Source: an uncultured Nitrospirales bacterium | GTDB taxonomy: Bacteria > Nitrospirota > Nitrospiria > Nitrospirales > UBA8639 | Assembly: GCA_958295805.1 (NCBI GenBank) | Contig: OY282373.1 | Location: 591,001-655,000 of the forward strand | DNA: 64,000 bases | Direction of reading: 5' to 3' | Shown here: one piece after another, positions 1-64,000 of the stretch | How positions within the stretch are numbered: the stretch's first letter is position 1 | Layout: every line of letters begins with the position of its first letter | Translations under genes and position numbers: made by a program | The notes under the pieces: generated by a model | What the model was told of the DNA's origin: nothing | Seen by the model: the letters and a program-made list of their open reading frames with translations, nothing else | The model's database searches: none

Positions 1-188
1 GCTGTGCGAACCAAGGGTATGCCCCGGCCGGAACGGGCACCGTGTGCAAAGACCATTTCACCGACTTTGTGAAGTGGCGGAGAAAAAAAGGCGGCAAAAA
101 CATGTTCCGGCAATACAGCGGGATGACGATGCCGGAACGGGATTCGATTGTCGAAGCATGGTACAAGACCCTCGCTCTTCCCCACTAA
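1..188 (+). CDS. C-terminal end of an unrecognised protein (partial at left edge)
   Basis: The frame ending in TAA at 186-188 is open to the left edge, giving about 61 residues of a protein whose start lies outside the window. The visible part has two cysteines, a basic stretch (WRRKKGGK) and the ending SIVEAWYKTLALPH. I do not recognise the family. The 174 bases that follow, up to the transposase remnant, hold only a short inverted repeat. Confidence 0.5.
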   Translation, partial: CANQGYAPAGTGTVCKDHFTDFVKWRRKKGGKNMFRQYSGMTMPERDSIVEAWYKTLALPH

Positions 189-320
189 CCGCTATCATTT
201 CATAATTTGATCGCCCCGAACCTTCCAGTCAAAGAACGCATCATGCCGCCGTGCGAGGAAAGCGCACACACAATCATTTATATGAAAAGTTTGAATGTTC
301 TGCCAAGGCATCGCCGAAGT

Positions 321-339
321 CTTTATTCAATGAATAAAG
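321..339. repeat. perfect 9+1+9 base inverted repeat
   Basis: The arms CTTTATTCA and TGAATAAAG flank a single base. It lies 24 bases upstream of the RAYT remnant and could be a relic of the element's end or a weak hairpin. No function can be assigned. Confidence 0.4.
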
Positions 340-362
340 AATGAAAATTTGAGTTTTTGGAG

Positions 363-644
363 ATGAAAAACAGGAAGGCGAACAGAATGCGGGAATATGA
401 TTATTCCCAAGCCGGATATTATTTTGTGACCATTTGCACGCAAAACAGAAAGGAATGGTTCGGGGAAATCATTGACGGCCGGATGATTGCGAACGCCGCA
501 GGCAAAATGGTGAAAGAAACCTGGGATGAATTGTCGAGATTTTATGAGGCCATTCGGACGGATCAATTCCAAATAATGCCCAACCACGTCCACGGCATCA
601 TCGCCATTGTCCATGTAGGGACAGGCCTCCGTGCCTGCCCAGAT
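363..644 (+). pseudogene. REP-associated tyrosine transposase (RAYT, Y1 family), 3'-truncated
   Basis: The frame starting at ATG 363 encodes an N-terminal Y1-transposase segment: YYFVTICTQNR near residue 20, then the HUH-type motif IMPNHVHGII near residue 75. Intact RAYTs are about 150-250 residues and carry a catalytic tyrosine in the C-terminal half. Here similarity stops after the motif, at VHVGTGLRACPD, where the DNA becomes a hairpin (GGGACAGGC ... GCCTGCCC). The 3' end of the opposite-strand gene begins two bases later. The frame stays open past that point but encodes only the antisense of the neighbour. RAYTs mobilise or maintain REP hairpins, which abound in this window, so this is a dead copy of a plausible driver. 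Confidence 0.8.
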
Positions 645-646
645 AA

Positions 647-1039
647 TTATTCCATCAGCGGCGAGCCATGGTGGTGGATGATCTTCCAGCCGTCTTCCAG
701 GCGCTCGTACAGATTGGTGGCCATCACTTGGCCGTTTTGGGTCGCGTCTCCGTGCCGACTTGTAATATTTTCCGTACAAATCACCCACGCCACGTCGCCG
801 GCGACTTGGACTTGGAGTTCCGTGAGGGAAAAACTCATGGAAAAGACATTATTGAAAATGACCACCCATGAGTCGCGTACCATGGGCCAGCCCACGCGAA
901 GACTCCAGCCTGGATGGATACAGGTCACATATTCCTGGTGGGACCACATGTTATCCATTTTTCCAATGTCCAGGCTTTCAAAGGCGTGGTAAAACGCCTC
1001 GTTGGCCAAGGTCACTTCCTCAATGCGTTCTTTCAGCAT
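647..1039 (-). CDS. SnoaL-like / NTF2-fold protein
   Basis: This 130-residue protein starts MLKERIEEVTLANEAFYHAFESLD and has the pattern of the SnoaL-like (DUF4440) branch of the NTF2 superfamily. It has an N-terminal helix ending in a workload motif (DIGKMDNMWSHQEYVTCIHPGW), a central VAWVICTENIT strand, and a C-terminal ATNLYERLEDGWKIIHHHGS typical of the last two strands. Members are small cone-shaped cytoplasmic enzymes or binding proteins, and the substrate cannot be inferred. The length is normal, so the gene looks intact even though the RAYT remnant abuts its 3' end. Its 5' neighbour, the transporter, is in the same direction 121 bases upstream. Confidence 0.8.
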   Translation of the reverse strand: MLKERIEEVTLANEAFYHAFESLDIGKMDNMWSHQEYVTCIHPGWSLRVGWPMVRDSWVVIFNNVFSMSFSLTELQVQVAGDVAWVICTENITSRHGDATQNGQVMATNLYERLEDGWKIIHHHGSPLME

Positions 1040-1160
1040 GGCGTTTGATCTTTCCCCGCCGGTCTTCGCGTCTTCAAGCCGGTCGTGTGTTCGGTGTCAT
1101 TCTATCATCCCATTCGAGACCGTTTTGAGCAACTCCGTTGCTCAGGCATTGCCCGCCGCG

Positions 1161-2063
1161 TCAGGTCCCTGCTGACCGGTTGACCAACCAGACGCCTCCT
1201 AAGACGAATCCAATGCCGAGAATGTTGATCGCATCCAGACGTTCGCCGAGGATGACAAAGGACAAGAGGAGCGCGGATACGGGAATCAAATTGGTGAACA
1301 CGCCGGCCCTGGACGGACCAATCCCGGACACGCCATAGAGCCAGGCTTGCTGACCGACTGCCGTCGCAAAGACGATGACGTACACCAACGCCGCCCACTC
1401 GGAGGAGGGAATGCTCCCTATTCCGGCTTCCAGCACTTTCGGGCCCGTCCACAGCAACGGAATCTGAAAGAGCACCGAAATGAAGAGCGTCGTCCAATTC
1501 ACCGTGAGTGGCGACAGCCGTTCCATGACCCGACGGCTTCCAATCGTGTATAAAGCCCAACTGGTCAGCGCCAGCAGCACCAGACCGCCGCCGAGGATGG
1601 GATGCTCTCCGCCATCCGCCGTGGCCTGTCCTCCCGAGACCAAGGCCACCCCCATAAACGACACCGCACACCCGACCCAAACCCGGCGAAAGGGGACGTC
1701 TCGTAGAAGCAACGAGGACAGAAAGGCAGTAATGGCCGGGCTCGCCCCGATGATCACGCCGGCGGCCCCGGCCCCGATGTACTGGAGCCCGTATAACACC
1801 AGCAGATGATTGCCGAGCACGGCGAGGCCCAAGGCGGTGAGCACGCCGAGTTCCCGTAGCGCCAACTTGGTGCTGGTGTGGACCTGTTCCTGCCACCACC
1901 ATAATGGAATCAGAATTCCCAGCGCGCCGATCCCTCGAAACACGGACACTTCCACGGCGGAGAACGCCCCCAACGCGACTTTCTGAGCCACCACCGACCC
2001 GCCCCATACGATCGCGGCCGTGACTAACGCGGCATACGCCGCTGATTCTTTGGGATGACCCAT
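1161..2063 (-). CDS. EamA-family (DMT superfamily) transporter
   Basis: This 300-residue protein has about ten hydrophobic segments in two halves, the layout of EamA drug/metabolite transporters. The first segment reads AAYAALVTAAIVWGGSVVAQK and the second half begins near LLALTSWALYTIGSR. A GERLDAINILGIGFVLGGVW motif near the end is typical of the family's last helices. It sits in the inner membrane and probably exports or imports a small metabolite; the substrate is unknown. The start MGHPKESAAY lies 62 bases from the divergent phosphopantetheinyl transferase start, so the two promoters share a short region. A long frame on the same strand overlapping it is arginine-rich and non-membrane, and I take it as a shadow. 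Confidence 0.85.
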   Translation of the reverse strand: MGHPKESAAYAALVTAAIVWGGSVVAQKVALGAFSAVEVSVFRGIGALGILIPLWWWQEQVHTSTKLALRELGVLTALGLAVLGNHLLVLYGLQYIGAGAAGVIIGASPAITAFLSSLLLRDVPFRRVWVGCAVSFMGVALVSGGQATADGGEHPILGGGLVLLALTSWALYTIGSRRVMERLSPLTVNWTTLFISVLFQIPLLWTGPKVLEAGIGSIPSSEWAALVYVIVFATAVGQQAWLYGVSGIGPSRAGVFTNLIPVSALLLSFVILGERLDAINILGIGFVLGGVWLVNRSAGT

Positions 2064-2124
2064 ATTCGCTCAACCGATCCGTTTCCAGGTACAATGCGCT
2101 CGTCCGGACCACGTGTGACGAGAG

Positions 2125-2937
2125 ATGACCATGTCCCCGCTTTCTTCCAACCACTCAGACGTGAAGCACGTCTTGCCCCAACCCGTACCCGCTCCATCCT
2201 TCTGGCGCGTTCCTCCGGCGAAGATCCAGCTACCGTCGAGGCACGTCCACGTGTGGCGCGGGATTGTAGACCCGTCCCTTCCTCGCCTTCAAGTGTATCA
2301 AGAGGTCTTGAGCCCGGACGAGCAGGCACGCGCTCAACGCTTGATCCGGCCTGAACACCGACGCCGTTTTATTGCGGCACGCGGGCTCTTGCGAGACCTT
2401 CTCAGTCGCTACCTCCATGCGCGTCCCCAGGACATCCAGTTTGGATCAGGTCCCCATGGAAAACCTTTCCTTCAACACCCGACGCGTCCCTTCGTTCATT
2501 TCAACGTGGCGCACGCACGCCATCTGGCCGTGTATGCCTTTTCCCAGGATTTGGAAGTGGGTCTTGATCTCGAAGGCAACCGGGGTTCCTTAGATTACAC
2601 GAAGTTGGTCGAGCGCATGTGCAGCCCTGAAGAATTGCAGACGTTTCTCCACTTGCCGGCGGCACAACAAAAAAGTGCCTTCTTCACGTGTTGGACGCGA
2701 AAAGAGGCTGTGGTGAAAGCGCACGGCAAAGGCCTGACGTTTCCCCTAAAGCATCTGCGCGTGTCCTTCCTCCCCGGCCAATTTCCTGAAATCCTGGACG
2801 TTCAGGGACAATCCTCGGCTCTGACCCACTGGTCGCTGTTTGATCTCCCCATGGGAAGCGGGTTTTGGGGAGCCTTGGCCGTCGCGGGTCGGCCGAGTCA
2901 CGTCCACGGGTGGGAGGCCACTCTGGATGCCGGGTGA
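2125..2937 (+). CDS. 4'-phosphopantetheinyl transferase, Sfp type
   Basis: This 270-residue protein has the Sfp-type signatures in order: the RFIAARGLLRDLLSRY helix near residue 75, GPHGKPFL near 110, the substrate motif FNVAHA (FNxSHS in most relatives), the magnesium-binding VGLDLE, and CWTRKEAVVKAHGKGL near 190. It transfers the phosphopantetheine arm of coenzyme A to a serine of an acyl, peptidyl or aryl carrier protein in the cytoplasm. The Sfp size suggests a broad or secondary-metabolism role rather than AcpS, but no polyketide or peptide synthetase is in view, so the target is open. ATGs at 2125 and 2131 are both possible starts. It stands alone between a divergent transporter and a ferredoxin. 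Confidence 0.88.
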   Translation: MTMSPLSSNHSDVKHVLPQPVPAPSFWRVPPAKIQLPSRHVHVWRGIVDPSLPRLQVYQEVLSPDEQARAQRLIRPEHRRRFIAARGLLRDLLSRYLHARPQDIQFGSGPHGKPFLQHPTRPFVHFNVAHARHLAVYAFSQDLEVGLDLEGNRGSLDYTKLVERMCSPEELQTFLHLPAAQQKSAFFTCWTRKEAVVKAHGKGLTFPLKHLRVSFLPGQFPEILDVQGQSSALTHWSLFDLPMGSGFWGALAVAGRPSHVHGWEATLDAG

Positions 2938-3082
2938 ACGGGCAGTCCAAATGGCTTAGGCCATAGGCCTTCTGTCCCGTTGACTCAACATTTCACGGTG
3001 CATAGAATGAAACTTCTCTATTGATCTGGATTGCCGAAAACGTGCTTGTGATATCTCTCGCTCGTTCGATAAAGGAGGACTT

Positions 3083-3430
3083 ATGGCGTTATTGATTACT
3101 GAAGAATGTATTAATTGCGGAGCCTGTTTACCCGAATGCCCGAATGAAGCCATCTTTGAAACCCGGAGTGCCGCTGAAGAGAAAGGGTACGGCGTGGGTG
3201 AAGGACAAGGCGAAGGGGATACCGTCTACGTGATTACGTATGAACGCTGCACCGAATGCGTCGGCCACTTTGATGAACCTCAATGTGCGGCCGTCTGCCC
3301 GGTGGATGACTGTTGCATATCGGATCCCGAGGTTCCGGAAACCACGGATGTCTTGCTCGAAAAAGCCAGAACCTTGAACCCCGACAAAGAAATCGACCCC
3401 GAGAAAGTGTGGAGCGGCGTACGGAACTAG
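3083..3430 (+). CDS. YfhL-type ferredoxin with two [4Fe-4S] clusters
   Basis: This 115-residue cytoplasmic electron carrier has a first motif CINCGACLPECP at residues 9-20. Its second cluster is built from C-TEC-(8)-C-(3)-CP, with VDDCCISDPE after it. The insertion between the second and third cysteines of cluster II and the roughly 30-residue C-terminal extension are typical of the YfhL/Alvin family of low-potential ferredoxins. A strong ribosome site (AAAGGAGG) lies 6-7 bases before the ATG. It appears monocistronic, so its redox partner cannot be read from context. Confidence 0.92.
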   Translation: MALLITEECINCGACLPECPNEAIFETRSAAEEKGYGVGEGQGEGDTVYVITYERCTECVGHFDEPQCAAVCPVDDCCISDPEVPETTDVLLEKARTLNPDKEIDPEKVWSGVRN

Positions 3431-3523
3431 GTCCCATTCACACCCTTCAAGCACCGGAACAGTTATCCGACTTCATTCGCCTTCTCTAGGGGTCTGCGCC
3501 GTAGGAAGTGAGGCAAAGAAGGA

Positions 3524-4101
3524 GTGTGGGGTGATAGAGAGAGGGTGGATGTGGTGAATGGCGACAACGTTTCGTTCGTACCAACCGGAGCAGATGATGC
3601 GAATGCCGCCAGATATGCAGCCCAGAGCCAGATCATGAAGACGGTCGGGGAGGGGTTCCAGCGGTGCTACAACGCCCAGGTAGCGGTGGATGGGGAGCGA
3701 CAGGTGGTGGTGGCAACGAAGCTGACGGCGAACGGGAGCGACCAAGGGGAGATGCTAGCACTGCTGGATGAGGTGGAAGCGACGTTCAAGAAGCGACCGG
3801 ATATGGTGTTAGCGGATGCGGGGGATAGCAACGAGCGGGACTTGAAGGAGTTGGAGGCGCGGGGCATCAAGGGCTACGTGGCGTCGGGCCGGGAGGGTAA
3901 GAAGGGGAGGCGGCTAATCCTGAGAAGCATCCGGCGACACATCGCATGGCCGAGAAGCCGGCCACGGCAACCGGCCGGGAGATGTATCAAGCGCGCAAGC
4001 GGCTGTCCGAGGCGCCGAACGGGTGGATCAAGCATGTGCTGGGATTGCGCCGTTTCAGTGTGCGTGGGCAGAGGAAAGCACAAGGGGAGTGGGACTTCTA
4101 G
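3524..4101 (+). pseudogene. IS1182-type transposase remnant (truncated, frameshifted)
   Basis: The first frame (3524 to about 3905) encodes the middle of an IS1182-family DDE transposase, with FQRCYNAQVAVDGERQVVVA followed by MVLADAGDSNERDLKELEARGIKGYV cut into its usual order. Around 3905-3916 the similarity moves to another frame: MAEKPATATGREMYQARK, then WIKHVLGLRRFSVRGQRKAQGEW ending at TAG 4099-4101. The N-terminal DNA-binding part and the last residues of the family are absent, and I see no terminal inverted repeats. It is therefore a dead internal fragment with at least one frameshift. It separates the ferredoxin from the next broken gene, so this stretch has absorbed insertions. Confidence 0.8.
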
Positions 4102-4195
4102 GTCTGTTCTCCCAGGGGCAGGAGTGTAATGGGTCGCCTTCAGATAGGGGGCAGGCAAGGCATTCGTCCTGCGCTTGGGGGAGTTCCTTCAACCG

Positions 4196-5352
4196 ATGAA
4201 ATGGCATGGATTCTCATCCCTCACCCCACGCACCAAGAGTAACCCGTTTCAGATATCTATCGTCATCTGCCTTCTTTCGTCGTTGTTTCTCCGATACGGA
4301 TTGATAGATTTTGAATCGGGTGATTTCAAATTCCACCTCAGTGCGTGGTATGACTTTATCGTTAACAACGGCTATTTTTACGCTCTGAAGCACAGGTTCT
4401 CTAACTACACTCCAGCCTATCTCTATTTGCTGATCTTCTCTTCAGCCCTTCCCAAGATTGTTGCCATCAAACTCATTTCCATTATTTTTGATTTTGTGTG
4501 TGCTTTTTTCGTTTATAAGATCGTGCGGCTCAAATATCCAGAAGGGATGGCCCCTATATTTGCCGCGTTGTTGACGCTGTTTTCACCAACCGTGGTGATA
4601 AATGGTTCTTTTTGGGGGCAGTCCGATGTGATTTACACGACTGGCTTGCTGGCTTGCATCTATTTTTTGCTGACAAAGCGGAAAAATTATGGCTTCTTCG
4701 CCTTTGGTTTGGCAAGTTGCAGGCCATATTCTTGATGCCCTTGCTTCTGGTTTTGTTTGTGAGAAAAGAGGCGTCAGAGAAGTCCTTTTTTCTAATCCCG
4801 CTGGTTTATCTGGCTAGCATCATGCCCGCTTGGGCCGTTGGCAGGCCCTTGGATGAACTCCTCTTGATCTACGTGAAGCAAGCAGGTATGTTCAAAAAAC
4901 TTACAATATTTGCGCCAAATTTATATCAATGGATACCTCAGACTTATTACGATATTTTTCATCCTGCCGGTATCGTTTGGAACGGGTTGCTGGTTTGCGG
5001 TCTTGTCGTCGTCGCGCTGAAAAGTCGTGTGAACATAACAAAAGAAATGCTTATTCTGTTAGCCACTCTCTCCGTTACCGCCTGCCCCTACTTTCTGCCA
5101 CACATGCACGAAAGATACTTCTTTGCCGCAGATGTCATCTCAATCGTTTTTGCTTTTTATTTTCCTCGTCACTTCTATATACCCGTTGTCATCGGCATGA
5201 GTTCGTTTTTTGCGTATTTTCCATTTCTATTCAATAGCAAGGTTGGTGTGCTGCCCTATCTGGCATTTGCGATGCTGGCGGTTATCATCATTTTAGGTCG
5301 GGAATTTCTTGTCTTGGCATCTATGGATAGGACGGCACCAATGGAAGCGTAG
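4196..5352 (+). pseudogene. membrane glycosyltransferase (GT-C / GT87-like), frameshifted
   Basis: Two frames together give one multi-pass membrane protein of about 385 residues. The first part (ATG 4196 to about 4715) has FESGDFKFHLSAWYDFIVNN, an aspartate-bearing loop typical of polyprenyl-phosphate-sugar mannosyltransferases. The second part (from about 4717, another frame) continues KLQAIFLMPLLLVLF and has the characteristic LPHMHERYFFAADV near the C terminus. Around 4708-4720 FAFGLA runs straight into KLQAIF, so roughly 8-11 bases appear to be missing and the first frame ends at a TGA at 4733. The DNA is visibly more AT-rich than its neighbours, a sign of transfer. If the frameshift is real the gene is inactive; a sequencing error is the alternative. 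Confidence 0.72.
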
Positions 5353-5370
5353 AGGAAAAGATACTCGCCA

Positions 5371-8300
5371 TTACACGTTCTCGAATTCCGAGACCTGCAC
5401 GGACACGAATTTTGAGACGCCCGGTTCCTCCATGGTCACACCAAAGAGAGAATCCGCCACTTCCATCGTGCGTTTATTGTGGGTGATCACCAGGAACTGA
5501 GACAACGGGGTCAACTGGGTCAGGAATCGAGCAAATCGGATCACGTTGGGTTCATCCAAGGGGGCGTCAGCCTCATCCAAAATACAAAACGGCGAAGGCT
5601 TAATCAGAAAACTGGCGAACAACAACGCCAACACGGTCAGGGTTTTTTCGCCGCCGGATAACATCGTCAGGTTTTTGAGACGTTTGCCTGGAGGCTGGGC
5701 TACAATGTCGATACCGGGGTCCCGTACCGTGTCGTCTCCGTCTTCCTCTTCTTCATCCGAATTCGGCTTCACTAAAACCAGTTCCGCCCGTCCTCCGGCA
5801 AACAAGGCTGAAAACACTTCTCCGAACTTCTCCTGGAGCGCCTCAAACGTCTCCTTGAACATCCGATTGGTCGTTCGATGCAGGCGCTCGATAATTTCCT
5901 GAAGCGAGCGGATCGATTCGGATAAATCCTCTTCCTGTTTGCTCAGAAACTGATACCGCTCTTCTAATTCCCGATGTTCCTCAACGGCCGCCAGATTCAA
6001 GGGGCCCATCCGATCCATTCGACCTCGAATGACTTCGATCCTGTCCCTCCAGTCCTGAGGAGTTTCGTCCCCGTCCTGAACGTCGCGTTCGCCCTCGGCC
6101 TTCAGGACGCCATTCGTGCCTTTCTCCACGGATTCACCATAGGTCAGGGTCAAGGTGTCCTCAATGGTGGACGTGCGAGTTCGGATTTCTGCGAGTTGCA
6201 CGTCTGCTGCGGCTCGCGTGTCTCTGGTCGAGGTAAAGTGTTTTCGATTGTCGGCGAGTTGCCGTTCATAGTCCTGCGTCCGTTGAAGGCCTTGAGTGTG
6301 TCGCTCTTCGGCCGTGGCAAGCTGACCCTGCAAGGTTGTTTTTTTTGCCTCGAATTCTCGAAACACCGAATCCGCTCGTTGCTGCTCTTGTTGGCTCTGC
6401 AGGGTTTGCGTCTCGATGGTGGCAAGCTGCCCGGCAAGACTCTGAAGCCGTTCGGCTCTCACACGTTCTTCTTCTTGTAATCGGGCCACGTCAGCCCGTG
6501 CGCGATCAGACCGTTCTCGAGACGTGGCCAGCGTCAACCGCATCTCCGTCAACTGATGAGACAGGGCTTCGGTTTCTTCTCCGACTGCTCGCAGTTGCGC
6601 GGTCAGCGATTCCAATCGCCGTTCGCGTTCACCCTGCTCTTGCGTAATCTCGTCCAACCGGATTCGTGCCGCGTCACGGTGCTCTTCAACCCCAGCAAGT
6701 TCGCCGTGGCACGCCTGACGATCCGCCTGACGGGTATGCTCCCGCTCGTCTACGTCCTCAAGGGTTCGCTCCAGAGCAGCAATTTCTTTTTCCACGATAA
6801 GTTGCTGCATTTCGGATTCTTTCAGGGAGGCTTCGAGTGCGTGCAGTTCCAGTTTTTGAGTACTGACCTGTTTCTGTATCGCCTCACGTTGACGTTCAGA
6901 GTCAGCCACGCGTTCGTCAATGAAGGCCATCGTCCGTTCTAATGACCGAACTTCGCGCCGTCGCTGAAGCAGCCCGCTCGCGTCACCGGAGGACCCACCC
7001 GTCACGATTCCTCGAGGATCAATCACCTCTCCGCTTCGCGTCACCAGCAGCAACGCCCCCAGGTCGTCGCAAGAGACGTCCTGGATCAGAGCAAGACCAT
7101 CGTTGAGACTCTCCACCACCACCACCCGGCCCAACAGACGGTGCCACAACTCTTTGAGATCTTCAGGAGGAGTGAGCAGATCAACCGCACGACCCACGAC
7201 TCCTTCCTGGTTCTGCAAGGTCGTCCACACGTCCAGGACCCGTTTCGAAGAAGCCGCCTGAGTCTGCGCGGTCACAAACGTTCCCCGGCCGAGATTCTGT
7301 TCCTTCAAAAACGCGAGGGCTTGCGGAATAGTATTCACGCCCTGGACCACCCATGCGCGAATGTGCTCTCCGAGCACGGCCTCGATCGCCACTTCATATT
7401 CCTGCGGAACCTCCAGGCGTTCGGCCAACGCTTCCTTGATTCCCTGACAGACGTTTCGTAAGGACGGCTGGTCTCCTTCTTCTCCCTCCCGATACCCGAA
7501 TTCTTCTTGAAGCATGGCCTGGAGGGCTTGCCGTCGTGATTCAGCCGCGGCACGATCGGTTCTGGTCTGAACTTGGCGTTCTTCCGCCTCTCGAAGACGT
7601 TCTTCAACGTCCGCAAGTGCCGACGACGTGGTTTCGCGCCGTCCCCGACCGGATTCGATGTCCTGAACGATTCGTCGCAGCAATGTTTTTTTCTCGGCGA
7701 CGGTTCCCTCAGTTTCTATTCGTTGCTGCCGACGGCGAGCCTGATCGGCGTCCAGTTCTTGAATTCGGCTCAGAAGTTCTTCCTTTTTCGTCTCCAGATT
7801 GGTGAGCTGAGATTCGACGTGGGAACGTTCGACCGCGAGGTCGAAGACGTCTTGTCTGGTCTGGTCCGTCTGGGTCTGCAAAGAAGCCCGACGCTGACCC
7901 AGCGTGTGCTCTTGCGTTTCCAAGACCTTCAATTGTCCGGTCACGTGCGCGATCTCTTCTTCAGAGCGTTGCACCCGTGCGCGAAGTTCTTCCACGGTTG
8001 TTCCGGCCTGGTCGGAAGTTTCGACAAGGCGCGTCCGTTCTTCCAGCGCCTGGGTTCGTTGTTGGGCGAACAAGTCCGCGCGATGCCGTTCAACTTCCAT
8101 GCTCGTGAGAGCCTGGGCCATTCCATGTTCCACCAGTCGCAATTCTTCTTGTGTCCGGCCGACGAGTTCCCCGTCACGTAACAGCGTCGCCCTGGTTTCC
8201 TCACGGAAAGCCGTCAATCTCGCTTCCTCAGCCATGAGTTCGGATTCCCTCAACGCTAATTGCGTCAGGTCGGACTGCACGCGCGTCTGCTCTTGATGCA

Positions 8301-9036
8301 GGCCTTTCCAATCGTGCTTCAACAGTTGAATTTCGAGGGTGCGGCATTCTGCCTGGAGTTGCCGATATTGTTCAGCCTCTCGCGCTTGCCGGTCCAAGGT
8401 CCGTCGTTGTTTTTTGACCTCGGCGATAATGTCTCGAACGCGCAGTAAGTTTTCTTGCGTGGCCTTGAGTTTCCGAAGGGCTTCGATCTTCTGTCGTTGA
8501 AAACGACCGATGCCTGCCGTTTCCTCAATAAACTGACGACGGTCCTGCGGAGACCCGGAGAGGAGTTGATCAATATTGCCCTGTTCAATAACCGTATGCC
8601 CTTTGGTGCCGGCCCTCGCTTCCAAAAACAGGTGACGAATATCTTTCAGCCGACATGGGATTTTATTGATGGCATACTCACTTTCTCCATCACGATACAA
8701 CCGGCGAGTGACCATCAGTTCTTTGTTTCCCGGCAACGCATCCATCACGCCGGCCACCGATTCGAGCTCTTTGCTGGTCACGTCACTCACCACCAGCGAG
8801 ACTTCAGCCATCCCCAACGGCTTACGGGATTCCGTCCCGTTAAAAATGACGTCCTCCATGCGTTCGCTGCGGAGAGCTTTGGTGCTTTGCTCACCCAAGA
8901 CCCACAACACGGCATCCACGACGTTACTTTTCCCGACGCCATTGGGCCCGACGACCGCCGTAATGCCTTGCGGAAAATCGACCCGAGCCTCAGGAAAGGA
9001 TTTGAACCCGTTGACGAGGAGTGATTTCAATTTCAT
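5371..9036 (-). CDS. smc: chromosome segregation protein SMC
   Basis: This 1,221-residue SMC ATPase is the core of condensin, organising and segregating the chromosome with ScpA and ScpB. Its N-terminal head has the Walker A GPNGVGKSN near residue 32. Two long coiled-coil arms flank a hinge at roughly residues 500-660 (QEYEVAIEAVLGEHIRAWVV, then LGRGTFVTA). The C-terminal head carries the signature LSGGEKTLTVLALLFA and Walker B FCILDEADAPLD. I chose ATG 9036 (MKLKSLLVNGFKSFPEA) because the family begins there; an in-frame start at 9117 only adds unrelated residues. It is transcribed alone, and scpA/scpB are not in the window. The frame is intact. Confidence 0.97.
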   Translation of the reverse strand: MKLKSLLVNGFKSFPEARVDFPQGITAVVGPNGVGKSNVVDAVLWVLGEQSTKALRSERMEDVIFNGTESRKPLGMAEVSLVVSDVTSKELESVAGVMDALPGNKELMVTRRLYRDGESEYAINKIPCRLKDIRHLFLEARAGTKGHTVIEQGNIDQLLSGSPQDRRQFIEETAGIGRFQRQKIEALRKLKATQENLLRVRDIIAEVKKQRRTLDRQAREAEQYRQLQAECRTLEIQLLKHDWKGLHQEQTRVQSDLTQLALRESELMAEEARLTAFREETRATLLRDGELVGRTQEELRLVEHGMAQALTSMEVERHRADLFAQQRTQALEERTRLVETSDQAGTTVEELRARVQRSEEEIAHVTGQLKVLETQEHTLGQRRASLQTQTDQTRQDVFDLAVERSHVESQLTNLETKKEELLSRIQELDADQARRRQQRIETEGTVAEKKTLLRRIVQDIESGRGRRETTSSALADVEERLREAEERQVQTRTDRAAAESRRQALQAMLQEEFGYREGEEGDQPSLRNVCQGIKEALAERLEVPQEYEVAIEAVLGEHIRAWVVQGVNTIPQALAFLKEQNLGRGTFVTAQTQAASSKRVLDVWTTLQNQEGVVGRAVDLLTPPEDLKELWHRLLGRVVVVESLNDGLALIQDVSCDDLGALLLVTRSGEVIDPRGIVTGGSSGDASGLLQRRREVRSLERTMAFIDERVADSERQREAIQKQVSTQKLELHALEASLKESEMQQLIVEKEIAALERTLEDVDEREHTRQADRQACHGELAGVEEHRDAARIRLDEITQEQGERERRLESLTAQLRAVGEETEALSHQLTEMRLTLATSRERSDRARADVARLQEEERVRAERLQSLAGQLATIETQTLQSQQEQQRADSVFREFEAKKTTLQGQLATAEERHTQGLQRTQDYERQLADNRKHFTSTRDTRAAADVQLAEIRTRTSTIEDTLTLTYGESVEKGTNGVLKAEGERDVQDGDETPQDWRDRIEVIRGRMDRMGPLNLAAVEEHRELEERYQFLSKQEEDLSESIRSLQEIIERLHRTTNRMFKETFEALQEKFGEVFSALFAGGRAELVLVKPNSDEEEEDGDDTVRDPGIDIVAQPPGKRLKNLTMLSGGEKTLTVLALLFASFLIKPSPFCILDEADAPLDEPNVIRFARFLTQLTPLSQFLVITHNKRTMEVADSLFGVTMEEPGVSKFVSVQVSEFENV

Positions 9037-9227
9037 AGACAATCCTTCGCAGCGGTGAACGTGGCGGAGTGAATACACGAACGGAGAGGATGTACCACAT
9101 CCCATTAAAAAAATCAAAAATTTAATACTAGATACTGTAGCGGATTGGTAGACTTATGCCAAGATATTGTGGTTTTCTAGATGCGTGGAGAATCCTGGAC
9201 ATTCACGTCGGACGATCACCCCCAGGG

Positions 9228-10163
9228 TCACTTTCGTCCGGCCACTAATTCTTTGGGAAGCAGAAATTCGACGTTCTCATCAATCACCGTCAGTTCTTCG
9301 ACCTCGGTGGCTCCCAGTTTTTTGAGATAAGACACCACTTCCGTGACGAGAATCTCCGGTGCCGAGGCCCCGGCCGTGATCCCGACTGATTCCACTCCCT
9401 GGAGCCACTCAGACCGAATGTCTTCATAAGAATCGATGAGATAAGCGGGAATGGCGAATCGTTCGGCTAATTCACGCAGCCTGTTGGAATTCGAACTGTT
9501 TGGCGACCCGATGACGAGAATCAAATCCACGAATTTGGCCAATTCTTTCACGGCATTTTGTCGATTTTGCGTGGCGTAACAAATATCCTCCTGATGAGGA
9601 CCCTTGATGCCTGGAAATCGCCGATTCAACGCTTCCACAATTTCATGGCACTCATCCACGCTTAACGTCGTCTGCGTGACGTAGGACAAATGCTCGGGAT
9701 TTTCAACTCGAAGACGTTCAACGTCTTCGACGGAGGAGACTAAATGAAATTTATCCGGAATTTGTCCCAAGGTTCCCACGACTTCAGGATGACCCGCGTG
9801 GCCGATGAGAATCAGTTCGTAGGCATGGTCATAATCGCGATTGACTTCATTATGGACTTTAATGACCAAGGGACACGTGGCATCAATGACGTTCACGTTG
9901 CGTTGCCGCGCTTCCTGCCATACCTCCTTCGCCACGCCATGGGCACTGAAAATGACGAGCGCGCCGTCCGGGACTTCATGGAGTTCTTCAACAAACACGG
10001 CCCCTCGTTCACGCAGAGAATCGACGACGTGCCGGCTGTGTACGATTTCATGGCGCACGTAAATGGGGGCACCATATCGCTTCAGGGATAACTCCACAAT
10101 TTCAATGGCGCGATCAACGCCCGCACAAAAGCCTCGTGGATTGGCTAAATAGATTTTTTTCAC
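9228..10163 (-). CDS. ispH: 4-hydroxy-3-methylbut-2-enyl diphosphate reductase
   Basis: IspH (LytB) makes IPP and DMAPP from HMBPP in the last step of the MEP isoprenoid pathway, using a [4Fe-4S] cluster. The three cluster cysteines are visible in [23 protein letters not shown] and [11 protein letters not shown]. Active-site motifs [31 protein letters not shown] and [11 protein letters not shown] are all present. GTG at 10163 gives 311 residues, the usual size, and has a good ribosome site (AGGAGGG) just upstream. Longer in-frame starts run into the fabH end. It lies 59 bases downstream of fabH in the same direction, so the two are probably co-transcribed. Confidence 0.96.
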
Positions 10164-10222
10164 GGAACCCTCCTTCCACGTCTCAGACGCCGGTCGGGGC
10201 GACGCCGCCATCACGAAAAGGC

Positions 10223-11236
10223 TTACCATCGAATCAAGGCGGTGCCCCACGTCAAGCCTCCGCCAAATGCTCCGAGAAGAATCAGATCACCTTTGCGAAA
10301 TTTCTTCTGCCGGTGCGCCCAATCCAAGGCCATCGGCAATGAGGCCGACGACGTGTTTCCAACCTGGTCAACAATGGAAAACATCTGCTTTTCGCATATT
10401 CCTAATCGTTTCGCAATGGTCCGGAGCATCCGACCGTTGGCCTGATGCGTAATCACGTGTTGCACGTCGGGTAACGCGACCTGGGTACGGCGAAGAATGT
10501 CTTGCATGGCCTCGGTCAACCGCTTCACGGCCACCCGGTAGACCGGTCCGCCTTGCAATCGAATCGCGTGCTGATGCGTACGAAGCGTCTCCATGCTCGT
10601 GGGGTGCCGGGAGCCGCCCCCAGGAATCGTGATCAGGTCGTGATGGGCGCCGTCCGAATATAATCGAACGTCGATGATTCTAGAGGGCTTCGAGGTCGTC
10701 TTGTGACTCGACGCGTCTTCACGGATCACCACCGCCGCCCCGGCCCCATCTCCAAAGAGAACGGCACTCGCCGGCTCGGACACGTGGAGATAGCGGGACT
10801 TGACCTCGGCCGCGACGACCAGACAGCACCGAAACCGTCCCGCGCGGATAAAGGCATCGGCCATGGATAAGCCGTACAAAAAGCCACTGCACGACGCCGC
10901 CACGTCAAAGGCCGCGACGTTCGGCGTTCCTAGTTGTTTCTGAAGCGTGCATGCCGTCGAGGGAAGCGGAGTATCAGGAGACGTGGTCGACACCAGGATG
11001 GCGTCCACTGCGTCACTCGAAACGCCGGACGAATCCAGAGCTTGCCGTGCAGCCTGCTCGGCCAAGTACGAACAGGGTTCGTCGGCTTCACTCCAATACC
11101 GAGTGCGAATGCCCGTGACCTGAAACACATCCCGCGAGGGAAGGGCAAATTTCTTGACCACTTCCTCATTGGTGACTTGCCGTTTCGGAAGGCATGACCC
11201 GGTCCCGCGGATCCGACTGGTGGAGCACTGAGTCAT
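10223..11236 (-). CDS. fabH: 3-oxoacyl-ACP synthase III (KAS III)
   Basis: This 337-residue enzyme condenses acetyl-CoA (or another acyl-CoA) with malonyl-ACP to start fatty acid synthesis. The catalytic triad is present: Cys in [14 protein letters not shown], His in [10 protein letters not shown], and Asn in [10 protein letters not shown]. The C-terminal [16 protein letters not shown] loop is typical of the family. ATG 11236 ([17 protein letters not shown]) matches the family start better than the in-frame codon at 11308. It is the first gene of a likely fabH-ispH pair and is divergent from the bamD-like gene 121 bases away. Confidence 0.93.
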
Positions 11237-11357
11237 TGAACGTTGCCCTCTGTCCCGTTCCCGCTCACGGGGAAAGCCAACACACGGCCCATCTTGTATT
11301 GCGATCAACGCTTCTGGTAGCCTTAACGAATAACCTCGAATTTTCTCGATACTTCAG

Positions 11358-12458
11358 ATGCGCAAATTGAAAACAGTGTCTTCCTTCCTGATCATCCCGG
11401 TGATCCTGTCGGTTTCCGGTTTCCTCACCGCGGGCTGTTCATGGTTTTCCGAGAAAGACACGTCGACCGATCCCGCCCGCGTCGAGCGAACCGATGCGCA
11501 GATTTTCGTCGGGGACACCATTGAAATGAACTATGACCCCAACGTCATTCTGAAACGAGCGGAATCATTTCATGAAAAAGAAGGCTACGCTGAAGCCATC
11601 GTTGAATATCAGCATTTTTTGGAACTGCATCGCAAGCACGTGCTCGCCTCGTACGCGCAATACAAATTGGCACTCAGCCATTTTAAGTTGATTCAAACAA
11701 TCGACCGTGACATGACCCCCGTCAAAAAGGCCCAGGAAGAATTTTTAGAACTCATGGCGGCCTTCCCAGGCAGTCAATACGAAGCGGAGGCACGAATCAA
11801 AATCAGAGAATGTGAAGGGTTCTTAGCCCAACATCATTTGTTCGTCGGACAATTTTATTTCCGTAGAGAGTCCTACTTGGCCGCCGCGAAACGCTTCCAG
11901 ATGATTATTCAACGCTACCCGTACCTGGAGGAATCCATTGAGGCCAAACTGCACTTGGCCAGAACCTACAAGGATTTAGGGGCGTTGGAATGGTCGCGCG
12001 ATTGGGCCGTGGCCTTGATTCAACAACATCCCAGACACGAGTTACGGGCCGATGGGCTCAATCTGCTCGCGGATCTTGAAAAAGAACGTCCCGACCTTGT
12101 GTTGGCTCAACGTCTGCATACCGTGAACGGAAACCGGATGATGACCACGTTCTTACCGACCCCGACCGCGCCCTATGCGCGCCAAACGACACCCTCGAGT
12201 TCCGCCCCATCGTCGCCGTCAACGCAACCCAACGTCCATGCTGCCTCAACGCGCACCGATTGCCGACTGGGGTCGTGGTGCGAAGAGACGGGGATGTCCC
12301 TCGCTCAATATGCCCCACAGGCGTCCGTCCCCGAATCACTCCTCTGCCAACCCGGAACCTGGTGCGAAGAAACAGAACGCTCCCTCTCCCAACCGCCTAC
12401 CCCACGGCCGCCCGATCCCGAGTCGCTTCTCTGCCGCCCCGGGACCTGGTGCGAATAA
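11358..12458 (+). CDS. bamD: BamD-like outer-membrane lipoprotein with a Cys-rich tail
   Basis: This 366-residue lipoprotein begins with a signal peptide and a lipobox (FLTAGC, Cys near residue 27). Five TPR-like helical pairs follow from about residue 60 (EGYAEAIVEYQHFLELH ... ESYLAAAKRFQMIIQRYPYLEES), the architecture of BamD, which helps insert beta-barrels into the outer membrane. The helical part ends near residue 250. The rest is Pro/Thr/Ser-rich and unlike BamD: from base 12261 it carries three copies of C-x-x-G-[S/T]-W-C-E spaced by about 22-24 residues, the last at the very C terminus. BamD is normally about 240-270 residues, so the tail is an extra. Another TPR lipoprotein of the CpoB type is the alternative. 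Confidence 0.8.
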   Translation: MRKLKTVSSFLIIPVILSVSGFLTAGCSWFSEKDTSTDPARVERTDAQIFVGDTIEMNYDPNVILKRAESFHEKEGYAEAIVEYQHFLELHRKHVLASYAQYKLALSHFKLIQTIDRDMTPVKKAQEEFLELMAAFPGSQYEAEARIKIRECEGFLAQHHLFVGQFYFRRESYLAAAKRFQMIIQRYPYLEESIEAKLHLARTYKDLGALEWSRDWAVALIQQHPRHELRADGLNLLADLEKERPDLVLAQRLHTVNGNRMMTTFLPTPTAPYARQTTPSSSAPSSPSTQPNVHAASTRTDCRLGSWCEETGMSLAQYAPQASVPESLLCQPGTWCEETERSLSQPPTPRPPDPESLLCRPGTWCE

Positions 12459-12499
12459 GGCGTATCGTCTCGCGAAGCATAACGTTCTCATTGCGTGCC

Positions 12500-13246
12500 T
12501 TACTGTCCCACGTACCAGCCGATTCCATATCGTTCAAGAAAGCTGGTGAGGCGCGTAAGCGAATCGCCGTAGATCATCACGCCGGCGAGGATTAAAAAGG
12601 CTCCCCCGGCCACCGAGACCCCCCGCATCCACAGGCGCGCCTTCTGAAAAGAACTCAAAAAGCGATCCACGCTCAAGGCCGTGAGAAACAGTGGAAGGCC
12701 CAGTCCCAGAGAGTAGGACGTCAACAGCAGGATGCCGGCTTGCATGGATTCCGTGGTACTCGCATACAGTAAAATTGAGCCAAGGATCGGCCCCACGCAC
12801 GGCGTCCAGGCCGCGGCGAAGGCGGTGCCGATCAGAAATGACCCCACGTATCCGACCGGACGATTGCTGAACTGAATGAGTCGGCGCTCGGTCATCATGA
12901 ATTTCATCTTCAAAAATCCGATCATGTACAGGCCGAATACGATGATTATCACCGCGCCGACCTTCCGAATGAGTTCCTGATATTCATAGAGGAGTTGTCC
13001 GATCAAACTGGCGGAGGCGCCAAACGCGATAAACACCACGGAAAACCCCAGGATAAACAGCAACGAATTCACGAGAATGGTCGTTCGGAACCGCTGTCGT
13101 TCTGTAATGTCCGTCAATTGTTCAAGAGACAGTCCCGTGACGTAGGACACGTAGGAAGGGACTAACGGCAACACGCAGGGCGAAATAAAGGACAACAGTC
13201 CCGCGCTAAACGCAGCAACCAGCGAAACGTGAGTGACGGCATTCAT
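12500..13246 (-). CDS. ccdA: CcdA-type thiol-disulfide membrane protein
   Basis: This 248-residue inner-membrane protein has six predicted membrane segments, as in CcdA/DsbD-beta. It carries electrons from cytoplasmic thioredoxin to periplasmic thioredoxin-like proteins. The two membrane cysteines are visible in FISPCVLPLVPSYVSYVTG near residue 25 and AAWTPCVGPILGSILLY near 145, with the paired prolines of the family. It begins one base after the stop of the TlpA-like gene, so the two are translationally linked and almost certainly partners. With the ccm cluster 2 kb away the pair probably keeps apocytochrome c cysteines reduced. Its 3' end converges with the bamD-like gene, 41 bases apart. 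Confidence 0.93.
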   Translation of the reverse strand: MNAVTHVSLVAAFSAGLLSFISPCVLPLVPSYVSYVTGLSLEQLTDITERQRFRTTILVNSLLFILGFSVVFIAFGASASLIGQLLYEYQELIRKVGAVIIIVFGLYMIGFLKMKFMMTERRLIQFSNRPVGYVGSFLIGTAFAAAWTPCVGPILGSILLYASTTESMQAGILLLTSYSLGLGLPLFLTALSVDRFLSSFQKARLWMRGVSVAGGAFLILAGVMIYGDSLTRLTSFLERYGIGWYVGQ

Positions 13247-13247
13247 C

Positions 13248-13859
13248 TCAGGACTCGTTGAGCAGACCGTGGATCAAGGTTCGCGCTTCCGGCGTGTTCC
13301 AATTCCGCGCTCCAAACACGCGGTGTGTCAACGTCCCGCGTCGATTGACTAAAAAACTCATGGGAAGCGTTCGGACCCCATAACGTCCGCTCACGCGGTA
13401 GTCCGGATCGTGCAGGATCGGAAACGTCAACCCTTTGGACTCCGCAAAAGGTTGAGTAACCACGCTCCCTTCGGGGTCGGAAGAGATGGCGAGAATCTCA
13501 AAGCCCTCCGGCTTCAGATCCTGATACAGGATGTCCATGCTCGGCATTTCAACGCGACACGGTCCACACCACGTCGCCCAAAAATTGAGGAGCACCACTT
13601 TGCCGTGATAGTCAGGAAGGGCATGTTGCCGTCCCATTAAATCAATGAGTGTAAAATCAGGCGCCGGTGCCCCGACATCCGGCCGAGACTTCCTGAAGTC
13701 CACCGCCGTGCCCGGACCTTCGTGATGCCGTCCATCCGAATAGCCTGAGTCACGTGACGCCCCCAACAGCCCAACCAGAACCCCAAGGCAGACGAGGAAC
13801 GAGGAACGGCTCCACGAACCCATCCCCCTTACGGTCTCACCTGCCGTCTCCTTGACCAT
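13248..13859 (-). CDS. TlpA/ResA-like periplasmic thioredoxin
   Basis: This 203-residue protein has an N-terminal hydrophobic anchor or signal (SFLVCLGVLVGLLGASR) and a thioredoxin fold with FWATWCGPCRVEMPSMD near residue 95 and the cis-proline region GVRTLPMSFLVNRRG near 165. PAPDFTLIDLMGRQHALPDY is the usual AhpC/TSA-Redoxin entry. It should act in the periplasm as a reductase fed by CcdA, which follows it directly. The CGPC active site and the context favour a role in apocytochrome or other thiol reduction. A second protein of this type, the CcmG-like gene, lies at 21.2 kb, so the two may divide the work. Confidence 0.92.
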   Translation of the reverse strand: MVKETAGETVRGMGSWSRSSFLVCLGVLVGLLGASRDSGYSDGRHHEGPGTAVDFRKSRPDVGAPAPDFTLIDLMGRQHALPDYHGKVVLLNFWATWCGPCRVEMPSMDILYQDLKPEGFEILAISSDPEGSVVTQPFAESKGLTFPILHDPDYRVSGRYGVRTLPMSFLVNRRGTLTHRVFGARNWNTPEARTLIHGLLNES

Positions 13860-14338
13860 CGTTCAATTATACACCTTCTGCACCCGGCCACGGGGCTTCC
13901 TGGTTGGTGGCTCCGACCCGAATCGAATCCATCTTATTCAGGGCATCCCGATACCGTCAACGGGCACAAGGAGAAACCTGCTGCCGATGAACCCACAGAG
14001 CCGCGTCTCTGAAACCTGAACGTCTTCAGAGCGAAAGCTGGGAAATGGGGAGAGCGTGAAGTCTTCTTCCGAACGGAACGATCGTCGCGCCGGTGCTGAA
14101 CCGCTCGGCCCGTCACTGGACACGCCCGCCTGGCCCTTCCCGTCATGCCCGCAGGGGACCATTCCGTCATGCCCACAGGGGCCTTCTCGTCATGCCCCGC
14201 CGGCCCCTTCCTGTCATTCCCGCAGTTTTTAGCGGGAATCCAGGCAAAACAATCTTTATCCAGGTTTCGATCTGGGATCATATCCCTACGGTAAGACGAT
14301 TTTGCCTGACTTAGCATTTTTGAATACCGTCACAGTCT
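13860..14338. repeat. intergenic repeat region with short GTCATGCCC tandem copies and a hairpin
   Basis: No gene is convincing in this 479-base gap. From about 14095 to 14215 a motif built on GTCATGCC(C)GCAGGGG occurs about four times in slightly different forms. It ends at a hairpin with arms ATTCCCGC (14216-14223) and GCGGGAAT (14232-14239). The arrangement mirrors the larger 40-41 kb array. No T-run follows the hairpin on either strand, so I do not call it a terminator. The left part (13870-14090) shows nothing I can name. Confidence 0.65.
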
Positions 14339-14848
14339 CTACCGACTCCAATCACGAGTGGGGTCAATGAATTGAAGAGACCCCTTTTTACGCTTGGCGT
14401 GTGCCAACCCAAAGAAAGAGGCGTCCACCGACGAGAGGTCCCGTGAATGCGGCAGCGCAATCAGAATTTTCCCGGGTGCCTGACCGTCGTCACGGGTTTC
14501 CCATATCCCCCGAAAACGAGCCGGCGACATGTGAATATTCCCCCACGACGGATCCCCAAGCCAGACCGACGACGCACTGATCCCGCGTAACACGGAAAAA
14601 TTCCCTTCTCCGTGAAAATCCAGATACACAATCGCCGGCAGCATCATCCGTTGCAGATGATCAAAGTCCAGTGCCACGGCATTCAACGCATATTCCGCCA
14701 TGACTCGGGCCAGATCCGCAAAGGAAAATTCATCCTTCAGGCCAATCTTGTCAATGATGGTCGCTTCATCCACCTCAAGCCGATAAAAATGATGCAGAAC
14801 GGTCGCCACCGCGACGGCCCCACACGAATAGTCGAACCGCTGCTTCAT
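14339..14848 (-). CDS. C39-like cysteine peptidase domain protein, probably inactive
   Basis: This 169-residue protein matches the C39 papain-like family: MKQRFDYSCGAVAVATVL holds the catalytic cysteine, and SVWLGDPSWGN holds the Asp of the last motif. The position before the strand F-x-V, which is His in active relatives (HFVVL), is Asn here (GNFSVLRG), so peptidase activity is doubtful. The start lies only nine residues before the cysteine and there is no signal peptide. In-frame codons upstream (GTEIRDEGI) still look like the family but are cut by a TGA 39 bases before the ATG, suggesting 5' truncation or a frameshift. It lies between a repeat region and the divergent ccmA. Confidence 0.68.
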   Translation of the reverse strand: MKQRFDYSCGAVAVATVLHHFYRLEVDEATIIDKIGLKDEFSFADLARVMAEYALNAVALDFDHLQRMMLPAIVYLDFHGEGNFSVLRGISASSVWLGDPSWGNIHMSPARFRGIWETRDDGQAPGKILIALPHSRDLSSVDASFFGLAHAKRKKGSLQFIDPTRDWSR

Positions 14849-15060
14849 AATGCCTTCATCCCGAATTTCCGTGCCTTGAAGAGCTCAAAATCTGCACCAC
14901 CAATTTTGGACCAGCTTGTGAGTGGACACGGGCTTGACCATCCCTTATATTACGTTGTCGAGACAACGGTGGCGTCAGGATTGAACCGTATCCTGGAACG
15001 TTTGCCCCTGCATGATTGACCTGCCTCTCACCGGGTTTCCGGCACGCGGTATCCAGAACA

Positions 15061-15747
15061 GTGTCCACCTTCACCCAAGCCATTTCGTGTCACGGGATCG
15101 GGAAGTCCTACGGGCATTACCAGGTCTTCCGCCACGTCAACTTGACGATCGGTGAAGGAGAATGTTTTGTCCTCTTGGGAGCCAACGGCGCCGGAAAAAC
15201 CACGTTGTTAAAAATTCTCGCCACGCTTGAACGACCCAGTGAGGGGCACTATGAGATGCTCGGCCTGCACGGGTTGAAGGAAAAAGACGCGATTCGAGCC
15301 AACCTCACGTTGTTGGCCCACGGCACGCATTTGTACGAGGATTTGAATGCCAGAGAAAACGTCGCGTTTGCGCTGGCCCTGCGGGGGCATGCCCCGACTG
15401 ACCGCGACGTCAAGCTGACGCTCGACCGCGTCCACGTCGGTGCCTTTGCCGACGTGAAGGTTCGGCACTTTTCCGCCGGCATGAAGAAACGCTTGGCCCT
15501 GGCCAAAGCCATGTTGACGCGACCCAGAATTTTACTCTTGGACGAACCGTTTACCGCGCTCGACGCAGCCGGGACCGACCTCATGCGCGAGTACATCCGG
15601 GAACGGCTGACCGAAAAGAGCGCCGTGCTCATGTCCACCCATGATCGGCACAACGCGCGCCCCGTTGCCCATCGGACCGGCGTACTCCGGCACGGAACGT
15701 TACAGGAATGCGCCCTTGAGGACCTCTCGTCAGATGACCTCGTTTAA
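15061..15747 (+). CDS. ccmA: CcmA, ATPase of the heme-handling ABC complex
   Basis: This protein of about 228 residues has Walker A GANGAGKTT, the signature HFSAGMKKRLALAKAML, Walker B ILLLDEPF and an H-loop STHD. CcmA works at the cytoplasmic face with CcmB, CcmC and CcmD to release holo-CcmE in System I cytochrome c maturation. GTG 15061 gives MSTFTQAISCHGIGKSYG, the usual ABC start; TTG 15016 in the same frame would add 15 residues of no recognisable type. The gene overlaps ccmB by 14 bases and is the first of the ccm cluster, divergent from the C39-like gene. Confidence 0.93.
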   Translation: MSTFTQAISCHGIGKSYGHYQVFRHVNLTIGEGECFVLLGANGAGKTTLLKILATLERPSEGHYEMLGLHGLKEKDAIRANLTLLAHGTHLYEDLNARENVAFALALRGHAPTDRDVKLTLDRVHVGAFADVKVRHFSAGMKKRLALAKAMLTRPRILLLDEPFTALDAAGTDLMREYIRERLTEKSAVLMSTHDRHNARPVAHRTGVLRHGTLQECALEDLSSDDLV

Positions 15748-16411
15748 CATCATCCGCTGGATTATGTGGAAAGACGTCGTTACGGAGTGGCGAAGCCGCG
15801 AGACGATTGCCTCAATGGTGTTCTTTGCCCTCATCGTCATTCTGATTTTCAGCTTCAGCTTTTCCATGGACCAGGAAGCGGCGCGAGAGGTGATTGCGGG
15901 CATCATGTGGGTGGCGTTTTCATTTACGGGGATTATCGGGTTGGGAAAATCGTTTTCCACGGAATTGCAGAATGACTGCCTCGAAGCCCTCCACATGATC
16001 CCGGGGCCCAAGGGGGCGATCTATCTCGCAAAGGTCGCGGCGAATTTTGCCTTCATGTTCGTGGTGGAAATCCTGTTGTTTCCGATGTTTGTGATCTTCT
16101 TCAACCTTGACGTCGTTGAAGAAATTTCATTCCTTCTGGTAATATTTTTTCTGGCAACCATGGGACTTGCCGCCGTGGGGACGCTGTTTTCAGCCTTGAC
16201 CGTACAAATCCGGGCCCGTGAAGTCATGCTCCCCATTCTCCTCCTTCCCTTGGTGGTACCGGTCATGATCGCGGCGGTCGAAGCCACCAAGGCAGCCCTC
16301 AACGGAGACCCCCTGAGCCTGTACGGGCGATGGCTGGAACTCCTCGTCGTGTTCGATACGGTCTTTCTGGTGGCGTCGTATTGGATGTTTGAATTCGTCA
16401 TGGATTCCTGA
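15734..16411 (+). CDS. ccmB: CcmB, membrane subunit of the heme-handling ABC complex
   Basis: This 225-residue protein has six hydrophobic segments and the family features RWIMWKDVVTEWRSRE at the start, FSMD after the first helix, and IGLGKSFSTELQNDCLEAL in the loop that contacts CcmA. Translation at ATG 15734 overlaps the end of ccmA, typical of the tightly coupled pair. A longer frame from 15641 lies inside ccmA and is not needed. It acts in the inner membrane in heme delivery to c-type cytochromes. Confidence 0.93.
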   Translation: MTSFNIIRWIMWKDVVTEWRSRETIASMVFFALIVILIFSFSFSMDQEAAREVIAGIMWVAFSFTGIIGLGKSFSTELQNDCLEALHMIPGPKGAIYLAKVAANFAFMFVVEILLFPMFVIFFNLDVVEEISFLLVIFFLATMGLAAVGTLFSALTVQIRAREVMLPILLLPLVVPVMIAAVEATKAALNGDPLSLYGRWLELLVVFDTVFLVASYWMFEFVMDS

Positions 16412-16427
16412 ACGGTCCTGAGCAGAG

Positions 16428-17156
16428 ATGACCATTCATCGCGTGATTCGAAAAGTCCAACGGTTTCAAGGCTGGTTTGGCGGCGGAGCCGCCGTCTGCC
16501 TCATCGTCGGGCTGTACCTGGGTCTTATTGGTTCCCCGCCGGACTACTACCAGGGCGAAGTGGTGCGAATCATGTACATTCACGTCCCCCTCGCCCATAC
16601 GTCCCTCCTGGGGTATCTGGTGTTGGCCGTCGGCAGCGCGTGGTATGTATGGAAACGCGACCCGCTCGTGGACAACATGTGCCACGCCGTCGCCGCCCTC
16701 AGTGCCGTGTTCACCGCGCTGGCGCTCGCGACGGGGATGATCTGGGGCAAGCCCACGTGGAACACGTGGTGGACCTGGGACGCACGCTTGACGTCCTACA
16801 CCGTCATGCTGTTCATCCTGATCGGCTACCTCATGCTCCGCACCGTTATCGACGATCCGGAAAAAGAAGCACGGTACGCCGCGGTGCTGGCGCTCGTCGG
16901 GCTGGTGGACCTGCCGATCATTCATTTTTCCGTGGAATGGTGGCGGACCCTGCATCAACCGCAATCCATCTCTCTGCGAGGCGTGAGTATTGCCTCCGGC
17001 TTGTTGGTGCCCCTGGCGTGCATGAGCGTCGGCATGTCCTTGTTGTTTTCGTACATGCTGATGATCCGCACCCAGCAGTTGTATCTGAACCGCTTGCTTC
17101 ACGCGAAAAAAGGGCGACTCTTGAGTCAATTTCACGTGTCGAAATCCGATACATGA
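16428..17156 (+). CDS. ccmC: CcmC, heme-binding membrane protein
   Basis: This 242-residue protein has six membrane helices and the tryptophan-rich WGKPTWNTWWTWDARLT motif near residue 105 that presents heme at the periplasmic face. Conserved histidines lie on either side, in YIHVPLAHTS (about residue 50-57) and PIIHFSVEWWRTLHQP (about 165-178). CcmC loads heme onto CcmE. The gene follows ccmB after 16 bases. Its stop codon overlaps the next start as ATGA, so the next gene is translationally coupled to it. Confidence 0.95.
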   Translation: MTIHRVIRKVQRFQGWFGGGAAVCLIVGLYLGLIGSPPDYYQGEVVRIMYIHVPLAHTSLLGYLVLAVGSAWYVWKRDPLVDNMCHAVAALSAVFTALALATGMIWGKPTWNTWWTWDARLTSYTVMLFILIGYLMLRTVIDDPEKEARYAAVLALVGLVDLPIIHFSVEWWRTLHQPQSISLRGVSIASGLLVPLACMSVGMSLLFSYMLMIRTQQLYLNRLLHAKKGRLLSQFHVSKSDT

Positions 17157-17656
17157 CCAGCTTCTACGTTCGATGGAGTGGCGTACTGATTGTGGCGTTG
17201 GCGTTGAGCGTGTTCACCGGCACTCACTATCAACAAAACCTGGCAACGTGGTCTCCGTCCCAAGTCAAGGCCCAGACCCCGTTGTCGGAAATCCGCGTCC
17301 TCGGCATGGTGCAAGGCGGAACCCTGGCAGGACGGGTTGAGGCCGGAGAGGCCACCTTCGAGTTGATCGAAGGCGACGCCTCCCTGCCTGAACAGACGGG
17401 CATCCCCGTGCAGTATCACGGCCCCCCGCCGGACAATCTGCGCGAATTAAAGATGCTCATCTTGATCGGGCGGTGGAATCCTTCCGATAATATTTTCGAG
17501 GCCCGCGATATTGGATTGGTGACGAATTACGGTTTCGTCGTCGCAGCGTATCTGATCGGCCTGATACCGTTGGCCCTGTTTCTGTTTACCATGAGCCGCC
17601 GCGTCAGCTTGTTATACCAAGAAATCAAAGCATCCAAACTGTACGAGGAAGAGTAA
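17153..17656 (+). CDS. CcmE-like OB domain fused to a CcmD-like helix
   Basis: This 167-residue protein occupies the position where ccmD is expected. Residues 1-25 form a membrane anchor. Residues about 45-125 match the CcmE beta-barrel (EIRVLGMVQGGTL, FELIEGD, VQYHGPPPDNLREL, GRWNPSDNIFEARDI). The usual heme-binding His of CcmE is absent, and the chain runs straight into NYGFVVAAYLIGLIPLALFL, which resembles the single CcmD helix, followed by a basic cytoplasmic tail. CcmD helps release holo-CcmE from CcmABC, so a fused OB domain could dock or mimic CcmE. The true CcmE is encoded 1 kb downstream. The fusion reading is an inference from motif order. Confidence 0.8.
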   Translation: MTSFYVRWSGVLIVALALSVFTGTHYQQNLATWSPSQVKAQTPLSEIRVLGMVQGGTLAGRVEAGEATFELIEGDASLPEQTGIPVQYHGPPPDNLRELKMLILIGRWNPSDNIFEARDIGLVTNYGFVVAAYLIGLIPLALFLFTMSRRVSLLYQEIKASKLYEEE

Positions 17657-17689
17657 CCACGCGAGCGAAGAGAAGAATCCTGACTGAAC

Positions 17690-17822
17690 AGCATATCCTT
17701 CACTTCGTTCAGGATGACAGGGGAAAGGGCAGAATGACAGGGGAAGAACCAATTCTGAGATGACACTTCTCTGTCATTCTGAGCGAAGCGCCTGCCCTGA
17801 GCCTCGAAGGGAAGAATCTCTC
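17690..17822. repeat. left copy of the dispersed repeats flanking the GIY-YIG gene
   Basis: This block contains CTTCACTTCGTTCAGGATGAC, a GATGACAGGGG run, AATTCTGAGATGACACTT, and the long-form repeat GTCATTCTGAGCGAAGCG-CCTGCCCTGAGCCTCGAAGGG-AAGAATCT. The same elements recur on the right of the GIY-YIG gene. The rest of the spacer up to 17928 holds no gene. Confidence 0.8.
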
Positions 17823-17928
17823 CCTGACCAGCAGGATACCAGCGAAGAGTTCGGGATGATGAAGGGGTTCAACATGACCATCGCTTCACCTGAACCTGCT
17901 CTGAGCGAAACAACAGAAACCGCCCAGC

Positions 17929-18258
17929 ATGAAATCGTATTACGTGTACATCATGACCAATCTGTCAAAGACACTGTATACTGGCGTCACGAACGATCTC
18001 ATTCGTCGGGTCTTCGAACATAAGCAAGGCGTGGGGAGTCAGTTCACACGGAAATATCGTATGACGCGCCTGGTCCATTTTGAAGAGACCCAAGACGTTC
18101 AGGCCGCACTGACCCGCGAAAAACAGATCAAAGGCTGGACCCGTGCCAAGAAACTCGATCTCATTAACGCGAACAATCCTGCGTGGAAAGACTTGGCCAC
18201 GGATTGGGATGCCTCGGAACGGCAACCTTCGGCACGCACCGTTGTAGAGAAATTCTGA
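17929..18258 (+). CDS. GIY-YIG domain endonuclease-like protein
   Basis: This 109-residue protein has YYVYIMTNLSKTLYTGVTNDL with the GIY/YIG tyrosines near residues 6 and 17, an Arg-rich helix (LIRRVFEHKQG), the conserved Glu/Lys region REKQIKGWTRAKKLDLI, and NPAWKDLA near the end. Stand-alone proteins of this type (UPF0213/YhbQ relatives) are small nuclease-fold proteins of unclear role. The gene interrupts the ccm cluster between the CcmE/D fusion and ccmE, and is bracketed by copies of the dispersed repeat. This looks like a small inserted cassette. The frame is intact. Confidence 0.9.
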   Translation: MKSYYVYIMTNLSKTLYTGVTNDLIRRVFEHKQGVGSQFTRKYRMTRLVHFEETQDVQAALTREKQIKGWTRAKKLDLINANNPAWKDLATDWDASERQPSARTVVEKF

Positions 18259-18718
18259 AGTTCAGCACGATAGTATGACACGTCTCCGTCATTCTGAGCG
18301 AAGCGCCTGCCCTGAGCCTCGAAGGGAAGAATCTCTAGATAAACAGCAGTTCCTTCACTTCGTTCAGGATGACAGGAAAAGGCAGGATGACGAGGGAAAA
18401 AGGCAAGATGACGGGGAAAAAGGCAGGATGACGGGGAAAATTCAGAATGACAGGGGACAATTCGGGATGATAGGGAAAGAACTAATTCTGAGATGACACT
18501 TGTCCGTCATACTGACACGTCTCTGTCATGCTGCCACTCCTCTGTCATTCTGAGCGAAGCGAAGAATCTGACAGGGAAAAGAGCAGGAGAATGATAAGTG
18601 AAGGACTAAAAATGACGGCCCGGGGGGATTGCGGATGATTGGCGGCCCGGGGGATTGCGGATGATCCCCGCGCATCCATGTATGAGATAGCGTACAGACA
18701 GGGGTAAGACAAATTCTC
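18259..18718. repeat. right copy of the repeats and simple tandem arrays before ccmE
   Basis: No gene is seen. In order there are a long-form CATTCTGAGCGAAGCG repeat (about 18288-18334), CTTCACTTCGTTCAGGATGACAGG in part, four to six copies of a 20-22 base unit around GGCAGGATGACGGGGAAAA (about 18360-18480), AATTCTGAGATGACACTT, a short-form repeat near 18543-18570, and two near-identical 26-base units around GGCCCGGGGGATTGCGGATGA (about 18618-18665). It separates ccmE from the upstream ccm genes, so ccmE may need its own promoter or read-through. Confidence 0.75.
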
Positions 18719-19168
18719 ATGAAATCCAGAAAAGTCGGCATGATCGTCAGTATACTTGTGGTCGGCGGAGCCTTGGCCTACCTCGCACTGGGAAATTTCG
18801 GGGACAACCTGGTTTATTTTTTCACCCCGTCTGAAGTCACAGCGTTTGCCCCGGACTACTATCAGAAGAAAGTCCGCGTGGGGGGAATGGTGGTGGAGGG
18901 GACCGTGAAAGCCCACCCGGACCGACTCGGATTGACCTTTGAATTGACGGATGGGGAAGCCACGATTCCCGTCACCTTCGACGGCATCCCGCCGGACCTG
19001 TTCAAAGAAGGTCAAGGAGCCGTGGTCGAGGGCTATTGGACCGATGCCCATCAATTCAAATCCAACCTCATCATGGCCAAACATTCCGAAGACTACATGC
19101 CCATTGAACTCAAACGCGCCGGCGTCGAACTCCCCCGCAAGGACTTCATGAAATCCCTGGTGCAATAG
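18719..19168 (+). CDS. ccmE: CcmE, periplasmic heme chaperone
   Basis: This 149-residue protein has an N-terminal membrane anchor (VGMIVSILVVGGALAYLAL) and an OB-type barrel (KKVRVGGMVVEGTV, FELTDGEATIPVTFDG, PPDLFKEGQGAVVEG). It ends with the flexible heme motif AKHSEDYMP, whose His covalently binds heme in the family. It shuttles heme from CcmC to CcmF/H. ccmF starts 16 bases after its stop. The N-terminal anchor and size are normal, so this is the functional CcmE and the upstream fusion is something else. Confidence 0.95.
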   Translation: MKSRKVGMIVSILVVGGALAYLALGNFGDNLVYFFTPSEVTAFAPDYYQKKVRVGGMVVEGTVKAHPDRLGLTFELTDGEATIPVTFDGIPPDLFKEGQGAVVEGYWTDAHQFKSNLIMAKHSEDYMPIELKRAGVELPRKDFMKSLVQ

Positions 19169-19184
19169 ACCTTCGACTTCTCCC

Positions 19185-21125
19185 ATGATTATCGAAATCG
19201 GACATTTTTCCGTTGTCACGGCGCTGGTGCTTTCGGCGTTGGGGATTGCCTCGTCCGTGCTGGCGCTCAAGACTCGTAACGTGGACTGGGTGCGAGTCGG
19301 GCGCATGGCCCTCACCTCGATTTTCATCCTCCTGTTCCTGGGCATGGCGTCTCTGGTGTATTCGTTCCTCGTTCGTGATTTTTCCGTCCACTACGTCGCG
19401 GCCACGTCGAATTCACAACTCCCGCTGTTTTACACCATCGCCGCGGTCTGGGGCGGCCATGAAGGCTCCCTCCTCTTGTGGGTCTTTATCCTCTCGGCGT
19501 TCAGTACGGTCGCGGTCTGGCTGCATTGGCGCACCCAGCCGGCCATCATGCCGTACCTCATCGGCGTGGAATGCCTGGTCATCATGGGCTTTCTCCTCCT
19601 GATTCTCTTTCTCTCAAGCCCGTTTGACCGGCTCATCCCGGCTCCGCCGGACGGCAAAGACTTGAACCCGTTGCTCCAGGACCCGGCCATGGTCATGCAC
19701 CCGCCGATGCTGTACATGGGCTACGTCGGGTTTTCGATTCCCTTTTCCTTTGCCATGGCCGCGTTGCTCTCCGGTCGTCTGGGCGAGGAATGGATCAAGG
19801 TGACCCAGCGGTGGACGGTGTTTGCCTGGTTGTGCCTGACCACGGGAATTCTATTGGGCGGCTACTGGGCCTATTATGAATTAGGATGGGGCGGCTACTG
19901 GGGCTGGGACCCGGTGGAGAACGCCTCCTTTATGCCCTGGCTGGTGGGCACGGCCTTTCTCCATTCGGTGATGGTGCAGGAAAAACGAAAAATGTTTCAG
20001 GTCTGGAATCTCTTTCTGATTATCGTGACGTTTTCGCTCTCGTTGATCGGCACCTTCCTGGTACGCAGCGGAGTCCTGACGTCGGTCCACACCTTTGCCA
20101 CGGACCCGGAACGTGGAGTGTACATTCTGCTGTTTGTGGCCACGATCATCGGCATTGCCTTCGGGTCGTTGCTGATGAGAGCCAACAAACTGAAGAGTCA
20201 GATTGAAATGGATTCCATGGTTTCGCGGGAGTCGGTGTTTCTCTTCAACAATCTGTTTTTCCTGGTTGCGGCGGCCACCGTCTTTCTGGGCACCCTCTAT
20301 CCCCTCATGATCGAGACGTGGAAAGGGGCCAAGGTGACCGTGGGACCGCCGTATTACAACGCGGTGTTCATGCCGGTGGCGTTGGGCCTCTTGTTTTTGA
20401 TGGGCGTGGGGCCCTACATCCCCTGGCGCAAAGCCTCCCCAGCCAGCTTGAAGAAACATTTTCGGGTCCCCCTCATCGTGGGACTGGCGTCAACCCTGCT
20501 GTTGTTGGCCTTCGGCGTTCATGGCGTCTTTGCACTATTCGGCGCCTTCGTCGTGGGATTTGCGGGCGCAGCCATTGTGATCGACTTCGGAAAGATTTCC
20601 CGGCTGTATGCGCGCAGAGAGTCCGTCAATCCGCTGAAGGGATTTCTGTCGGCCTTTCGCTCCAATCAACGGCGCTACGCCGGACTCGTGACGCACGTGG
20701 GCGTCCTGGTTCTGGTGGTCGGCATTATCGCATCGACCGTGTATCAAACGGAAAAAGTGGTCTCGCTACGGGTCGGGGATGAATTCATCCTTGATGAGTA
20801 TCGGGTCAAACTCGAACGAATTCATGAAGTCAGGGGGAAAAACTGGAACGCCCAGGAAGGCGTCTTTGAAGTCTACGAAGGGGACGCGCTGCTCACCAGA
20901 TTGCGCCCCCAGAAGCGCGTGTATGACGCCTCCCAAACTCCAACCACCGAATCCGCGATTTACGCAAAAAACATGGGACATATTTTTCTCACCATGCCGG
21001 ACGTGTCGCCTGAGGGAGTGGCCGTAGCCCGAGGCGTCATTAACCCGCTGATTCTGTGGGTGTGGGGCGGCGGCGGCATCATGGGACTCGGCGTGTTGCT
21101 GAATATATTCCGACCACGAAAATGA
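19185..21125 (+). CDS. ccmF: CcmF, heme lyase membrane subunit
   Basis: This 646-residue protein has about 14-15 membrane segments. The periplasmic tryptophan-rich motif WGGYWGWDPVENASFMPW lies near residue 240. Other conserved pieces are AAVWGGHEGSLLLWVF near 85, MHPPMLYMGYVGF near 165 and RSGVLTSVHTFATDPERG near 290, all with the histidines that ligand heme. It joins heme to apocytochrome c with CcmH. The last 100 residues hold the usual periplasmic loop and final helix. Start ATG 19185 is 16 bases after ccmE. Confidence 0.95.
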   Translation: MIIEIGHFSVVTALVLSALGIASSVLALKTRNVDWVRVGRMALTSIFILLFLGMASLVYSFLVRDFSVHYVAATSNSQLPLFYTIAAVWGGHEGSLLLWVFILSAFSTVAVWLHWRTQPAIMPYLIGVECLVIMGFLLLILFLSSPFDRLIPAPPDGKDLNPLLQDPAMVMHPPMLYMGYVGFSIPFSFAMAALLSGRLGEEWIKVTQRWTVFAWLCLTTGILLGGYWAYYELGWGGYWGWDPVENASFMPWLVGTAFLHSVMVQEKRKMFQVWNLFLIIVTFSLSLIGTFLVRSGVLTSVHTFATDPERGVYILLFVATIIGIAFGSLLMRANKLKSQIEMDSMVSRESVFLFNNLFFLVAAATVFLGTLYPLMIETWKGAKVTVGPPYYNAVFMPVALGLLFLMGVGPYIPWRKASPASLKKHFRVPLIVGLASTLLLLAFGVHGVFALFGAFVVGFAGAAIVIDFGKISRLYARRESVNPLKGFLSAFRSNQRRYAGLVTHVGVLVLVVGIIASTVYQTEKVVSLRVGDEFILDEYRVKLERIHEVRGKNWNAQEGVFEVYEGDALLTRLRPQKRVYDASQTPTTESAIYAKNMGHIFLTMPDVSPEGVAVARGVINPLILWVWGGGGIMGLGVLLNIFRPRK

Positions 21126-21201
21126 AAGGAACATTGTCGATTGCTGATTGCTTCAATCCAAAATCCTCAATCAAAAATCTACAATCAGCAATCTCTATCA
21201 G

Positions 21202-21741
21202 ATGACGCGCACCACGCAACTGATGATTCTCGTCGTGCTCTTCGCCTTATTCTCCTTGTTGTACCAAGGACTCTGGGGAGATCCGCGACACATCCCGACG
21301 GTCCTGGTGGGCACCCGGGCGCCCGTGTTTGAAGGGCCGGACGTGGAAACGGGAGAACCGCTCTCCTCCGAACGGTTCAAAGGCAAGGTGATCCTGGTGA
21401 ACTTCTGGGCCTCGTGGTGTCAGGAGTGCAAAATCGAGCATGACAACCTGCTGAGACTGCACGATGAATACAAGGATCATCCCGAATTCGTGATGCTGGG
21501 GATCAACTACCAGGATGAGCCGCCGAAGGCGCGCGCCTATTTGCAACGCCATGGGTCGAGCTTTTCGCACGTCCGCGACGTCAACGGCACGCTGGCCATT
21601 GATTTCGGCGTATACGGCGTACCGGAAACGTTCGTCATCGACAAAAATGGCGTCATTCGGCACAAATGGATCGGCCCGATCGTGGACGACGTCTACGCCA
21701 ATCTCACGCAGAACGTCCTGACCCCCTTACTGGAAGGTTGA
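21202..21741 (+). CDS. ccmG: CcmG/DsbE-like thioredoxin
   Basis: This protein of about 179 residues has an N-terminal anchor (QLMILVVLFALFSLLYQGLW) and a thioredoxin fold with NFWASWCQECKIEHDNLLRL (active-site CQEC near residue 75) and YGVPETFVIDKNGVIRHKWIG near 140, the GVPE and acidic loop typical of CcmG. It reduces the cysteines of the apocytochrome CxxCH site. CQEC is an unusual dipeptide between the cysteines, where the family usually has CPxC or CxPC. ATG 21202 is preferred; 21148 in the same frame would start inside a short AT-rich repeat between ccmF and this gene. Confidence 0.92.
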   Translation: MTRTTQLMILVVLFALFSLLYQGLWGDPRHIPTVLVGTRAPVFEGPDVETGEPLSSERFKGKVILVNFWASWCQECKIEHDNLLRLHDEYKDHPEFVMLGINYQDEPPKARAYLQRHGSSFSHVRDVNGTLAIDFGVYGVPETFVIDKNGVIRHKWIGPIVDDVYANLTQNVLTPLLEG

Positions 21742-21750
21742 TGTCGGATT

Positions 21751-22230
21751 GTGGATTTTCGATTGAAAAAATCAGCAATTCTTTTCTTGCTTCTCTGTTG
21801 CGTCGCCGTTCCTCACGAGGGGTCGGCAAAAGTCGTGGATGAAACGGAAATAGATCAACGGGTGCGCGAGATCGCCAAAACGCTTCGCTGCACCGTCTGC
21901 CAGACCGAAACGCTGTGGGAGTCCGGCGCGCCCTTGGCCCAGCAAATGCGGGAAGCCATTCGAACCCGCGTCAGTCAAGGCCAGACAGCGGAAGAAATCC
22001 GGGCCTACTTCCACGGCCGGTACGGCGATTACATCATGATGGCGCCCCCGAAAGAAGGGAGTAATTGGTTGATCTGGGTGGCGCCCTTTCTCTTGCTCGC
22101 GGTCGGCGGCGCATTATTATGGAGAGAAGTGAAACGTTGGGTGACCCGAACACCGGCGCTTCAGGTTGAATCGCCTCCTCCGCTGGATGAAGAGTCCCGA
22201 CGCCGCATTGAACGCGAATTGCAGCCGTAA
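21751..22230 (+). CDS. ccmH: CcmH (CcmL-type) apocytochrome thiol protein
   Basis: This 159-residue protein has a signal or anchor helix (SAILFLLLCCVAVPHEGSA), the redox motif TLRCTVCQTETL near residue 45, where LRCxxCQ is the family hallmark, and a helical bundle ending GRYGDYIMMAPPKEG. A C-terminal membrane helix (LIWVAPFLLLAVGGALLW) follows. It holds apocytochrome c through a mixed disulfide and presents it to CcmF. Translation starts at GTG 21751, nine bases after ccmG. The frame is normal in length. Confidence 0.94.
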   Translation: MDFRLKKSAILFLLLCCVAVPHEGSAKVVDETEIDQRVREIAKTLRCTVCQTETLWESGAPLAQQMREAIRTRVSQGQTAEEIRAYFHGRYGDYIMMAPPKEGSNWLIWVAPFLLLAVGGALLWREVKRWVTRTPALQVESPPPLDEESRRRIERELQP

Positions 22231-22252
22231 CCCTTGTGCAGCCGTACCCCCT

Positions 22253-22278
22253 GTCATTCTGAGCGAAGCGAAGAATCT
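22253..22278. repeat. short-form dispersed repeat
   Basis: One copy of GTCATTCTGAGCGAAGCG followed by AAGAATCT lies between ccmH and ccmI. It is the short form of the repeat seen at 17.8, 18.3, 18.5, 23.3, 44.4 and 47.1 kb. Confidence 0.85.
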
Positions 22279-22334
22279 CAATGATCGATCACACATTACA
22301 GCCATAACACGCGCTTGCAACCCCTGACCCCATC

Positions 22335-23252
22335 ATGTCGATCATCTTTCTCATCGCGTGTGCCGTGATCCTGCTCGGCGTGACGGCCGCGGTGTCCTCT
22401 CCATTGTGGCGTCACGACCCCACGACGCCAGAGTTGATTAGTCGGGAAGCCGCGGAAGATCAAGAACGAGCCGATCTTTCCGTGGAGCGGGAAGGACTGC
22501 GCCAGTCACTCCACGAACTTGACGTCGAACTTGCCCAGGGTCGGTTGGAACCGGCGGATTATGAACGATTGAAAGCCACGGACGAACGGCGCCTGCTGGG
22601 AGTCCTGGATCGACTCGCAGCCCTGACCGTCCCAAACTCCCCGTCGTCCGTCCCAGACCACGTGGAAAAACCCCGCGCCTGGGGATCGGCCACGGCGGCG
22701 AGCCTGATCGTGTTGACGTCGGCAATCGCGATCTACGGCTTTCTGCAATGGCAAACCATGAACCGGCTCGTGAACGCCCAAGCCGAAATGGCCGCACAAA
22801 TGCCGGACCCGCGGGACATGGTCGCCCGATTGGAAACCAGACTCAAAGAAAACCCCGACGACGTGCAAGGCCAGATGATGGCCGGTCGCTCCTACATGGC
22901 CCTGAACCGCGTGGAGGAGGCAAAGGCCGCGTATGAAACGGTGCTGAAACTTGACCCTCGGAACCATGAAGCCCATTACAACTTGGGCGTCATCATGATT
23001 GACGAACGCAAATTCGACGATCCAAAAATTTTCCAAATGGCCTTGAAACATTTCGACACGGTGTTGGTTGACCTGCCGAATCAACCCGGGGTCAACTGGT
23101 ATAAAGGCTTGGCCTTGTGGTATCTGAAACGGTATCGGGAAACCGAAGAATTCTGGGCCACCGCCCACAAAAATCTTCAACCCGGAAGCCAGGACGCCGA
23201 ATTCGTCAAACAGGCGCTCGCCAAACTACGAAAAGGCGAGACCCCATTTTAA
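22335..23252 (+). CDS. ccmI: CcmI-like TPR protein of cytochrome c maturation
   Basis: This 305-residue protein begins with a membrane helix (IIFLIACAVILLGVTAAV), then a coiled-coil or acidic stretch with the CcmI pattern (LRQSLHELDVELAQGRLEPADYERL split by a few residues). A second membrane helix follows near residue 120 (AASLIVLTSAIAIYGFLQW). A periplasmic TPR domain starts near residue 165 (VQGQMMAGRSYMALNRVEEAK, YNLGVIMID, WYKGLALWYLKRY). CcmI recruits apocytochrome to CcmFH. It is the last ccm gene and follows ccmH after a 104-base spacer with one dispersed repeat. Confidence 0.88.
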   Translation: MSIIFLIACAVILLGVTAAVSSPLWRHDPTTPELISREAAEDQERADLSVEREGLRQSLHELDVELAQGRLEPADYERLKATDERRLLGVLDRLAALTVPNSPSSVPDHVEKPRAWGSATAASLIVLTSAIAIYGFLQWQTMNRLVNAQAEMAAQMPDPRDMVARLETRLKENPDDVQGQMMAGRSYMALNRVEEAKAAYETVLKLDPRNHEAHYNLGVIMIDERKFDDPKIFQMALKHFDTVLVDLPNQPGVNWYKGLALWYLKRYRETEEFWATAHKNLQPGSQDAEFVKQALAKLRKGETPF

Positions 23253-23269
23253 CCACGGCATCCTCAACC

Positions 23270-23390
23270 CTCTATGTCGTCAGCCCTCTCTGTCATCAGC
23301 CCCCTCTGTCATTCTGAGGCCCCTTCTGTCATTCTGAGCGAAGCGAAGAATCTCCGAATATGTCATTCCGAACAAAGCGAAGAATCTCAC
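23270..23390. repeat. cluster of short-form dispersed repeats
   Basis: At least three full or partial copies of the CATTCTGAGCGAAGCGAAGAATCT element lie head to tail between ccmI and the symporter, one with a CC-for-CT and CAAAG variation. No gene is visible in the 199-base spacer. Confidence 0.8.
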
Positions 23391-23451
23391 CCCCAACCTA
23401 CGGAAAGCCGAGACCCCGTGTTAACCTTCTTTCCCCATCACCCATCCGTCC

Positions 23452-24888
23452 ATGAACCTCACCCAACGCATTGACGAGACGATCTCGCCGGTGACGGGCG
23501 CCATTTCCGACGTCGTCTTTTTTCCGATCAACGTCGCCGGCCTTGACGTGCCGGTGGTCGTCTTTTGGCTTATCACCGCGGGATTCATTTTCTCCTGGTA
23601 TTTCCGGTTTCCGAACGTGCGCTTGGTCGGTCTGGCCCTGAACGTCGTTCGCGGTCGGTACACGCGGGCCGACGAACCCGGCGATCTCACCCATTTCCAG
23701 GCGTTGAGCGCGGCGCTCTCCGGGACGGTCGGCGTCGGAAACATCGCGGGCGTGGCCGTGGCCATTTCGATTGGCGGTCCCGGCGCCACGTTCTGGATGA
23801 TTCTGGCGGGCCTCCTCGGCATGGCGACGAAGATGGTGGAGTGTACGCTCGGCGTCAAGTACCGTCGAATCAACGCCGACGGGACCATATCAGGCGGGCC
23901 GATGTATTACATTCGTGAGGGATTTGCGAAGCGCGGCCTGTCGAGATCCGGCCGATGCCTGGCGGCCCTCTTTGCCGTGTGCGGCCTCCTGGGGAGTCTC
24001 ACGCTCTTCCAGGTCAATCAGGCCTTCGCGCAATTTTCCCAAGCCACGGGCTTTCAAGACGGCCTGACGTTCGGGATTGTCATTGCCTTCATGGTGGGGC
24101 TCGTAACTATCGCCGGCGTGCGCAGGATCGGGGCGGTCGCCGAGACGATCGTCCCCCTGATGGCGTTCATCTACCTCGCAGCCGGGGTCATCATTCTCAG
24201 TCTGCACGTGGAGCAGATACCGGCGGCGTTCGTCAGCATCGTCGTTGAAGCATTCTCGCCGGAAGGCGTGGGCGGCGGCGTCATCGGCGCCATGATTATC
24301 GGCATCCAACGAGCCGTGTATTCGAACGAGGCAGGCGTCGGGTCCGCCCCCATTGCCCATTCCGCCGTGAAGACCAGGGAGCCGGCAAGTGAGGGGCTTG
24401 TGGCCTTGCTGGAACCGTGTATCGACACGGTGATCGTCAGCACGATGACCGCGCTCATTGTGATCGTCACCGGGGCATACAAAATCCACGGGCTCTCGGG
24501 AATTGAAATCACCTCGGCCGCCTATGCCACCGTCTTTCCGTGGTTTCCAAAGATTCTTGCGGTCGCCGTCATGCTCTTTGCCTATACGACGATGCTCACC
24601 TGGGCCTACTACGGCGTCAAATGTTGGACCTATCTCGTGGGCGAATCTCGTTGGGCCAATCTCGGCTACAAGTTGGTCTATTGTCTGCTCTTGTCGACGG
24701 GTGCCGTCATCTCCATGAATGCCGCACTCGATTTCGTGGACGCGATGTTCTTTGCAATGGCCGTCCCGAACGTGATCGCCCTCTACGTTTTAGGGCCTGA
24801 AGTCAAGCGTGAGATCGAAGGATACGTCGCCCGGATCAGAAGCGGCGACGTTCAGCAACTTGCGATTCGTGCAAAGCGTTCCGGTTGA
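23452..24888 (+). CDS. AGCS-family sodium:alanine/glycine symporter
   Basis: This 478-residue inner-membrane protein of 10-11 helices has the AGCS core: FQALSAALSGTVGVGNIAGVA near residue 80, ATKMVECTLGVKYR near 125, the SGGPMYYIREGFAKRGL loop near 148, and IQRAVYSNEAGVGSAPIAHS near 285. These residues bind substrate and sodium in the family. It probably takes up alanine or glycine. The ATG at 23452 follows a repeat-rich spacer, so it is likely outside the ccm transcript. Its 3' end converges with the CopD-like gene, 27 bases apart. Confidence 0.93.
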   Translation: MNLTQRIDETISPVTGAISDVVFFPINVAGLDVPVVVFWLITAGFIFSWYFRFPNVRLVGLALNVVRGRYTRADEPGDLTHFQALSAALSGTVGVGNIAGVAVAISIGGPGATFWMILAGLLGMATKMVECTLGVKYRRINADGTISGGPMYYIREGFAKRGLSRSGRCLAALFAVCGLLGSLTLFQVNQAFAQFSQATGFQDGLTFGIVIAFMVGLVTIAGVRRIGAVAETIVPLMAFIYLAAGVIILSLHVEQIPAAFVSIVVEAFSPEGVGGGVIGAMIIGIQRAVYSNEAGVGSAPIAHSAVKTREPASEGLVALLEPCIDTVIVSTMTALIVIVTGAYKIHGLSGIEITSAAYATVFPWFPKILAVAVMLFAYTTMLTWAYYGVKCWTYLVGESRWANLGYKLVYCLLLSTGAVISMNAALDFVDAMFFAMAVPNVIALYVLGPEVKREIEGYVARIRSGDVQQLAIRAKRSG

Positions 24889-24915
24889 CTGAACGGCTGA
24901 CGGATTTTGTGCGCA

Positions 24916-25386
24916 CTACGTCTTCGACAGATACGAGGCGACGAGCAAGATCGCCAGCGTCAGGACGAGGATGGTTTTTTGCACGGTATTGGCGCGTGAA
25001 GAAGCCGGGACGGAGGCGGGGACGTTCAGAGAAGGCTTGGAGGCAGGCGCATACGGGTCCATAATGAAATCATGAATGAGGATGAGCCCGAAGGCGATGA
25101 CAAACAAAAACAATTTAAGCATCAACACCACGCCCCAGACGGTCTCGATCCTCGCTGATCCGCTCTCATTCAACAACTGATACGCCCCGGTGAGGATCAA
25201 AGTAATCAGACTCGCCCACGCAATGGTTCGGAAGCGTTGACCCGACAGCCGGATCACCTCTTGAGCCGTTGGATCCGACGCCGCGTTCCGCACCGCCGGC
25301 GTCAGCACCAGTTGGGAAAAAATCAGCCCCCCTATCAGGATCACCACCGCAATGAGATGAATCCAGGTAATGAGATAATTAAGCAT
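24916..25386 (-). CDS. CopD-domain membrane protein
   Basis: This 156-residue protein has four hydrophobic segments: NYLITWIHLIAVVILIGGLIF, TIAWASLITLILTGAYQLL, VLMLKLFLFVIAFGLILIHD, and KTILVLTLAILLVASYL. Single histidines in the first and third helices (WIHLIAV, LIHD) resemble the CopD/DUF2269 copper-resistance family. Members are proposed to bind or move copper or to carry heme. The role here is not certain. A proline/serine linker precedes the last helix. It is followed downstream only by the convergent symporter. Confidence 0.78.
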   Translation of the reverse strand: MLNYLITWIHLIAVVILIGGLIFSQLVLTPAVRNAASDPTAQEVIRLSGQRFRTIAWASLITLILTGAYQLLNESGSARIETVWGVVLMLKLFLFVIAFGLILIHDFIMDPYAPASKPSLNVPASVPASSRANTVQKTILVLTLAILLVASYLSKT

Positions 25387-25639
25387 GATGGCAGACCGAA
25401 CAGAACACGTTCAGGTCCTCCCTACCAATCTTCTTGAAGTGCCAGCAAGTCTTCTACCCAGTCCCCGCCAACCCCCTCTCCCCCGAAGAGGTCCGGGGTG
25501 GGTACAAACCGGCTTGGTGCGGCCCCGACGGGTGCGTCGTCGGGTGGCGTCCGATCCGCGGGTGCTGGTGGGCGGCCCGGCGCCGGGTCAGAGTTGACGT
25601 GCGGATTTCACGGGGGAGCGTCGGCTTGACGAACCTTTC
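25387..25639. other. gene-poor spacer
   Basis: A plus-strand frame from TTG 25434 has two Cys pairs in a Gly/Pro/Trp-rich setting (KPAWCGPDGCVVGW), but it lacks a good start and I cannot place it in a family. Nothing else is evident here. Confidence 0.3.
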
Positions 25640-25825
25640 TTACAGCAGTTCGTTGATTTTCACTCGGCGGTACGTACTATCCACGATCCGATAGAAAAAT
25701 CTGAGCACGTCAACCAGATCAAACCAGAACCCGCAATTCACGCATCTGGCATAGAGGCGTCGATTCATGGTGGTGTAATGCCGTTCCACCAGCATCAGCC
25801 CGTTGCACTTGAGACATTCCATCAT
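25640..25825 (-). CDS. small zinc-ribbon protein
   Basis: This 61-residue protein begins MMECLKCNGLM and has a second pair in CVNCGFWFDLVD, so four cysteines (CxxC ... CxxC) can bind one zinc ion. The spacing of about 24 residues between pairs is that of a classic zinc ribbon. The rest is basic and aromatic (RVKINELL at the end). Its function is unknown. ATG 25825 is favoured, since an in-frame start at 25882 would overlap the next gene and adds only Arg/Pro-rich residues. It lies 31 bases downstream of the FG-GAP lipoprotein in the same direction and may share its transcript. Confidence 0.68.
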   Translation of the reverse strand: MMECLKCNGLMLVERHYTTMNRRLYARCVNCGFWFDLVDVLRFFYRIVDSTYRRVKINELL

Positions 25826-25856
25826 GAATTTCCGTTGAGCGTTTCGCCGGCCACGG

Positions 25857-27047
25857 TCATGAGGTGGAGGCTGACGCCTCAACCTGTTCTCGGGATTTTA
25901 ACCCATGATGCAGAAAGATCGACACGCTGTGCTCGGCGTTATTGACGATCGCCAAGCCGGGTTCTTCATCGCGGCCAGAGGCAATGGGCAGAGACGTGAG
26001 CGCAAAGGGTCCGCGGGGCGTGGCATAATGCCGGGGAGGATAATAAAACGATCCATCGCCTTTCCCGAACAAGACGGAGATGCTACCCGATTGAATGTTC
26101 ACAACGGCCGCGTCAAAAATGTCATCCCCGTCGAAATCTTGAGCCAACCCATGATTGGGACCGGCGTCTCCTCCTGAATCAAGACCGTCTTGAAAGGTTC
26201 CGTCTCCATTGCCCAAAAACACGGTGATCGTGTTCATCTGACCGTTCACCACCAATAAATCCATCGCCCCGTCGTTGTTGAAATCGGCAAAAGATACGGA
26301 TAAGGGGCGCTTGCCGGTGCGATAATCGGTCGGCCGGAGAAAGTTGCCGTCTCCTTGGCCCAACCAGATCGAGACGGCGCTGCTCATCGGCCCGCCGTTC
26401 GTCACCGCCAAATCCAGATGCCCGTCCCGATTCAAGTCCGCGCTGGCCACGGAAGTCGGCGTGTCGCCGTATTCATACAAGGGGCCGAGACGAAATTTTC
26501 CTTTGCCGTTTCCGAAAAACAGTTGCAGCTTGTCATTACGCAGGGCCGTCACCAGGTCCAAATGGCGGTCACTATTAAAGTCCCCGCTGGCAATGGACAC
26601 CGGTGTCCGATTGACGTGATAGAGGGCGGTTTTTTGGAAGGTTCCATCCTCCCGCCCCAAAAAAATGGCCACTTCATCGCTCCCGGAACACGCAATAGCC
26701 AAATCCTGATGCGTATCGCCGTCGAAATCCTGGATCGCCAGATTCCTAGGCTCCTTGCACGCGGGAATGGACACGTGCGGTTGAAAACTCCCGTCCCCGT
26801 TCCCGATTAAAATGGACAGCGTATTCGCCGAGATATTACTCGTCACCAAGTCGGAAAAGCCATCCTGATTAAAGTCCCCGGCCTTCACGGCCGTTGGATT
26901 TTTCCCCACGTCATACGTGGCGAAGAGATAGAGCAGATCAGGCGGAACATACGGATCTTTAGGAGAACACCCGGGCAGAAGCAGAAACACCCCGAACCCG
27001 AGCGCACAGACCACGTTGACCACTCCAAGAGAACCAGACGCCCGCAT
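25857..27047 (-). CDS. FG-GAP/VCBS-repeat lipoprotein
   Basis: This 396-residue protein starts with a signal peptide and lipobox (FLLLPGCS). It then has about seven repeats of roughly 50 residues in which DFNxDGxxDL alternates with FLGxGDGTF, for example GDFNQDGFSDLVTSN, QDFDGDTHQDLAIAC and FADFNNDGAMDLLVVNG. The acidic loops bind calcium in FG-GAP/VCBS beta-propellers. The repeats should fold into one seven-bladed propeller anchored to the outer membrane or released. Such proteins serve in adhesion or surface display; its ligand is unknown. The start ATG 27047 gives a good signal peptide. Confidence 0.9.
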   Translation of the reverse strand: MRASGSLGVVNVVCALGFGVFLLLPGCSPKDPYVPPDLLYLFATYDVGKNPTAVKAGDFNQDGFSDLVTSNISANTLSILIGNGDGSFQPHVSIPACKEPRNLAIQDFDGDTHQDLAIACSGSDEVAIFLGREDGTFQKTALYHVNRTPVSIASGDFNSDRHLDLVTALRNDKLQLFFGNGKGKFRLGPLYEYGDTPTSVASADLNRDGHLDLAVTNGGPMSSAVSIWLGQGDGNFLRPTDYRTGKRPLSVSFADFNNDGAMDLLVVNGQMNTITVFLGNGDGTFQDGLDSGGDAGPNHGLAQDFDGDDIFDAAVVNIQSGSISVLFGKGDGSFYYPPRHYATPRGPFALTSLPIASGRDEEPGLAIVNNAEHSVSIFLHHGLKSREQVEASASTS

Positions 27048-27283
27048 CCCTCTCGTGACTCCTCCCTCTCACTTGGCCGTAGTCGGCAAAGTGAAAAAGT
27101 AAAAGCATACAGGGTTTTGACCGGACGAAACAACGGGTAATCTCCTGAACCGCTGCACGGCCTCGGAGCACGGCAACCCGATTACGGCTCCGCCGAGACG
27201 TGATTCGTGAATTTTTAGATCAAATGACTGGAAGAGTTTTTAACAAATGTGCTATAGAGTGAGTTTTACCAGAGGAGGTCCCA

Positions 27284-27616
27284 ATGTCAGAACCACGTTC
27301 GGAGAAAGTCAAAATTGAGCTCACCATGTACGGAGTCGCCGAGATATTGAAATGGTGCGTGGACAAAAATAACGGCCGCATTTCCGGCGTCGATACCGCG
27401 GGCTTCAAACAGATGCAAGCCTGCCTGGCTGAAAAACCGGAAAAAGGGGATTATTTCACCTTCGATAAATTCTGGAAAACCTCGAAGGTGTTTGAATTTA
27501 CCAAGGAAGAAGTCGCCACCATCGACCGATGCCTGTACGACATTCCAAACTTCGAGGGCAAACAACTCCCACAAATCCGCTATAAATTCTGGCCCGCCCC
27601 AGCCCAAGCCGACTGA
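27284..27616 (+). CDS. unrecognised 110-residue protein
   Basis: This intact frame with a strong ribosome site (AGAGGAGGTCCC before ATG 27284) encodes 110 residues with no signal peptide or membrane segment. It is charged and mixed alpha/beta in look: an amphipathic N-terminal helix (TMYGVAEILKWCVDKNN), a middle PEKGDYFTFDKFWKTSK and an end IRYKFWPAPAQAD. Two cysteines occur far apart. I do not recognise it. It stands alone between the FG-GAP lipoprotein (divergent) and the restriction system. Confidence 0.7.
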   Translation: MSEPRSEKVKIELTMYGVAEILKWCVDKNNGRISGVDTAGFKQMQACLAEKPEKGDYFTFDKFWKTSKVFEFTKEEVATIDRCLYDIPNFEGKQLPQIRYKFWPAPAQAD

Positions 27617-27816
27617 CCGAGAGTATCACTCGTGCAGGCAGACTCCTTCAACCAAAGCTGGATTTGGACTGCTCGTGGCGATGGTGACGACAAACCTGAA
27701 ACTTGCGACGAACGGCTGGGCTCCCTGAGTGCTGCACGCCTGACTGCGATCAACGCCGGTCTGAAGTTCGTCCTCTCCCTGTGACGGGCTGATGCCCGGC
27801 CGTCTGGATTTCAGAA

Positions 27817-29289
27817 GTGGAACAATCAAGGCTCACGGTGTCGAAAACTCTCGATCCAGAGAGGAAGTCACGGTATGGGCAGTTTTTTACACCGGCGGAA
27901 ATTGCTCAATTCATGGCGAGCTTATTTACTCAAAGAGCAGGGAACCACTGTCGTTTGCTTGATGCTGGAGCCGGAATCGGTTCGCTTTGTGATGCTTTTT
28001 TGGGAAGGTGGGCCTCCGGTGGCTTTGGTTTCCAGTCCATCGCCGTCGATGCTTTTGAGATCGACGAATACCTGCATCCTCATTTAGCGCAAACGTTGGA
28101 GAAATACAGCCAGTATCAAAACGTGGCGTCAACCACCTGGAGTGACGACTTCATCCATGCGGCGGTCGATTCGCTCCGAGAGACTCTCTTTGCCGAGACG
28201 CTAAGATACACCCACGCGATCCTGAACCCGCCGTATAAGAAGATCCATAGCGACTCGGCCTACCGTTCGGCATTGCGGCGAGTCGGCATTGAAACCGTCA
28301 ACCTGTATTCAGCATTTGTCGCCTTGTCTCTTTCCTTGCTGGAAAAGGGCGGTCAACTTGTCGCCATCGTCCCGCGAAGCTTCTGCAACGGCCTCTATTA
28401 TCGTCCCTTCCGCGACTATGTTCTGGAACGTGCGGCGATCCGGCGGATGCACCTGTTTGCATCGAGAAACAAGGCTTTCAAAGATGACGACGTGTTGCAA
28501 GAGAACATGATCCTCATGTTGGAGCGTGGCGCTCACCAAGGCAACGTCACGGTGACCACTTCGACGGATGGTAGCCTTACCGATGTGGAGACGAACACGT
28601 ACTCCTTTGATCGCATCGTGTTCCCAAGCGATTCCCAGAGGTTCATTCATGTGCCGACTTCGCCGAAGTTCAGCATCATCGAACGTTCGGTCGTGGTCCG
28701 CTATACCCTGGAAGATATAGGCGTCAAGGTATCGACGGGGCCTGTCGTCGATTTCCGCTTGAAGAAGCACTTGCGTGATAGGCCAAGTGCAGACACGGCT
28801 CCCTTACTCTATCCGTGCCACTGTAAAGGTCGAACGACGGACTGGCCAAATCCAGCGTTGAACAAACCCAATGCGATTGAACGCAACGTCGAAACGGAAA
28901 AGTGGCTGTATCCGAACGGGTTTTATTGCGTGGTGCGCCGCTTTTCATCCAAGGAAGAAAAACGACGCATCGTAGCGAGCGTCGTAAAACCGGACTGTTT
29001 TCCTGATGCTGACGTGTTGGGTTTTGAAAATCATCTGAACGTGTTTCATGACGGAAAGCATGGATTGCCGGAAACCCTGGCCTATGGGTTAGCCACGTTC
29101 CTCAACACCACTGCAGTTGATGAAACATTTCGGCGTTTCAACGGCCATACGCAGGTCAATGTGACCGACCTCAGGCTCATAAAGTACCCAAACAGGGAAG
29201 TTCTCATGACTCTGGGTGAGTGGGCCATGCGCCGCCGTGAACCGACTCAAGCCTTGATTGACGAGCAACTGGAGTGCTTAGACGCATGA
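27817..29289 (+). CDS. type II DNA adenine methyltransferase (PstI/BsuBI-system type)
   Basis: This 490-residue class I N6-adenine methyltransferase has KSRYGQFFTPAEIAQFMASL and LLDAGAGIGSLCDAF, the SAM-binding motif I, at residues 18-55. Catalytic motif IV is HAILNPPYKKIHSDSAYR near residue 135, and GGQLVAIVPRSFCNG and motif VIII-type residues follow. The target-recognition region is the second half. It methylates DNA so that the partner nuclease cannot cut it. GTG 27817 is the start. The stop overlaps the nuclease start as ATGA, so the two are coupled with the methylase first, the usual protective order. The exact site recognised is not known. Confidence 0.92.
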   Translation: MEQSRLTVSKTLDPERKSRYGQFFTPAEIAQFMASLFTQRAGNHCRLLDAGAGIGSLCDAFLGRWASGGFGFQSIAVDAFEIDEYLHPHLAQTLEKYSQYQNVASTTWSDDFIHAAVDSLRETLFAETLRYTHAILNPPYKKIHSDSAYRSALRRVGIETVNLYSAFVALSLSLLEKGGQLVAIVPRSFCNGLYYRPFRDYVLERAAIRRMHLFASRNKAFKDDDVLQENMILMLERGAHQGNVTVTTSTDGSLTDVETNTYSFDRIVFPSDSQRFIHVPTSPKFSIIERSVVVRYTLEDIGVKVSTGPVVDFRLKKHLRDRPSADTAPLLYPCHCKGRTTDWPNPALNKPNAIERNVETEKWLYPNGFYCVVRRFSSKEEKRRIVASVVKPDCFPDADVLGFENHLNVFHDGKHGLPETLAYGLATFLNTTAVDETFRRFNGHTQVNVTDLRLIKYPNREVLMTLGEWAMRRREPTQALIDEQLECLDA

Positions 29290-30248
29290 CGAATGCCCCT
29301 CATAAACACGTCATCGAAGCCAATCACATTCTCATTGCATTTGGCTTGCCTCGTGCACAACAGAATGAGCGTTCGGCTCTATGTCTGCTGGCGTTGCTGA
29401 ATTTGGCGCCTCGTAAGAAATGGGCCAGGGCGGAAAACCCTCTCATGGGCGTTACACCGATTATGGATTGGGCAAGGAAACACTATCACAAAGAGTATGC
29501 GCCGAACACACGAGAGACCTTTCGGCGGCAGACTCTCCATCAGTTCGTGGATGCCGGAATCGCTCTTTACAACCCGGACGTGCCTGACAGACCAGTCAAC
29601 AGCCCGAAAGCGGTTTATCAGATCGAACCTGTCACTCTAGAGTTGCTTCGCAGTTTCGGAACCACGTCGTGGCACGACAAGTTGACGGATTATCTTTCGC
29701 ACCGTGAGACACTGGCCGCTAGATATGCCAAGGAGCGTGAACACAACCGAATTCCCGTGCAGATTGCAGAAAACAAGGAGATAACCCTTAGCCCCGGTGA
29801 ACACAGCGGACTGATACGATTCATTATTGAGGATTTTGGTCCGCGCTTTGCGCCGGGCAGCGTCTTGATCTATGCCGGAGACACCAGCGACAAATGGGGG
29901 TACTGTAACGCGCCTCTGCTCGCTGAGCTTGGCGTCAATGTCCATTCCCACGGCAAGATGCCGGATGTTGTTCTTTACGATCCCAATCGCAATTGGCTTT
30001 TGCTGGTAGAGGCCGTTACCAGTCATGGACCCGTTGACGGCAAACGACATACTGAGTTGGCTCAGTTGTTTGCAGAAGCAAGTACCGGATTGGTTTACGT
30101 GACGGCTTTCTCGAATCGTGCAGCTATGGCCCGATACCTTGGTGAAATTGCGTGGGAAACCGAGGTATGGATTGCCGAGGCGCCATCGCATTTAATCCAC
30201 TTCGATGGCGAACGCTTTTTAGGGCCGTACAATGCGTCCTCATCCTGA
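29286..30248 (+). CDS. type II restriction endonuclease, BsuBI/PstI family
   Basis: This 320-residue protein has an N-terminal helical domain (ILIAFGLPRAQQNERSALCLL). Its C-terminal BsuBI/PstI nuclease domain contains VLIYAGDTSDKWGYCNAPLL near residue 200, the catalytic-type PDVVLYDPNRNWLLLVEAVTS, an acidic residue pair with Glu before AVTSHGP, and KRHTELAQLF. Family members recognise CTGCAG, but specificity cannot be read directly here. ATG 29286 overlaps the methyltransferase stop by four bases. Both genes look intact, so the pair could be an active restriction-modification system. Confidence 0.9.
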   Translation: MTNAPHKHVIEANHILIAFGLPRAQQNERSALCLLALLNLAPRKKWARAENPLMGVTPIMDWARKHYHKEYAPNTRETFRRQTLHQFVDAGIALYNPDVPDRPVNSPKAVYQIEPVTLELLRSFGTTSWHDKLTDYLSHRETLAARYAKEREHNRIPVQIAENKEITLSPGEHSGLIRFIIEDFGPRFAPGSVLIYAGDTSDKWGYCNAPLLAELGVNVHSHGKMPDVVLYDPNRNWLLLVEAVTSHGPVDGKRHTELAQLFAEASTGLVYVTAFSNRAAMARYLGEIAWETEVWIAEAPSHLIHFDGERFLGPYNASSS

Positions 30249-30430
30249 GGCTCCCCTGAGTTTCCCCTGGGCCTCGAAGGGAAGAATCTCTCAGCACGGG
30301 TCTGTTTCCGACATAACCCTTATCGCCCTTCGAGGCTCAGGGGAACCTCAGGATGACATTTTTGTAAAGGTCTCCTTCTTCTCCCTCTCCCCTAGCGGGA
30401 GAGGGCCAGGGTGAGGGGGCAAATATCTCT
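30249..30430. repeat. inverted pair of CCTCGAAGGG-type repeats and a CCCTCTCCC hairpin
   Basis: CATCCTGAGGCTCCCCTGAG and CCTCGAAGGG near 30240-30290 face the complementary CCCTTCGAGGCTCAGGGG and CCTCAGGATGAC near 30328-30357, forming a broken inverted repeat of about 120 bases. A hairpin CCCTCTCCC-CTAG-CGGGAGAGGG follows at about 30382-30403. The same CCCTCTCCC hairpin recurs near 45.44 and 47.24 kb. Confidence 0.75.
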
Positions 30431-30464
30431 GGGAGAGAGGAAAAGGATAAGCCAGCCTCAAAGC

Positions 30465-32204
30465 ATGAAACCAGACACCGTCCGCAACGCGCACGACGTT
30501 CGCTACGAACCCGACGAACGTCCGCCGCATGCCCTCTCCCTCGGCCTTGGGTTTCAGGCTGCGATGCTCGTCCTGGCGGGCGTCGTGTTGACGCCGGCCA
30601 TTGTGATCCGGGCAGCGGGTCAGAGCGAGACCTATTTGTCGTGGGCGATTTTTACGGCCGTGGTCATCAGCGGGGTGAGCAGCATCCTTCAAGCCGTGCG
30701 AATCGGGCGCGTCGGCGCCGGCCACGTGCTCATCATGGGCACGTCCGGCGCCTTCATCGCGGTCTGCGTCACCGCGCTCACGGAGGGCGGGCCGGCCTTG
30801 CTGGCCACGCTGATTGTCGCGTCCTCGCTCTTTCAGTTCGGGCTGGCTGCGCGGCTCTCACTGCTGCGGCGCATCATTACGCCGGTCGTGTCCGGTACGG
30901 TCATCGCGCTGATTGCCGTCACCATCATGCCGGTCGTCTTCCGCATGTTGACGGACGTGCCCGACGGCACGCCCGCGTCCGCGGCCCCGGCGTGTGCAAC
31001 CGCGACCGTGGGCGTGATCGCGGCCCTTGCGTTGCGTGCCTCGGGTGCGTGGCGGCTGTGGGCGCCGATGATCGGAATCGGCGTGGGTTGCGTCGTCGGC
31101 TCCCTGTTCGGACTCTACGACGTCGATCGCGTGACCGACGCGGCCTGGGTCGGCTTGCCGACAAACGCCTGGCCCGGATTCGACGTACAGTTCGACGCGC
31201 GCTTCTGGGTGCTCTTGCCGGCGTTCGTGTTCGTCACCCTGGTGGGTGCCATCGAGACCATCGGCGACGCCGTCGCGATTCAGCGCGTGTCCTGGCGTAC
31301 CCCCCGAGCGGTCGATTTTCGCACGGTGCAGGGCGCGGTCAACGCCGACGGCTTGGGCAACCTGCTCTCCGGACTCGCCGGCACCGTGCCCAATACCACG
31401 TATTCATCAAGCATCCCGCTCGCCGAACTCACCGGGGTTGGCGCGCGACGCGTCGGAGTCTATCTCGGCATCGTCTTTCTGGTGCTCGCGTTTCTGCCCA
31501 AAGTCACGGCGGTCCTGCTCGCCGTTCCGGGCCCCGTGGTCGCCGCCTACGTGATGGTGATGCTGGCGCTGCTCTTCATTCAGGGCATGAAACTCGTCGT
31601 CCAGGACGGCATTGACTATCGCAAGGCCCTGATCGCGGGGTTGGCGTTCTGGATCGGGCTGGGTTTTCAAAACGACATGATCTTCGCGGATCAACTTGGC
31701 GAGACGTGGGGCGGGCTGCTCGGCAACGGCATGACGGCCGGCGGCCTCGTTGCGATTGTGTTGACCGTGTTTCTGGAGTTGACCGGGCCGCGGCGTCGGC
31801 GAATCGACGTGGAGTTGAACGTGGCCGTCCTGCCGAAACTTGAAGCCTTCCTGCGCGCCCTTGCCGCACGACTCGGTTGGAACGCCGAATCCACGGAGCG
31901 ACTGTGCTCGGCCGGAGAAGAAACGCTGTTGAGCCTCCTCCGACGGGAAGACGAAGCCACCGGTGAGAAGCGGCGCCTGCACGTAACCGCGCGCAGCGAC
32001 CACGGTGCAGCGGAATTGGAATTCATTGCGGCAATCGGCGAACAGAATCTGGAAGACCTGATGGTGTTGCTGGGCGGGCAAACCGAAGCCCCGGGCGAAC
32101 GCGAACTCTCGCTCCGCCTGCTCCGGCACTTCGCGTCCTCCGTCCGCCACCAGCAGTATCACGACGTCGACGTCGTCACGGTACGCGTCGAAGGTACCCG
32201 GTAA
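30465..32204 (+). CDS. NCS2-type nucleobase permease with an extra C-terminal domain
   Basis: This 579-residue protein has about 14 membrane helices in its first 430 residues with the NCS2 motifs: IMGTSGAFIAVCVTAL near residue 95, PNTTYSSSIPLAELTGVGAR near 318 (the substrate-binding QN-T-Y type loop), and a final permease helix ending near 430. The C-terminal 130 residues are soluble and resemble a degenerate RsbW-type (HATPase) domain, ESTERLCSAGEETLLSLL standing where the N box should be, without the glycine-rich ATP lid. It probably imports a purine or pyrimidine base, with the tail a possible regulator. The hip kinase gene follows 36 bases after its stop, so they may be co-transcribed. 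Confidence 0.82.
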   Translation: MKPDTVRNAHDVRYEPDERPPHALSLGLGFQAAMLVLAGVVLTPAIVIRAAGQSETYLSWAIFTAVVISGVSSILQAVRIGRVGAGHVLIMGTSGAFIAVCVTALTEGGPALLATLIVASSLFQFGLAARLSLLRRIITPVVSGTVIALIAVTIMPVVFRMLTDVPDGTPASAAPACATATVGVIAALALRASGAWRLWAPMIGIGVGCVVGSLFGLYDVDRVTDAAWVGLPTNAWPGFDVQFDARFWVLLPAFVFVTLVGAIETIGDAVAIQRVSWRTPRAVDFRTVQGAVNADGLGNLLSGLAGTVPNTTYSSSIPLAELTGVGARRVGVYLGIVFLVLAFLPKVTAVLLAVPGPVVAAYVMVMLALLFIQGMKLVVQDGIDYRKALIAGLAFWIGLGFQNDMIFADQLGETWGGLLGNGMTAGGLVAIVLTVFLELTGPRRRRIDVELNVAVLPKLEAFLRALAARLGWNAESTERLCSAGEETLLSLLRREDEATGEKRRLHVTARSDHGAAELEFIAAIGEQNLEDLMVLLGGQTEAPGERELSLRLLRHFASSVRHQQYHDVDVVTVRVEGTR

Positions 32205-32240
32205 CGTCCACCCGCGCCTGATGAACGGGGAGATGAGGGT

Positions 32241-33161
32241 ATGAGTGCGGAATATCCAGTCATGGATGTTGATCCCAAATGGAAAGTAGAACCGGAGCAA
32301 ATGGGCAGTAAGGACAAGTTCTGGTTTCACAATCCGGCATCCGACGTTCAGGACTGGCTGTTCAAGTTTCCCACCAAAAATACGGGTGGCCATTGGGCAG
32401 AAAAAATCGCCTACGAAATCGCTCGCAAGATAGGCATTCTCGCGCCCAGGGTTGAGTTGGCACGCTACTGCACCGCAGAAGGTGAGCCACGGCGTGGCTC
32501 GGTCTCACGGAGTTTTACTTCTGAATATGAGCTCTATCACGGCAACCAGATTCTCGCCGGCATGGACGTCCGTTATAGCCCTGAGCAGAAATTCAAGCAG
32601 AATATGCACACCGTCCGGCGAATTTTTCACAGCATGGACATTTTTGGAACTGGTTCCTTTGCGAACGAATGCAGAGTAAAGCTAGCGGAATATCTCGTCT
32701 TCGACGCTGTGATCGGGAATGTTGACCGACACCATGAAAACTGGGGTGTCCTGCGTAAGCGCGTCGATAAAAAATGGCGGGGTCGCCTCGCACCGACCTT
32801 TGACCATGCGTCGTCGTTGGGGCGTGAATTGTTGGATACGGGAGAGAAGAAGAGTCGAGTGCGCTATCTGGATGAGTTGGGTATTGGCAGCTATGCAGAA
32901 CGGGCACGCGGTGCGATTTTTATTACCGAAGACAGTGCCCGCGGTCCATCTCCGTTGGAACTGGTGCGCTGGTGTCTAAAGGAACCTGATTACCGAGAAT
33001 TCTTTGCGAAGGCATGTCGCAAACTTGCTGCTCTGGACCCAGAAGCGGTTAAAGAAATTGTCGCGAAAGTCCCCGTTGATTGGATGACGTCTCTGTCAAG
33101 GACTTTTGCGGTTGCACTGATATGCTACAATTGTGAACGACTAAGGGAGGCTTATAAATGA
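32241..33161 (+). CDS. Hip-type serine/threonine kinase (HipT-like, split form)
   Basis: This 306-residue kinase of the HipA superfamily lacks the N-terminal HipS-like part. A presumed ATP-binding lysine lies in WLFKFP (residue 42) and a Glu in HWAEKIAYEIA (54). The catalytic loop GNVDRHHENWG supplies Asp162 and Asn167, and the metal-binding Asp is in LAPTFDHASSLG (188). A serine-rich stretch (GSVSRSF, 86-92) lies where HipT relatives carry autophosphorylation serines. Hip kinases act as toxins by phosphorylating tRNA synthetases or other targets. The stop overlaps the partner start as ATGA. No HipB-type helix-turn-helix gene is adjacent, so any repression must come from elsewhere or from the partner. 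Confidence 0.85.
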   Translation: MSAEYPVMDVDPKWKVEPEQMGSKDKFWFHNPASDVQDWLFKFPTKNTGGHWAEKIAYEIARKIGILAPRVELARYCTAEGEPRRGSVSRSFTSEYELYHGNQILAGMDVRYSPEQKFKQNMHTVRRIFHSMDIFGTGSFANECRVKLAEYLVFDAVIGNVDRHHENWGVLRKRVDKKWRGRLAPTFDHASSLGRELLDTGEKKSRVRYLDELGIGSYAERARGAIFITEDSARGPSPLELVRWCLKEPDYREFFAKACRKLAALDPEAVKEIVAKVPVDWMTSLSRTFAVALICYNCERLREAYK

Positions 33162-33919
33162 GCACGAAAACTTTATTTTTGGCTTGGCAGGATAAGAGGG
33201 AGGAGAGCCGACTGTGGTTCCCGGTGGGGAGGCTCGACGAGAATCTTTCACTCCCCCGATATGCCTTTGGCTATACCCGCGGAGCAATGGAGGCTGAAAG
33301 AGAAAGCGGATTTGCCCCGCTCTATGACTTCCCCTCCTTTGATCGCCGCTATACCTCAGACCGGCTCTTTCCTCTATTTGAAAATCGCGTCATGACCAAT
33401 CAGCGTGAGGGCTTTCAGGATTACCTTGCGCTTCTGGCCATTGAAGAACATGACCCCGACCCCTTGGAAATCCTCGCTATTGATGGGGGCTATCGCGCCA
33501 CGGACAACTTTCAAGTATTTCCGAAAATCGAGAAACAGCAGGACGGAGCCTTTCGTTGCCGATTCTTCCTCCACGGTTGGCGGCATACGAATGACAAAGC
33601 GCAGGAACGGCTTGCAGACTTGCAGGTTGGTGAAAACCTCTACATCACCATTGAGTTGACCAACCCGGCGACGACGTTTGCTGTTCAGATTCAAACGGAG
33701 GACTACTCCATGATCGGTTGGGCGCCCAGGTACTTGGTCAACGATCTGGTCAAGGCAATGGCGCACGCCCCGGGCAAGTACCGGGCTCACGTGGTGAAGG
33801 TCAATCCGGTTCCCGCACCATCCAAGCAGCGCGTGTTGATCGAATTGAGCGGTCATTGGCCTCAGGATCACGAACCGATGTCATCGCATGAGTTTCAGCT
33901 ATGGTCGGCTACCGAGTGA
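33158..33919 (+). CDS. HipS-like plus HIRAN domain partner of the Hip kinase
   Basis: This 253-residue protein is translationally coupled to the kinase, with a strong ribosome site (GGGAGG) before ATG 33158. Residues about 15-100 resemble the HipA N-subdomain 1/HipS (VGRLDENLSLPRYAFGY, SDRLFPLFENRV, PLEILAIDGG), which in other systems neutralises the kinase. Residues about 115-250 match HIRAN (FFLHGWRH, LQVGENLYITIELTNP, QTEDYSMIGWAPRYL, RVLIELSGHWP), a domain that binds DNA ends. I recall bicistronic kinase plus HipS-HIRAN operons described in a comparative survey of Hip kinases. The antitoxin role and any DNA-damage sensing here are inference. Confidence 0.8.
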   Translation: MSTKTLFLAWQDKREESRLWFPVGRLDENLSLPRYAFGYTRGAMEAERESGFAPLYDFPSFDRRYTSDRLFPLFENRVMTNQREGFQDYLALLAIEEHDPDPLEILAIDGGYRATDNFQVFPKIEKQQDGAFRCRFFLHGWRHTNDKAQERLADLQVGENLYITIELTNPATTFAVQIQTEDYSMIGWAPRYLVNDLVKAMAHAPGKYRAHVVKVNPVPAPSKQRVLIELSGHWPQDHEPMSSHEFQLWSATE

Positions 33920-34334
33920 AAGGGAACGGATGAAATCGAGTTTGTCGGAATGGTCATGTGAGTTTGCCAAGACGAGACCTTTGCAACAATCCCTTCTCTG
34001 TCATCCTTCGGCAAGCTCAGGACAAGTTCCTTCGGCAGGCTCAGGACGTGTTCTGAGAAGCGAAGCGACGCTGGCCGCCCTGAGCTGGCCCTGAGCCTCG
34101 AAGGGGTTCACCTGAGCCTCGAAGGGAAGAATTTCCCGTGCAGGCTTGTCCACGACAGCGCCCTTAGATTCTTCGCTTCGCCCTTCGAGGCACTTCGAGG
34201 CTCAGGGGAACCTCAGAATGACATTTTGCAGAAGTCTCAAGAAGGCTGAGACGCATTGATTCTGGCATCAATTGATGCCAGAATCGATGCTGAATGATTG
34301 AGTCGTTTCGGCACTCAACCCTGGGGCGTCAACA
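33920..34334. repeat. dispersed repeats and a 28-base palindrome upstream of vapB
   Basis: No gene is evident. From about 34000 to 34225 there are copies of CAAGCTCAGGACAAG and CAGGCTCAGGACG, then GAGCCTCGAAGGG and the opposite-strand CCCTTCGAGG and CAGGGGAACCTCAG, giving a loose inverted repeat of REP type. The palindrome at 34258-34285 is listed separately. Confidence 0.75.
34258..34285. promoter_or_regulatory. perfect 28-base palindrome, possible vapBC operator
   Basis: Arms GATTCTGGCATC and GATGCCAGAATC flank AATT without a mismatch, ending 49 bases before vapB ATG 34335. Symmetric operators of this size upstream of antitoxin genes bind ribbon-helix-helix VapB dimers in related systems. 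The assignment is an inference from position and symmetry. Confidence 0.55.
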
Positions 34335-34538
34335 ATGAGAACAACCGTCAACATAGACGATGAACTCTTGGCACGGGCGTATGCCGCGACCCACGTCACC
34401 GCAAAAACGGAACTGATTCGGGAAGCGTTGAAGGCATGAGTGGAGCGGGAAAGCGCGCGGCGACTTGCCAAGTTAGGGGGGAGTCAACCCGGGCTTCGGT
34501 CCATTCCCCGCCGCCGTTTCGCCGATGATTCTGATTGA
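34335..34538 (+). pseudogene. vapB: VapB-type antitoxin with an internal TGA
   Basis: The frame from ATG 34335 encodes MRTTVNIDDELLARAYAA, the ribbon-helix-helix start of short VapB antitoxins, continuing THVTAKTELIREALKA to a TGA at 34437-34439. The same frame continues past it with VERESARRLAKLGGS and ends SIPRRRFADDSD, the toxin-binding half, stopping at 34536-34538. The whole would be 67 residues, normal for the family. The TGA stands where relatives have a Leu-like residue. Since TGA ends many normal genes here, the protein should be truncated to 34 residues and lose its toxin-binding tail. The gene overlaps vapC by 14 bases. Confidence 0.7.
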
Positions 34539-34899
34539 TACGTCGGTATGGGTTGAGCATCTGCGTCGAGGGGATAAGACGTGAGCGCAGTTGCTCAACA
34601 ACAACCAGGCGCTTATCCATCCTTTCGTCATCAGTGAACTCGCCTGTGGCAATCTTGCTGCCCGCGATGAAATTCTGTCCAGACTGAAAGATTTGTCCAC
34701 TCTTCCCCAGGCGACTGAATCTGACGTGTTGTATTTCATTGAACAACGTCGGTTGATGGGACTCGGCATGGGCGACGTTGATGCCCACCTGTTGGCGCCG
34801 CCGGCGTCTGCGCCGCCGGCACGATTATGGACGCGAGATAAGCGACTCAAAGCGGTGGCGGCCACGCTGGGATTGGCTTACGAGAAGAAGGGTGGCTGA
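34525..34899 (+). pseudogene. vapC: VapC-type PIN ribonuclease with an internal TGA
   Basis: The frame from ATG 34525 reads MILIDTSVWVEHLRRGDKT, holding the first catalytic Asp, then a TGA at 34582-34584. The same frame resumes AQLLNNNQALIHPFVISEL with the conserved Glu, GMGDVDAHLL with the second Asp, and LWTRDKRL with the last Asp, ending YEKKGG at 34897-34899. All PIN residues are therefore encoded, in a length of 124 residues, but the stop after codon 19 should abolish the toxin. It is the same kind of lesion as in vapB upstream. An internal restart is unlikely to be active, as it would lack the first Asp. Confidence 0.72.
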
Positions 34900-35105
34900 T
34901 TCCCGATGACGACGATGGCTGCCGGCCACGTCCGAACGTTCAGAGCCTTGACGTCAAAACCTGTACGTGCTGGCGTTGGGTGTTCTGGGAAGTCTTCTCC
35001 GCTTCGAACGAGGCCTCTCATCGCCATCGACGTCTTCTGAGGAAATTGGGTATGGTGTGCGTCCCACGGTTCTCGTCGGGTCAACGAGACGGAAAGGAGA
35101 TGACC

Positions 35106-35945
35106 ATGAAAGAGAACGCTCAGCCTGCTTCCGATCGTCGTTCCTCATGGCGTGATGCGGCCGTGACCCTGGCGGTTCTTGTGGGGCTTGCAAACGGCGG
35201 TCCCGCGAGTGCTGGAAGCGATGATGCCGTCTTTACTTGGGCGGAAACCTACGCGGGCGTTTTCGGCGGCGTCGGCCGTGCGGACGGCCGGGTCGTCGAT
35301 ACCGACGGCTTCTCCTCGGGCAATCCAGGCTGGGCCGTCGATTACGACGACGACGGGTTCGTCGGCGGTGTTCTGATCGGGAAGAAGTTCGAACTCGGCG
35401 GCGTGCCTCTCAGGATCGAACTCGACGGCACGTTCGGCAACACGTCGGCGAAAACGAACCGGATTGATCCCAGATTCCAGCCGCCGGACGAGACAGTGGA
35501 ATCGGAGTTTCGATGGATCGCGACGGCGCGTGCCGGGGTTGAGCAGGCCATCGGCCCCACGACGATTTTCCTCTCCGGCGGCTTGGCGACCGCCGGAATC
35601 GACAATTCGCTGACCGACCTTGACGCCTACAAGCAGAACGGCGAATGGGTGTTGCTGCCCAACGGCATGGCCGCACGGCGGACGGATCCCGACGATTCCT
35701 TTCGCGACGGCTCAACGGAAATCGGTTGGGTGATCGGAGTCGGTCTCGAAACGTCCCTGACCGACGCGTGGACGTTGCGACTCGAAGGCTCGTATCTGGA
35801 CTTCGGAGAGAGCACCCATAACGCGAACCGTTCCGGCGACAGTCCTTGCTGTGGGGCGGGAACCCCTCGAAGGCCCGTCTCCTACGACGTCGAGAACAAG
35901 CTCGGCATCATACGCTTGGCGATCATTCGCCAATTCAGCCTGTAG
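35106..35945 (+). CDS. outer-membrane beta-barrel protein
   Basis: This 279-residue protein has a signal peptide (AAVTLAVLVGLANGGPASA, cleavage after ASA) and alternating beta strands ending in Phe-Ser-Leu, in the Opa/OmpA-like porin style (outer membrane protein beta-barrel). GVLIGKKFELGGVPLRIELDG and TARAGVEQAIGPTTIFLSGGL are typical hairpins. A Cys pair (SPCCGAG) lies in a late loop. Its role may be structural or transport-related. ATG 35106 follows the ribosome site AAAGGAG by about 8 bases. A near copy of its last 15 codons appears at 36.8 kb beyond the Phd/VapC genes. Confidence 0.85.
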   Translation: MKENAQPASDRRSSWRDAAVTLAVLVGLANGGPASAGSDDAVFTWAETYAGVFGGVGRADGRVVDTDGFSSGNPGWAVDYDDDGFVGGVLIGKKFELGGVPLRIELDGTFGNTSAKTNRIDPRFQPPDETVESEFRWIATARAGVEQAIGPTTIFLSGGLATAGIDNSLTDLDAYKQNGEWVLLPNGMAARRTDPDDSFRDGSTEIGWVIGVGLETSLTDAWTLRLEGSYLDFGESTHNANRSGDSPCCGAGTPRRPVSYDVENKLGIIRLAIIRQFSL

Positions 35946-36055
35946 CAGACGTTCAACTTGAGAACGTGACCGCGGCAGGGAAGCTGATGGCCTGGTACTC
36001 CCTGCACGGGTCCGTGCGTTTCCGGCTACCGGTCCCCGTGTTCTTTGCCCTCGAC

Positions 36056-36084
36056 TTGACAGAGCTTGGGCGTCGTTCTAACAT
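36056..36084 (+). promoter_or_regulatory. sigma70-type promoter of the Phd/VapC operon
   Basis: TTGACA at 36056-36061 and TAACAT at 36079-36084 are separated by exactly 17 bases, a near-consensus vegetative promoter. The start codon of the antitoxin lies 30 bases after the -10 box. No palindrome overlaps it clearly. Confidence 0.7.
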
Positions 36085-36113
36085 TAGCTAAGCCTAGCCA
36101 TTTTGAGAGTCCA

Positions 36114-36368
36114 ATGAAGGTCAACATGCACGAAGCCAAGTCTCAGCTTTCCAAGCTGGGCAAACTGGCTTGGCAAGGAGAAGAAGTCGTCATTGCCAAG
36201 GCCGGCGAGCCGTATCTGCGGCTGGAACCGTATCGCGAGCAGAAGTCCAAGCGCAAACTTGGGGTGTTGAAGGGGCAGATCCGGATGGCTTCGGATTTTG
36301 ACGAGACGCCCCAGGAAGTGATTGATTCGTTCTGGAGATCGAAGATCATTCCGGATGAAGACGAGTAG
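36114..36368 (+). CDS. Phd/YefM-type antitoxin
   Basis: This 84-residue protein starts MKVNMHEAKSQLSKLGKLAW, the Phd/YefM fold that binds its operator, and continues EEVVIAKAGEPYLRLEPYR. Its C-terminal tail (QIRMASDFDETPQEVIDSF) should wrap the toxin. Its stop codon TAG shares the G with the GTG start of the toxin, so the two are coupled. A near-consensus promoter lies upstream. The gene looks intact. Confidence 0.9.
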   Translation: MKVNMHEAKSQLSKLGKLAWQGEEVVIAKAGEPYLRLEPYREQKSKRKLGVLKGQIRMASDFDETPQEVIDSFWRSKIIPDEDE

Positions 36369-36745
36369 TGCGTTTATTGTTGGACACACACACGTTCTTA
36401 TGGTCGCTCACTGAACCACAGCGGTTGAGCGAGCATGCTCGTCGAGCCTTGGAAGACGCCCAAAACGAGGTCTTCGTCAGCTCCGTCAGCGCCTGGGAGA
36501 TCGCGGTCAAGCGCGCGATTGGAAAACTGGAGGCTCCGAATAACCTGGAAGTAGGCCTCACTGAGCAGGGGTTCACGCCCCTACCTCTCACGTTCTTTCA
36601 CGCGGAACAGGCGGGGACTCTTCCGCCGATCCACGGCGACCCGTTCGACCGGATGTTGGTCGCCCAAGCTCAAGCCGAAGGGCTCATTATCGTCACCAGA
36701 GACCGTCATCTCTCGCGCTACGACGTGCCCACGATGTCGGCGTAA
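36368..36745 (+). CDS. VapC-family PIN-domain toxin
   Basis: This 125-residue PIN ribonuclease starts at GTG 36368. Conserved acids are Asp in LLLDTHTFLWSL (residue 6), Glu in SAWEIAVKRAIGKL (about 44), Asp in HGDPFDRMLVAQAQ (about 95) and Asp in IIVTRDRHLSRYD (about 113). This is the Phd-partnered PIN family rather than the VapB-partnered one. It should cleave RNA unless bound by the antitoxin. It ends three bases before a remnant of the upstream outer-membrane gene. Confidence 0.9.
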   Translation: MRLLLDTHTFLWSLTEPQRLSEHARRALEDAQNEVFVSSVSAWEIAVKRAIGKLEAPNNLEVGLTEQGFTPLPLTFFHAEQAGTLPPIHGDPFDRMLVAQAQAEGLIIVTRDRHLSRYDVPTMSA

Positions 36746-36747
36746 GC

Positions 36748-36840
36748 GACGGCGAGAAGAAGTTTGAAGAGAGAATTGTGAAGGGTGAAATCGGGATCGG
36801 CATCATGCGCTTGGCGATCATTCGCCAGTTCAGCCTGTAG
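36748..36840 (+). pseudogene. duplicated 3' end of an outer-membrane protein gene
   Basis: The frame ending TAG 36838-36840 reads EKKFEERIVKGEIGIGIMRLAIIRQFSL in two parts, the second half nearly identical to the last 14 residues (GIIRLAIIRQFSL) of the protein that ends at 35945. The identity extends past the stop for about five bases (CAGAC). The rest of that second gene is missing and the Phd/VapC pair occupies its place. Confidence 0.75.
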
Positions 36841-36845
36841 CAGAC

Positions 36846-36901
36846 TAGAGGTTTGCCCCCTGGTAGAGATTTGCCATCCTGGTAGAGGTCTATCCCCCTG
36901 A
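36846..36901. repeat. three 18-19 base direct repeats upstream of the AlbA_2 gene
   Basis: TAGAGGTTTGCCCCCTGG, TAGAGATTTGCCATCCTGG and TAGAGGTCTATCCCCCTGA are head to tail (18, 19 and 19 bases), and the gene starts nine bases later. They may be a binding site for the gene's own C-terminal winged helix or a relic of duplication. Confidence 0.6.
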
Positions 36902-36909
36902 GCCATGCG

Positions 36910-38334
36910 ATGAATGAAAAGGCCCTCTCCAATCTGATTGCCCTCGGCGAAGGGTTTACCACCGAGTTCAAGCGTTCCGGTGCCTCCGGGCTCGGACGGG
37001 AGATTTGCGCGTTTGCCAATGCCACCGGCGGGGTCATTGTGATTGGTATGGGCGATGATGGAGAAGTCTGCGGGGTTCCCGACCACAATCGAGTAAAGTC
37101 CGAAGTCCAGTCCATCGCTCGTAGTGCCGAACCGGCCATCGCAGTAGAGATCGAAAGCGTAGACGAAGTGCTTTGCGTGACCGTGCCCGTGCAATACAGC
37201 AAGCCTTACTCTTTCGGCGGAAAATTCTTTATCCGCGAGGGGGCGAACAGTCAGCAGATGTCGCGGGAAGAGATTCGGGAATTCTTCTACAAGGAAGGGC
37301 TGATTCGCTTCGACGAAACCGCCTGCGACAAATTTTCATTGGAGCGGGACCTGGATAAGGAAAACTGGTCCCTGTTTCAACGCCGAGCGAACATCCCCGC
37401 CGATATGGAGCCGGCGACCGCGCTGCGCAATCTGCACCTGATCGGAGAAGATGGCCGGATGACTCACGCGGGCGCGTGGTTGCTGGCACGGGACATTCGC
37501 AAATTCAACATCAGCGCCCACGTGTCTTGCGGGCTGTTCATGGGCACGGTCAAGGCGCGTATCCTTGATCGGCGAGACTTTCATCGTGACGTGTACTCAA
37601 TGATTGATGACGTGGTGGCTTGGATTCTCTCCAAGATCAACGTGGAATACATCATCAAGCACGTCAAGCGAGAGGAGCGACCAGAACTGCCGGAAGAGGC
37701 CATTCGGGAAGCAGTGGTCAATGCCCTGGCCCATCGCGATTACCGCTCCACCGCCAACGTGCAGATTTACGTGTTTAAGGATCGGCTCGAAGTCGTCAGC
37801 CCGGGTGGGCTGCCGGCCGGCATGACCGAGGCGGCTCTCGGCATCAAGAGCATTCCGCGTAATCCGCTGTTGTTCGGCATCCTGCACCGAATGGAGGCCG
37901 TGGAGCAGATCGGGTCCGGCATTCGGCGCATTCGCGAGTTGTGTCGTGAACACGGGGTGGCAGAGCCGGTGATTGAGGTCTCGGAGCATTGGGTAACGAC
38001 GACCTTTCCGCGACCGACCGCACAAGATGGGGACCAAGTCAAAGGGACCCAGTCGGGACCCAGTCGGGACCCAGTCGGGACCCAGTCGGGACTCAGTCTG
38101 GACCAAGTTAAAATTCTGCGTAACTGCTTGTTTGAGAAGGGAATATCAGAACTGGTGACTTTGGTTGGCAGGAGCAACCGCACCAAGTTCAGGAACCAAG
38201 TTCTCAACCCCTTGTTGGAGGCGGGTTGGCTGGAACGGACCATGCCCGACAAACCCACGAGCAGCAAGCAGAAGTATCGTCTGACCGAACGGAGCAGAAG
38301 TCTGGTGGCCGAACTGGAACAAGAGCGGCCCTGA
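36910..38334 (+). CDS. AlbA_2 (Schlafen-like) / ATP-binding regulator with winged helix
   Basis: This 474-residue protein has an N-terminal AlbA_2 (divergent AAA) domain with FTTEFKRSGASGLGREICAFANATGG near residue 16 in the usual order, and GGKFFIREGANSQQMSREE near 108. A middle ATPase-like HATPase_c_4 domain follows with EEAIREAVVNALAHRDYRS near 262 and RLEVVSPGGLPAGM near 296. Residues about 378-398 (GTQSGPSRDPVG and so on) come from an 11-base tandem repeat, and a winged-helix end follows (PDKPTSSKQKYRLTERSR). Such proteins occur in defence and toxin neighbourhoods as regulators. The function here is unproven. A change in the repeat count would shift the frame of the last domain. Confidence 0.85.
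   Translation: MNEKALSNLIALGEGFTTEFKRSGASGLGREICAFANATGGVIVIGMGDDGEVCGVPDHNRVKSEVQSIARSAEPAIAVEIESVDEVLCVTVPVQYSKPYSFGGKFFIREGANSQQMSREEIREFFYKEGLIRFDETACDKFSLERDLDKENWSLFQRRANIPADMEPATALRNLHLIGEDGRMTHAGAWLLARDIRKFNISAHVSCGLFMGTVKARILDRRDFHRDVYSMIDDVVAWILSKINVEYIIKHVKREERPELPEEAIREAVVNALAHRDYRSTANVQIYVFKDRLEVVSPGGLPAGMTEAALGIKSIPRNPLLFGILHRMEAVEQIGSGIRRIRELCREHGVAEPVIEVSEHWVTTTFPRPTAQDGDQVKGTQSGPSRDPVGTQSGLSLDQVKILRNCLFEKGISELVTLVGRSNRTKFRNQVLNPLLEAGWLERTMPDKPTSSKQKYRLTERSRSLVAELEQERP
38044..38098 (+). repeat. five 11-base tandem repeats inside a coding sequence
   Basis: GGGACCCAGTC occurs four times and GGGACTCAGTC once, with degenerate units on both sides (GGGACCAAGTC and TGGACCAAGTT). Eleven is not a multiple of three, so each unit is read in a different frame (GTQS, GPSR, DPVG) and all three frames are open. 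Confidence 0.95.
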
Positions 38335-38409
38335 CGCCGACCCCGTACAACGAAGACAGCCTTGTCTGGCAGAGCACCGCCGAGTGCATAAGCCTGCCCT
38401 GAGTGGAGG

Positions 38410-39957
38410 CTACCCACTGCCTTGAAGAATATCGAACGGAGAAAAATCATCGGTCAGGATCAGTCCAGGGTTCCACGTCGGAGATTCGGCAGAATTCAGA
38501 AAAACCAGCACTTCATAGGGCATTTTGCCTTGATTCAGCAAGGCGGTCGTGGCCAGCGTCACCTCCTTGGATTGCATGTGTAAAGGACGGGAACCGGCAA
38601 AGAAGATCACGTTCACCGAACCTGGTTTAGTGCGGAGCCACGGGGGGCCGGGAATACTGTACGACTCCACGTGAGGAAACGAAGTCTTCATCGTGGAGAC
38701 CACGGCTTCGGCCCTGATTCGGTCTGAATCGGAATCCGATGAGGCGAGATTCACGGCAATCACGCCCGCTTGGTTCAGATGCCGCCGCAACTCGGCAAAA
38801 AATTCCGTGGTGGTCAAATGAAACGGAATTTGATGACGGGCAAACACGTCCACCCAGATGACGTCGTATCGGGCGTCCGTATTGGCCAGAAACACGCGAG
38901 CATCCTGGACGGAGACGTGATGGTTGAGCGGGGCGCGATACTCGAAAAATTCTTTGGCGGCACTGACCACCGACGGGTCCATTTCCACCACGTCCAGTTC
39001 CAGGTTCGGCCAATGGTGCTCCAACCACTTCGCCAGAGACCCGCCGCCCTGTCCCAGGATCAAGCCGCGCTGCGGGTTCGGGGGTAAGGCCAGCGCGGCC
39101 ATCATCATTTGACTGTACGGAAGCGCCAGTTTCACAGGATCAGGGTGCCACATAATCGCGTGAAACGTATTATCGAGCACCAGAAAGCGGAGGGTCTTCT
39201 CATCGGTCACGCGCACTTGCTGATAGGGGCTGTCTTCCTCATGAATCGCCGGAGGGAGAACCAGCAGAGGATGGAATCCCAACCAGGTCAGGCCGCCGAC
39301 CACCCCGAGCAGCAGAGCCAGGGTCAGCGCGTTGACCCGCCGACACCACCAGCCCCAGCCCAATCCCAGGACCACCAACACGACGCCCAACACCGCGACC
39401 AGGGTCAAACTCCCCAACCACGTCAGGAGATAAAACGACGTACCCCAGGTGCCAACCAGGCTGCCGATGGTTGAGACCGCAATCATGGCACCGGTATGAC
39501 GGCCCAGATGTCCCATGTCGGCAATCGCCAATCGCAACAAGGTGGGTAACACGCCGCTGAGACCAAAAGCCGGCACCGCCAGCAGGACGCCGGCCGCCAG
39601 ACAAGGACCCCATCGGGGATCCGTCGTCCAGCCGGAAACCATAAACACGACGGGCTGGCAGAACCCGGCCAGCAGCAGGGTCCAGGCTCCCGACCCGATC
39701 AGCAAACACGTGACAATCACACCCGGAGACCGACGGTCCGCCAGCCAGCCTCCCGTGGCATACCCGCTGCTCATGGCGGCGAGCACCACGCCGATCAGCG
39801 CACCCCAGACGAATAAAGAATTCCCGAAGACCGGCGCGAGGAGCCGGCTTCCTAAAATTTCCAACGCCATGACCACCGCGCCCGTGGTAAAGGCCGTGGC
39901 AAAAAACCAGAAACGGGTCCAGGCGGGAGAAGATGAAGGAGTCGGTTGCACGGTCAT
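38410..39957 (-). CDS. membrane protein with a spermidine-synthase-like domain
   Basis: This 515-residue fusion has an N-terminal half of about seven membrane helices (FWFFATAFTTGAVVMALEIL, LFVWGALIGVVLAAMSSGYA, GVIVTCLLIGSGAWTLLLAG). The soluble C-terminal half is like a spermidine synthase, with GLILGQGGGSLAKWLEHHWP, LELDVVEMDPSVV and DARYDVIWVDVFARHQIP. The last is the usual D-x-F loop, with Ala-Arg replacing the acidic putrescine site. Transport or modification of an unknown amine or lipid is possible. It is divergent from a repeat array and has no close operon partner. The frame is intact. Confidence 0.85.
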   Translation of the reverse strand: MTVQPTPSSSPAWTRFWFFATAFTTGAVVMALEILGSRLLAPVFGNSLFVWGALIGVVLAAMSSGYATGGWLADRRSPGVIVTCLLIGSGAWTLLLAGFCQPVVFMVSGWTTDPRWGPCLAAGVLLAVPAFGLSGVLPTLLRLAIADMGHLGRHTGAMIAVSTIGSLVGTWGTSFYLLTWLGSLTLVAVLGVVLVVLGLGWGWWCRRVNALTLALLLGVVGGLTWLGFHPLLVLPPAIHEEDSPYQQVRVTDEKTLRFLVLDNTFHAIMWHPDPVKLALPYSQMMMAALALPPNPQRGLILGQGGGSLAKWLEHHWPNLELDVVEMDPSVVSAAKEFFEYRAPLNHHVSVQDARVFLANTDARYDVIWVDVFARHQIPFHLTTTEFFAELRRHLNQAGVIAVNLASSDSDSDRIRAEAVVSTMKTSFPHVESYSIPGPPWLRTKPGSVNVIFFAGSRPLHMQSKEVTLATTALLNQGKMPYEVLVFLNSAESPTWNPGLILTDDFSPFDILQGSG

Positions 39958-41257
39958 GACGGATTGAAGACCTCGGCGTGTTCAGACCTGAGCATCACGT
40001 TATTGAGAAGAGCCGGCCCAGCGTGCCGTGTTTTCCCAAGACAAAGACAAGAGAAAGATGCTATAGAAAGGGCATTTTTAGTGTCAATGCAGCCAAACCC
40101 CCAAGATCACCAATCACCGACACCCGGAATCCAGAACATGATACCCTCCGCCACGGTCCAGGCATTCCCCACCCGTCATTCCCGGGCATTCCCCCACCCG
40201 TCATTCCCAGGCATTCCCCACCCGTCATTCTCCAAGCATGCCCCACCCGTCATTCCCGTGGAATTCCCCCACCTGTCATTCCCGCCGGTTGTTAGCGGGA
40301 ATCCAGAAAGAAGAGCCATGAACCCGACCGACCTCGCCCCACGCCTCACCTTCGCAGTCATGGCCCCGTCCTGCGATGACGAGGCTGATACACGACGCTT
40401 TGTCCTTGTCCCAAGCATTTCCCCACCCGTCATTCCCGTGGGATTCCCCCACCTGTCATTCCCGCCGGTTGTTAGCGGGAATCCAGAAAAAAGAGCCATG
40501 AACCCAATCGACCTCGCCCCACGCCTCACCTACGCAGCCATGGCCCCGTCCTACGATGACGAGGCTGATACACAACGCTTCGTCCTTGTCCCAGGCATGC
40601 CCCACCCGTCATTCCCGTGGGATTCCCCCACTGTCATTCCCGCCGGTTGTTAGCGGGAATCCAGAAAAAAGAGCCATGACCCCGACCGACCTCGCCCCAC
40701 GCCTCACCGTCGCAGCCATGGCCCCGTCCTGCGATGACGAGGCTGATACACGACACTTCGTCCTTGTCCCAAGCATGCCCCACCCGTCATTCCCCGGGCA
40801 TTCCCCACCTGTCATTCCCGCCGGTTGTTAGCGGGAATCCAGAAAAAAGAGCCATGAACCCGATCTACCTCGCCCCACGCCTCACCCTCGCAGTCATGGC
40901 CCCGTCCTGCGATGACAAGACTGATACACGACGCTTCGTCCTTGTCCCATGAATGCCCACCCGTCATTCCCCAGGCATGCCCCACCCGTCATTCCCGGGC
41001 ATTCCCCACCTGTCATTCCCGCCGGTTGTTAGCGGGAATCCAGAAAGAAAGAGCCATGAACCCGACCGACATCGCCCCACGCACCACCGTCGCAGCCATG
41101 GCCCCGTCCTGCGATGACGAGACTGACACACGACACTTCGTCCTTGTCCCAAGCATTCCCCACCCGTCCTTCCCCGGGCATGCCCCACCCGTCATTCCCG
41201 GGCATTCCCCCACTGTCATTCCCGCCGGTTGTTAGCGGGAATCCAGAAAGAAAAGCC
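39958..41257. repeat. array of duplicated gene heads behind hairpins
   Basis: After about 40165 the DNA is built of short units like CCCACCCGTCATTCCCGGGCATTC (22-28 bases) and larger units of 178-202 bases. Each larger unit has a hairpin (ATTCCCGC, loop, GCGGGAAT), then ATG and 31 codons of one peptide (MNPTDLAPRLTFAVMAPS... FVLV). The ATGs lie at 40318, 40498, 40676, 40854, 41056 and 41258. The last copy (41258) continues into an ORF of 66 codons, whereas the first five run into the GTCATTCCC units and stop at the hairpin TAG in some frames. From 39958 to 40164 I see nothing. Confidence 0.85.
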
Positions 41258-41458
41258 ATGAACCCGATCGACCTCGCCCCACGCATCACCTACGCAGTCA
41301 TGGCCCCGTCCTACGATGACAAGACTGATACACGACGCTTCGTCCTGGTCAACGAAGTGCAAGGAGTCGAGCCGCTGACCGGAGATGATGACCCGACAGG
41401 AAAGGAAGCAGTAAAAAAGGCAGGAAAAATCCTTAGCGTTCACGGTAGCCAAATATGA
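41258..41458 (+). CDS. unrecognised 66-residue protein, parent of the duplicated heads
   Basis: The frame from ATG 41258 starts MNPIDLAPRITYAVMAPS, like the five heads upstream, and alone continues VNEVQGVEPLTGDDDPTGK and AVKKAGKILSVHGSQI. It has no signal peptide or membrane segment and I do not recognise it. The ribosome site is weak (AGAAAAGCC). Its stop overlaps the next start as ATGA, which suggests a two-gene unit. It sits 15 bases after its hairpin copy. Confidence 0.6.
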   Translation: MNPIDLAPRITYAVMAPSYDDKTDTRRFVLVNEVQGVEPLTGDDDPTGKEAVKKAGKILSVHGSQI

Positions 41459-41712
41459 CCAGGACGCGGAAAACAGAGAAAAGGTTGAATCATAAAGGGC
41501 AAGTCAATATTTTAGCCAGGGATACCGAGACGGCTTCCACGAGCGACAAAACCGTCAACCGCGTGCTGAAAGGAACGCTCGAATTCATCCGACGCCTACA
41601 GCAAGCGCGAGGAATCACAATCCAGATGAAAGTCAAGAAAGAGAACGTGCTGGTTGACTTCAATCTCGCAGGATTCAGCAAGGCCATCAATAAACAGTGT
41701 TGGCATAAGTAG
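41455..41712 (+). CDS. unrecognised 85-residue protein coupled to the previous gene
   Basis: This small basic protein (MTRTRKTEKRLNHKGQVN at the start, IQMKVKKENVLVDF in the middle, NKQCWHK at the end) has no signal peptide. A helix-rich centre (DKTVNRVLKGTLEFIRRLQQ) is predicted by eye. The start overlaps the upstream stop (ATGA), the usual sign of coupled translation. I cannot name a family. Confidence 0.6.
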   Translation: MTRTRKTEKRLNHKGQVNILARDTETASTSDKTVNRVLKGTLEFIRRLQQARGITIQMKVKKENVLVDFNLAGFSKAINKQCWHK

Positions 41713-41742
41713 ACCGCACCACGTGTGGTCAAAGGAGGAAGC

Positions 41743-42669
41743 ATGGCGACGAAGGATTTCATTCTGGATCTCGGCAAATTGATGATCGGCATTGCCTGGA
41801 TCGACGGTCGGCTCCAGCAGGAAGAGATGAACGCGCTGAAAGAACTGTTGTTTCTCCTGCCGGAAATTTCCGGCGAAGATTGGATGCAACTGGAACTCTA
41901 CATGACCCACGCGGTCACGGACGCAGAACGGCAAGACCTGCTCAATCGCGTACTCTCCGGCGTTCGATCATCCAAGGATAAACGGCTCGTGTTGGAAACA
42001 CTGGAGAAACTGGTCGCGGGTGAGGGACGGCAACCGGGAAGGGAAGCGGAATGGGTCAATCACGTTCGTCAGGATATCGAACGACGCGGCGCGGGGTTGA
42101 TCGCCCACTTGACGGCCCCCCTTCGGCAAACCTTGAAGAACAAAGCCGGCCGGTATCGGGGAGCGTCGTCCCGTGAAGATCACATTGAAGATTTCATCAA
42201 GAACACGATTTACTTTCAGTTGAGTGCAGAACTCTCCAACCAGGGACGGACGCTGGCCCTCCCCGAGACGGAAGCCCGCAAAATATGCTTGGCCGCGGGG
42301 ATCATGGCGCACGTGGCGTGGGTGGACAACGACGTGTGTCATCGTGAACGTGACGCCATGAGGCTGGGGCTCCAACAACTGTGGAACGTCCCGAAAGACG
42401 AAGCCGAACTCATTGCCGACATGAGTCACACCCGCATCATGCACGGCTTGGATCTGGTTCGCCTCACCAGGGGGTTTTGCGACTATACGACGCTTCAAGA
42501 GCGAAAGACCTTTCTCCGGTGTCTCTTCGCCGTTGCCAACGCCGCGGAGAACGTGTCTCACGCAGAAATTGAAGAAATTCGACGGATTGCCAAGGCCCTG
42601 GAATTGCCCCATCGAGAATTTATTGACGCAAAATTAACCGTGTCTCGTGAAGACCGAGGCGGGTTATAG
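41743..42669 (+). CDS. TerB-like protein with two TerB-type domains
   Basis: This protein of 308 residues from ATG 41743 has a strong ribosome site (AAAGGAGG). The first half starts DFILDLGKLMIGIAWIDGRLQ with acidic residues (QEEMNALKELLFLLP) as in TerB metal-binding helical bundles. The second half repeats the pattern (ICLAAGIMAHVAWVDNDVCHRERDAM, then LRCLFAVANAAENVSHAEI). Such proteins sit in tellurite-resistance and membrane-stress neighbourhoods, but no other ter genes are present. A longer frame from 41725 begins inside the ribosome site. It is followed 15 bases later by murJ. Confidence 0.82.
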   Translation: MATKDFILDLGKLMIGIAWIDGRLQQEEMNALKELLFLLPEISGEDWMQLELYMTHAVTDAERQDLLNRVLSGVRSSKDKRLVLETLEKLVAGEGRQPGREAEWVNHVRQDIERRGAGLIAHLTAPLRQTLKNKAGRYRGASSREDHIEDFIKNTIYFQLSAELSNQGRTLALPETEARKICLAAGIMAHVAWVDNDVCHRERDAMRLGLQQLWNVPKDEAELIADMSHTRIMHGLDLVRLTRGFCDYTTLQERKTFLRCLFAVANAAENVSHAEIEEIRRIAKALELPHREFIDAKLTVSREDRGGL

Positions 42670-42684
42670 CGCACGGCTTCTGGA

Positions 42685-44298
42685 ATGCCATTCATGTCCA
42701 CCGCTTCCCATTCTTCAAACGCCAACGAACACCGGTCCATCGCCAAGGCGGCCGGACTCATCGGGGCAGCGACCCTGTCCAGCCGAATCCTCGGACTCGT
42801 GCGTGACGTGATCCTTGCGCGACTCTTAGGGGCGACCATGGCCGCCGACGCGTTCTTTATCGCCTATCGCGTGCCCAACATGTTCCGTGAACTTCTGGCC
42901 GAAGGCTCCATGGCTTCTGCCTTTATCCCGGTCTTCACGGAATACCACGCCCGGCGCAGCAAACGGGAAACCTGGGAACTGGCCAGTGCCGTGTTTACCA
43001 CCCTGTTGTCGCTGGTCACCGTGACCGCCGTGATCGGGGTGATCGTGGCCCCGACCATCGTGTGGATGTTGGCGCCCGGATTTCACGAAGATTCGGAGCG
43101 GATCACCCTCACCACGACCCTGACCCGGATCATGTTTCCATATCTGATCTTCGTGAGTCTGGCGGCCGTCACCATGGGGATACTCAATTCCCTCCGGGCC
43201 TTTGCCGCGCCGGCCTTTGCCCCGGTGTTGTTCAACGTCTGCATTATCGCCTTCGCGCTGGTCCTGTCCCCGTCATTGGAGGAGCCGGTCATGGGCGTCG
43301 CCGTCGGGGTGGTCGTCGGCGGTCTGGCGCAATTTGTCGTCCAACTGCCCGGCGTACAACGACGCGGGCTGCTCTTTCAATGGCTGTTCAACCCCGGGCA
43401 TCCCGGCGTGCGGAAGATCGGGTGGTTGATGGTGCCGTCCTTATTGGGGCTTTCCGTGACTCAGATCAACGTCACCGTCAGTACCATCCTGGCGTCGTAT
43501 TTTCCCGGCGGGCCCACGTACCTGTTTTACGGGATGCGGTTGATCCAATTTCCATTGGGCATTTTCGGCGTCGCCTTAGCCACGGCGATTCTGCCCGCGC
43601 TATCGGAGCAGGCGTCGCGCCGGGACGTGAACGAACTGCGCGAGACCGTGGGATTCGGCCTTCGGATGATCGGATTTATTATCCTGCCGGCCATGGTCGG
43701 GTTAATCGCGCTTCGCCGCCCCATTGTCCACGTGGTGTTCGAACACGGAGCCTTTTCCCCCGCGGATACCCAAGGCACGGCCGCCGCGCTGTTGGCCTAC
43801 GCGGTGGGACTGTGGGCCTTTGCCGGCACTCGTGTCATTGTCGCGGCTTTTTATGCCCTCCAGGATACAAAAACGCCGGCCGTGACCGCGGTGATGGCCA
43901 TGCTCATCAACGTCGGGTTGGCCGTGCTGCTGATGAAGCCGTTCGCGCACGCCGGGTTGGCGTTAGCCACCGCGCTCTCGGCGATGGTGAACGTCGGCGC
44001 GTTGATGACCGTGCTGACCCGTCGAGTGGGCGGCATGGATTGGCGGGGACTGTGTCGGTCGCTGGGGCGAGCCGGGCTGGCGACGATTCCGGTGGTCCTC
44101 GCCTGTCTGTGGATTGACGGGTTGGCCGTCTGGCGTCAAGAAGAAGAATGGGTGGCCAAGAGCATCACGTTAGCGGCAGGCATCGGCCTGAGTCTGACCG
44201 GATACATCGGCACCCAGGCCTTATTGCGCTCCGAAGAACTGGACGTAGTGTGGAAACTGGTGCAAGACAAAATCACGCAGAACCGTCAGAAAACGTAA
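42685..44298 (+). CDS. murJ: MurJ lipid II flippase (MviN)
   Basis: This 537-residue inner-membrane protein of about 14 helices starts IAKAAGLIGAATLSSRILGLVRDVILARLLGA in the usual order. A dense Arg/Asp/Glu pattern lines the first helices (AADAFFIAYRVPNMFRELLAEG), GIFGVALATAILPALSEQA lies near residue 290, and YALQDTKTPAVTAVM near 390. MurJ flips lipid II across the membrane for peptidoglycan synthesis. The start at 42685 follows the TerB-like gene by 15 bases, which suggests one transcript. The gene is normal in length. Confidence 0.95.
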   Translation: MPFMSTASHSSNANEHRSIAKAAGLIGAATLSSRILGLVRDVILARLLGATMAADAFFIAYRVPNMFRELLAEGSMASAFIPVFTEYHARRSKRETWELASAVFTTLLSLVTVTAVIGVIVAPTIVWMLAPGFHEDSERITLTTTLTRIMFPYLIFVSLAAVTMGILNSLRAFAAPAFAPVLFNVCIIAFALVLSPSLEEPVMGVAVGVVVGGLAQFVVQLPGVQRRGLLFQWLFNPGHPGVRKIGWLMVPSLLGLSVTQINVTVSTILASYFPGGPTYLFYGMRLIQFPLGIFGVALATAILPALSEQASRRDVNELRETVGFGLRMIGFIILPAMVGLIALRRPIVHVVFEHGAFSPADTQGTAAALLAYAVGLWAFAGTRVIVAAFYALQDTKTPAVTAVMAMLINVGLAVLLMKPFAHAGLALATALSAMVNVGALMTVLTRRVGGMDWRGLCRSLGRAGLATIPVVLACLWIDGLAVWRQEEEWVAKSITLAAGIGLSLTGYIGTQALLRSEELDVVWKLVQDKITQNRQKT

Positions 44299-44479
44299 AG
44301 GCTGAAAAAAAGCGCGCCCCCCCGGGATTCGCTGCAAAGCGGTCCTGCCGTGCTGCTGGCCCTTGGTCAAGGCAAAAGAAAAGCGCGTGCGCCCCCGGGC
44401 GTCCCCTGTCATTCTGAGCGAAGCGAAGAATCTCCGTCCGATCAACTGAAGCCAGAGCGCGCAACCGGCCCGCAGCGAT
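44299..44479. repeat. spacer with a GCGCGCCCCCCCGGG pair and a dispersed repeat
   Basis: AAAGCGCGCCCCCCCGGG (about 44309) and AAAAGCGCGTGCGCCCCCGGG (about 44379) are direct repeats about 70 bases apart, the later one followed by GTCATTCTGAGCGAAGCGAAGAATCT at 44408-44433. The spacer has no gene. Confidence 0.7.
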
Positions 44480-45289
44480 TCAGAAATACCAGACCATTTT
44501 CAACAACAGATTGACCTCTTCATTATCCACGTCCACCGGCACCCTGATGCCGTCCAGGTCGAAGCTGGTCCAATTTTTATTCGGATATCCGGTATAACGC
44601 ACTTCGCCTTGGAGCGCGGCGTGTGGGCCGATCATCTTTTCCAGGCCGAACCCAGTCGTCCACGCGTTAAAAGACAACTTATGACTCTGCGTACCTGAAG
44701 TAAACTGGGCGGGAGTCGGACACGATGTGGGCTCAAGGCACCCGTGAAACCCGATCTTGAACCGCGTCTTGACCTGGCGCACGCCGGCAAGGACGTACAC
44801 GCTCGCGTCATGCTCCCATACCTGAAGAAATTCCGGGCGGACGCCCAGTCTCAACGTCAGCCCGTAACTCATGTCCTTTGAAAAAGACCACGAATCAGGC
44901 CAACTTTCCCCGAGTTGATTACGCCCGGGGGACGTGCCCGCGCCGTCAAGTCGTCCTCGTGCCGTGCCGTCGTGGAGCGTCACGTCAACTTCACCGCCCA
45001 AGTAAAAAAGACCACGCTCGTTCAGAGGCAGACGATAGCCGGCAAGGAACCCGAACCCATACCCTGTTTTGTCCGCGGAACCCTCATCCCGAAAAACCCT
45101 GGAGCCTTGAGGCGACGGCGGACGATTTTCAACGATTTTGCCGTAAGAAGCGTCCAGCCACTCCACGGTTGCCGCCCCGCCGACGTAAAACCGCCCCTCA
45201 TCAGCAAGCGCCGTATCCGCCACGACCAAGACCGTAACCACCCCGCAACAGCATAACAATCGCCTCATCCAATTCAAAAAAATTCCCAT
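44480..45289 (-). CDS. outer-membrane beta-barrel protein
   Basis: This protein of 269 residues has a signal peptide (RRLLCCCGVVTVLVVADTALA, cleavage after ALA) and alternating beta strands: GRFYVGGAATVEWLDASYGK, GYGFGFLAGYRLPLN, YGLTLRLGVRPEFLQVW. It ends in the aromatic KMVWYF, as outer-membrane proteins do. A Cys pair lies in a surface loop (CLEPTSC). ATG 45289 has the strong ribosome site GGAGGAGAGG. The longer frame to 45616 adds only repeat-derived Arg/Pro/Gly residues, so I leave it out. It is not close in sequence to the barrel at 35.1 kb. Confidence 0.88.
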   Translation of the reverse strand: MGIFLNWMRRLLCCCGVVTVLVVADTALADEGRFYVGGAATVEWLDASYGKIVENRPPSPQGSRVFRDEGSADKTGYGFGFLAGYRLPLNERGLFYLGGEVDVTLHDGTARGRLDGAGTSPGRNQLGESWPDSWSFSKDMSYGLTLRLGVRPEFLQVWEHDASVYVLAGVRQVKTRFKIGFHGCLEPTSCPTPAQFTSGTQSHKLSFNAWTTGFGLEKMIGPHAALQGEVRYTGYPNKNWTSFDLDGIRVPVDVDNEEVNLLLKMVWYF

Positions 45290-45701
45290 GTGCCTCTCCT
45301 CCTCCCTCATTCGTCCAACACCCCCGATCAAACGAAAAAGATATACCAAAATTTCCCAATCCCCGTAAAGTATCCCCCCTCCGCCCCCCTCTTCTTCCCC
45401 ACGAACCGCTGAGGGACACCCCCCTCCTCCCCCTCTCCCCTTGCGGGAGAGGGCCAGGGTGAGGGGTCTCCTCCCCTGATGTTCCAACGACACTACCACC
45501 CCGCAGCCGCCGGGTCGTCCATGTGTAGGGCGCCATCTCATGGCGCCTCCGAGCCCCTGCCGAGCAGGCCCGGTCCCGCGGCCGCCGGACCGTCCATGTG
45601 TAGGGCGCCATCTCATGGCGCCTCCGAGCCCCTGCCGAGCAGCCCCGGTCCCGCTCCCGCGGCGGTCGTCCAGGCAGCAATATTGCCCGCCTGTTATTTA
45701 C
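45290..45701. repeat. spacer after gltA with REP-like hairpins
   Basis: It holds a CCCTCTCCCC-TTGC-GGGAGAGGG hairpin at about 45431-45450 and two copies of GTGTAGGGCGCCATCTCATGGCGCC (hairpin arms GGCGCCAT and ATGGCGCC around CTC, at 45529-45547 and 45604-45622) in a GC-rich context. The 75-base spacing is about half of the 139-base period seen at 47.6-48.2 kb. No gene is present. Confidence 0.8.
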
Positions 45702-47018
45702 CTATCCCGGCCCCGCGGCCGCCGGACCGTCCAGGCGTTGCGCCATGGGCACGTAATCGATGGCGGGGCGGCCGGTATACAACTGTCGCGGCCTCCCGAT
45801 TTTGACCGCGGGCGCCTGCATCATTTCCCGCCAATGGGCAATCCATCCGGGCAATCGTCCGATCGCAAACAGGACCGTAAACATGTTGACGGGGAACCCG
45901 ATGGCTTTATAAATGACGCCGCTGTAAAAATCCACGTTCGGATACAATTTGCGCGAAAGAAAAAAGTCGTCCTTCAGGGCGACCTCTTCCAGCCGTTTGG
46001 CCACGTCGAGTAACGGATCATGAACGCCGAGGGCGGCGAGGACGTGATCGCAGGTGCGTTTTAAGATGGTCGCCCGCGGGTCATAGTGGCGATAGACGCG
46101 ATGCCCGAACCCGGAAAGGCGAAAAGGATGAGATCGATCCTTGGCCAGGTCAACGTATTTCCCCACGTTGGCGCCGTCGGCCTGAATGGTGTCCAGCATG
46201 GTCATCACCTGTTGGCTGGCCCCGCCGTGGCGCGGTCCCCACAACGCGTAGATGCCCGCGGCCACGGAGGCAAAAAGATTCGCATGGGACGAGCCCACGA
46301 GTCGGACCGTGGACGTGGAACAGTTTTGCTCATGGTCCGCGTGCAGAAGAAGCGCCAGGTTCAACGCGCGGGCCGCGACGGGATTCACGTCAGACGGCTC
46401 CGTCGGCACGGCAAACATCATGCGGAGAAAATTGGAACAATAGTCCAACGCGTTGTCGGGATAAATAAACGGCTGCCCGATCGATTTCTTGTACGAATAC
46501 GCGGCAATGGAAGGGAGTTTGGCCAAGAGCCGATGCGTGGAGAGTTCCACCTGGTGCGGGTCGGTCGGGTTGTGGCTGTCCTGATAAAACGTCGAGAGCG
46601 CGCCGACCACCGCGGACAGAATCGCCATGGGATGGGCATCTTTCGGAAACCCGTCGTAAAAACGTTTCACGTCTTCGTGCAACAGCGTGTGCCGGGTGAT
46701 GGTGGTGACGAAGGCGTGAGACGCAGCAGGAGACGGGAGGGTGCCGTAGATCAACAAGTAGGCCGTCTCCAGAAAATCGGACCGTTCAGCCAGGGCCTCA
46801 ATCGGAATGCCCCGGTATCGAAGAATCCCGTGGTCGCCGTCAACAAAGGTGATGGCGCTGGAACAGGACGCCGTATTGACGTAACCGGGATCAAGCGTCG
46901 TGAAACCCGTCCGGTCCCGGAGCGTCGAGATGTCAATCACCTGATCGCCTGCCGTCCCCGTGGCCAGCGGCAGGTCAACCACGCGATCGGCCACGTGAAG
47001 CCTCGCAGTGCGCGTCAT
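45702..47018 (-). CDS. gltA: citrate synthase
   Basis: This 438-residue cytoplasmic enzyme makes citrate from oxaloacetate and acetyl-CoA, the entry step of the TCA cycle. Motifs include GILRYRGIPIEALAERSDFLE near residue 70, LALLLHADHEQNCSTSTVRL near 230, WGPRHGGASQQVMTMLD near 270 and SGFGHRVYRHYDPRA near 315, with catalytic His in LHADHEQ and GHRVYRHYDPR and the Asp in NVDFYSGVIYKAIG. ATG 47018 is favoured (MTRTARLHVADRVV); 47057 and 47063 are longer options. The last codons (LDGPAAAGPG and the stop) lie in the same GC-rich sequence that is repeated in the array upstream. Fragments of the gene end occur at 47.6-48.26 kb. Confidence 0.95.
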   Translation of the reverse strand: MTRTARLHVADRVVDLPLATGTAGDQVIDISTLRDRTGFTTLDPGYVNTASCSSAITFVDGDHGILRYRGIPIEALAERSDFLETAYLLIYGTLPSPAASHAFVTTITRHTLLHEDVKRFYDGFPKDAHPMAILSAVVGALSTFYQDSHNPTDPHQVELSTHRLLAKLPSIAAYSYKKSIGQPFIYPDNALDYCSNFLRMMFAVPTEPSDVNPVAARALNLALLLHADHEQNCSTSTVRLVGSSHANLFASVAAGIYALWGPRHGGASQQVMTMLDTIQADGANVGKYVDLAKDRSHPFRLSGFGHRVYRHYDPRATILKRTCDHVLAALGVHDPLLDVAKRLEEVALKDDFFLSRKLYPNVDFYSGVIYKAIGFPVNMFTVLFAIGRLPGWIAHWREMMQAPAVKIGRPRQLYTGRPAIDYVPMAQRLDGPAAAGPG

Positions 47019-47604
47019 AGGAGAATTCTCCGCGTGAGGCAAGCAGTCGTCAACCATAGCCACGTACTAATAGAGGATCCCGTCAAAAAAAACCACCCCC
47101 CGCAGGGCTCCCATTGTCATTCTGAGCGAAGCGCCTGCCCTGAGCCTCGAAGGGAAGAATCTGCCTTCCCATTTGCCCGAGCATGACGCCGGGGGCGTGG
47201 AACAGCGGATCGAGTACGGGCATTTCTTCCCCTCACCCCGCCCCTCTCCCGCAAGGGGAGAGGGAGTACTCTCCCGCTGTCACTCCCGCGAAACCTGTCC
47301 CCAACATTTGTTATCGGAGAGCGGGAATTCAGAGATGATGCCGGGCACATTCATGGCGTGTCCTCCGCCATCCCGCCCCCCTCCGCCCTTCCGCCCTCCC
47401 ATTGTCATCCTCCCCTCCCATTGTCATCCTGAGCGAAGCGAAGGATCTGCTTTTCTCTCCCTGTCCTCATGGGTGGACCCGGTGCGGGAACGAACCAGAT
47501 TCTTCCCCTCGAGGCCCTTCGAGGCTCAGGGCAAGCTCAGGGCAGGCGCTTCGCTCAGAATGACAGAGAAGGAAGAATGACAGACAAAGTCAGAATGAAT
47601 CCCG
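47019..47604. repeat. spacer upstream of gltA with dispersed repeats
   Basis: It has a long-form CATTCTGAGCGAAGCG repeat with GAGCCTCGAAGGG (47116-47162), a CCCTCTCCC-GCAA-GGGGAGAGGG type hairpin (about 47240-47262), a hairpin-like GTCACTCCCGCGAAACC..AGCGGGAATTCAG (about 47279-47333), and CATCCTGAGCGAAGCGAAGGATCT (about 47425-47448). CCTTCGAGGCTCAGGG and GCGCTTCGCTCAGAATGACAG (about 47517-47567) are copies in the opposite orientation. No gene is convincing. Confidence 0.7.
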
Positions 47605-48152
47605 TCCCCGCGGCCGCAAGGTCGTCCGTGTGTAGGGCGCCATCTCATGGCGCCGCCGCACCCCTGCCGAGCCGGCCCGGTTCCGCGGAGGCGGGGGGGG
47701 TCGTCCAAGCGGCAATGTTACCCTCCCGGTGTTTGCCTATCCCGTCCCCGCGGCCGCAAGGTCGTCCGTGTGTAGGGCGCCATCTCATGGCGCCTCCGAC
47801 CCCCTGCCGAGCCGGCCCGGCCCCGCGGCCGCGCAAGGTCGTCCAGGCGGCAATGTTACCCTCCCGGTGTTTGCCCATCCCGGCCTCGCAGCCGCCGGGT
47901 CGTCCGTATGTAGGGCGCCATCTCATGGCGCCTCCGACCCCCTGCCGAGCCGGCCCGGTTCCGCGGCCGCGCAAGGTCGTTCAGGCGGCAACGTTACCCT
48001 CCCGGTGTTTGCCTATCCCCCGGCCCCGCAGCCGCCGGGTCGTCCGTATGTAGGGCGCCATCTCATGGCGCCTCCGCGCCCCTGCCGAGCCGGCCCGGCC
48101 CCGCGGGCGCGCAAGGTCGTCCGAGCGGCCAGGTTGCCCGCCTGGTGTTTGC
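47605..48152. repeat. 139-base tandem array derived from the gltA 3' end
   Basis: Four units of 138-140 bases follow one another, with hairpins GGCGCCAT-CTC-ATGGCGCC at 47636, 47776, 47914 and 48054. Each unit also has CCTATCCC..CCCCGCGGCCGC, which on the minus strand is the last codons and stop of gltA, then GTCGTCCGTGTGTAGG, the hairpin, CCCTGCCGAGCCGGCCCGG and GGCAATGTTACCCTCCCGGTG. The array continues into a larger gltA tail fragment at 48153. The first half-length spacing near 45.5 kb is related. Confidence 0.85.
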
Positions 48153-48257
48153 CTATCCCGGCCCCGCGGCCGCCGGGTCGTCCGGGCGTTGCACCATGGG
48201 AACGTAGCCGATGGCAGGGCGGCCGGTAGACAACTGTCGCGGCCTTCCGATGTGACC
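48153..48257 (-). pseudogene. gltA 3'-end fragment
   Basis: On the minus strand, bases 48257-48153 read GRPRQLSTGRPAIGYVPMVQR then PDDPAAAGPG and a stop. This is about 33 codons of the citrate synthase C terminus with a few substitutions, in the same order as in the true gene at 45.7 kb. The similarity ends abruptly at 48257, where unrelated sequence begins, about 110 bases before the giant gene. The rest of the gene is absent. Confidence 0.85.
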
Positions 48258-48365
48258 GGAAGGCATTAAAAATCATGACGTTTTTTCTTGCAATGTGCAT
48301 GAGGATGTTGAGATACTTGAAAAAATGTCCGGGATCCGTGAGAGCATGAGGAAGCTTCTCGAGAG

Positions 48366-51300
48366 ATGAGAGAAGAAAAACCAATCCCGAAGAATCCTTT
48401 GACCGTCGTCGCGAGGAAAGTGGCAAGCATGGCAAAGGCGGACCCGCGATCCGCAAAAAACAGCATCAGTGTCGTGAAGGCCGCGGCCGGTAGAGGCCGG
48501 CGCGCGGCTGCCGGGCTGCCGTTCGCCGCGGCCTTCCTGGGCATCGCCCTCCTCGCGGCCTTCGCCGCGGCGCCGGCCGCGGCGCAGGACTCCTGCACGA
48601 CCTGCCTGGAGCGGCCGGTCGTCACCTCCACCCCGGCGTCGGGGAGCACCTACTATCCGGGCGAGACCATCGTGGTGCAGGTGCGGCCCCGGAACTCGCC
48701 CTGGGTCAGCATGACCAGCGCGGACAGCCCCACGCTGGGGCTCAACGTCGGCGGCACCGTCAAGTCGTTGAGCGGGAACCTCCAGAGCCGGCGATATTCC
48801 TACACCGTTTACGACCACGAACAAAGGCAGACCGTGACCCGCTCGCGGGATTCCAACGTGCTGGAGTTCCGCTACACGGTGCAGAAGGGGGACCGCGACA
48901 CCGACGGGGTGAGCGTGGCGGCGAACGCGCTGGGCGGCGGCAACATCGGCGCCAGCGTCGGCGGCGCCTTGTTCGGCGGCGGCGGGACCTGGTACCCGAG
49001 CCTCAGCAAGAACCACAGCGCGATGAGCGACCAGTCCGGCCACAAGGTGGACACGCGGGCGCCGACCTTCTCCGGGGTGACGGGCCCGGACATCATCTTC
49101 TACGCGGGCGCGTATGTGAACTACCGGCTGCCGGCGGTGGCCAACGCGGACGCCGTGCACAACCTCACCTATTCGGTGACGTCGGCGCGGCCGCTGCCGA
49201 ACCTGCCGCTGAACCTGCTGGTGGGCTATTCGCTGAACGCGACCACGCGGGCGATCACGGGGTCGTGGACCAGCGCGTTGTCGCGGAACAACTACACGCT
49301 GCGGGCGACCGACGGGTTCGGCCGCACGGCCGATCTGACGTTCCACCTGCAGGTGAGCACCGACGCGGGGATCGAGGCGATCACGATCACGTCGGACCCC
49401 GGGTCGGACGACACCTACGGCAAGGTCGCGCCGTTCGGGACGAACGACACCATCACCGTGAATGTGGACTTCACGCACCGGCTCACGACGGTCCTCGGGT
49501 CGAGGGTGTGCCTGAGAATCCAGATCGGGAGCAACACCCGCACGGAGTGCGAGCCCTCCTCTTACACCTCGGACTCCAGCCGCTGGGACAAGCTCGATTT
49601 CAGCTACGCGGTGCAGGCGGACGACTGGGACGGCGACGGCATCTCCTTCCCGACGAACCCGATGGGCGCCGGCAAGGACGGCGGCCTCCGTTTCCGCATC
49701 ACCGGAGTCGGCACTGACAACCGGGTGAACCGGAGCTTCGCGTCGATTCCGGCCGACGCGAACCACAAGGTGCGCGGGCAGCAGACCGTGCCGAGCTTCG
49801 GCTCGACGGCCAGCCCTGTCTATAGCTGGGTGAAGGGCAACGCGGTCTCGCAGGCGCTGCCGGCGGTGCCGGCGGCGACGGACGGCGACGGCGGCGTGAC
49901 CTACACCATCGAGGGGAACCTGCCGGCCGGCCTGAGCTTCGCCGCAGCGACGCGAACCATTTCCGGCACGCCCACCGCGGCGCAAGGGGCGACGAACTAC
50001 ACGCTGGCGGCGACGGACGGCGACGGCGACAAGGCGACGCTGCGCTTCTCCATCGAGATCGAGGAGATCGCGGTGTCGATCTCCTCGCCGAGCGTGGCGG
50101 AAGGCGCGGCGGACGGGACGGCGACCCTGAAATACGACGTGACCCTGAACCGGGCGCCGGGGCGGCGGGTGACGGTGGCCTACGCCGCGGCCGCGGACCC
50201 GGGCACGGCGGAGGCGGACGCCGACTACGCGACCATTACGGGCGGGACGCTGACCTTCGCCGCGTCGGAGACGAGCCGGACCTTCGAGGTGGGGGTGAAG
50301 GGGGACGCGCTGGACGAGCCGGACGAGACGGTGCGGATCGCGCTGAGCAACCCCTCCGGGGCGGTGCTGGGGAGCGCGTCGACCGGGGTGGGGACGATCA
50401 CGGACGACGACCCGACGCCGACGCTGGCGCTGGCCCTGTCGGCCTCGACCATCGACGAGAGCGGCGCGGGCAACGCGACCACGGTGACGGCGAGCCTGAG
50501 CGGCGGGACCTCGGGCGAGGAGATCGTGGTGACGGTGACGGTGACGGGCGGGACCGCGGCGGCGGGCGACTTCAGCCTGTCGAGCGACAAGACGCTGACC
50601 ATCGCGGCCGGGGCGACGACGAGTTCGGGCACGGTGACGGTGACGGCGATGCACGACACGACGGACGAGCCGGCCGAGACCGCGACGGTGGGCGGGACGG
50701 TGGCCGGCGGGCACGGGCTGGTGGCGGCGCCCGAGGGCCTGACGCTCACCATCGCCGACGACGACGCCGCGCCGGGGGTGACGCTGTCGGTATCGCCGGC
50801 CTCGGTCTCGGAGAACGGCGGGGTCTCCACGGTGACGGCGACGCTGACGAACCCGTCGAGCGCGGCGACGACGGTGACGGTGACGGCGGCGGTCACGGGC
50901 CTCTACACGGTGGGGTCGGACGCGAGCATCGTGATCGCGGCGGGCGAGACGGCGAACGCCGCGGACACGGCGTTGATCGTGGCGGTGGACGACGACGTGC
51001 ACCAGGGCAGCGCCGGGCGTTCGACGACGGTGACGGCGACGGCCGCCAACGACCAGGGGACGACGGGGAGCGTGACCGGGGCGCCGCTGACGCTGACGGA
51101 CGACGAGGATCTGCCGGAGGTGACGCTGGTCCTGTCACCGACGTCGATCTCGGAGAGTAGCGGGGTCTCGACGGTGCAGGCGACGCTGTCGGTGGTGTCG
51201 AGCGCGGCGGTGACGGTGACGGTGACGGCGGCGGCGGGCACGGGGGCGATTGCTGCGGACTTCAGCCTGTCGAGCAACAGGACGCTGACGATCGCGGCGG

Positions 51301-54300
51301 GGAATACGACGAGCGGGATCGCGGTGCCGTGGGTGACGGTGACGGCGAACGGGAACACGGTGGATTCGCCGGACAAGCAGGTGACGGTCTCGGGGACGGC
51401 TTCGGGCGCCAACGGGGTGGTGGCGCCGTCGGACGTGACGCTGACGGTGACCGACGACGAGGATCCGCCCACCGTGGCGCTGGTCCTGTCGCCGACATCG
51501 ATCTCGGAGAGTAGCGGGGTCTCGACGGTGACGGCGACGCTGTTGGGGGTGTCGAGCGAGGCGGTGACGGTGACGGTGGGGGCGGCGGGCGCGACCGCGT
51601 CGGCCGGCGACTTCAGCCTGTCGAGCGCGACGACGCTGACCATCGCGGCGAGGGCGACGACGAGCACCGGCACGGTGACGGTGACGGCGATAGACGACGC
51701 GACGGACGCGACGCACGAGCCGGACGAGACGGTGACGGTCTCGGGAATGGTGTCGGGCGGCAACAACGTCGCGCCCCCGTCATCGGTGACGCTGACACTG
51801 ACCGACGACGAGGCGCTGCCGAGGGTGACGCTGGCCCTGTCGTCGTCGTCGATTTCCGAGGGCAGCGGCGTGACCACGGTGACGGCGGCGCTCTCCGGCG
51901 CATCCAGCGAAGCGGTGACGATCACGGTGTCCGCGTCGCCGTTGTCGGGCGCGGTCGTGGCCGACTACGCGCTGAGCACGAACAGGACGCTGGTCATCGC
52001 CGCGGATTCGACCGCGAGCGCGGGGACAGTGACGCTCACGGCGGTGAACAACGCGGTCCAGACGGCGGACAAGACGGTGACGGTCTCGGGCGCGGCGTCA
52101 GGCGGCAACGGCGTGTCGGCCCCGGCGGGCCTGACCTTGACGATTACCGACAACGACGGCTCCCTGCCCGGCGGCGTGACGCGCTGGACGAACGGCGGCC
52201 TGCCGGGGGCCGATTGGGACGTCGACACGGCGTCGCTGCTCGGCAAGACGGCTTCGCAGCCCATCGCGATCTCGGGAACCTACGTCCCGCACATTATCGA
52301 CGTCTGGGCGTGCGCCAACAAGACGGTCACCCGGAGCGGGAGTCTCTCCAACCAGCCGAGCAGTACCGACTGCACGAAACTCGCCAACGACATCAATACC
52401 GCGAGGTCCGTGACGATCGCGCTCACGCAGGCGATGATCGACAACGACGGCGTCGTCATCATCTTTACGATAGGGGGCGGTAGCAGCACGCAGTACGTCA
52501 ACGCCGAGTGGGTGCCCATCGTGGCGCTTCCCAAGGCGACGCTCTCGTTGTCTTCGTCGTCGATCGCGGAGAACGGCGGGGTCTCCACGGTGACGGCGAC
52601 GCTGGACAAGGCGGCGCTCTCGGCGGCGACGCTCACGGTGTCGGCGCCGGCGGGCGACCTCACGCTGTCCGCGGCGGCGACGCTGACCTTCGCGACGGGG
52701 GCGACGGCGAGCACCGGGACGGTGACGGTCACGGCGGTGAGCAATACGACCGACGCGCCGGACAAGCGGGTGAGCGTCTCGGCGACGGCGAGCGGCGACG
52801 TGCGGGCGCCGCCCGCCGCGACGCTGACGATCACGGACGACGACGCGGCGCCGAGGGTGTTGCTTGCGTTGTCTTCGTCGTCGATCGCGGAGAACGGCGG
52901 CGAATCGATGGTGTCGGCGACGCTCTCGCGTCCGTCGAGCGCGGCGACGACGGTGACGGTGACGGCGGTCGAGAACTTCTACACGGTGGGGTCGGACGCG
53001 ACCATCGTGATCGAGGCGGGCGAGACGGCGAACCCGTTCGGCGTGAACACGGTGATCATTACGGCGGTGAACGACGACGTGCACCAAGGCAGCGGCGGGC
53101 GTTCGACGACGGTGACGGGCACGGCCGTGAACAGCCAGGGGGTGGGGGACGTGACCCTGCTCGGGGCGACGCCGCTGACGCTGGAGGACGACGAGACGTT
53201 GCCGACGGTGGCGCTGGCGCTGTCGGAGCCGGACCCGACGAATCCGGAGACCATCTTCGAGAGCTGGTCGGGCGCGAGCATGGTGACGGCAACGCTGTCG
53301 AGCGCGTCGAGCGCGGCGGTGACGGTGACGGTGGCGGCGACGGGCGTGACCGCGGCGGCCGGCGACTTCACGCTGTCGAGCGACAAGACGCTGACCATCG
53401 CGGCCGGGGCGACGACGAGCACCGGCACGGTGACGGTGGCGCCGGTGGACGATACGACGGACGAGGCGGACGAGACGGTGACGGTCTCGGCGACGGTCTC
53501 GGGCGGCAACGGTGTCGCGGCGCCGTCGAGCGTGACGCTGACGATCCGGGACGACGACGCGGCGCCTGGGGTGACGCTGTCGTTGTCGCCGTCGTCGATC
53601 TCCGAGAACGGCGGCGAATCGACGGTGACGGCGACGCTCACGCACCCGTCGAGCGCGGCGACGACGGTGACGGCGGCGGCGGTCACGGGCTTCTACACGG
53701 TGGGGTCGGACGCGACCATCGTCATCGACGCGGGCGAGACGGCGAACGCCGCGGACACGGCGACGGTGGTCGCGGTGAACGACGCCATCGACAACGTGGG
53801 CAACCGCTCGGCGACGGTGACGGGCACGGCGCAGAACAGCCAGGGCGTGGGCACGGTGATGGGCGCGAGCCTCACCCTCACCGACGACGAGGCCACGCCG
53901 AGGGCGACGCTGGCGCTGACTCCGGCGACGATCGCCGAGCACGACGGGACGAACCCCGGGTCGAGCACGGTGACGGCGACGCTGTCGGGCGTGTCGAGCG
54001 AGGCGGTGACGCTGACGGTGGATGCGGCGGCGGGGACGAACGCGGCGGCGGGCGACTTCAGCCTGTCGAGCGCGAAGACGTTGACCATCGCGGCGGGCGC
54101 GACGGGCAGCACTGGGACGGTGACGGTGACGGCGGTCGATAACGCGACGCATTCGCCGGACAGGTCGGTGACGGTGACGGCGACGGTCTCGGGCGCCAGC
54201 GGGGTGGCGGCGCCGTCGAGCGTGACGCTGACACTGACCGACGACGAGGATCTGCCGGAGGTGACGCTGGTCCTGTCGCCGTCGTCGATCTTGGAGACGG

Positions 54301-57300
54301 GCGGGGTCTCGACGGTGACGGCGACGCTGTCGGGCGTGTCGAGCGAGGCGGTAATGCTGACGGTGGGGGCGACGGGCGCGACCGCGGCGGCCGGCGACTT
54401 CAGTCTGTCAAGCGCCGAGACGCTGACGATCGCGGCGGGGCAGACGACGAGTTCGGGCACGGTGACGGTGACGGCGGAGAACGACGTGACGGACGAGCCG
54501 GACGAGACGGTGACGGTCTCGGCGACGGTCTCGGGCGCCAGCGGGGTGGCGGCGCCGTCAAGCGTGACGCTGACGATCACGGACGACGACGCGCTGCCGA
54601 CGCTGTCGCTGTCGCTGTCGGCCTCAACCATCGACGAGAGCGGGTCGGGCAACGTCGCGACGGTGACCGCGGCGCTCTCGCACCCGTCGGGCGAAGCGGT
54701 GACGGTCACGGTTTCGGCCTCGCCGGGCGCGGGGACGGATTTCACACTGACGGGAACGACGCTCACCATCGCGGCGGACTCGACGACGAGCGCGGGCGCG
54801 GTGACGATCACCGCGGCGAACGACACGACGGATTCGCCGGACAAGTCGGTGACGGTCTCGGGCGCGGCCACGGGCGGGCGCGGGGTGGGGGCCCCGACCA
54901 GCCTGACGCTCACCATCGAGGACGACGACGCGGCGCCGGGGGTGACGCTGGCGGTCTCGCCGACGTCGATTGCGGAGAACGGCGGGGTGGCGACGGTGAG
55001 CGCGACGCTCACGCATCCGTCAAGCGCGGCGACGACGGTGACGGTGATGGCGGCGTTGGGCTTCTACACGGTGGGGTCGGACGCGACCATCGAGATCGCG
55101 GCGGGCGAGACGGCGAACGCCGCGGACACGGCGCTGGTCACGGCGGGAGACGACGCCGCGCACAGTGGCGGGCGTTCGACGACGGTGACGGCGACGGCCG
55201 CCAACGACCAGGGGGTGGGGAGCGTGACCGGGGCGGCGCTGACGCTGACCGACGACGAGGATCTGCCGGAGGTGGCGCTGGTCCTGTCGTCCGCGTCGAT
55301 CTCGGAGACGGGCGGCGTGGCGACGGTGACGGCGACGCTGTCGGTCAGGTCGAGCGAGGCGGTGACGGTGACGGTGGACGCGGCGCCGGGCACGGGGGCG
55401 ATCGCCGCGGACTTCGATCTGAGCACGGCGACGACGCTGACGATCGCGGCGGGGCAGACGGCGAGCACGGGCGCGGTGACGGTGACGGCGAACGGGAACG
55501 CGGTGGATGCGCCGGACAAGTCGGTGACGGTTTCCGGGACGGCTTCGGGCGGCAACGGGGTGGTGGCGCCGCCGGACGTGACGCTGACGCTGACGGACGA
55601 CGAGGCATTCCCGAGGGTGGCGCTGGTCCTGTCGTCCGCGTCGATCTCGGAGACGGGCGGCGTGGCGACGGTGACGGCGACGCTGTCGGTGGCGTCGAGC
55701 GAGGCGGTGACGGTGACGGTGTCGACGACGCCGATCTCGGGGTCCGACTTCACGCTGAGCACGGCGAGGACGCTGACCATCGCGTCGGGGCAGACGACGA
55801 GCACGGGCGCGGTGACGGTGACGGCGGAGCACGACACGACGGACGAGACGGACGAGACGGTGACGGTCTCGGCGACGGTCTCGGGCGGCAACAATGTCGC
55901 GGCGCCGTCGAGCGTGACGCTGACGCTGACCGACGACGAGACGCTGCCGACGGTGACGCTGGCCCTGTCGTCGTCGTCGATTTCCGAGGGCAACGGCGTG
56001 ACCACGGTGACCGCGGCGCTGTCCGGCGCATCCAGCGAAGCGGTGACGGTCACGGTGTCGGCGGCGCCGTTGTCGGGCGCGACGGTGGCCGACTACGCGC
56101 TGACCGCGAACAGGACGCTGGTCATCGCCGCGGATTCGACCGCGAGCACGGGGACGGTGACGCTCACGGCGGTGAACAACGCGGTCCAGACGGCGGACAA
56201 GACGGTGACGGTCTCGGGCGCGGCGTCGGGAGGCAACGGCGTGTCGGCCCCGGCGGGCCTGACGTTGACCATTACCGACAACGACGGCTCCGTGCCGACC
56301 GGCAGCGCGACGACGTGGCGCAACGTCGGCCAGACACAGACCAATTGGGACGTCACCACGATGTCGCTGGTCGCCGAGATCTCCCAGCAGACGATCGAGT
56401 TCACGGGAGGCTACGAGCAAGGAAATGTGGACGTCTGGGCGTGCGCCAACAAGCAGGTCGACCAGCGGGCGCATACCAACATCCCCGGGCCGAGCAGCAC
56501 CGAGTGCACGAAACTCGACAACGACATCGGGGGCGCGAGGTCCGTGGCGATCACGCTCACGCAGGCGATGATCGACAACGACGGCATCGTCATCCTCTTC
56601 ACGAGAGAGTGGACCGGTAGCAACGTGATCTACTACAACACGGAGTGGGTGCCCATCGTCGCGCCACCCAAGGCGACGCTCTCGCTGTCTCCGTCGTCGA
56701 TCTCGGAGAACGGCGGGGTCTCCACGGTGACGGCGGCTCTGGACAAGGCGGCGAGCGCGGCGGCGACGCTCACGGTGTCGGCGGCGGCGGTGGCCCCGGC
56801 GGCGGCGGGCGACTTCAGCCTGTCGAGCGCGAATACGCTGACCTTCGCGACGGGGGAGACGGCGAGCACCGGGACGGTGACGCTCACGGCGGTGGACAAC
56901 GCGATAGACGCGCCGGACAAGACCGTCACGGTCTCGGCAACGGCGAGCGGCGACGTGACGGCGCCGCCCGACGCGACGCTGACCGTCACGGACGACGAAG
57001 GTGGGCTGACCGTGGTCGAGAGCGGCGGTTCGACCGCGACCACGGAGGCGGGCGGCACGGATAGCTTCACGGTGCGCCTGACGTCCAACCCGAGCCAGAC
57101 CGTGTCTGTGCTGGTTACCAGCCAGGACACCTCCGAATGCGAGGTGTCGGCGGACGGCGGCGCGACGTATGGCGTCTCCGGGACCGTCGCCATGGTGCCC
57201 ACCGGCGGCGACGCCACGGCGGCCGCGGCGAGCCTGTGGAATTCGCCGCATACGGTGACGGTGCGGGGCAAGGACGACGATGTCAACGACGGCAACCAGA

Positions 57301-60300
57301 TTTGCCGGGTGACGGTGGACCCGAGCGAGACCGGCGCCAGTACCCTGCCGTATAACCGTGTGAGTACCCAGACCGTGTCGGCGACCAACGAGGACGACGA
57401 CGTCGCCGGGCTGACGGTGAGCGCGGTGACGGGGCAGGCGACGGAGGCGGGCGGGACGGCGACCTTCACGGCGAAGCTGGCGACGCGGCCGACGGCGGCG
57501 GTGACGGTGACGGTGACGGGCGGGGACGCGAGCGAGGGCACGGTGTCGCCGTCGTCGCTGACCTTCGCGCCGGGCACCTGGAACGCGGCGCAGGCGGTCA
57601 CGGTGACCGGCGTCGACGACGACGTGGACGACGGCGATCAGACCTGGGACGTCACCTTGAATCCCGACAGCGCGCCAGGGTCGGCGGGAGACGCCCACTA
57701 CCGCGCCCTCAACAACGCCACCGTCAGGGTGAGCACCACGGACGACGACACCGCGGGCGTGACCGTCACCCCCACCGTCCTGACCGTGACCGAGCAAGCC
57801 GCCACCGGCGCGACGTTCACCGTGGCCCTGGCCTCCGAGCCTCCCCCCGGGACCACGGCGGTCCGTCTCAGTCGCTCCGACGCCGAGATCGATCTGAACG
57901 GCGTCCGCACGTACCCGTACACCCTCTCGTTCAACCCGACGACCTGGAGCACGGCGCAGACGGTGACCGTCACGGCCTCCGCGGACAGCGACGTCCGGAA
58001 CGACACCAAGGAGATCAGATACACGGTGGCCGGCTATGCGGGCGGGGTGACGAACGAGGTCGCGGTGACGGTCACGGTCATTGACGACGACAAACCGATC
58101 GTGTCGCTGGCGCTGTCGGCGTCGTCGATCTTGGAGAACAGCGGGGTGGCCACGGTGACGGCGACGCTGGATCGGAGGGCCACCGAGGCGACGACGGTCA
58201 CGGTGTCGGCGGCGGCCGTGGCCCCGGCGATGTCAGGCGACTTCAGCCTGTCGAGCGCGCGTACGCTCATCATCCCGGCGGGTTCGACGACGAGCACCGG
58301 CACGGTGACGATCACGCCGGTCGATAACGCGACCGACGCGCCGGACAAGGCGGTGACGGTCTCGGCCACGGCGTCGGGCGGCAACGGGGCGACGCCGCCG
58401 TCGAGCCTGACGCTGACGATCGAGGACGACGAGAGGCTGCCGGAGGTGACGCTGGCCCTGTCGGAGCCGGACGCGACGAAGCCGGACACCATCAACGAGA
58501 GCGGGCCGGGCAACGCGAGCACGGTGACGGCGACGCTGTCGGGCGCGTCGAGCCAAGCGGTGACGGTGACGGTGTCGGCGACGGGCCTGACCGCGGGGTC
58601 GGGCGACTTCAGCCTGTCGAGCGCGACGACGCTGACCATCTCGGCGGGGCAGACGACGAGCACGGGCACGGTGACGATCACGGCGACGCACGACGTGACG
58701 GACGAGCCGGACGAGACGGTGACGGTCTCGGTGGCGGCGATATCGGGCGGCAATGGCGTGGCGGCGCCGTCGGACGTGACGCTGACGATTGCGGACGATG
58801 AAGATACGCCCACCGTGGCGCTGGCGTTGTCGCCGACGTCGATCGAGGAGGATGGCGGGGTCTCCACGGTGACGGCGACGCTGTCGGGCGCATCGAGCCA
58901 GGCGGTGACGGTGACGGTGGGCGCGACGGCGGGCACGGGCGCGGTCCGCGACGACTTCAGTCTGTCGAGCGCGACGACGCTGACCATCGCGGCGGGGGGT
59001 ACGACCAGCGCGGGCGCGGTGACGGTGACGGCGAACGGGAACGCGGTGGATGCGCCGGACAAGACGGTGACGGTGTCTGGCACGGTGGAGGGCGGCAACA
59101 ACGTCGCGCCGCCGTCGGACGTGACGCTGACGCTGACCGACAACGAGGATCTGCCGGAGGTGACGCTGGCGTTGTCGCCGACGTCGATCGGGGAGGACGG
59201 CGGGGTCTCGACGGTGACGGCGACGCTGTCGGGGGCGTCGAGTGAGGCGGTGACGGTGACGGTCGCGGCGGCGGCGGTGGCCCCGGCGGAGTCGGGCGAC
59301 TTCACGCTGTCCGGCGCGACGACGCTGACCATCGCGGCGAGGCAGACGACGAGTACGGGCGCGGTGACGGTGACGGCGAACGGGAACGCGGTGGATGCGC
59401 CGGACAAGACGGTGACGGTGTCCGGCACGGTGGAGGGCGGCAACAACGTCGCGCCGCCGTCGGACGTGACGCTGACGCTGACCGACAACGAGACATTGCC
59501 GACGGTGACGCTGGCCCTGTCGGAGCCGGACCCGCTGAAGCCGGACACCATCGACGAGAGCGGGGCGGGCAACGCGAGCACGGTGACGGCGACACTGTCG
59601 GGGGCGTCGAGCGAGGCGGTGACGGTGACGGTGTCGGCGACGGGCCTGACCGCGGAGGCCGGCGACTTCACGCTGAGCACGGCGAACACGCTGACCATCG
59701 CGGCCAGGGCGACGACGAGCACCGGCACGGTGACGGTGACGGCGAGGGACGACACGACGGCCGAGGCGGACGAGACGGTGACGGTCTCGGGCACGGTCTC
59801 GGGCGGCAACAACGTCGCGGCGCCGTCGGACGTGACGCTGACGATCGCGGACGACGAGGCGTTGCCGACGGTGACGCTGGTCCTGTCGCCGACGTCGATC
59901 GGGGAGGCCGGCGAGGTCTCCACGGTGACGGCGACGCTGTCGGGCGTGTCGAGCGAGGCGGTAGTGGTGACGGTGGGTGCGACGGCGGGCACGGGCGCGG
60001 TCGCCCGCGACTTCAGCCTGTCGAGCGCGACGACGCTGACCATCGCGGCGGGTTCGACGACCAGCGCGGGCGCGGTGACGGTGACGGCGAACGACAACGA
60101 CGTGGACGTCGCCGACAAGTCGGTAACCGTCTCGGGCACGGTCTCGGGCGGCAACATGGTGGCGGCGCCGTCGAACGTGACGCTGACGCTGACCGACGAC
60201 GACACCGCCGGCATCACCTTCAGCCCCGCCACCCTGACCCTGACCGAGGAAGGCCCCAGCCAGAAGTTCACCATGGTCCTGGACTCGGAGCCCACCGGGC

Positions 60301-63300
60301 AGGTGTTTATCACATTCCACCCGGACCCCGGGATCTCGGTGAAGGGCGCCGTGGCACCCCATACGTACTCCTGGGGGAGCCTCGACTCGTCGAACTGGGA
60401 CACGGGGATCACAGCGAGGGAGTTAACCGTCGCGGCCCTCGCGGACAGCAACAAGCAGGACGAGACCAGGTACGTCAAATATTCGATGTCCGGCTACGGC
60501 TCCTTCGACGCGCCGTTCAGCAACCCCAGGAATGGGGTGAAGGTGACGGTCATCGACGACGACAAGCCGGTCGTGACGCTGGCGCTGTCGGCGGCGTCGA
60601 TTTCGGAGAACGGCGGGGTGGCCACGGTGACCGCGACGCTGGATCGGACGGCGACCGAGGCGACGACGGTCACGGTGTCAGCGGCGGCGGTGTCCCCGGC
60701 GGCGTCGGGCGACTTCGGCCTGTCGAGCGCGACGATGCTGACCATCGCGACGGGTTCGACGACGAGCACCGGAACCGTGACGATCACGCCGGTCGATAAC
60801 GCGACCGACGCGCCGGACAAGTCGGTGACGGTCTCGGCCACGGTCGCGGGCGGCGACGGGGCGGCGGCTCCGTCCGACGCGACGCTGACCATCACCGACG
60901 ACGACGCGGCGCCCGGGGTGACGCTGTCGCTGTCGGCGTCGTCGATTATGGAGAACGGCGGCGTCTCGACGGTGACGGCGACGCTCTCGCACCCGTCGAG
61001 CGCGGCGACGACGGTGACGGTGACGCCAGTGTCAGGCTTCTACACGGTGGGTTCGGACGCGACCATCGTCATCGCCGAGGGGCAGACGGCGAACGCCTCG
61101 GATCCGGCGTTGGTGGCCGCGGCGAACGACGACGAGCACCAGGGGGCGGCCGGGCGTTCGACGACGGTGACGGGCACGGCCGCGAACGCCCAGGCCGCCG
61201 CCGAATCGGAGACCGTGACGGTGACCGGGGCGGCGCTGACGCTGACCGACGACGAGAGGCTGCCGGAGGTGGCGCTGGTCCTGGCGCCGGCGTCGATCAC
61301 GGAGAGCGGCGGCGTCTCGACGGTGACGGCGACGCTGTCGGGCACGTCGAGCGAAGCGGTGACGGTGACGGTGGACGCGGCGGCGGGCACGGGGGCGGCG
61401 GCCGCCGACTTCACGCTGTCCGGCACGACGACGCTGACGATCGCGTCGGGGGATACGACGAGCAGCGGCGCGGTGACGGTCACGGCGAACGACAACGCGG
61501 TGGATGCGCCGGACAAGTCGGTGACGGTCTCGGGGACGGTCTCGGGCGGCAACAACGTCGCGCCGCCGTCGAGCGTGACGCTGACGCTGACCGACGACGA
61601 GGACACGCCGATGGTGGCGCTGGTCCTGTCGTCGACGTCGATCTCGGAGAGTAGCGGGGTGACGACGGTGACGGCGACGCTGTCGGGCGTGTCGAGCGAG
61701 GCGGTGACGGTGACGGTGGGCGCGGCGCCGGGCACGGGGGCGGTTGCCGGCGACTTCAGTCTGTCGAGCACGGACACGCTGACGATCGCGTCGGGGGATA
61801 CGACGAGCACCGGCACGGTGACGGTGACGGCGATAGACGACGCGACGGACGAGGCGGACGAGACGGTGTCGGTGTCGGGGACGGTCTCGGGCGGCAACAG
61901 CGTGGCGCCGTCGAGCGTGACGCTGACGATCACCGATGACGATCCCGCGCCGATGCTCTCCATCGACTCGCCGAGCGTGACCGAGGGCGACAGCGGCTCG
62001 ACGGACTTGACCTTCACGGCGACCCTGAGCGCCGCCTCCGGACGCGAGGTGACCGTGGACTACGCCGATGCCGGCACCGGCACCGCGACTTCCGGGACGG
62101 ACTACACGGCGCTCACCGCCGGCACGCTGACCTTCGCCGCGGGGACGACCAGCCAGACCTTCGACGTGGCGGTGACGGGCGACGTTCTGGACGAAGCGGA
62201 CGAGACGGTGAACGTGCGGCTGAAGGATCCGGTGAACGCGGCGGTCTCGACCACGGCGGGCACCGGCACCGGGACGATCACGGACAACGACGCGACGCCG
62301 AGGCTGTTGATCAGCTCGCCGAGCGTGACGGAGGGCAACAGTGGCTCGACGGCGCTGACCTATACGGTGACCCTGAGCGCCGCCTCCGGACGCGAGGTGA
62401 CGGTGCAGTATGCGGACGCGGGCACGGGGACGGCCACGTCCGGGACGGACTACACGGCCATCACCAGCGGCACGCTGACCTTCGCGGTGGGGACGACCAG
62501 GCAGACCTTCAGCGTATCGGTGACGGGCGACACGGTGAACGAGTCGAACGAGACGGTGGAGGTGACCTTTAGCGGTGCGACGAACGCGACGATCTCGACG
62601 CGCGCCGGGCTCATCACCAATGAGCTAAGGGTTGATGGGACGATCACGGACGACGACGACGCGCCGGACACGATCACGCTGACGGTGGACGACGCCGACG
62701 TGGGCGAGGGCGACAGCGCCACCACGATCACGGTGACCGCCACGGTGGACGGCACGACCCGGTTCGCCGAGGCCACGACGGTGAGCGTGAGCGTGGCGGC
62801 CAGCGGCACGACGGGGGCGGTGGACTTCGCCGCGGTGTCGGATTTCAACATCTCTATCGCCGCCGGGGCGGCGAGCGCCACCGGAACCTTCACGCTGACG
62901 CCGACGGACGACTCGGACGACGAGACCGACGAGACCATCACCGTCAGCGGCACGTCGACCGGCCTGACGGTGAACCCGGACACGATCAGCCTGACGGACA
63001 ACGACGGGGTGCCGACCTCGATCACGCTGACGGTGAACGACAACAGCGTGGGCGAGGTCGACGGGGCGACCACGATCACGGTGACGGCCACGTTGGACGG
63101 CTCGACGACGCTCGGCTCAGCCACGACGGTGCGGGTGAACGTGGCGGGCAGCGGCGCCGCGACGGCGGTGGATTTCAACACGGTGTCGGCGTTCGACATC
63201 ACGATCGCCGCGGGCGACGCGAGCGGTACCGCGAACTTCACGCTGACGCCAATGAACGACGTAGTGGACGAGACCGACGAGACCATCACCGTGCGCGGCA

Positions 63301-64000
63301 CGGCCTCCGGCCTGACGGTGAACTCGGCGACGATCAGCCTGACGGACGACGACGCAGCCCCGACCGCGATCACGCTGACGGTGAGTGACAGCAGCGTGGG
63401 CGAGGGCGACGGGGCGACCTCGATCACGGTGACCGCCACGGTGGACGGGACCACCCGGTTCGCCGAGGCGAAGACGGTGCGGGTGAGCGTGGCGGGGACC
63501 GGCACGGCGGGCGCGGTGGACTTCGCGGCGGTGGAGGCGTTCGACATCGAGATCGCGGCGGGAGCGGCGAGCGACACCGCGGGCTTCACGCTGACGCCGA
63601 CGGACGACGCGGTGGACGAGACCAACGAGACGGTGACGGTGAGCGGCATGTCGGGCAGCCTGACGGTGAACGCGGCCACGATCACGTTGACGGACGACGA
63701 CGCGGCCCCGACCGCGATCACGCTGACGGTGGACGACAGCAACGTGGGCGAGGGCGACGGGGCGGCGACGATCGCGGTGACGGCCACGGTGGACGGCACG
63801 ATGCGGTTCGCCGAGGACACGACGGTGACGGTGAGCGTGGCGGGCAGCGGCACGGCGACGGCGGTGGACTTCGCGGCGGTGACGGACTTCAACATGACGA
63901 TCCCCGCCGGGGCGGCGAGCCAGACCGGGAGCTTCACGCTGACGCCGACGGACGACGCGGTGGACGAGACCGACGAGACGGTGACGGTGAGTGGCATGTC
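48366..64000 (+). CDS. giant secreted Calx-beta repeat protein (open at the right edge)
   Basis: The frame from ATG 48366 (or 48429, the second in-frame ATG) runs to the window end without a stop, at least 5,211 codons by my reading. Residues near 50-75 form a signal peptide (PFAAAFLGIALLAAFAAAPAAAQD). Two cadherin- or Ig-like segments follow (LPAGLSFAAATRTISGTPTAAQGA in part), then dozens of repeats of about 100 residues with the Calx-beta pattern (SISENGGVSTVTATL, TLTIAAGATTSTGTVTV, TVTVSGTVSGGN, LTLTDDE). From about 61950 a second Calx-beta type (DYADAGTGTATSGTDYTAL) appears, ending in a third. Acidic DDE/DDD loops should bind calcium. A secreted adhesin or biofilm-matrix role is an inference. 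GC content is far above the neighbours and third positions are almost all G or C, which suggests transfer or a chimeric join near 48.26 kb. Confidence 0.88.
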   Translation, partial: MREEKPIPKNPLTVVARKVASMAKADPRSAKNSISVVKAAAGRGRRAAAGLPFAAAFLGIALLAAFAAAPAAAQDSCTTCLERPVVTSTPASGSTYYPGETIVVQVRPRNSPWVSMTSADSPTLGLNVGGTVKSLSGNLQSRRYSYTVYDHEQRQTVTRSRDSNVLEFRYTVQKGDRDTDGVSVAANALGGGNIGASVGGALFGGGGTWYPSLSKNHSAMSDQSGHKVDTRAPTFSGVTGPDIIFYAGAYVNYRLPAVANADAVHNLTYSVTSARPLPNLPLNLLVGYSLNATTRAITGSWTSALSRNNYTLRATDGFGRTADLTFHLQVSTDAGIEAITITSDPGSDDTYGKVAPFGTNDTITVNVDFTHRLTTVLGSRVCLRIQIGSNTRTECEPSSYTSDSSRWDKLDFSYAVQADDWDGDGISFPTNPMGAGKDGGLRFRITGVGTDNRVNRSFASIPADANHKVRGQQTVPSFGSTASPVYSWVKGNAVSQALPAVPAATDGDGGVTYTIEGNLPAGLSFAAATRTISGTPTAAQGATNYTLAATDGDGDKATLRFSIEIEEIAVSISSPSVAEGAADGTATLKYDVTLNRAPGRRVTVAYAAAADPGTAEADADYATITGGTLTFAASETSRTFEVGVKGDALDEPDETVRIALSNPSGAVLGSASTGVGTITDDDPTPTLALALSASTIDESGAGNATTVTASLSGGTSGEEIVVTVTVTGGTAAAGDFSLSSDKTLTIAAGATTSSGTVTVTAMHDTTDEPAETATVGGTVAGGHGLVAAPEGLTLTIADDDAAPGVTLSVSPASVSENGGVSTVTATLTNPSSAATTVTVTAAVTGLYTVGSDASIVIAAGETANAADTALIVAVDDDVHQGSAGRSTTVTATAANDQGTTGSVTGAPLTLTDDEDLPEVTLVLSPTSISESSGVSTVQATLSVVSSAAVTVTVTAAAGTGAIAADFSLSSNRTLTIAAGNTTSGIAVPWVTVTANGNTVDSPDKQVTVSGTASGANGVVAPSDVTLTVTDDEDPPTVALVLSPTSISESSGVSTVTATLLGVSSEAVTVTVGAAGATASAGDFSLSSATTLTIAARATTSTGTVTVTAIDDATDATHEPDETVTVSGMVSGGNNVAPPSSVTLTLTDDEALPRVTLALSSSSISEGSGVTTVTAALSGASSEAVTITVSASPLSGAVVADYALSTNRTLVIAADSTASAGTVTLTAVNNAVQTADKTVTVSGAASGGNGVSAPAGLTLTITDNDGSLPGGVTRWTNGGLPGADWDVDTASLLGKTASQPIAISGTYVPHIIDVWACANKTVTRSGSLSNQPSSTDCTKLANDINTARSVTIALTQAMIDNDGVVIIFTIGGGSSTQYVNAEWVPIVALPKATLSLSSSSIAENGGVSTVTATLDKAALSAATLTVSAPAGDLTLSAAATLTFATGATASTGTVTVTAVSNTTDAPDKRVSVSATASGDVRAPPAATLTITDDDAAPRVLLALSSSSIAENGGESMVSATLSRPSSAATTVTVTAVENFYTVGSDATIVIEAGETANPFGVNTVIITAVNDDVHQGSGGRSTTVTGTAVNSQGVGDVTLLGATPLTLEDDETLPTVALALSEPDPTNPETIFESWSGASMVTATLSSASSAAVTVTVAATGVTAAAGDFTLSSDKTLTIAAGATTSTGTVTVAPVDDTTDEADETVTVSATVSGGNGVAAPSSVTLTIRDDDAAPGVTLSLSPSSISENGGESTVTATLTHPSSAATTVTAAAVTGFYTVGSDATIVIDAGETANAADTATVVAVNDAIDNVGNRSATVTGTAQNSQGVGTVMGASLTLTDDEATPRATLALTPATIAEHDGTNPGSSTVTATLSGVSSEAVTLTVDAAAGTNAAAGDFSLSSAKTLTIAAGATGSTGTVTVTAVDNATHSPDRSVTVTATVSGASGVAAPSSVTLTLTDDEDLPEVTLVLSPSSILETGGVSTVTATLSGVSSEAVMLTVGATGATAAAGDFSLSSAETLTIAAGQTTSSGTVTVTAENDVTDEPDETVTVSATVSGASGVAAPSSVTLTITDDDALPTLSLSLSASTIDESGSGNVATVTAALSHPSGEAVTVTVSASPGAGTDFTLTGTTLTIAADSTTSAGAVTITAANDTTDSPDKSVTVSGAATGGRGVGAPTSLTLTIEDDDAAPGVTLAVSPTSIAENGGVATVSATLTHPSSAATTVTVMAALGFYTVGSDATIEIAAGETANAADTALVTAGDDAAHSGGRSTTVTATAANDQGVGSVTGAALTLTDDEDLPEVALVLSSASISETGGVATVTATLSVRSSEAVTVTVDAAPGTGAIAADFDLSTATTLTIAAGQTASTGAVTVTANGNAVDAPDKSVTVSGTASGGNGVVAPPDVTLTLTDDEAFPRVALVLSSASISETGGVATVTATLSVASSEAVTVTVSTTPISGSDFTLSTARTLTIASGQTTSTGAVTVTAEHDTTDETDETVTVSATVSGGNNVAAPSSVTLTLTDDETLPTVTLALSSSSISEGNGVTTVTAALSGASSEAVTVTVSAAPLSGATVADYALTANRTLVIAADSTASTGTVTLTAVNNAVQTADKTVTVSGAASGGNGVSAPAGLTLTITDNDGSVPTGSATTWRNVGQTQTNWDVTTMSLVAEISQQTIEFTGGYEQGNVDVWACANKQVDQRAHTNIPGPSSTECTKLDNDIGGARSVAITLTQAMIDNDGIVILFTREWTGSNVIYYNTEWVPIVAPPKATLSLSPSSISENGGVSTVTAALDKAASAAATLTVSAAAVAPAAAGDFSLSSANTLTFATGETASTGTVTLTAVDNAIDAPDKTVTVSATASGDVTAPPDATLTVTDDEGGLTVVESGGSTATTEAGGTDSFTVRLTSNPSQTVSVLVTSQDTSECEVSADGGATYGVSGTVAMVPTGGDATAAAASLWNSPHTVTVRGKDDDVNDGNQICRVTVDPSETGASTLPYNRVSTQTVSATNEDDDVAGLTVSAVTGQATEAGGTATFTAKLATRPTAAVTVTVTGGDASEGTVSPSSLTFAPGTWNAAQAVTVTGVDDDVDDGDQTWDVTLNPDSAPGSAGDAHYRALNNATVRVSTTDDDTAGVTVTPTVLTVTEQAATGATFTVALASEPPPGTTAVRLSRSDAEIDLNGVRTYPYTLSFNPTTWSTAQTVTVTASADSDVRNDTKEIRYTVAGYAGGVTNEVAVTVTVIDDDKPIVSLALSASSILENSGVATVTATLDRRATEATTVTVSAAAVAPAMSGDFSLSSARTLIIPAGSTTSTGTVTITPVDNATDAPDKAVTVSATASGGNGATPPSSLTLTIEDDERLPEVTLALSEPDATKPDTINESGPGNASTVTATLSGASSQAVTVTVSATGLTAGSGDFSLSSATTLTISAGQTTSTGTVTITATHDVTDEPDETVTVSVAAISGGNGVAAPSDVTLTIADDEDTPTVALALSPTSIEEDGGVSTVTATLSGASSQAVTVTVGATAGTGAVRDDFSLSSATTLTIAAGGTTSAGAVTVTANGNAVDAPDKTVTVSGTVEGGNNVAPPSDVTLTLTDNEDLPEVTLALSPTSIGEDGGVSTVTATLSGASSEAVTVTVAAAAVAPAESGDFTLSGATTLTIAARQTTSTGAVTVTANGNAVDAPDKTVTVSGTVEGGNNVAPPSDVTLTLTDNETLPTVTLALSEPDPLKPDTIDESGAGNASTVTATLSGASSEAVTVTVSATGLTAEAGDFTLSTANTLTIAARATTSTGTVTVTARDDTTAEADETVTVSGTVSGGNNVAAPSDVTLTIADDEALPTVTLVLSPTSIGEAGEVSTVTATLSGVSSEAVVVTVGATAGTGAVARDFSLSSATTLTIAAGSTTSAGAVTVTANDNDVDVADKSVTVSGTVSGGNMVAAPSNVTLTLTDDDTAGITFSPATLTLTEEGPSQKFTMVLDSEPTGQVFITFHPDPGISVKGAVAPHTYSWGSLDSSNWDTGITARELTVAALADSNKQDETRYVKYSMSGYGSFDAPFSNPRNGVKVTVIDDDKPVVTLALSAASISENGGVATVTATLDRTATEATTVTVSAAAVSPAASGDFGLSSATMLTIATGSTTSTGTVTITPVDNATDAPDKSVTVSATVAGGDGAAAPSDATLTITDDDAAPGVTLSLSASSIMENGGVSTVTATLSHPSSAATTVTVTPVSGFYTVGSDATIVIAEGQTANASDPALVAAANDDEHQGAAGRSTTVTGTAANAQAAAESETVTVTGAALTLTDDERLPEVALVLAPASITESGGVSTVTATLSGTSSEAVTVTVDAAAGTGAAAADFTLSGTTTLTIASGDTTSSGAVTVTANDNAVDAPDKSVTVSGTVSGGNNVAPPSSVTLTLTDDEDTPMVALVLSSTSISESSGVTTVTATLSGVSSEAVTVTVGAAPGTGAVAGDFSLSSTDTLTIASGDTTSTGTVTVTAIDDATDEADETVSVSGTVSGGNSVAPSSVTLTITDDDPAPMLSIDSPSVTEGDSGSTDLTFTATLSAASGREVTVDYADAGTGTATSGTDYTALTAGTLTFAAGTTSQTFDVAVTGDVLDEADETVNVRLKDPVNAAVSTTAGTGTGTITDNDATPRLLISSPSVTEGNSGSTALTYTVTLSAASGREVTVQYADAGTGTATSGTDYTAITSGTLTFAVGTTRQTFSVSVTGDTVNESNETVEVTFSGATNATISTRAGLITNELRVDGTITDDDDAPDTITLTVDDADVGEGDSATTITVTATVDGTTRFAEATTVSVSVAASGTTGAVDFAAVSDFNISIAAGAASATGTFTLTPTDDSDDETDETITVSGTSTGLTVNPDTISLTDNDGVPTSITLTVNDNSVGEVDGATTITVTATLDGSTTLGSATTVRVNVAGSGAATAVDFNTVSAFDITIAAGDASGTANFTLTPMNDVVDETDETITVRGTASGLTVNSATISLTDDDAAPTAITLTVSDSSVGEGDGATSITVTATVDGTTRFAEAKTVRVSVAGTGTAGAVDFAAVEAFDIEIAAGAASDTAGFTLTPTDDAVDETNETVTVSGMSGSLTVNAATITLTDDDAAPTAITLTVDDSNVGEGDGAATIAVTATVDGTMRFAEDTTVTVSVAGSGTATAVDFAAVTDFNMTIPAGAASQTGSFTLTPTDDAVDETDETVTVSGM
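52164..52530 (+). repeat. Trp/Cys module A inside the giant protein
   Basis: About 120 residues interrupt the Calx-beta run after ITDNDGS. They contain TRWTNGG, WDVDTASL, IDVWACANKTV, SSTDCTKLANDI, TQAMIDNDGVVIIFT and NAEWVPIVA. The same order is found in module B at 56.3 kb. I do not recognise the module. Confidence 0.75.
56293..56670 (+). repeat. Trp/Cys module B inside the giant protein
   Basis: Homologue of module A: TTWRNVGQ, NWDVTTMSL, VDVWACANKQV, SSTECTKLDNDI, TQAMIDNDGIVILFT and NTEWVPIVA. The repeat domain just upstream is also nearly identical between copies, so this is a higher-order repeat of about 4.13 kb. Confidence 0.75.

Follow-up and report, generated by a model that had tools for sequence, protein, structure and literature searches.

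The window, a stretch of 64,000 nucleotides from an uncultured Nitrospirales bacterium, contains a System I cluster made up of ccmA, ccmB, ccmC, a fusion gene, ccmE and ccmF, followed by ccmG-, ccmH- and ccmI-like genes (Table 1). The fusion gene encodes a CcmE-like domain joined to a CcmD-like helix, and in our reading of the open reading frames its start overlaps the stop of ccmC. A sequence-only reading of this DNA had placed the fusion in the ccmD position and had pointed to a real ccmE downstream. Both statements hold, as the gene lies between ccmC and ccmE in the window and in 46/46 relatives, and the downstream ccmE encodes the heme-binding His.

The spacer between the fusion gene and ccmE is 1062 bp long and includes dispersed repeats and a GIY-YIG open reading frame at 17929-18258. 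Long spacers at this place were also observed in two relatives, L031 (~0.6 kb) and L032 (~1.8 kb), and the remaining 44 fetched loci have fewer than 300 bases here. The repeat TCATTCTGAGCGAAGCGAAGAATCT and its near copies occur at six sites in the window (18545, 22254, 23329, 23363, 44409 and 47424), with none expected, and the sites within the ccm region are intergenic.

Table 1. Genes of the System I cluster and features of the fusion protein, in window coordinates.
Feature	Coordinates	Strand	Basis
ccmA	15016..15747	+	TIGR01189 138.9 bits, cut-off 131.6 exceeded
ccmB	15734..16411	+	PF03379 E 2.4e-37
ccmC	16428..17156	+	TIGR01191 197.3 bits, cut-off 186 exceeded
Fusion gene (CcmE-like domain and CcmD-like helix)	17153..17656	+	ATG start, 167 aa
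N-terminal membrane anchor helix, residues 1-30	17153..17242	+	model helix 2-30, hydropathy; R7 and W8 invariant in 47/47
CcmE-type OB barrel without heme ligand, residues 35-121	17255..17515	+	PF03100, Foldseek 8ce8_E, VIA model
D94-N-L-R97-E98, equivalents of E. coli CcmE D101/R104/E105	17432..17446	+	alignment
Junction motif NYGF, residues N125-F128	17525..17536	+	Y126 aligns with CcmD Tyr17
CcmD-like transmembrane helix and conserved basic cytoplasmic tail, residues 126-163	17528..17641	+	model helix, hhalign
Spacer, fusion gene to ccmE	17657..18718		GIY-YIG ORF and dispersed repeats
True ccmE, heme-binding His in AKHSEDY	18719..19168	+	PF03100 E 6.9e-32
ccmF-type heme lyase	19185..21125	+	PF16327 and PF01578; TIGR00353 565.9 bits, slightly below cut-off 569.05
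ccmG/dsbE-type thioredoxin	21148..21741	+	TIGR00385 116.2 bits, slightly below cut-off 123.15
ccmH	21751..22230	+	PF03918 E 1.4e-36
ccmI-like TPR protein	22335..23252	+	TIGR03142 29.0 bits, cut-off 29.3; TPR models

A CcmE-type barrel and a CcmD-like helix in one chain

The architecture of the fusion protein is well supported. Its barrel matches the CcmE family PF03100 with 38.4 bits (cut-off 24.6, E 1.6e-9), over residues 35-120 of the protein and positions 7-88 of the 99-position profile, and the alignment stops short of the profile end that carries the heme ligand. The same family was matched by 28/28 rows of our family alignment A2, which holds the window protein and the proteins from 27 of the 46 loci. 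Using A2 as input, AlphaFold2 predicted a helix at residues 2-30, an OB barrel and a second helix at residues 126-163, with a pLDDT of 83.4. The best PDB structure match of this model in Foldseek was 8ce8 chain E, the CcmE of the CcmABCDE complex (E 5.6e-5), and together these results predict a membrane-anchored, periplasmic OB barrel. A search of the PDB by sequence returned no relatives of the fusion. VIA-align superposed residues 1-121 of the model on residues 8-127 of 8ce8 chain E with a Z of 9.3, a value that many unrelated OB folds tie, so VIA-align does not single out CcmE and our assignment of the fold leans on the Foldseek rank and the sequence. The extent of the superposition indicates that the fusion chain departs from the CcmE pattern right before the His130 loop.

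The covalent heme ligand of CcmE is a His in HxxxY or a Cys in CxxxY within the C-terminal tail, and no such ligand is conserved in the fusion across 47 aligned rows. Because columns 126-135 of a joint CcmE/fusion alignment were misaligned for the fusions, with their tail drawn onto AKHDENY, these columns were discarded and the junction was read on an alignment of fusions only. Residues 118-128 in this alignment contain no conserved His or Cys; His reaches a maximum of 8/47 in one column (118) and is found in 1/47 at 121, 124 or 125. The flexible soluble tail of CcmE is missing as well, and in the model the second helix, with hydropathy up to 2.45, directly follows the barrel. The earlier description of a CcmE-type barrel that lacks the heme-binding His is borne out by these results. 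In the whole genome, a single contig of 2.9 Mb, PF03100 matched at the fusion and at the true ccmE and at no other place.

The junction and the helix after it resemble CcmD. In the fusion-only alignment N125 and G127 are each present in 46/47 rows, and residue 126 is Tyr in 32 and Phe in 15, which means that the CcmD-type periplasmic aromatic ahead of the helix, the equivalent of Tyr17, is present in 47/47 fusions. AY133, F145 and M147 are invariant in the helix, and the tail is conserved. The curated CcmD models nevertheless miss this segment. TIGR03141 gave 9.8 bits with the whole protein and 14.5 bits with residues 118-167 alone (cut-off 25.95), and at E ≤ 1 PF04995 matched 4/28 rows of A2 (best E 0.0051) and TIGR03141 6/28 (best E 0.035), all below the curated cut-offs. 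Unrelated families matched A2 at similar or better E-values, with TIGR04554 reaching E 4e-4 in 3/28 rows. We therefore call the helix CcmD-like and do not file the fusion as a member of these models.

Comparison of profiles with profiles was decisive here. With hhalign, the C-terminal alignment of 47 fusions matched the f11 CcmDs, a profile of three short standalone proteins encoded between ccmC and ccmE, at 95.2% (score 39.4), and a classical set of 20 Nitrospirota CcmDs plus E. coli CcmD at 23.3% (score 21.0). The best of 75 control windows, taken from transmembrane stretches of CcmB, CcmC and CcmF at the same loci, reached 9.4% (score 17.6). Since the f11 CcmDs gave 22.4% (score 20.5) against the classical set, the fusion helix stands no farther from classical CcmD than they do. 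We also searched 3883 six-frame segments, taken from loci that lack the fusion, with an HMM built on the helix; the f11 CcmDs came out on top (E 1.8e-4 to 1.3e-3), and the insignificant matches that came next included classical CcmDs. Two of the three f11 proteins were scanned with TIGR04391 and scored 24.2 and 23.2 bits (cut-off 24). In the genome of the window, TIGR03141 at E ≤ 10 matched only at the fusion, and profile searches with TIGR04391 and PF20077 gave no match. The sequence-only reading had called the C-terminal helix CcmD-like, and this stands: the profile-profile comparison relates the helix to CcmD above 75/75 controls, though the curated cut-offs are missed, and the three models found no separate ccmD elsewhere in the genome. 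From this similarity we consider it very probable that the helix is derived from CcmD.

Another account would make the helix a mere second anchor of a CcmE paralogue, not CcmD, in bacteria that do without CcmD as archaea do. The curated models that miss the helix fit this account, as does the report that archaea produce and release holo-CcmE without CcmD (PMC9084895). However, the profile-profile score is greater than that of all 75 controls, with an f11 CcmD as the nearest relative, and the invariant AY133, F145 and M147 and the conserved tail would be superfluous for a simple anchor. With the distribution described below, which also speaks against it, we regard this account as very unlikely.

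The position of the junction can be compared with what is reported for CcmD. CcmD Tyr17 coevolved with, and adjoins, Met118 of the CcmC WWD domain, and CcmD was suggested to reset WWD (PMC9616876). A modelled complex has the His130/Tyr134 loop of CcmE in contact with CcmD Tyr17 at the CcmC heme site (PMC8975832), and heme was cross-linked to E. coli CcmD Y17C (PMC12077264). As Y126 occupies the Tyr17 position, the fusion joins barrel and helix at the presumed meeting point of CcmE and CcmD in E. coli. This location could also suit a second, non-covalent heme carrier, in which the barrel would relay heme from CcmC to CcmE through Tyr/Phe126, Asn125 or membrane-facing aromatics. Such a carrier would be in line with the heme cross-link to a Cys at the Tyr17 position in E. 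coli, next to which the junction lies, and with the Tyr or Phe found at residue 126 in every fusion. The junction has no conserved His or Cys nearby, however, and the Phe in 15/47 indicates that the site can do without a Tyr ligand. An NMR study of E. coli CcmE found its core to have no heme site (PMC6204919), and we consider a heme-carrying barrel unlikely.

Distribution and origin of the fusion gene

Full-length relatives of the fusion were found in 11/148 genomes of a first phylum sample. In a larger Nitrospirota sample the fusion was present, at E ≤ 1e-15, in 48/395 genomes and 25/169 genera, and is thus not a one-off. Across these 395 genomes the fusion occurs in families f1, f3, f4, f5, f13 and f29-f34. 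A standalone CcmD over the PF04995 cut-off occurs in 66/395, in families f2 and f6 only, and none of the 395 genomes has both. We had also tried PF04995 at E ≤ 1 as a count of CcmD; this was rejected as unspecific, with matches in 117/148 genomes and 13/14 controls, and only over-cut-off matches were counted. A true CcmE is present in 48/48 fusion genomes. PF03100 at E ≤ 1e-15 was found in 135/395 genomes, the 48 fusion genomes included. Besides the genomes with the fusion or an over-cut-off CcmD, 21 of these 135 remain, three of the f11 type and 18 (one with a partial CcmE) without fusion, over-cut-off CcmD or f11 type. In its genomes, the fusion replaces standalone CcmD. The ccmD gene slot, and the fact that fusion and over-cut-off CcmD never occur together in the sample, also count against the helix being a simple second anchor.

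Two observations concern genomes without the fusion. Of the 18 just mentioned, we looked at G122 and G140, in which CcmE is of the Cys type (VKCPSKY). Their ccmE genes (L134 of G140, 2928-3404; L135 of G122, 1765-2193) lie beside ccmF, a thioredoxin gene and a CcmH-like gene, and nothing in the fetched stretch matched ccmABC. This is a second form of System I, carried by other Nitrospirota. Separately, f2 genomes (G070, G145 and others) contain open frames of ~144-168 aa that PF03100 matches weakly (E 1e-4 to 1e-3), over the barrel and not the heme ligand; these may be a further family of CcmE-like OB proteins without the His.

Scanning named species genomes by pattern yielded 46 loci, all full length. 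The titles of 45 are of the Nitrospirota type and one is Nitrospinota (L028, 70% identical). This pattern-based scan, the one test of spread outside Nitrospirota, is able to miss divergent cases. Candidatus Manganitrophus is among the matches, as are many Nitrospirales MAGs. The order ccmC-fusion-ccmE holds throughout the fetched loci (46/46), and the ccmC stop overlaps the fusion start in 35/46, with the two genes at most 30 bases apart in 43/46. Some loci, such as L063 and L071, are without ccmA or ccmB in the fetched flank, and there the fusion still adjoins ccmC. Neither the viral contigs searched nor the plasmids searched by tblastn contained relatives of the fusion.

To place the barrel among CcmEs, we used a tree of 58 barrels, made by a quick method from 22/47 fusions, 22/47 CcmEs of fusion genomes, 13/23 other CcmEs and E. 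coli CcmE. One group (support 100) unites the fusions, and a second (support 99) contains the CcmEs from fusion genomes. By this tree, which leaves the fusion group unrooted and has long branches as a caution, the fusion arose once. The terminal branches of the fusion barrels are longer than those of their partner CcmEs. These branch lengths and the lost His would also fit a decaying ccmE duplicate, fused by accident and without a job beyond carrying the CcmD helix. However, the gene is open and full length in 47/47 rows and in 25 genera, with many invariant residues in both halves, making decay highly improbable.

Docking residues and a possible exchange at CcmC

In E. coli, docking is ascribed to CcmE residues R73, D101 and E105 with CcmC residues D47, Q50 and R55 (PMC6204919). 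The same study implicates the pair CcmC Q49 and CcmE R104 in the release of holo-CcmE, a step for which CcmD is required; it describes a Q49/R104 double alanine variant in which holo-CcmE accumulates and no cytochrome is made, and reports no effect for R104A alone (PMC6204919). In a cryo-EM complex CcmE contacts CcmB only (PMC10457321), which makes the dock on CcmC uncertain.

The barrel of the fusion retains most of the docking equivalents, with D/E101, R104 and E/D105 each present in 47/47 fusions; the fourth docking residue, R73, is R or K in just 9/47. Within the loop at 100-108, eight positions are at least 95% conserved in 71 CcmEs. Positions 101, 104 and 105 are kept in at least 90% of the fusions, and the other five (P100, L102, F103, G106 and G108) are below 90%. 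The chance of retaining precisely these three among the eight is 1 in 56, if any three are equally likely. An alternative is that the three residues could be kept for folding.

The partner proteins were compared at the same positions. CcmC D47, Q50 and R55 are intact in 45/45 fusion genomes with letters there. CcmC Q49 is changed to Y in 45/45 fusion genomes compared with 0/23 non-fusion genomes, f11 included. Position 120 of the CcmC WWD loop (E. coli numbering) is Gly in 23/23 non-fusion genomes, and the change from G120 to N or D is seen in 43/46 fusion genomes compared with 0/23; the window reads PTWNTWW. In the true CcmE of fusion genomes R73 is lost in 47/47, compared with 0/23 in non-fusion genomes. 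As all of these changes in the two partner proteins stem from a single clade, they represent one event and not independent support, and they could be unrelated to the fusion.

With the docking residues D/E101, R104 and E/D105 kept and the His/Cys tail gone, the barrel could sit in the dock without taking heme. The sequence-only reading had suggested that a built-in CcmE mimic could change heme handover. This is still an inference, made specific by the retained docking residues: the barrel may dock on CcmC, compete with CcmE and affect release. That it docks on CcmC with its CcmE face seems reasonably probable, and, were docking granted, a role in exchange or release would be rather likely.

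We tentatively hypothesize, at somewhat less than even confidence, that the fusion is a CcmD-type subunit with a tethered, heme-incompetent CcmE mimic that exchanges with CcmE at CcmC and aids release. The protein would be a CcmD whose periplasmic N-terminus has been extended by a paralogous CcmE domain, unable to take heme, with an anchor of its own. The C-terminal helix would bind CcmC in the manner of CcmD and put the aromatic of NYGF, the counterpart of E. coli CcmD Tyr17, next to the WWD heme site, thereby keeping the barrel above the place where CcmE is loaded with heme. There the barrel would be able to occupy the dock and unable to accept heme. Apo-CcmE would displace the tethered barrel to receive heme, and return of the barrel to the dock would eject holo-CcmE and reset the site. 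We further speculate, with still more reserve, that across this whole bacterial lineage the tethered CcmE copy may act as a decoy chaperone, competing for the CcmC dock and so setting when heme is loaded and released. The WWD loop (G120 to N/D) and the face of CcmE (R73 lost) would then have been retuned to suit it.

The main rival is a passive clamp, in which the CcmD helix carries a barrel permanently docked on CcmC, CcmB or CcmE. Such a barrel would steady CcmCD or bring CcmE in, and would play no part in exchange or release. OB barrels frequently mediate protein contacts. The same architecture evidence (PF03100 in A2, the model and synteny) is compatible with a clamp, and the few conserved surface positions of the barrel, along with terminal branches longer than those of partner CcmEs, are as would be expected of a loose duty. 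The residues kept are precisely the loading and release residues of the CcmC-docking loop, however, suggesting more than a generic scaffold, although a clamp seated on CcmC would likewise preserve them. We consider a purely passive role somewhat less likely and continue to prefer, tentatively, the exchanging CcmE mimic.

The fusion among known System I proteins

Like CcmE (PF03100; E. coli 1SR3, 8CE8 chain E), the fusion has an N-terminal anchor, an OB barrel, a PF03100 match over cut-off and the docking residues D/E101, R104 and E/D105. Unlike CcmE, it has neither the His/Cys ligand nor the soluble C-terminal tail, R73 is mostly lost, and the chain runs straight into a second membrane helix. 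With CcmD (PF04995/TIGR03141; CcmD_alt TIGR04391) it shares the slot between ccmC and ccmE, a single hydrophobic helix, which starts at a periplasmic Y/F motif and leads into a basic tail in the cytoplasm, as well as profile-profile similarity above controls, and the two were never found in one sampled genome. The fusion is 167 aa long, compared with 37-100 aa given for CcmD (PMC12077264), and its anchor and barrel take the place of the short N-terminal periplasmic segment of CcmD. The f11 standalone CcmD of other Nitrospirota (VKSNYEFIAAAY...) shares with the fusion both the gene slot and the start NYxF(I/V)xAAY; it differs in its length of 53 aa and in having no CcmE domain, and f11 genomes, unlike fusion genomes, keep CcmE R73 and CcmC G120. 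E. coli CcmH, a CcmH-CcmI fusion, likewise joins two neighbouring Ccm proteins. Both parts of E. coli CcmH work, whereas the CcmE part of the present fusion is a copy unable to take heme, and a working CcmE is retained besides.

Our searches of open-licence papers, a set outside which most subscription papers lie, turned up none about a CcmE-CcmD fusion. A fusion of archaeal ccmD to ccmA, ccmB or ccmC has been considered and was judged unlikely (PMC9084895). Given its PF03100 match, we expect that the protein would be annotated simply as "CcmE".

The fusion bears on the part that CcmD plays in holo-CcmE release in System I, and on the loading dock of CcmE, which mutagenesis and modelling place on CcmC and cryo-EM on CcmB. 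Evolution attached a CcmE barrel to CcmD at the Tyr17 position; the heme ligand was lost, and the residues for docking on CcmC were preserved. Provided that the barrel docks on CcmC, the fusion would be a natural locked loading complex, open to purification and structure determination, and the barrel would be a ready competitor for probing the release step. System I complexes of Nitrospirota differ from the E. coli complex, and in many Nitrospirota the loading site may possess a built-in stand-in for the heme carrier CcmE.

Follow-up and report, generated by a model that had tools for sequence, protein, structure and literature searches.

A REP-linked tandem array that probably caught the start of an orphan open reading frame in a Nitrospirales genome

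In an uncultured Nitrospirales bacterium, we found a tandem array in which a REP-like hairpin and the first 31 codons of a small orphan open reading frame (ORF) are repeated six times. We consider, with a probability of about 0.85, that a REP-linked tandem duplication caught the start of this ORF, and that the repeated starts (heads) are neutral by-products and no working cassette system. The window, the whole 64,000-nucleotide stretch that was analysed, covers positions 591001-655000 of the source assembly, which is a single contig of 2.9 Mb.

Anatomy of the array and its site

The array is composed of six head-to-tail units (40156-41350), each with a hairpin, a leader, an ATG and 31 codons. 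The 32-nt hairpin GTCATTCCCGCCGGTTGTTAGCGGGAATCCAG is present in six exact copies (from 40275, 40455, 40633, 40811, 41012 and 41215), followed after a leader of 11-12 bases by the head ATGs at 40318, 40498, 40676, 40854, 41056 and 41258; the start-to-start spacings are 180, 178, 178, 202 and 202, and each of the two longer units has one extra copy of a GC-rich 24-bp micro-repeat, GCATTCCCCACCCGTCATTCCCGG. These results confirmed the preliminary description of this DNA, which had claimed six units of 178-202 bases with an identical hairpin, an ATG and 31 codons, and only in the last unit (41258) a continuation into a longer ORF that overlaps a second one by ATGA. The array is real and far above chance (tandem-repeat scores 1285 and 982), and its start was corrected from 40165 to about 40156. 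An assembly artefact is unlikely, given that no two units are identical in sequence and that the genome consists of one contig. The features are as follows:

40045-40089, no strand assigned: promoter-like block between the divergent MFS/spermine-synthase-like gene and terB, conserved across the genus
40090-41733, plus strand: species-specific insert with the array and both orphan ORFs, not in the relatives examined
40156-40274, plus strand: left edge of the array, with three additional 24-bp GCATTCCCCACCCGTCATTCCCGG micro-repeats 5' of the first hairpin
40275-40410, plus strand: unit 1, REP-like hairpin 40275-40306, leader and 93-base head 40318-40410
40455-40590, plus strand: unit 2, hairpin and head 40498-40590
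40633-40768, plus strand: unit 3, hairpin and head 40676-40768
40811-40946, plus strand: unit 4, hairpin and head 40854-40946, with a stop codon straight after the shared segment
41012-41148, plus strand: unit 5, hairpin and head 41056-41148, leader longer by one base
41215-41350, plus strand: unit 6, hairpin and head 41258-41350, the sole head that continues
41258-41458 (including stop), plus strand: 66-aa orphan ORF, continuing from the last head
41455-41712, plus strand: 85-aa orphan ORF, with an ATGA overlap with the 66-aa ORF
41743-42669, plus strand: terB-domain gene with a strong Shine-Dalgarno sequence (AGGAGGA); its synteny extends across the genus, and it borders the insert on the right

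Past the shared segment, the frames of heads 1-3 and 5 carry on into repeat-encoded nonsense. Long open frames carry little weight here, as the array region is covered by numerous spurious ORFs on both strands.

Relatives were found through the terB-domain protein, and most of the named ones are Nitrospirales/Nitrospira metagenome-assembled genomes. Synteny of the divergent MFS/spermine-synthase-like gene, terB and murJ extends to the closest relatives, where the divergent gene and terB lie about 160-170 bases apart. Alignment of ten syntenic intergenic regions showed that the conserved block ends in GTGTCAATG (40089 here), and that about 30 bases separate it from terB in 10/10 relatives' loci, compared with 1,653 bases here. 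The site is empty in these relatives, and therefore the array and both ORFs form an insert that is confined, as searched, to this species. The short gap between the block and terB in the relatives could not accommodate a promoter, which makes it probable that the insert is part of the terB leader. Through a consensus scan, we found an extended -10 like TGCTATAGA on the plus strand of the block and TTGACA-N16/18-TATAGC/TAGCAT on its minus strand; given the minus-strand TTGACA/TAGCAT match, the block might just as well belong to the divergent gene. An inverted repeat, GACCgcaCCACGTGTGGTC (window 41711-41730, -12.2 kcal/mol as RNA), is located just 5' of the terB Shine-Dalgarno sequence and is absent from the relatives. 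The end of the window (51085-64000) is occupied by a very long series of repeats of about 345 bp, which seem to be protein-coding and apparently represent one or more giant repeat-domain proteins.

The hairpin family and its other arrays

According to PMC3733652, CGTC-tagged REPs carry a CGTC (often TGTC) tag, a stem of 8-9 bp that opens with AT, and a CCA-type tail; their loops are 4 or 5 bases long, or of another length in some species, and CGTC-1 REPs are the dRS3 repeats of Neisseria. Judged by its sequence, the hairpin of the array has this tag, stem and tail and is a putative CGTC/TGTC-tagged, dRS3-like REP. Its 8-bp stem ATTCCCGC/GCGGGAAT begins with complementary AT, and its loop has 9 nt, with 4-nt-loop members such as ATTCCCGCGTGCGCGGGAAT elsewhere in the genome. 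Hairpins related to it by a perfect stem are dispersed over 82 sites in the genome (0 sites for the reversed control pattern), and each of the 14 genus genomes has members of the family. Across the 22 genome stretches examined, the unpaired tag is TGTC in 63 hairpins, CGTC in 6 and GGTC in 2, and most hairpins examined are followed by CCAG as a CCA-type tail. An origin from a RAYT was rejected, as the sole Y1_Tnp gene in the genome has no such hairpin within about 3 kb. Arrays near this gene (L093) contain GTAGGGTGCCATCTCAGGGCACC, which is similar to GTAGGGCGCCATCTCATGGCGCC, the palindrome of a second short-repeat family that forms two arrays in the window (140 bp x 4.2 at 47599-48184; 75 bp x 2.3 at 45500-45672).

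At least seven further arrays in the genome have hairpins at regular intervals, with differing unit content (194 x 4.5, 242 x 2.7, 310 x 2.9, 326 x 1.9, 187 x 1.9, 115 x 3.3 and 402 x 2.8). In addition, a 338-bp x 2.9 array at L092:4952-5919 (C1:2328951-2329918) repeats the 3' end (67 codons) of a 137-aa ORF. It holds three copies of the tail, the second and third without the ORF start, and its palindrome, CCCTCTCCC...GGGAGAGGG, is different from the hairpin studied here. One array contains an ORF tail and the other an ORF head; therefore, a piece of a neighbouring ORF has been caught at least twice.

REP arrays are also located directly 5' of core gene starts: one (L034:2251-2524) before an mnmG-like gene at L034:2557, and one (L032:1990-2873) directly before a pheT-like gene, while a third (L038:1558-1941) sits between nuoB-like and nuoC-like genes, all four names being assigned by reading translations only. 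Hairpins of the same family are regularly spaced at about 120 bp in a genus member, G008 (C29:10543-10816 and C126:20958-21333), so this genome is not the only one with tandem REP arrays.

Origin of the heads and competing readings

All five truncated heads end alike, in CTTGTCCCA, and then enter micro-repeats. At the same position the intact last head reads CTGGTCAACG, while the array's left edge reads ACGGTCCAGGCATT; the edge sequence GGTCCAGGCATTCCCC, within the left-edge part of the array (40156-40274), is similar to the joint at which every truncated head ends. This joint adjoins a GGTC microhomology, and a single duplication that connected the left edge with the ORF interior at GGTC would explain it. 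The microhomology step can only be inferred, because the founding joint is no longer pristine and shows one substitution and one extra base. Alignment of the six heads confirmed their equal length of 93 bases without indels. The preliminary description had regarded the preserved length and start codons as an odd structure, a view that we do not retain: with one founding duplication and a single shared joint, equal length follows from descent and not from preservation.

The alignment contains 18 variable columns, 14 with replacement and 4 with silent differences, exactly as had been counted by hand. Replacements make up 15 of the 19 changes, compared with 14.6 expected without selection when base changes of the observed types are put at random positions in the head (P about 0.5-0.7). 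This comparison gives no indication that the heads are under purifying or diversifying selection, and their amino-acid diversity does not exceed the neutral expectation; the earlier judgement that the diversity is near neutral and alone is no evidence of selection was upheld. Mean pN and pS among the heads are 0.098 and 0.058. All heads keep the ATG and lack an internal stop, which has a chance probability of 0.37.

Of 28 informative site pairs among the heads, 16 were incompatible in the four-gamete test. Without recombination, 19 mutations would give a mean of 0.5 incompatible pairs (P for at least 16, 0.0005), although this P rises to 0.07 with 40 mutations. The incompatibilities were likely caused by exchange between units, the last one included, and such exchange is expected because the tandem repeats are 90%-similar. 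The unit has diverged unevenly, since the hairpin is invariant (0/35 sites) while 18/93 sites vary in the heads (Fisher P 0.003). In the sister arrays, the hairpins are again less variable than their surroundings, and low variation therefore seems to be typical of the hairpin in general; it may reflect constraint or biased exchange. Homogenisation of the array's hairpins from identical copies elsewhere was rejected, since, of the listed genome sites, none outside this array has the exact loop.

These results suggest the following course of events. Within the terB leader, a CGTC/TGTC-type REP hairpin with a run of 24-bp GTCATTCCC micro-repeats would have stood immediately 5' of a small ORF specific to this species. 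An illegitimate tandem duplication would then have joined the point after codon 31 (CCTGGTC) to the micro-repeat left edge ACGGTCCAGGCATT, probably via the GGTC microhomology, forming the first truncated head. Unequal crossing-over or slippage may have raised the number to six copies, with 24-bp micro-repeats gained or lost, after which the heads would have gathered substitutions without detectable selection and been shuffled by recombination between units. The heads would thus be passive passengers, most likely without a function of their own. A REP-type amplification that caught a gene start was one of two explanations first offered for the array, and the hairpin family, the sister arrays, the single joint, the neutral substitutions and the second array with an ORF end all support it.

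The other explanation held that silent heads could recombine with the expressed copy. As a variation system, the five truncated heads would be silent cassettes that diversify the N-terminus of an expressed 66-aa protein, as pilS does for pilE in Neisseria. Exchange that includes the last head is indeed indicated, by a signal that comes from one genome of the species; the retained ATG, frame and length and the higher pN than pS point the same way. However, the replacement count is that of neutral change, the equal length is already explained by one joint, other arrays of the genome hold non-coding units or an ORF tail, and the 66-aa protein has neither a homologue nor a known role. Selection for such recombination was not seen, and the support narrows to the exchange, which the ordinary explanation predicts as well; we regard the cassettes as possible but unsupported, and as very improbable. 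Slimmer still is the chance that the heads are a reservoir for reshuffling the N-terminus of a small protein that is newly arisen and specific to this species, in which case REP amplification would have built a variation system from scratch. A regulatory role, with leader hairpins and decoy starts or small RNAs tuning terB-murJ or the 66- and 85-aa ORFs, seems a little less remote but is still improbable. The array does lie between the genus-conserved promoter-like block and terB, each hairpin is predicted to fold to about -14 kcal/mol just 5' of its ATG, and the hairpin is the invariant part of the unit. Yet the gene order is the same in relatives without the array, sister arrays occur in unrelated places, hairpin stability is only mildly better than that of shuffles (z -1.6 to -1.75), and we found no match to known RNA families (Rfam) in the window and no terminator-like site.

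The amplification mechanism would also fit if the two ORFs were not genes and the heads were non-coding unique DNA beside a duplicated REP, to which we give slightly less than even odds. The preliminary description had proposed a search of related genomes for the 66- and 85-residue proteins; neither has a homologue in the 396 phylum genomes, the GTDB species scan, Pfam, NCBIfam, PHROGs, PADLOC, plasmids or IMG/VR. The single IMG/VR match (L028) was rejected, as it lies within a 451-aa ORF that is unrelated and is due to chance. The 85-aa ORF, the one searched there, has no match in PDB sequences or phages, and the ORF segment has no homologue at the DNA level in 49 family genomes. Both ORFs are preceded by a weak Shine-Dalgarno sequence, as read from the sequence, their single-sequence structure models are of low confidence (mean pLDDT 49.8 and 52.9), and the substitutions in the heads are neutral. 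The proposed frames are not favoured by codon usage either, but the test is weak, with the true frame winning in under half of real-gene pieces. In contrast, the ATGA overlap, typical of coupled genes, and a gene-like G+C by codon position, low at position 2, mildly favour genuine genes.

Comparison with known systems

The hairpins share with the CGTC-tagged REPs described in PMC3733652 the TGTC/CGTC tag, the 8-bp stem beginning with AT, the CCA tail and the high copy number. They differ in the 9-nt loop of the present array (4-5 in those REPs), in flanking DNA that holds an ORF start, and in their host, as Nitrospirota was not among the five host phyla listed in 2013; CGTC-type (dRS3-like) REPs are apparently extended to this phylum. 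Same-strand arrays are common here, whereas for CGTC REPs the head-tail dimers were described as negligible, and it is for GTAG REPs that clusters reiterated in tandem with flanking DNA were reported (PMC3733652).

REPIN arrays also include flanking sequence, and the clusters of Pseudomonas fluorescens SBW25 resemble the present array in their head-to-tail, nearly identical REP and flank units at fixed spacing (PMC3116915); the differences here are another REP family, single REPs with micro-repeats, and an ORF start in the flank. The neisserial mosaic elements, with dRS3 and RS units and embedded pilS silent cassettes (PMC3898611), likewise alternate ATTCCC...GGGAAT palindromes with repeated units in intergenic arrays, and recombination between partial gene copies is possible in both. 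In contrast to them, the present locus offers no expressed surface antigen and no evidence of cassette function or an integrase. It is a fresh instance of a known process, REP-linked tandem duplication, and a readable example of REP-rich intergenic DNA duplicating pieces of neighbouring ORFs, in which the joint can be traced and the copies show signs of exchange. It also cautions that selection need not be behind the frame, length and start codons preserved in a repeat array.
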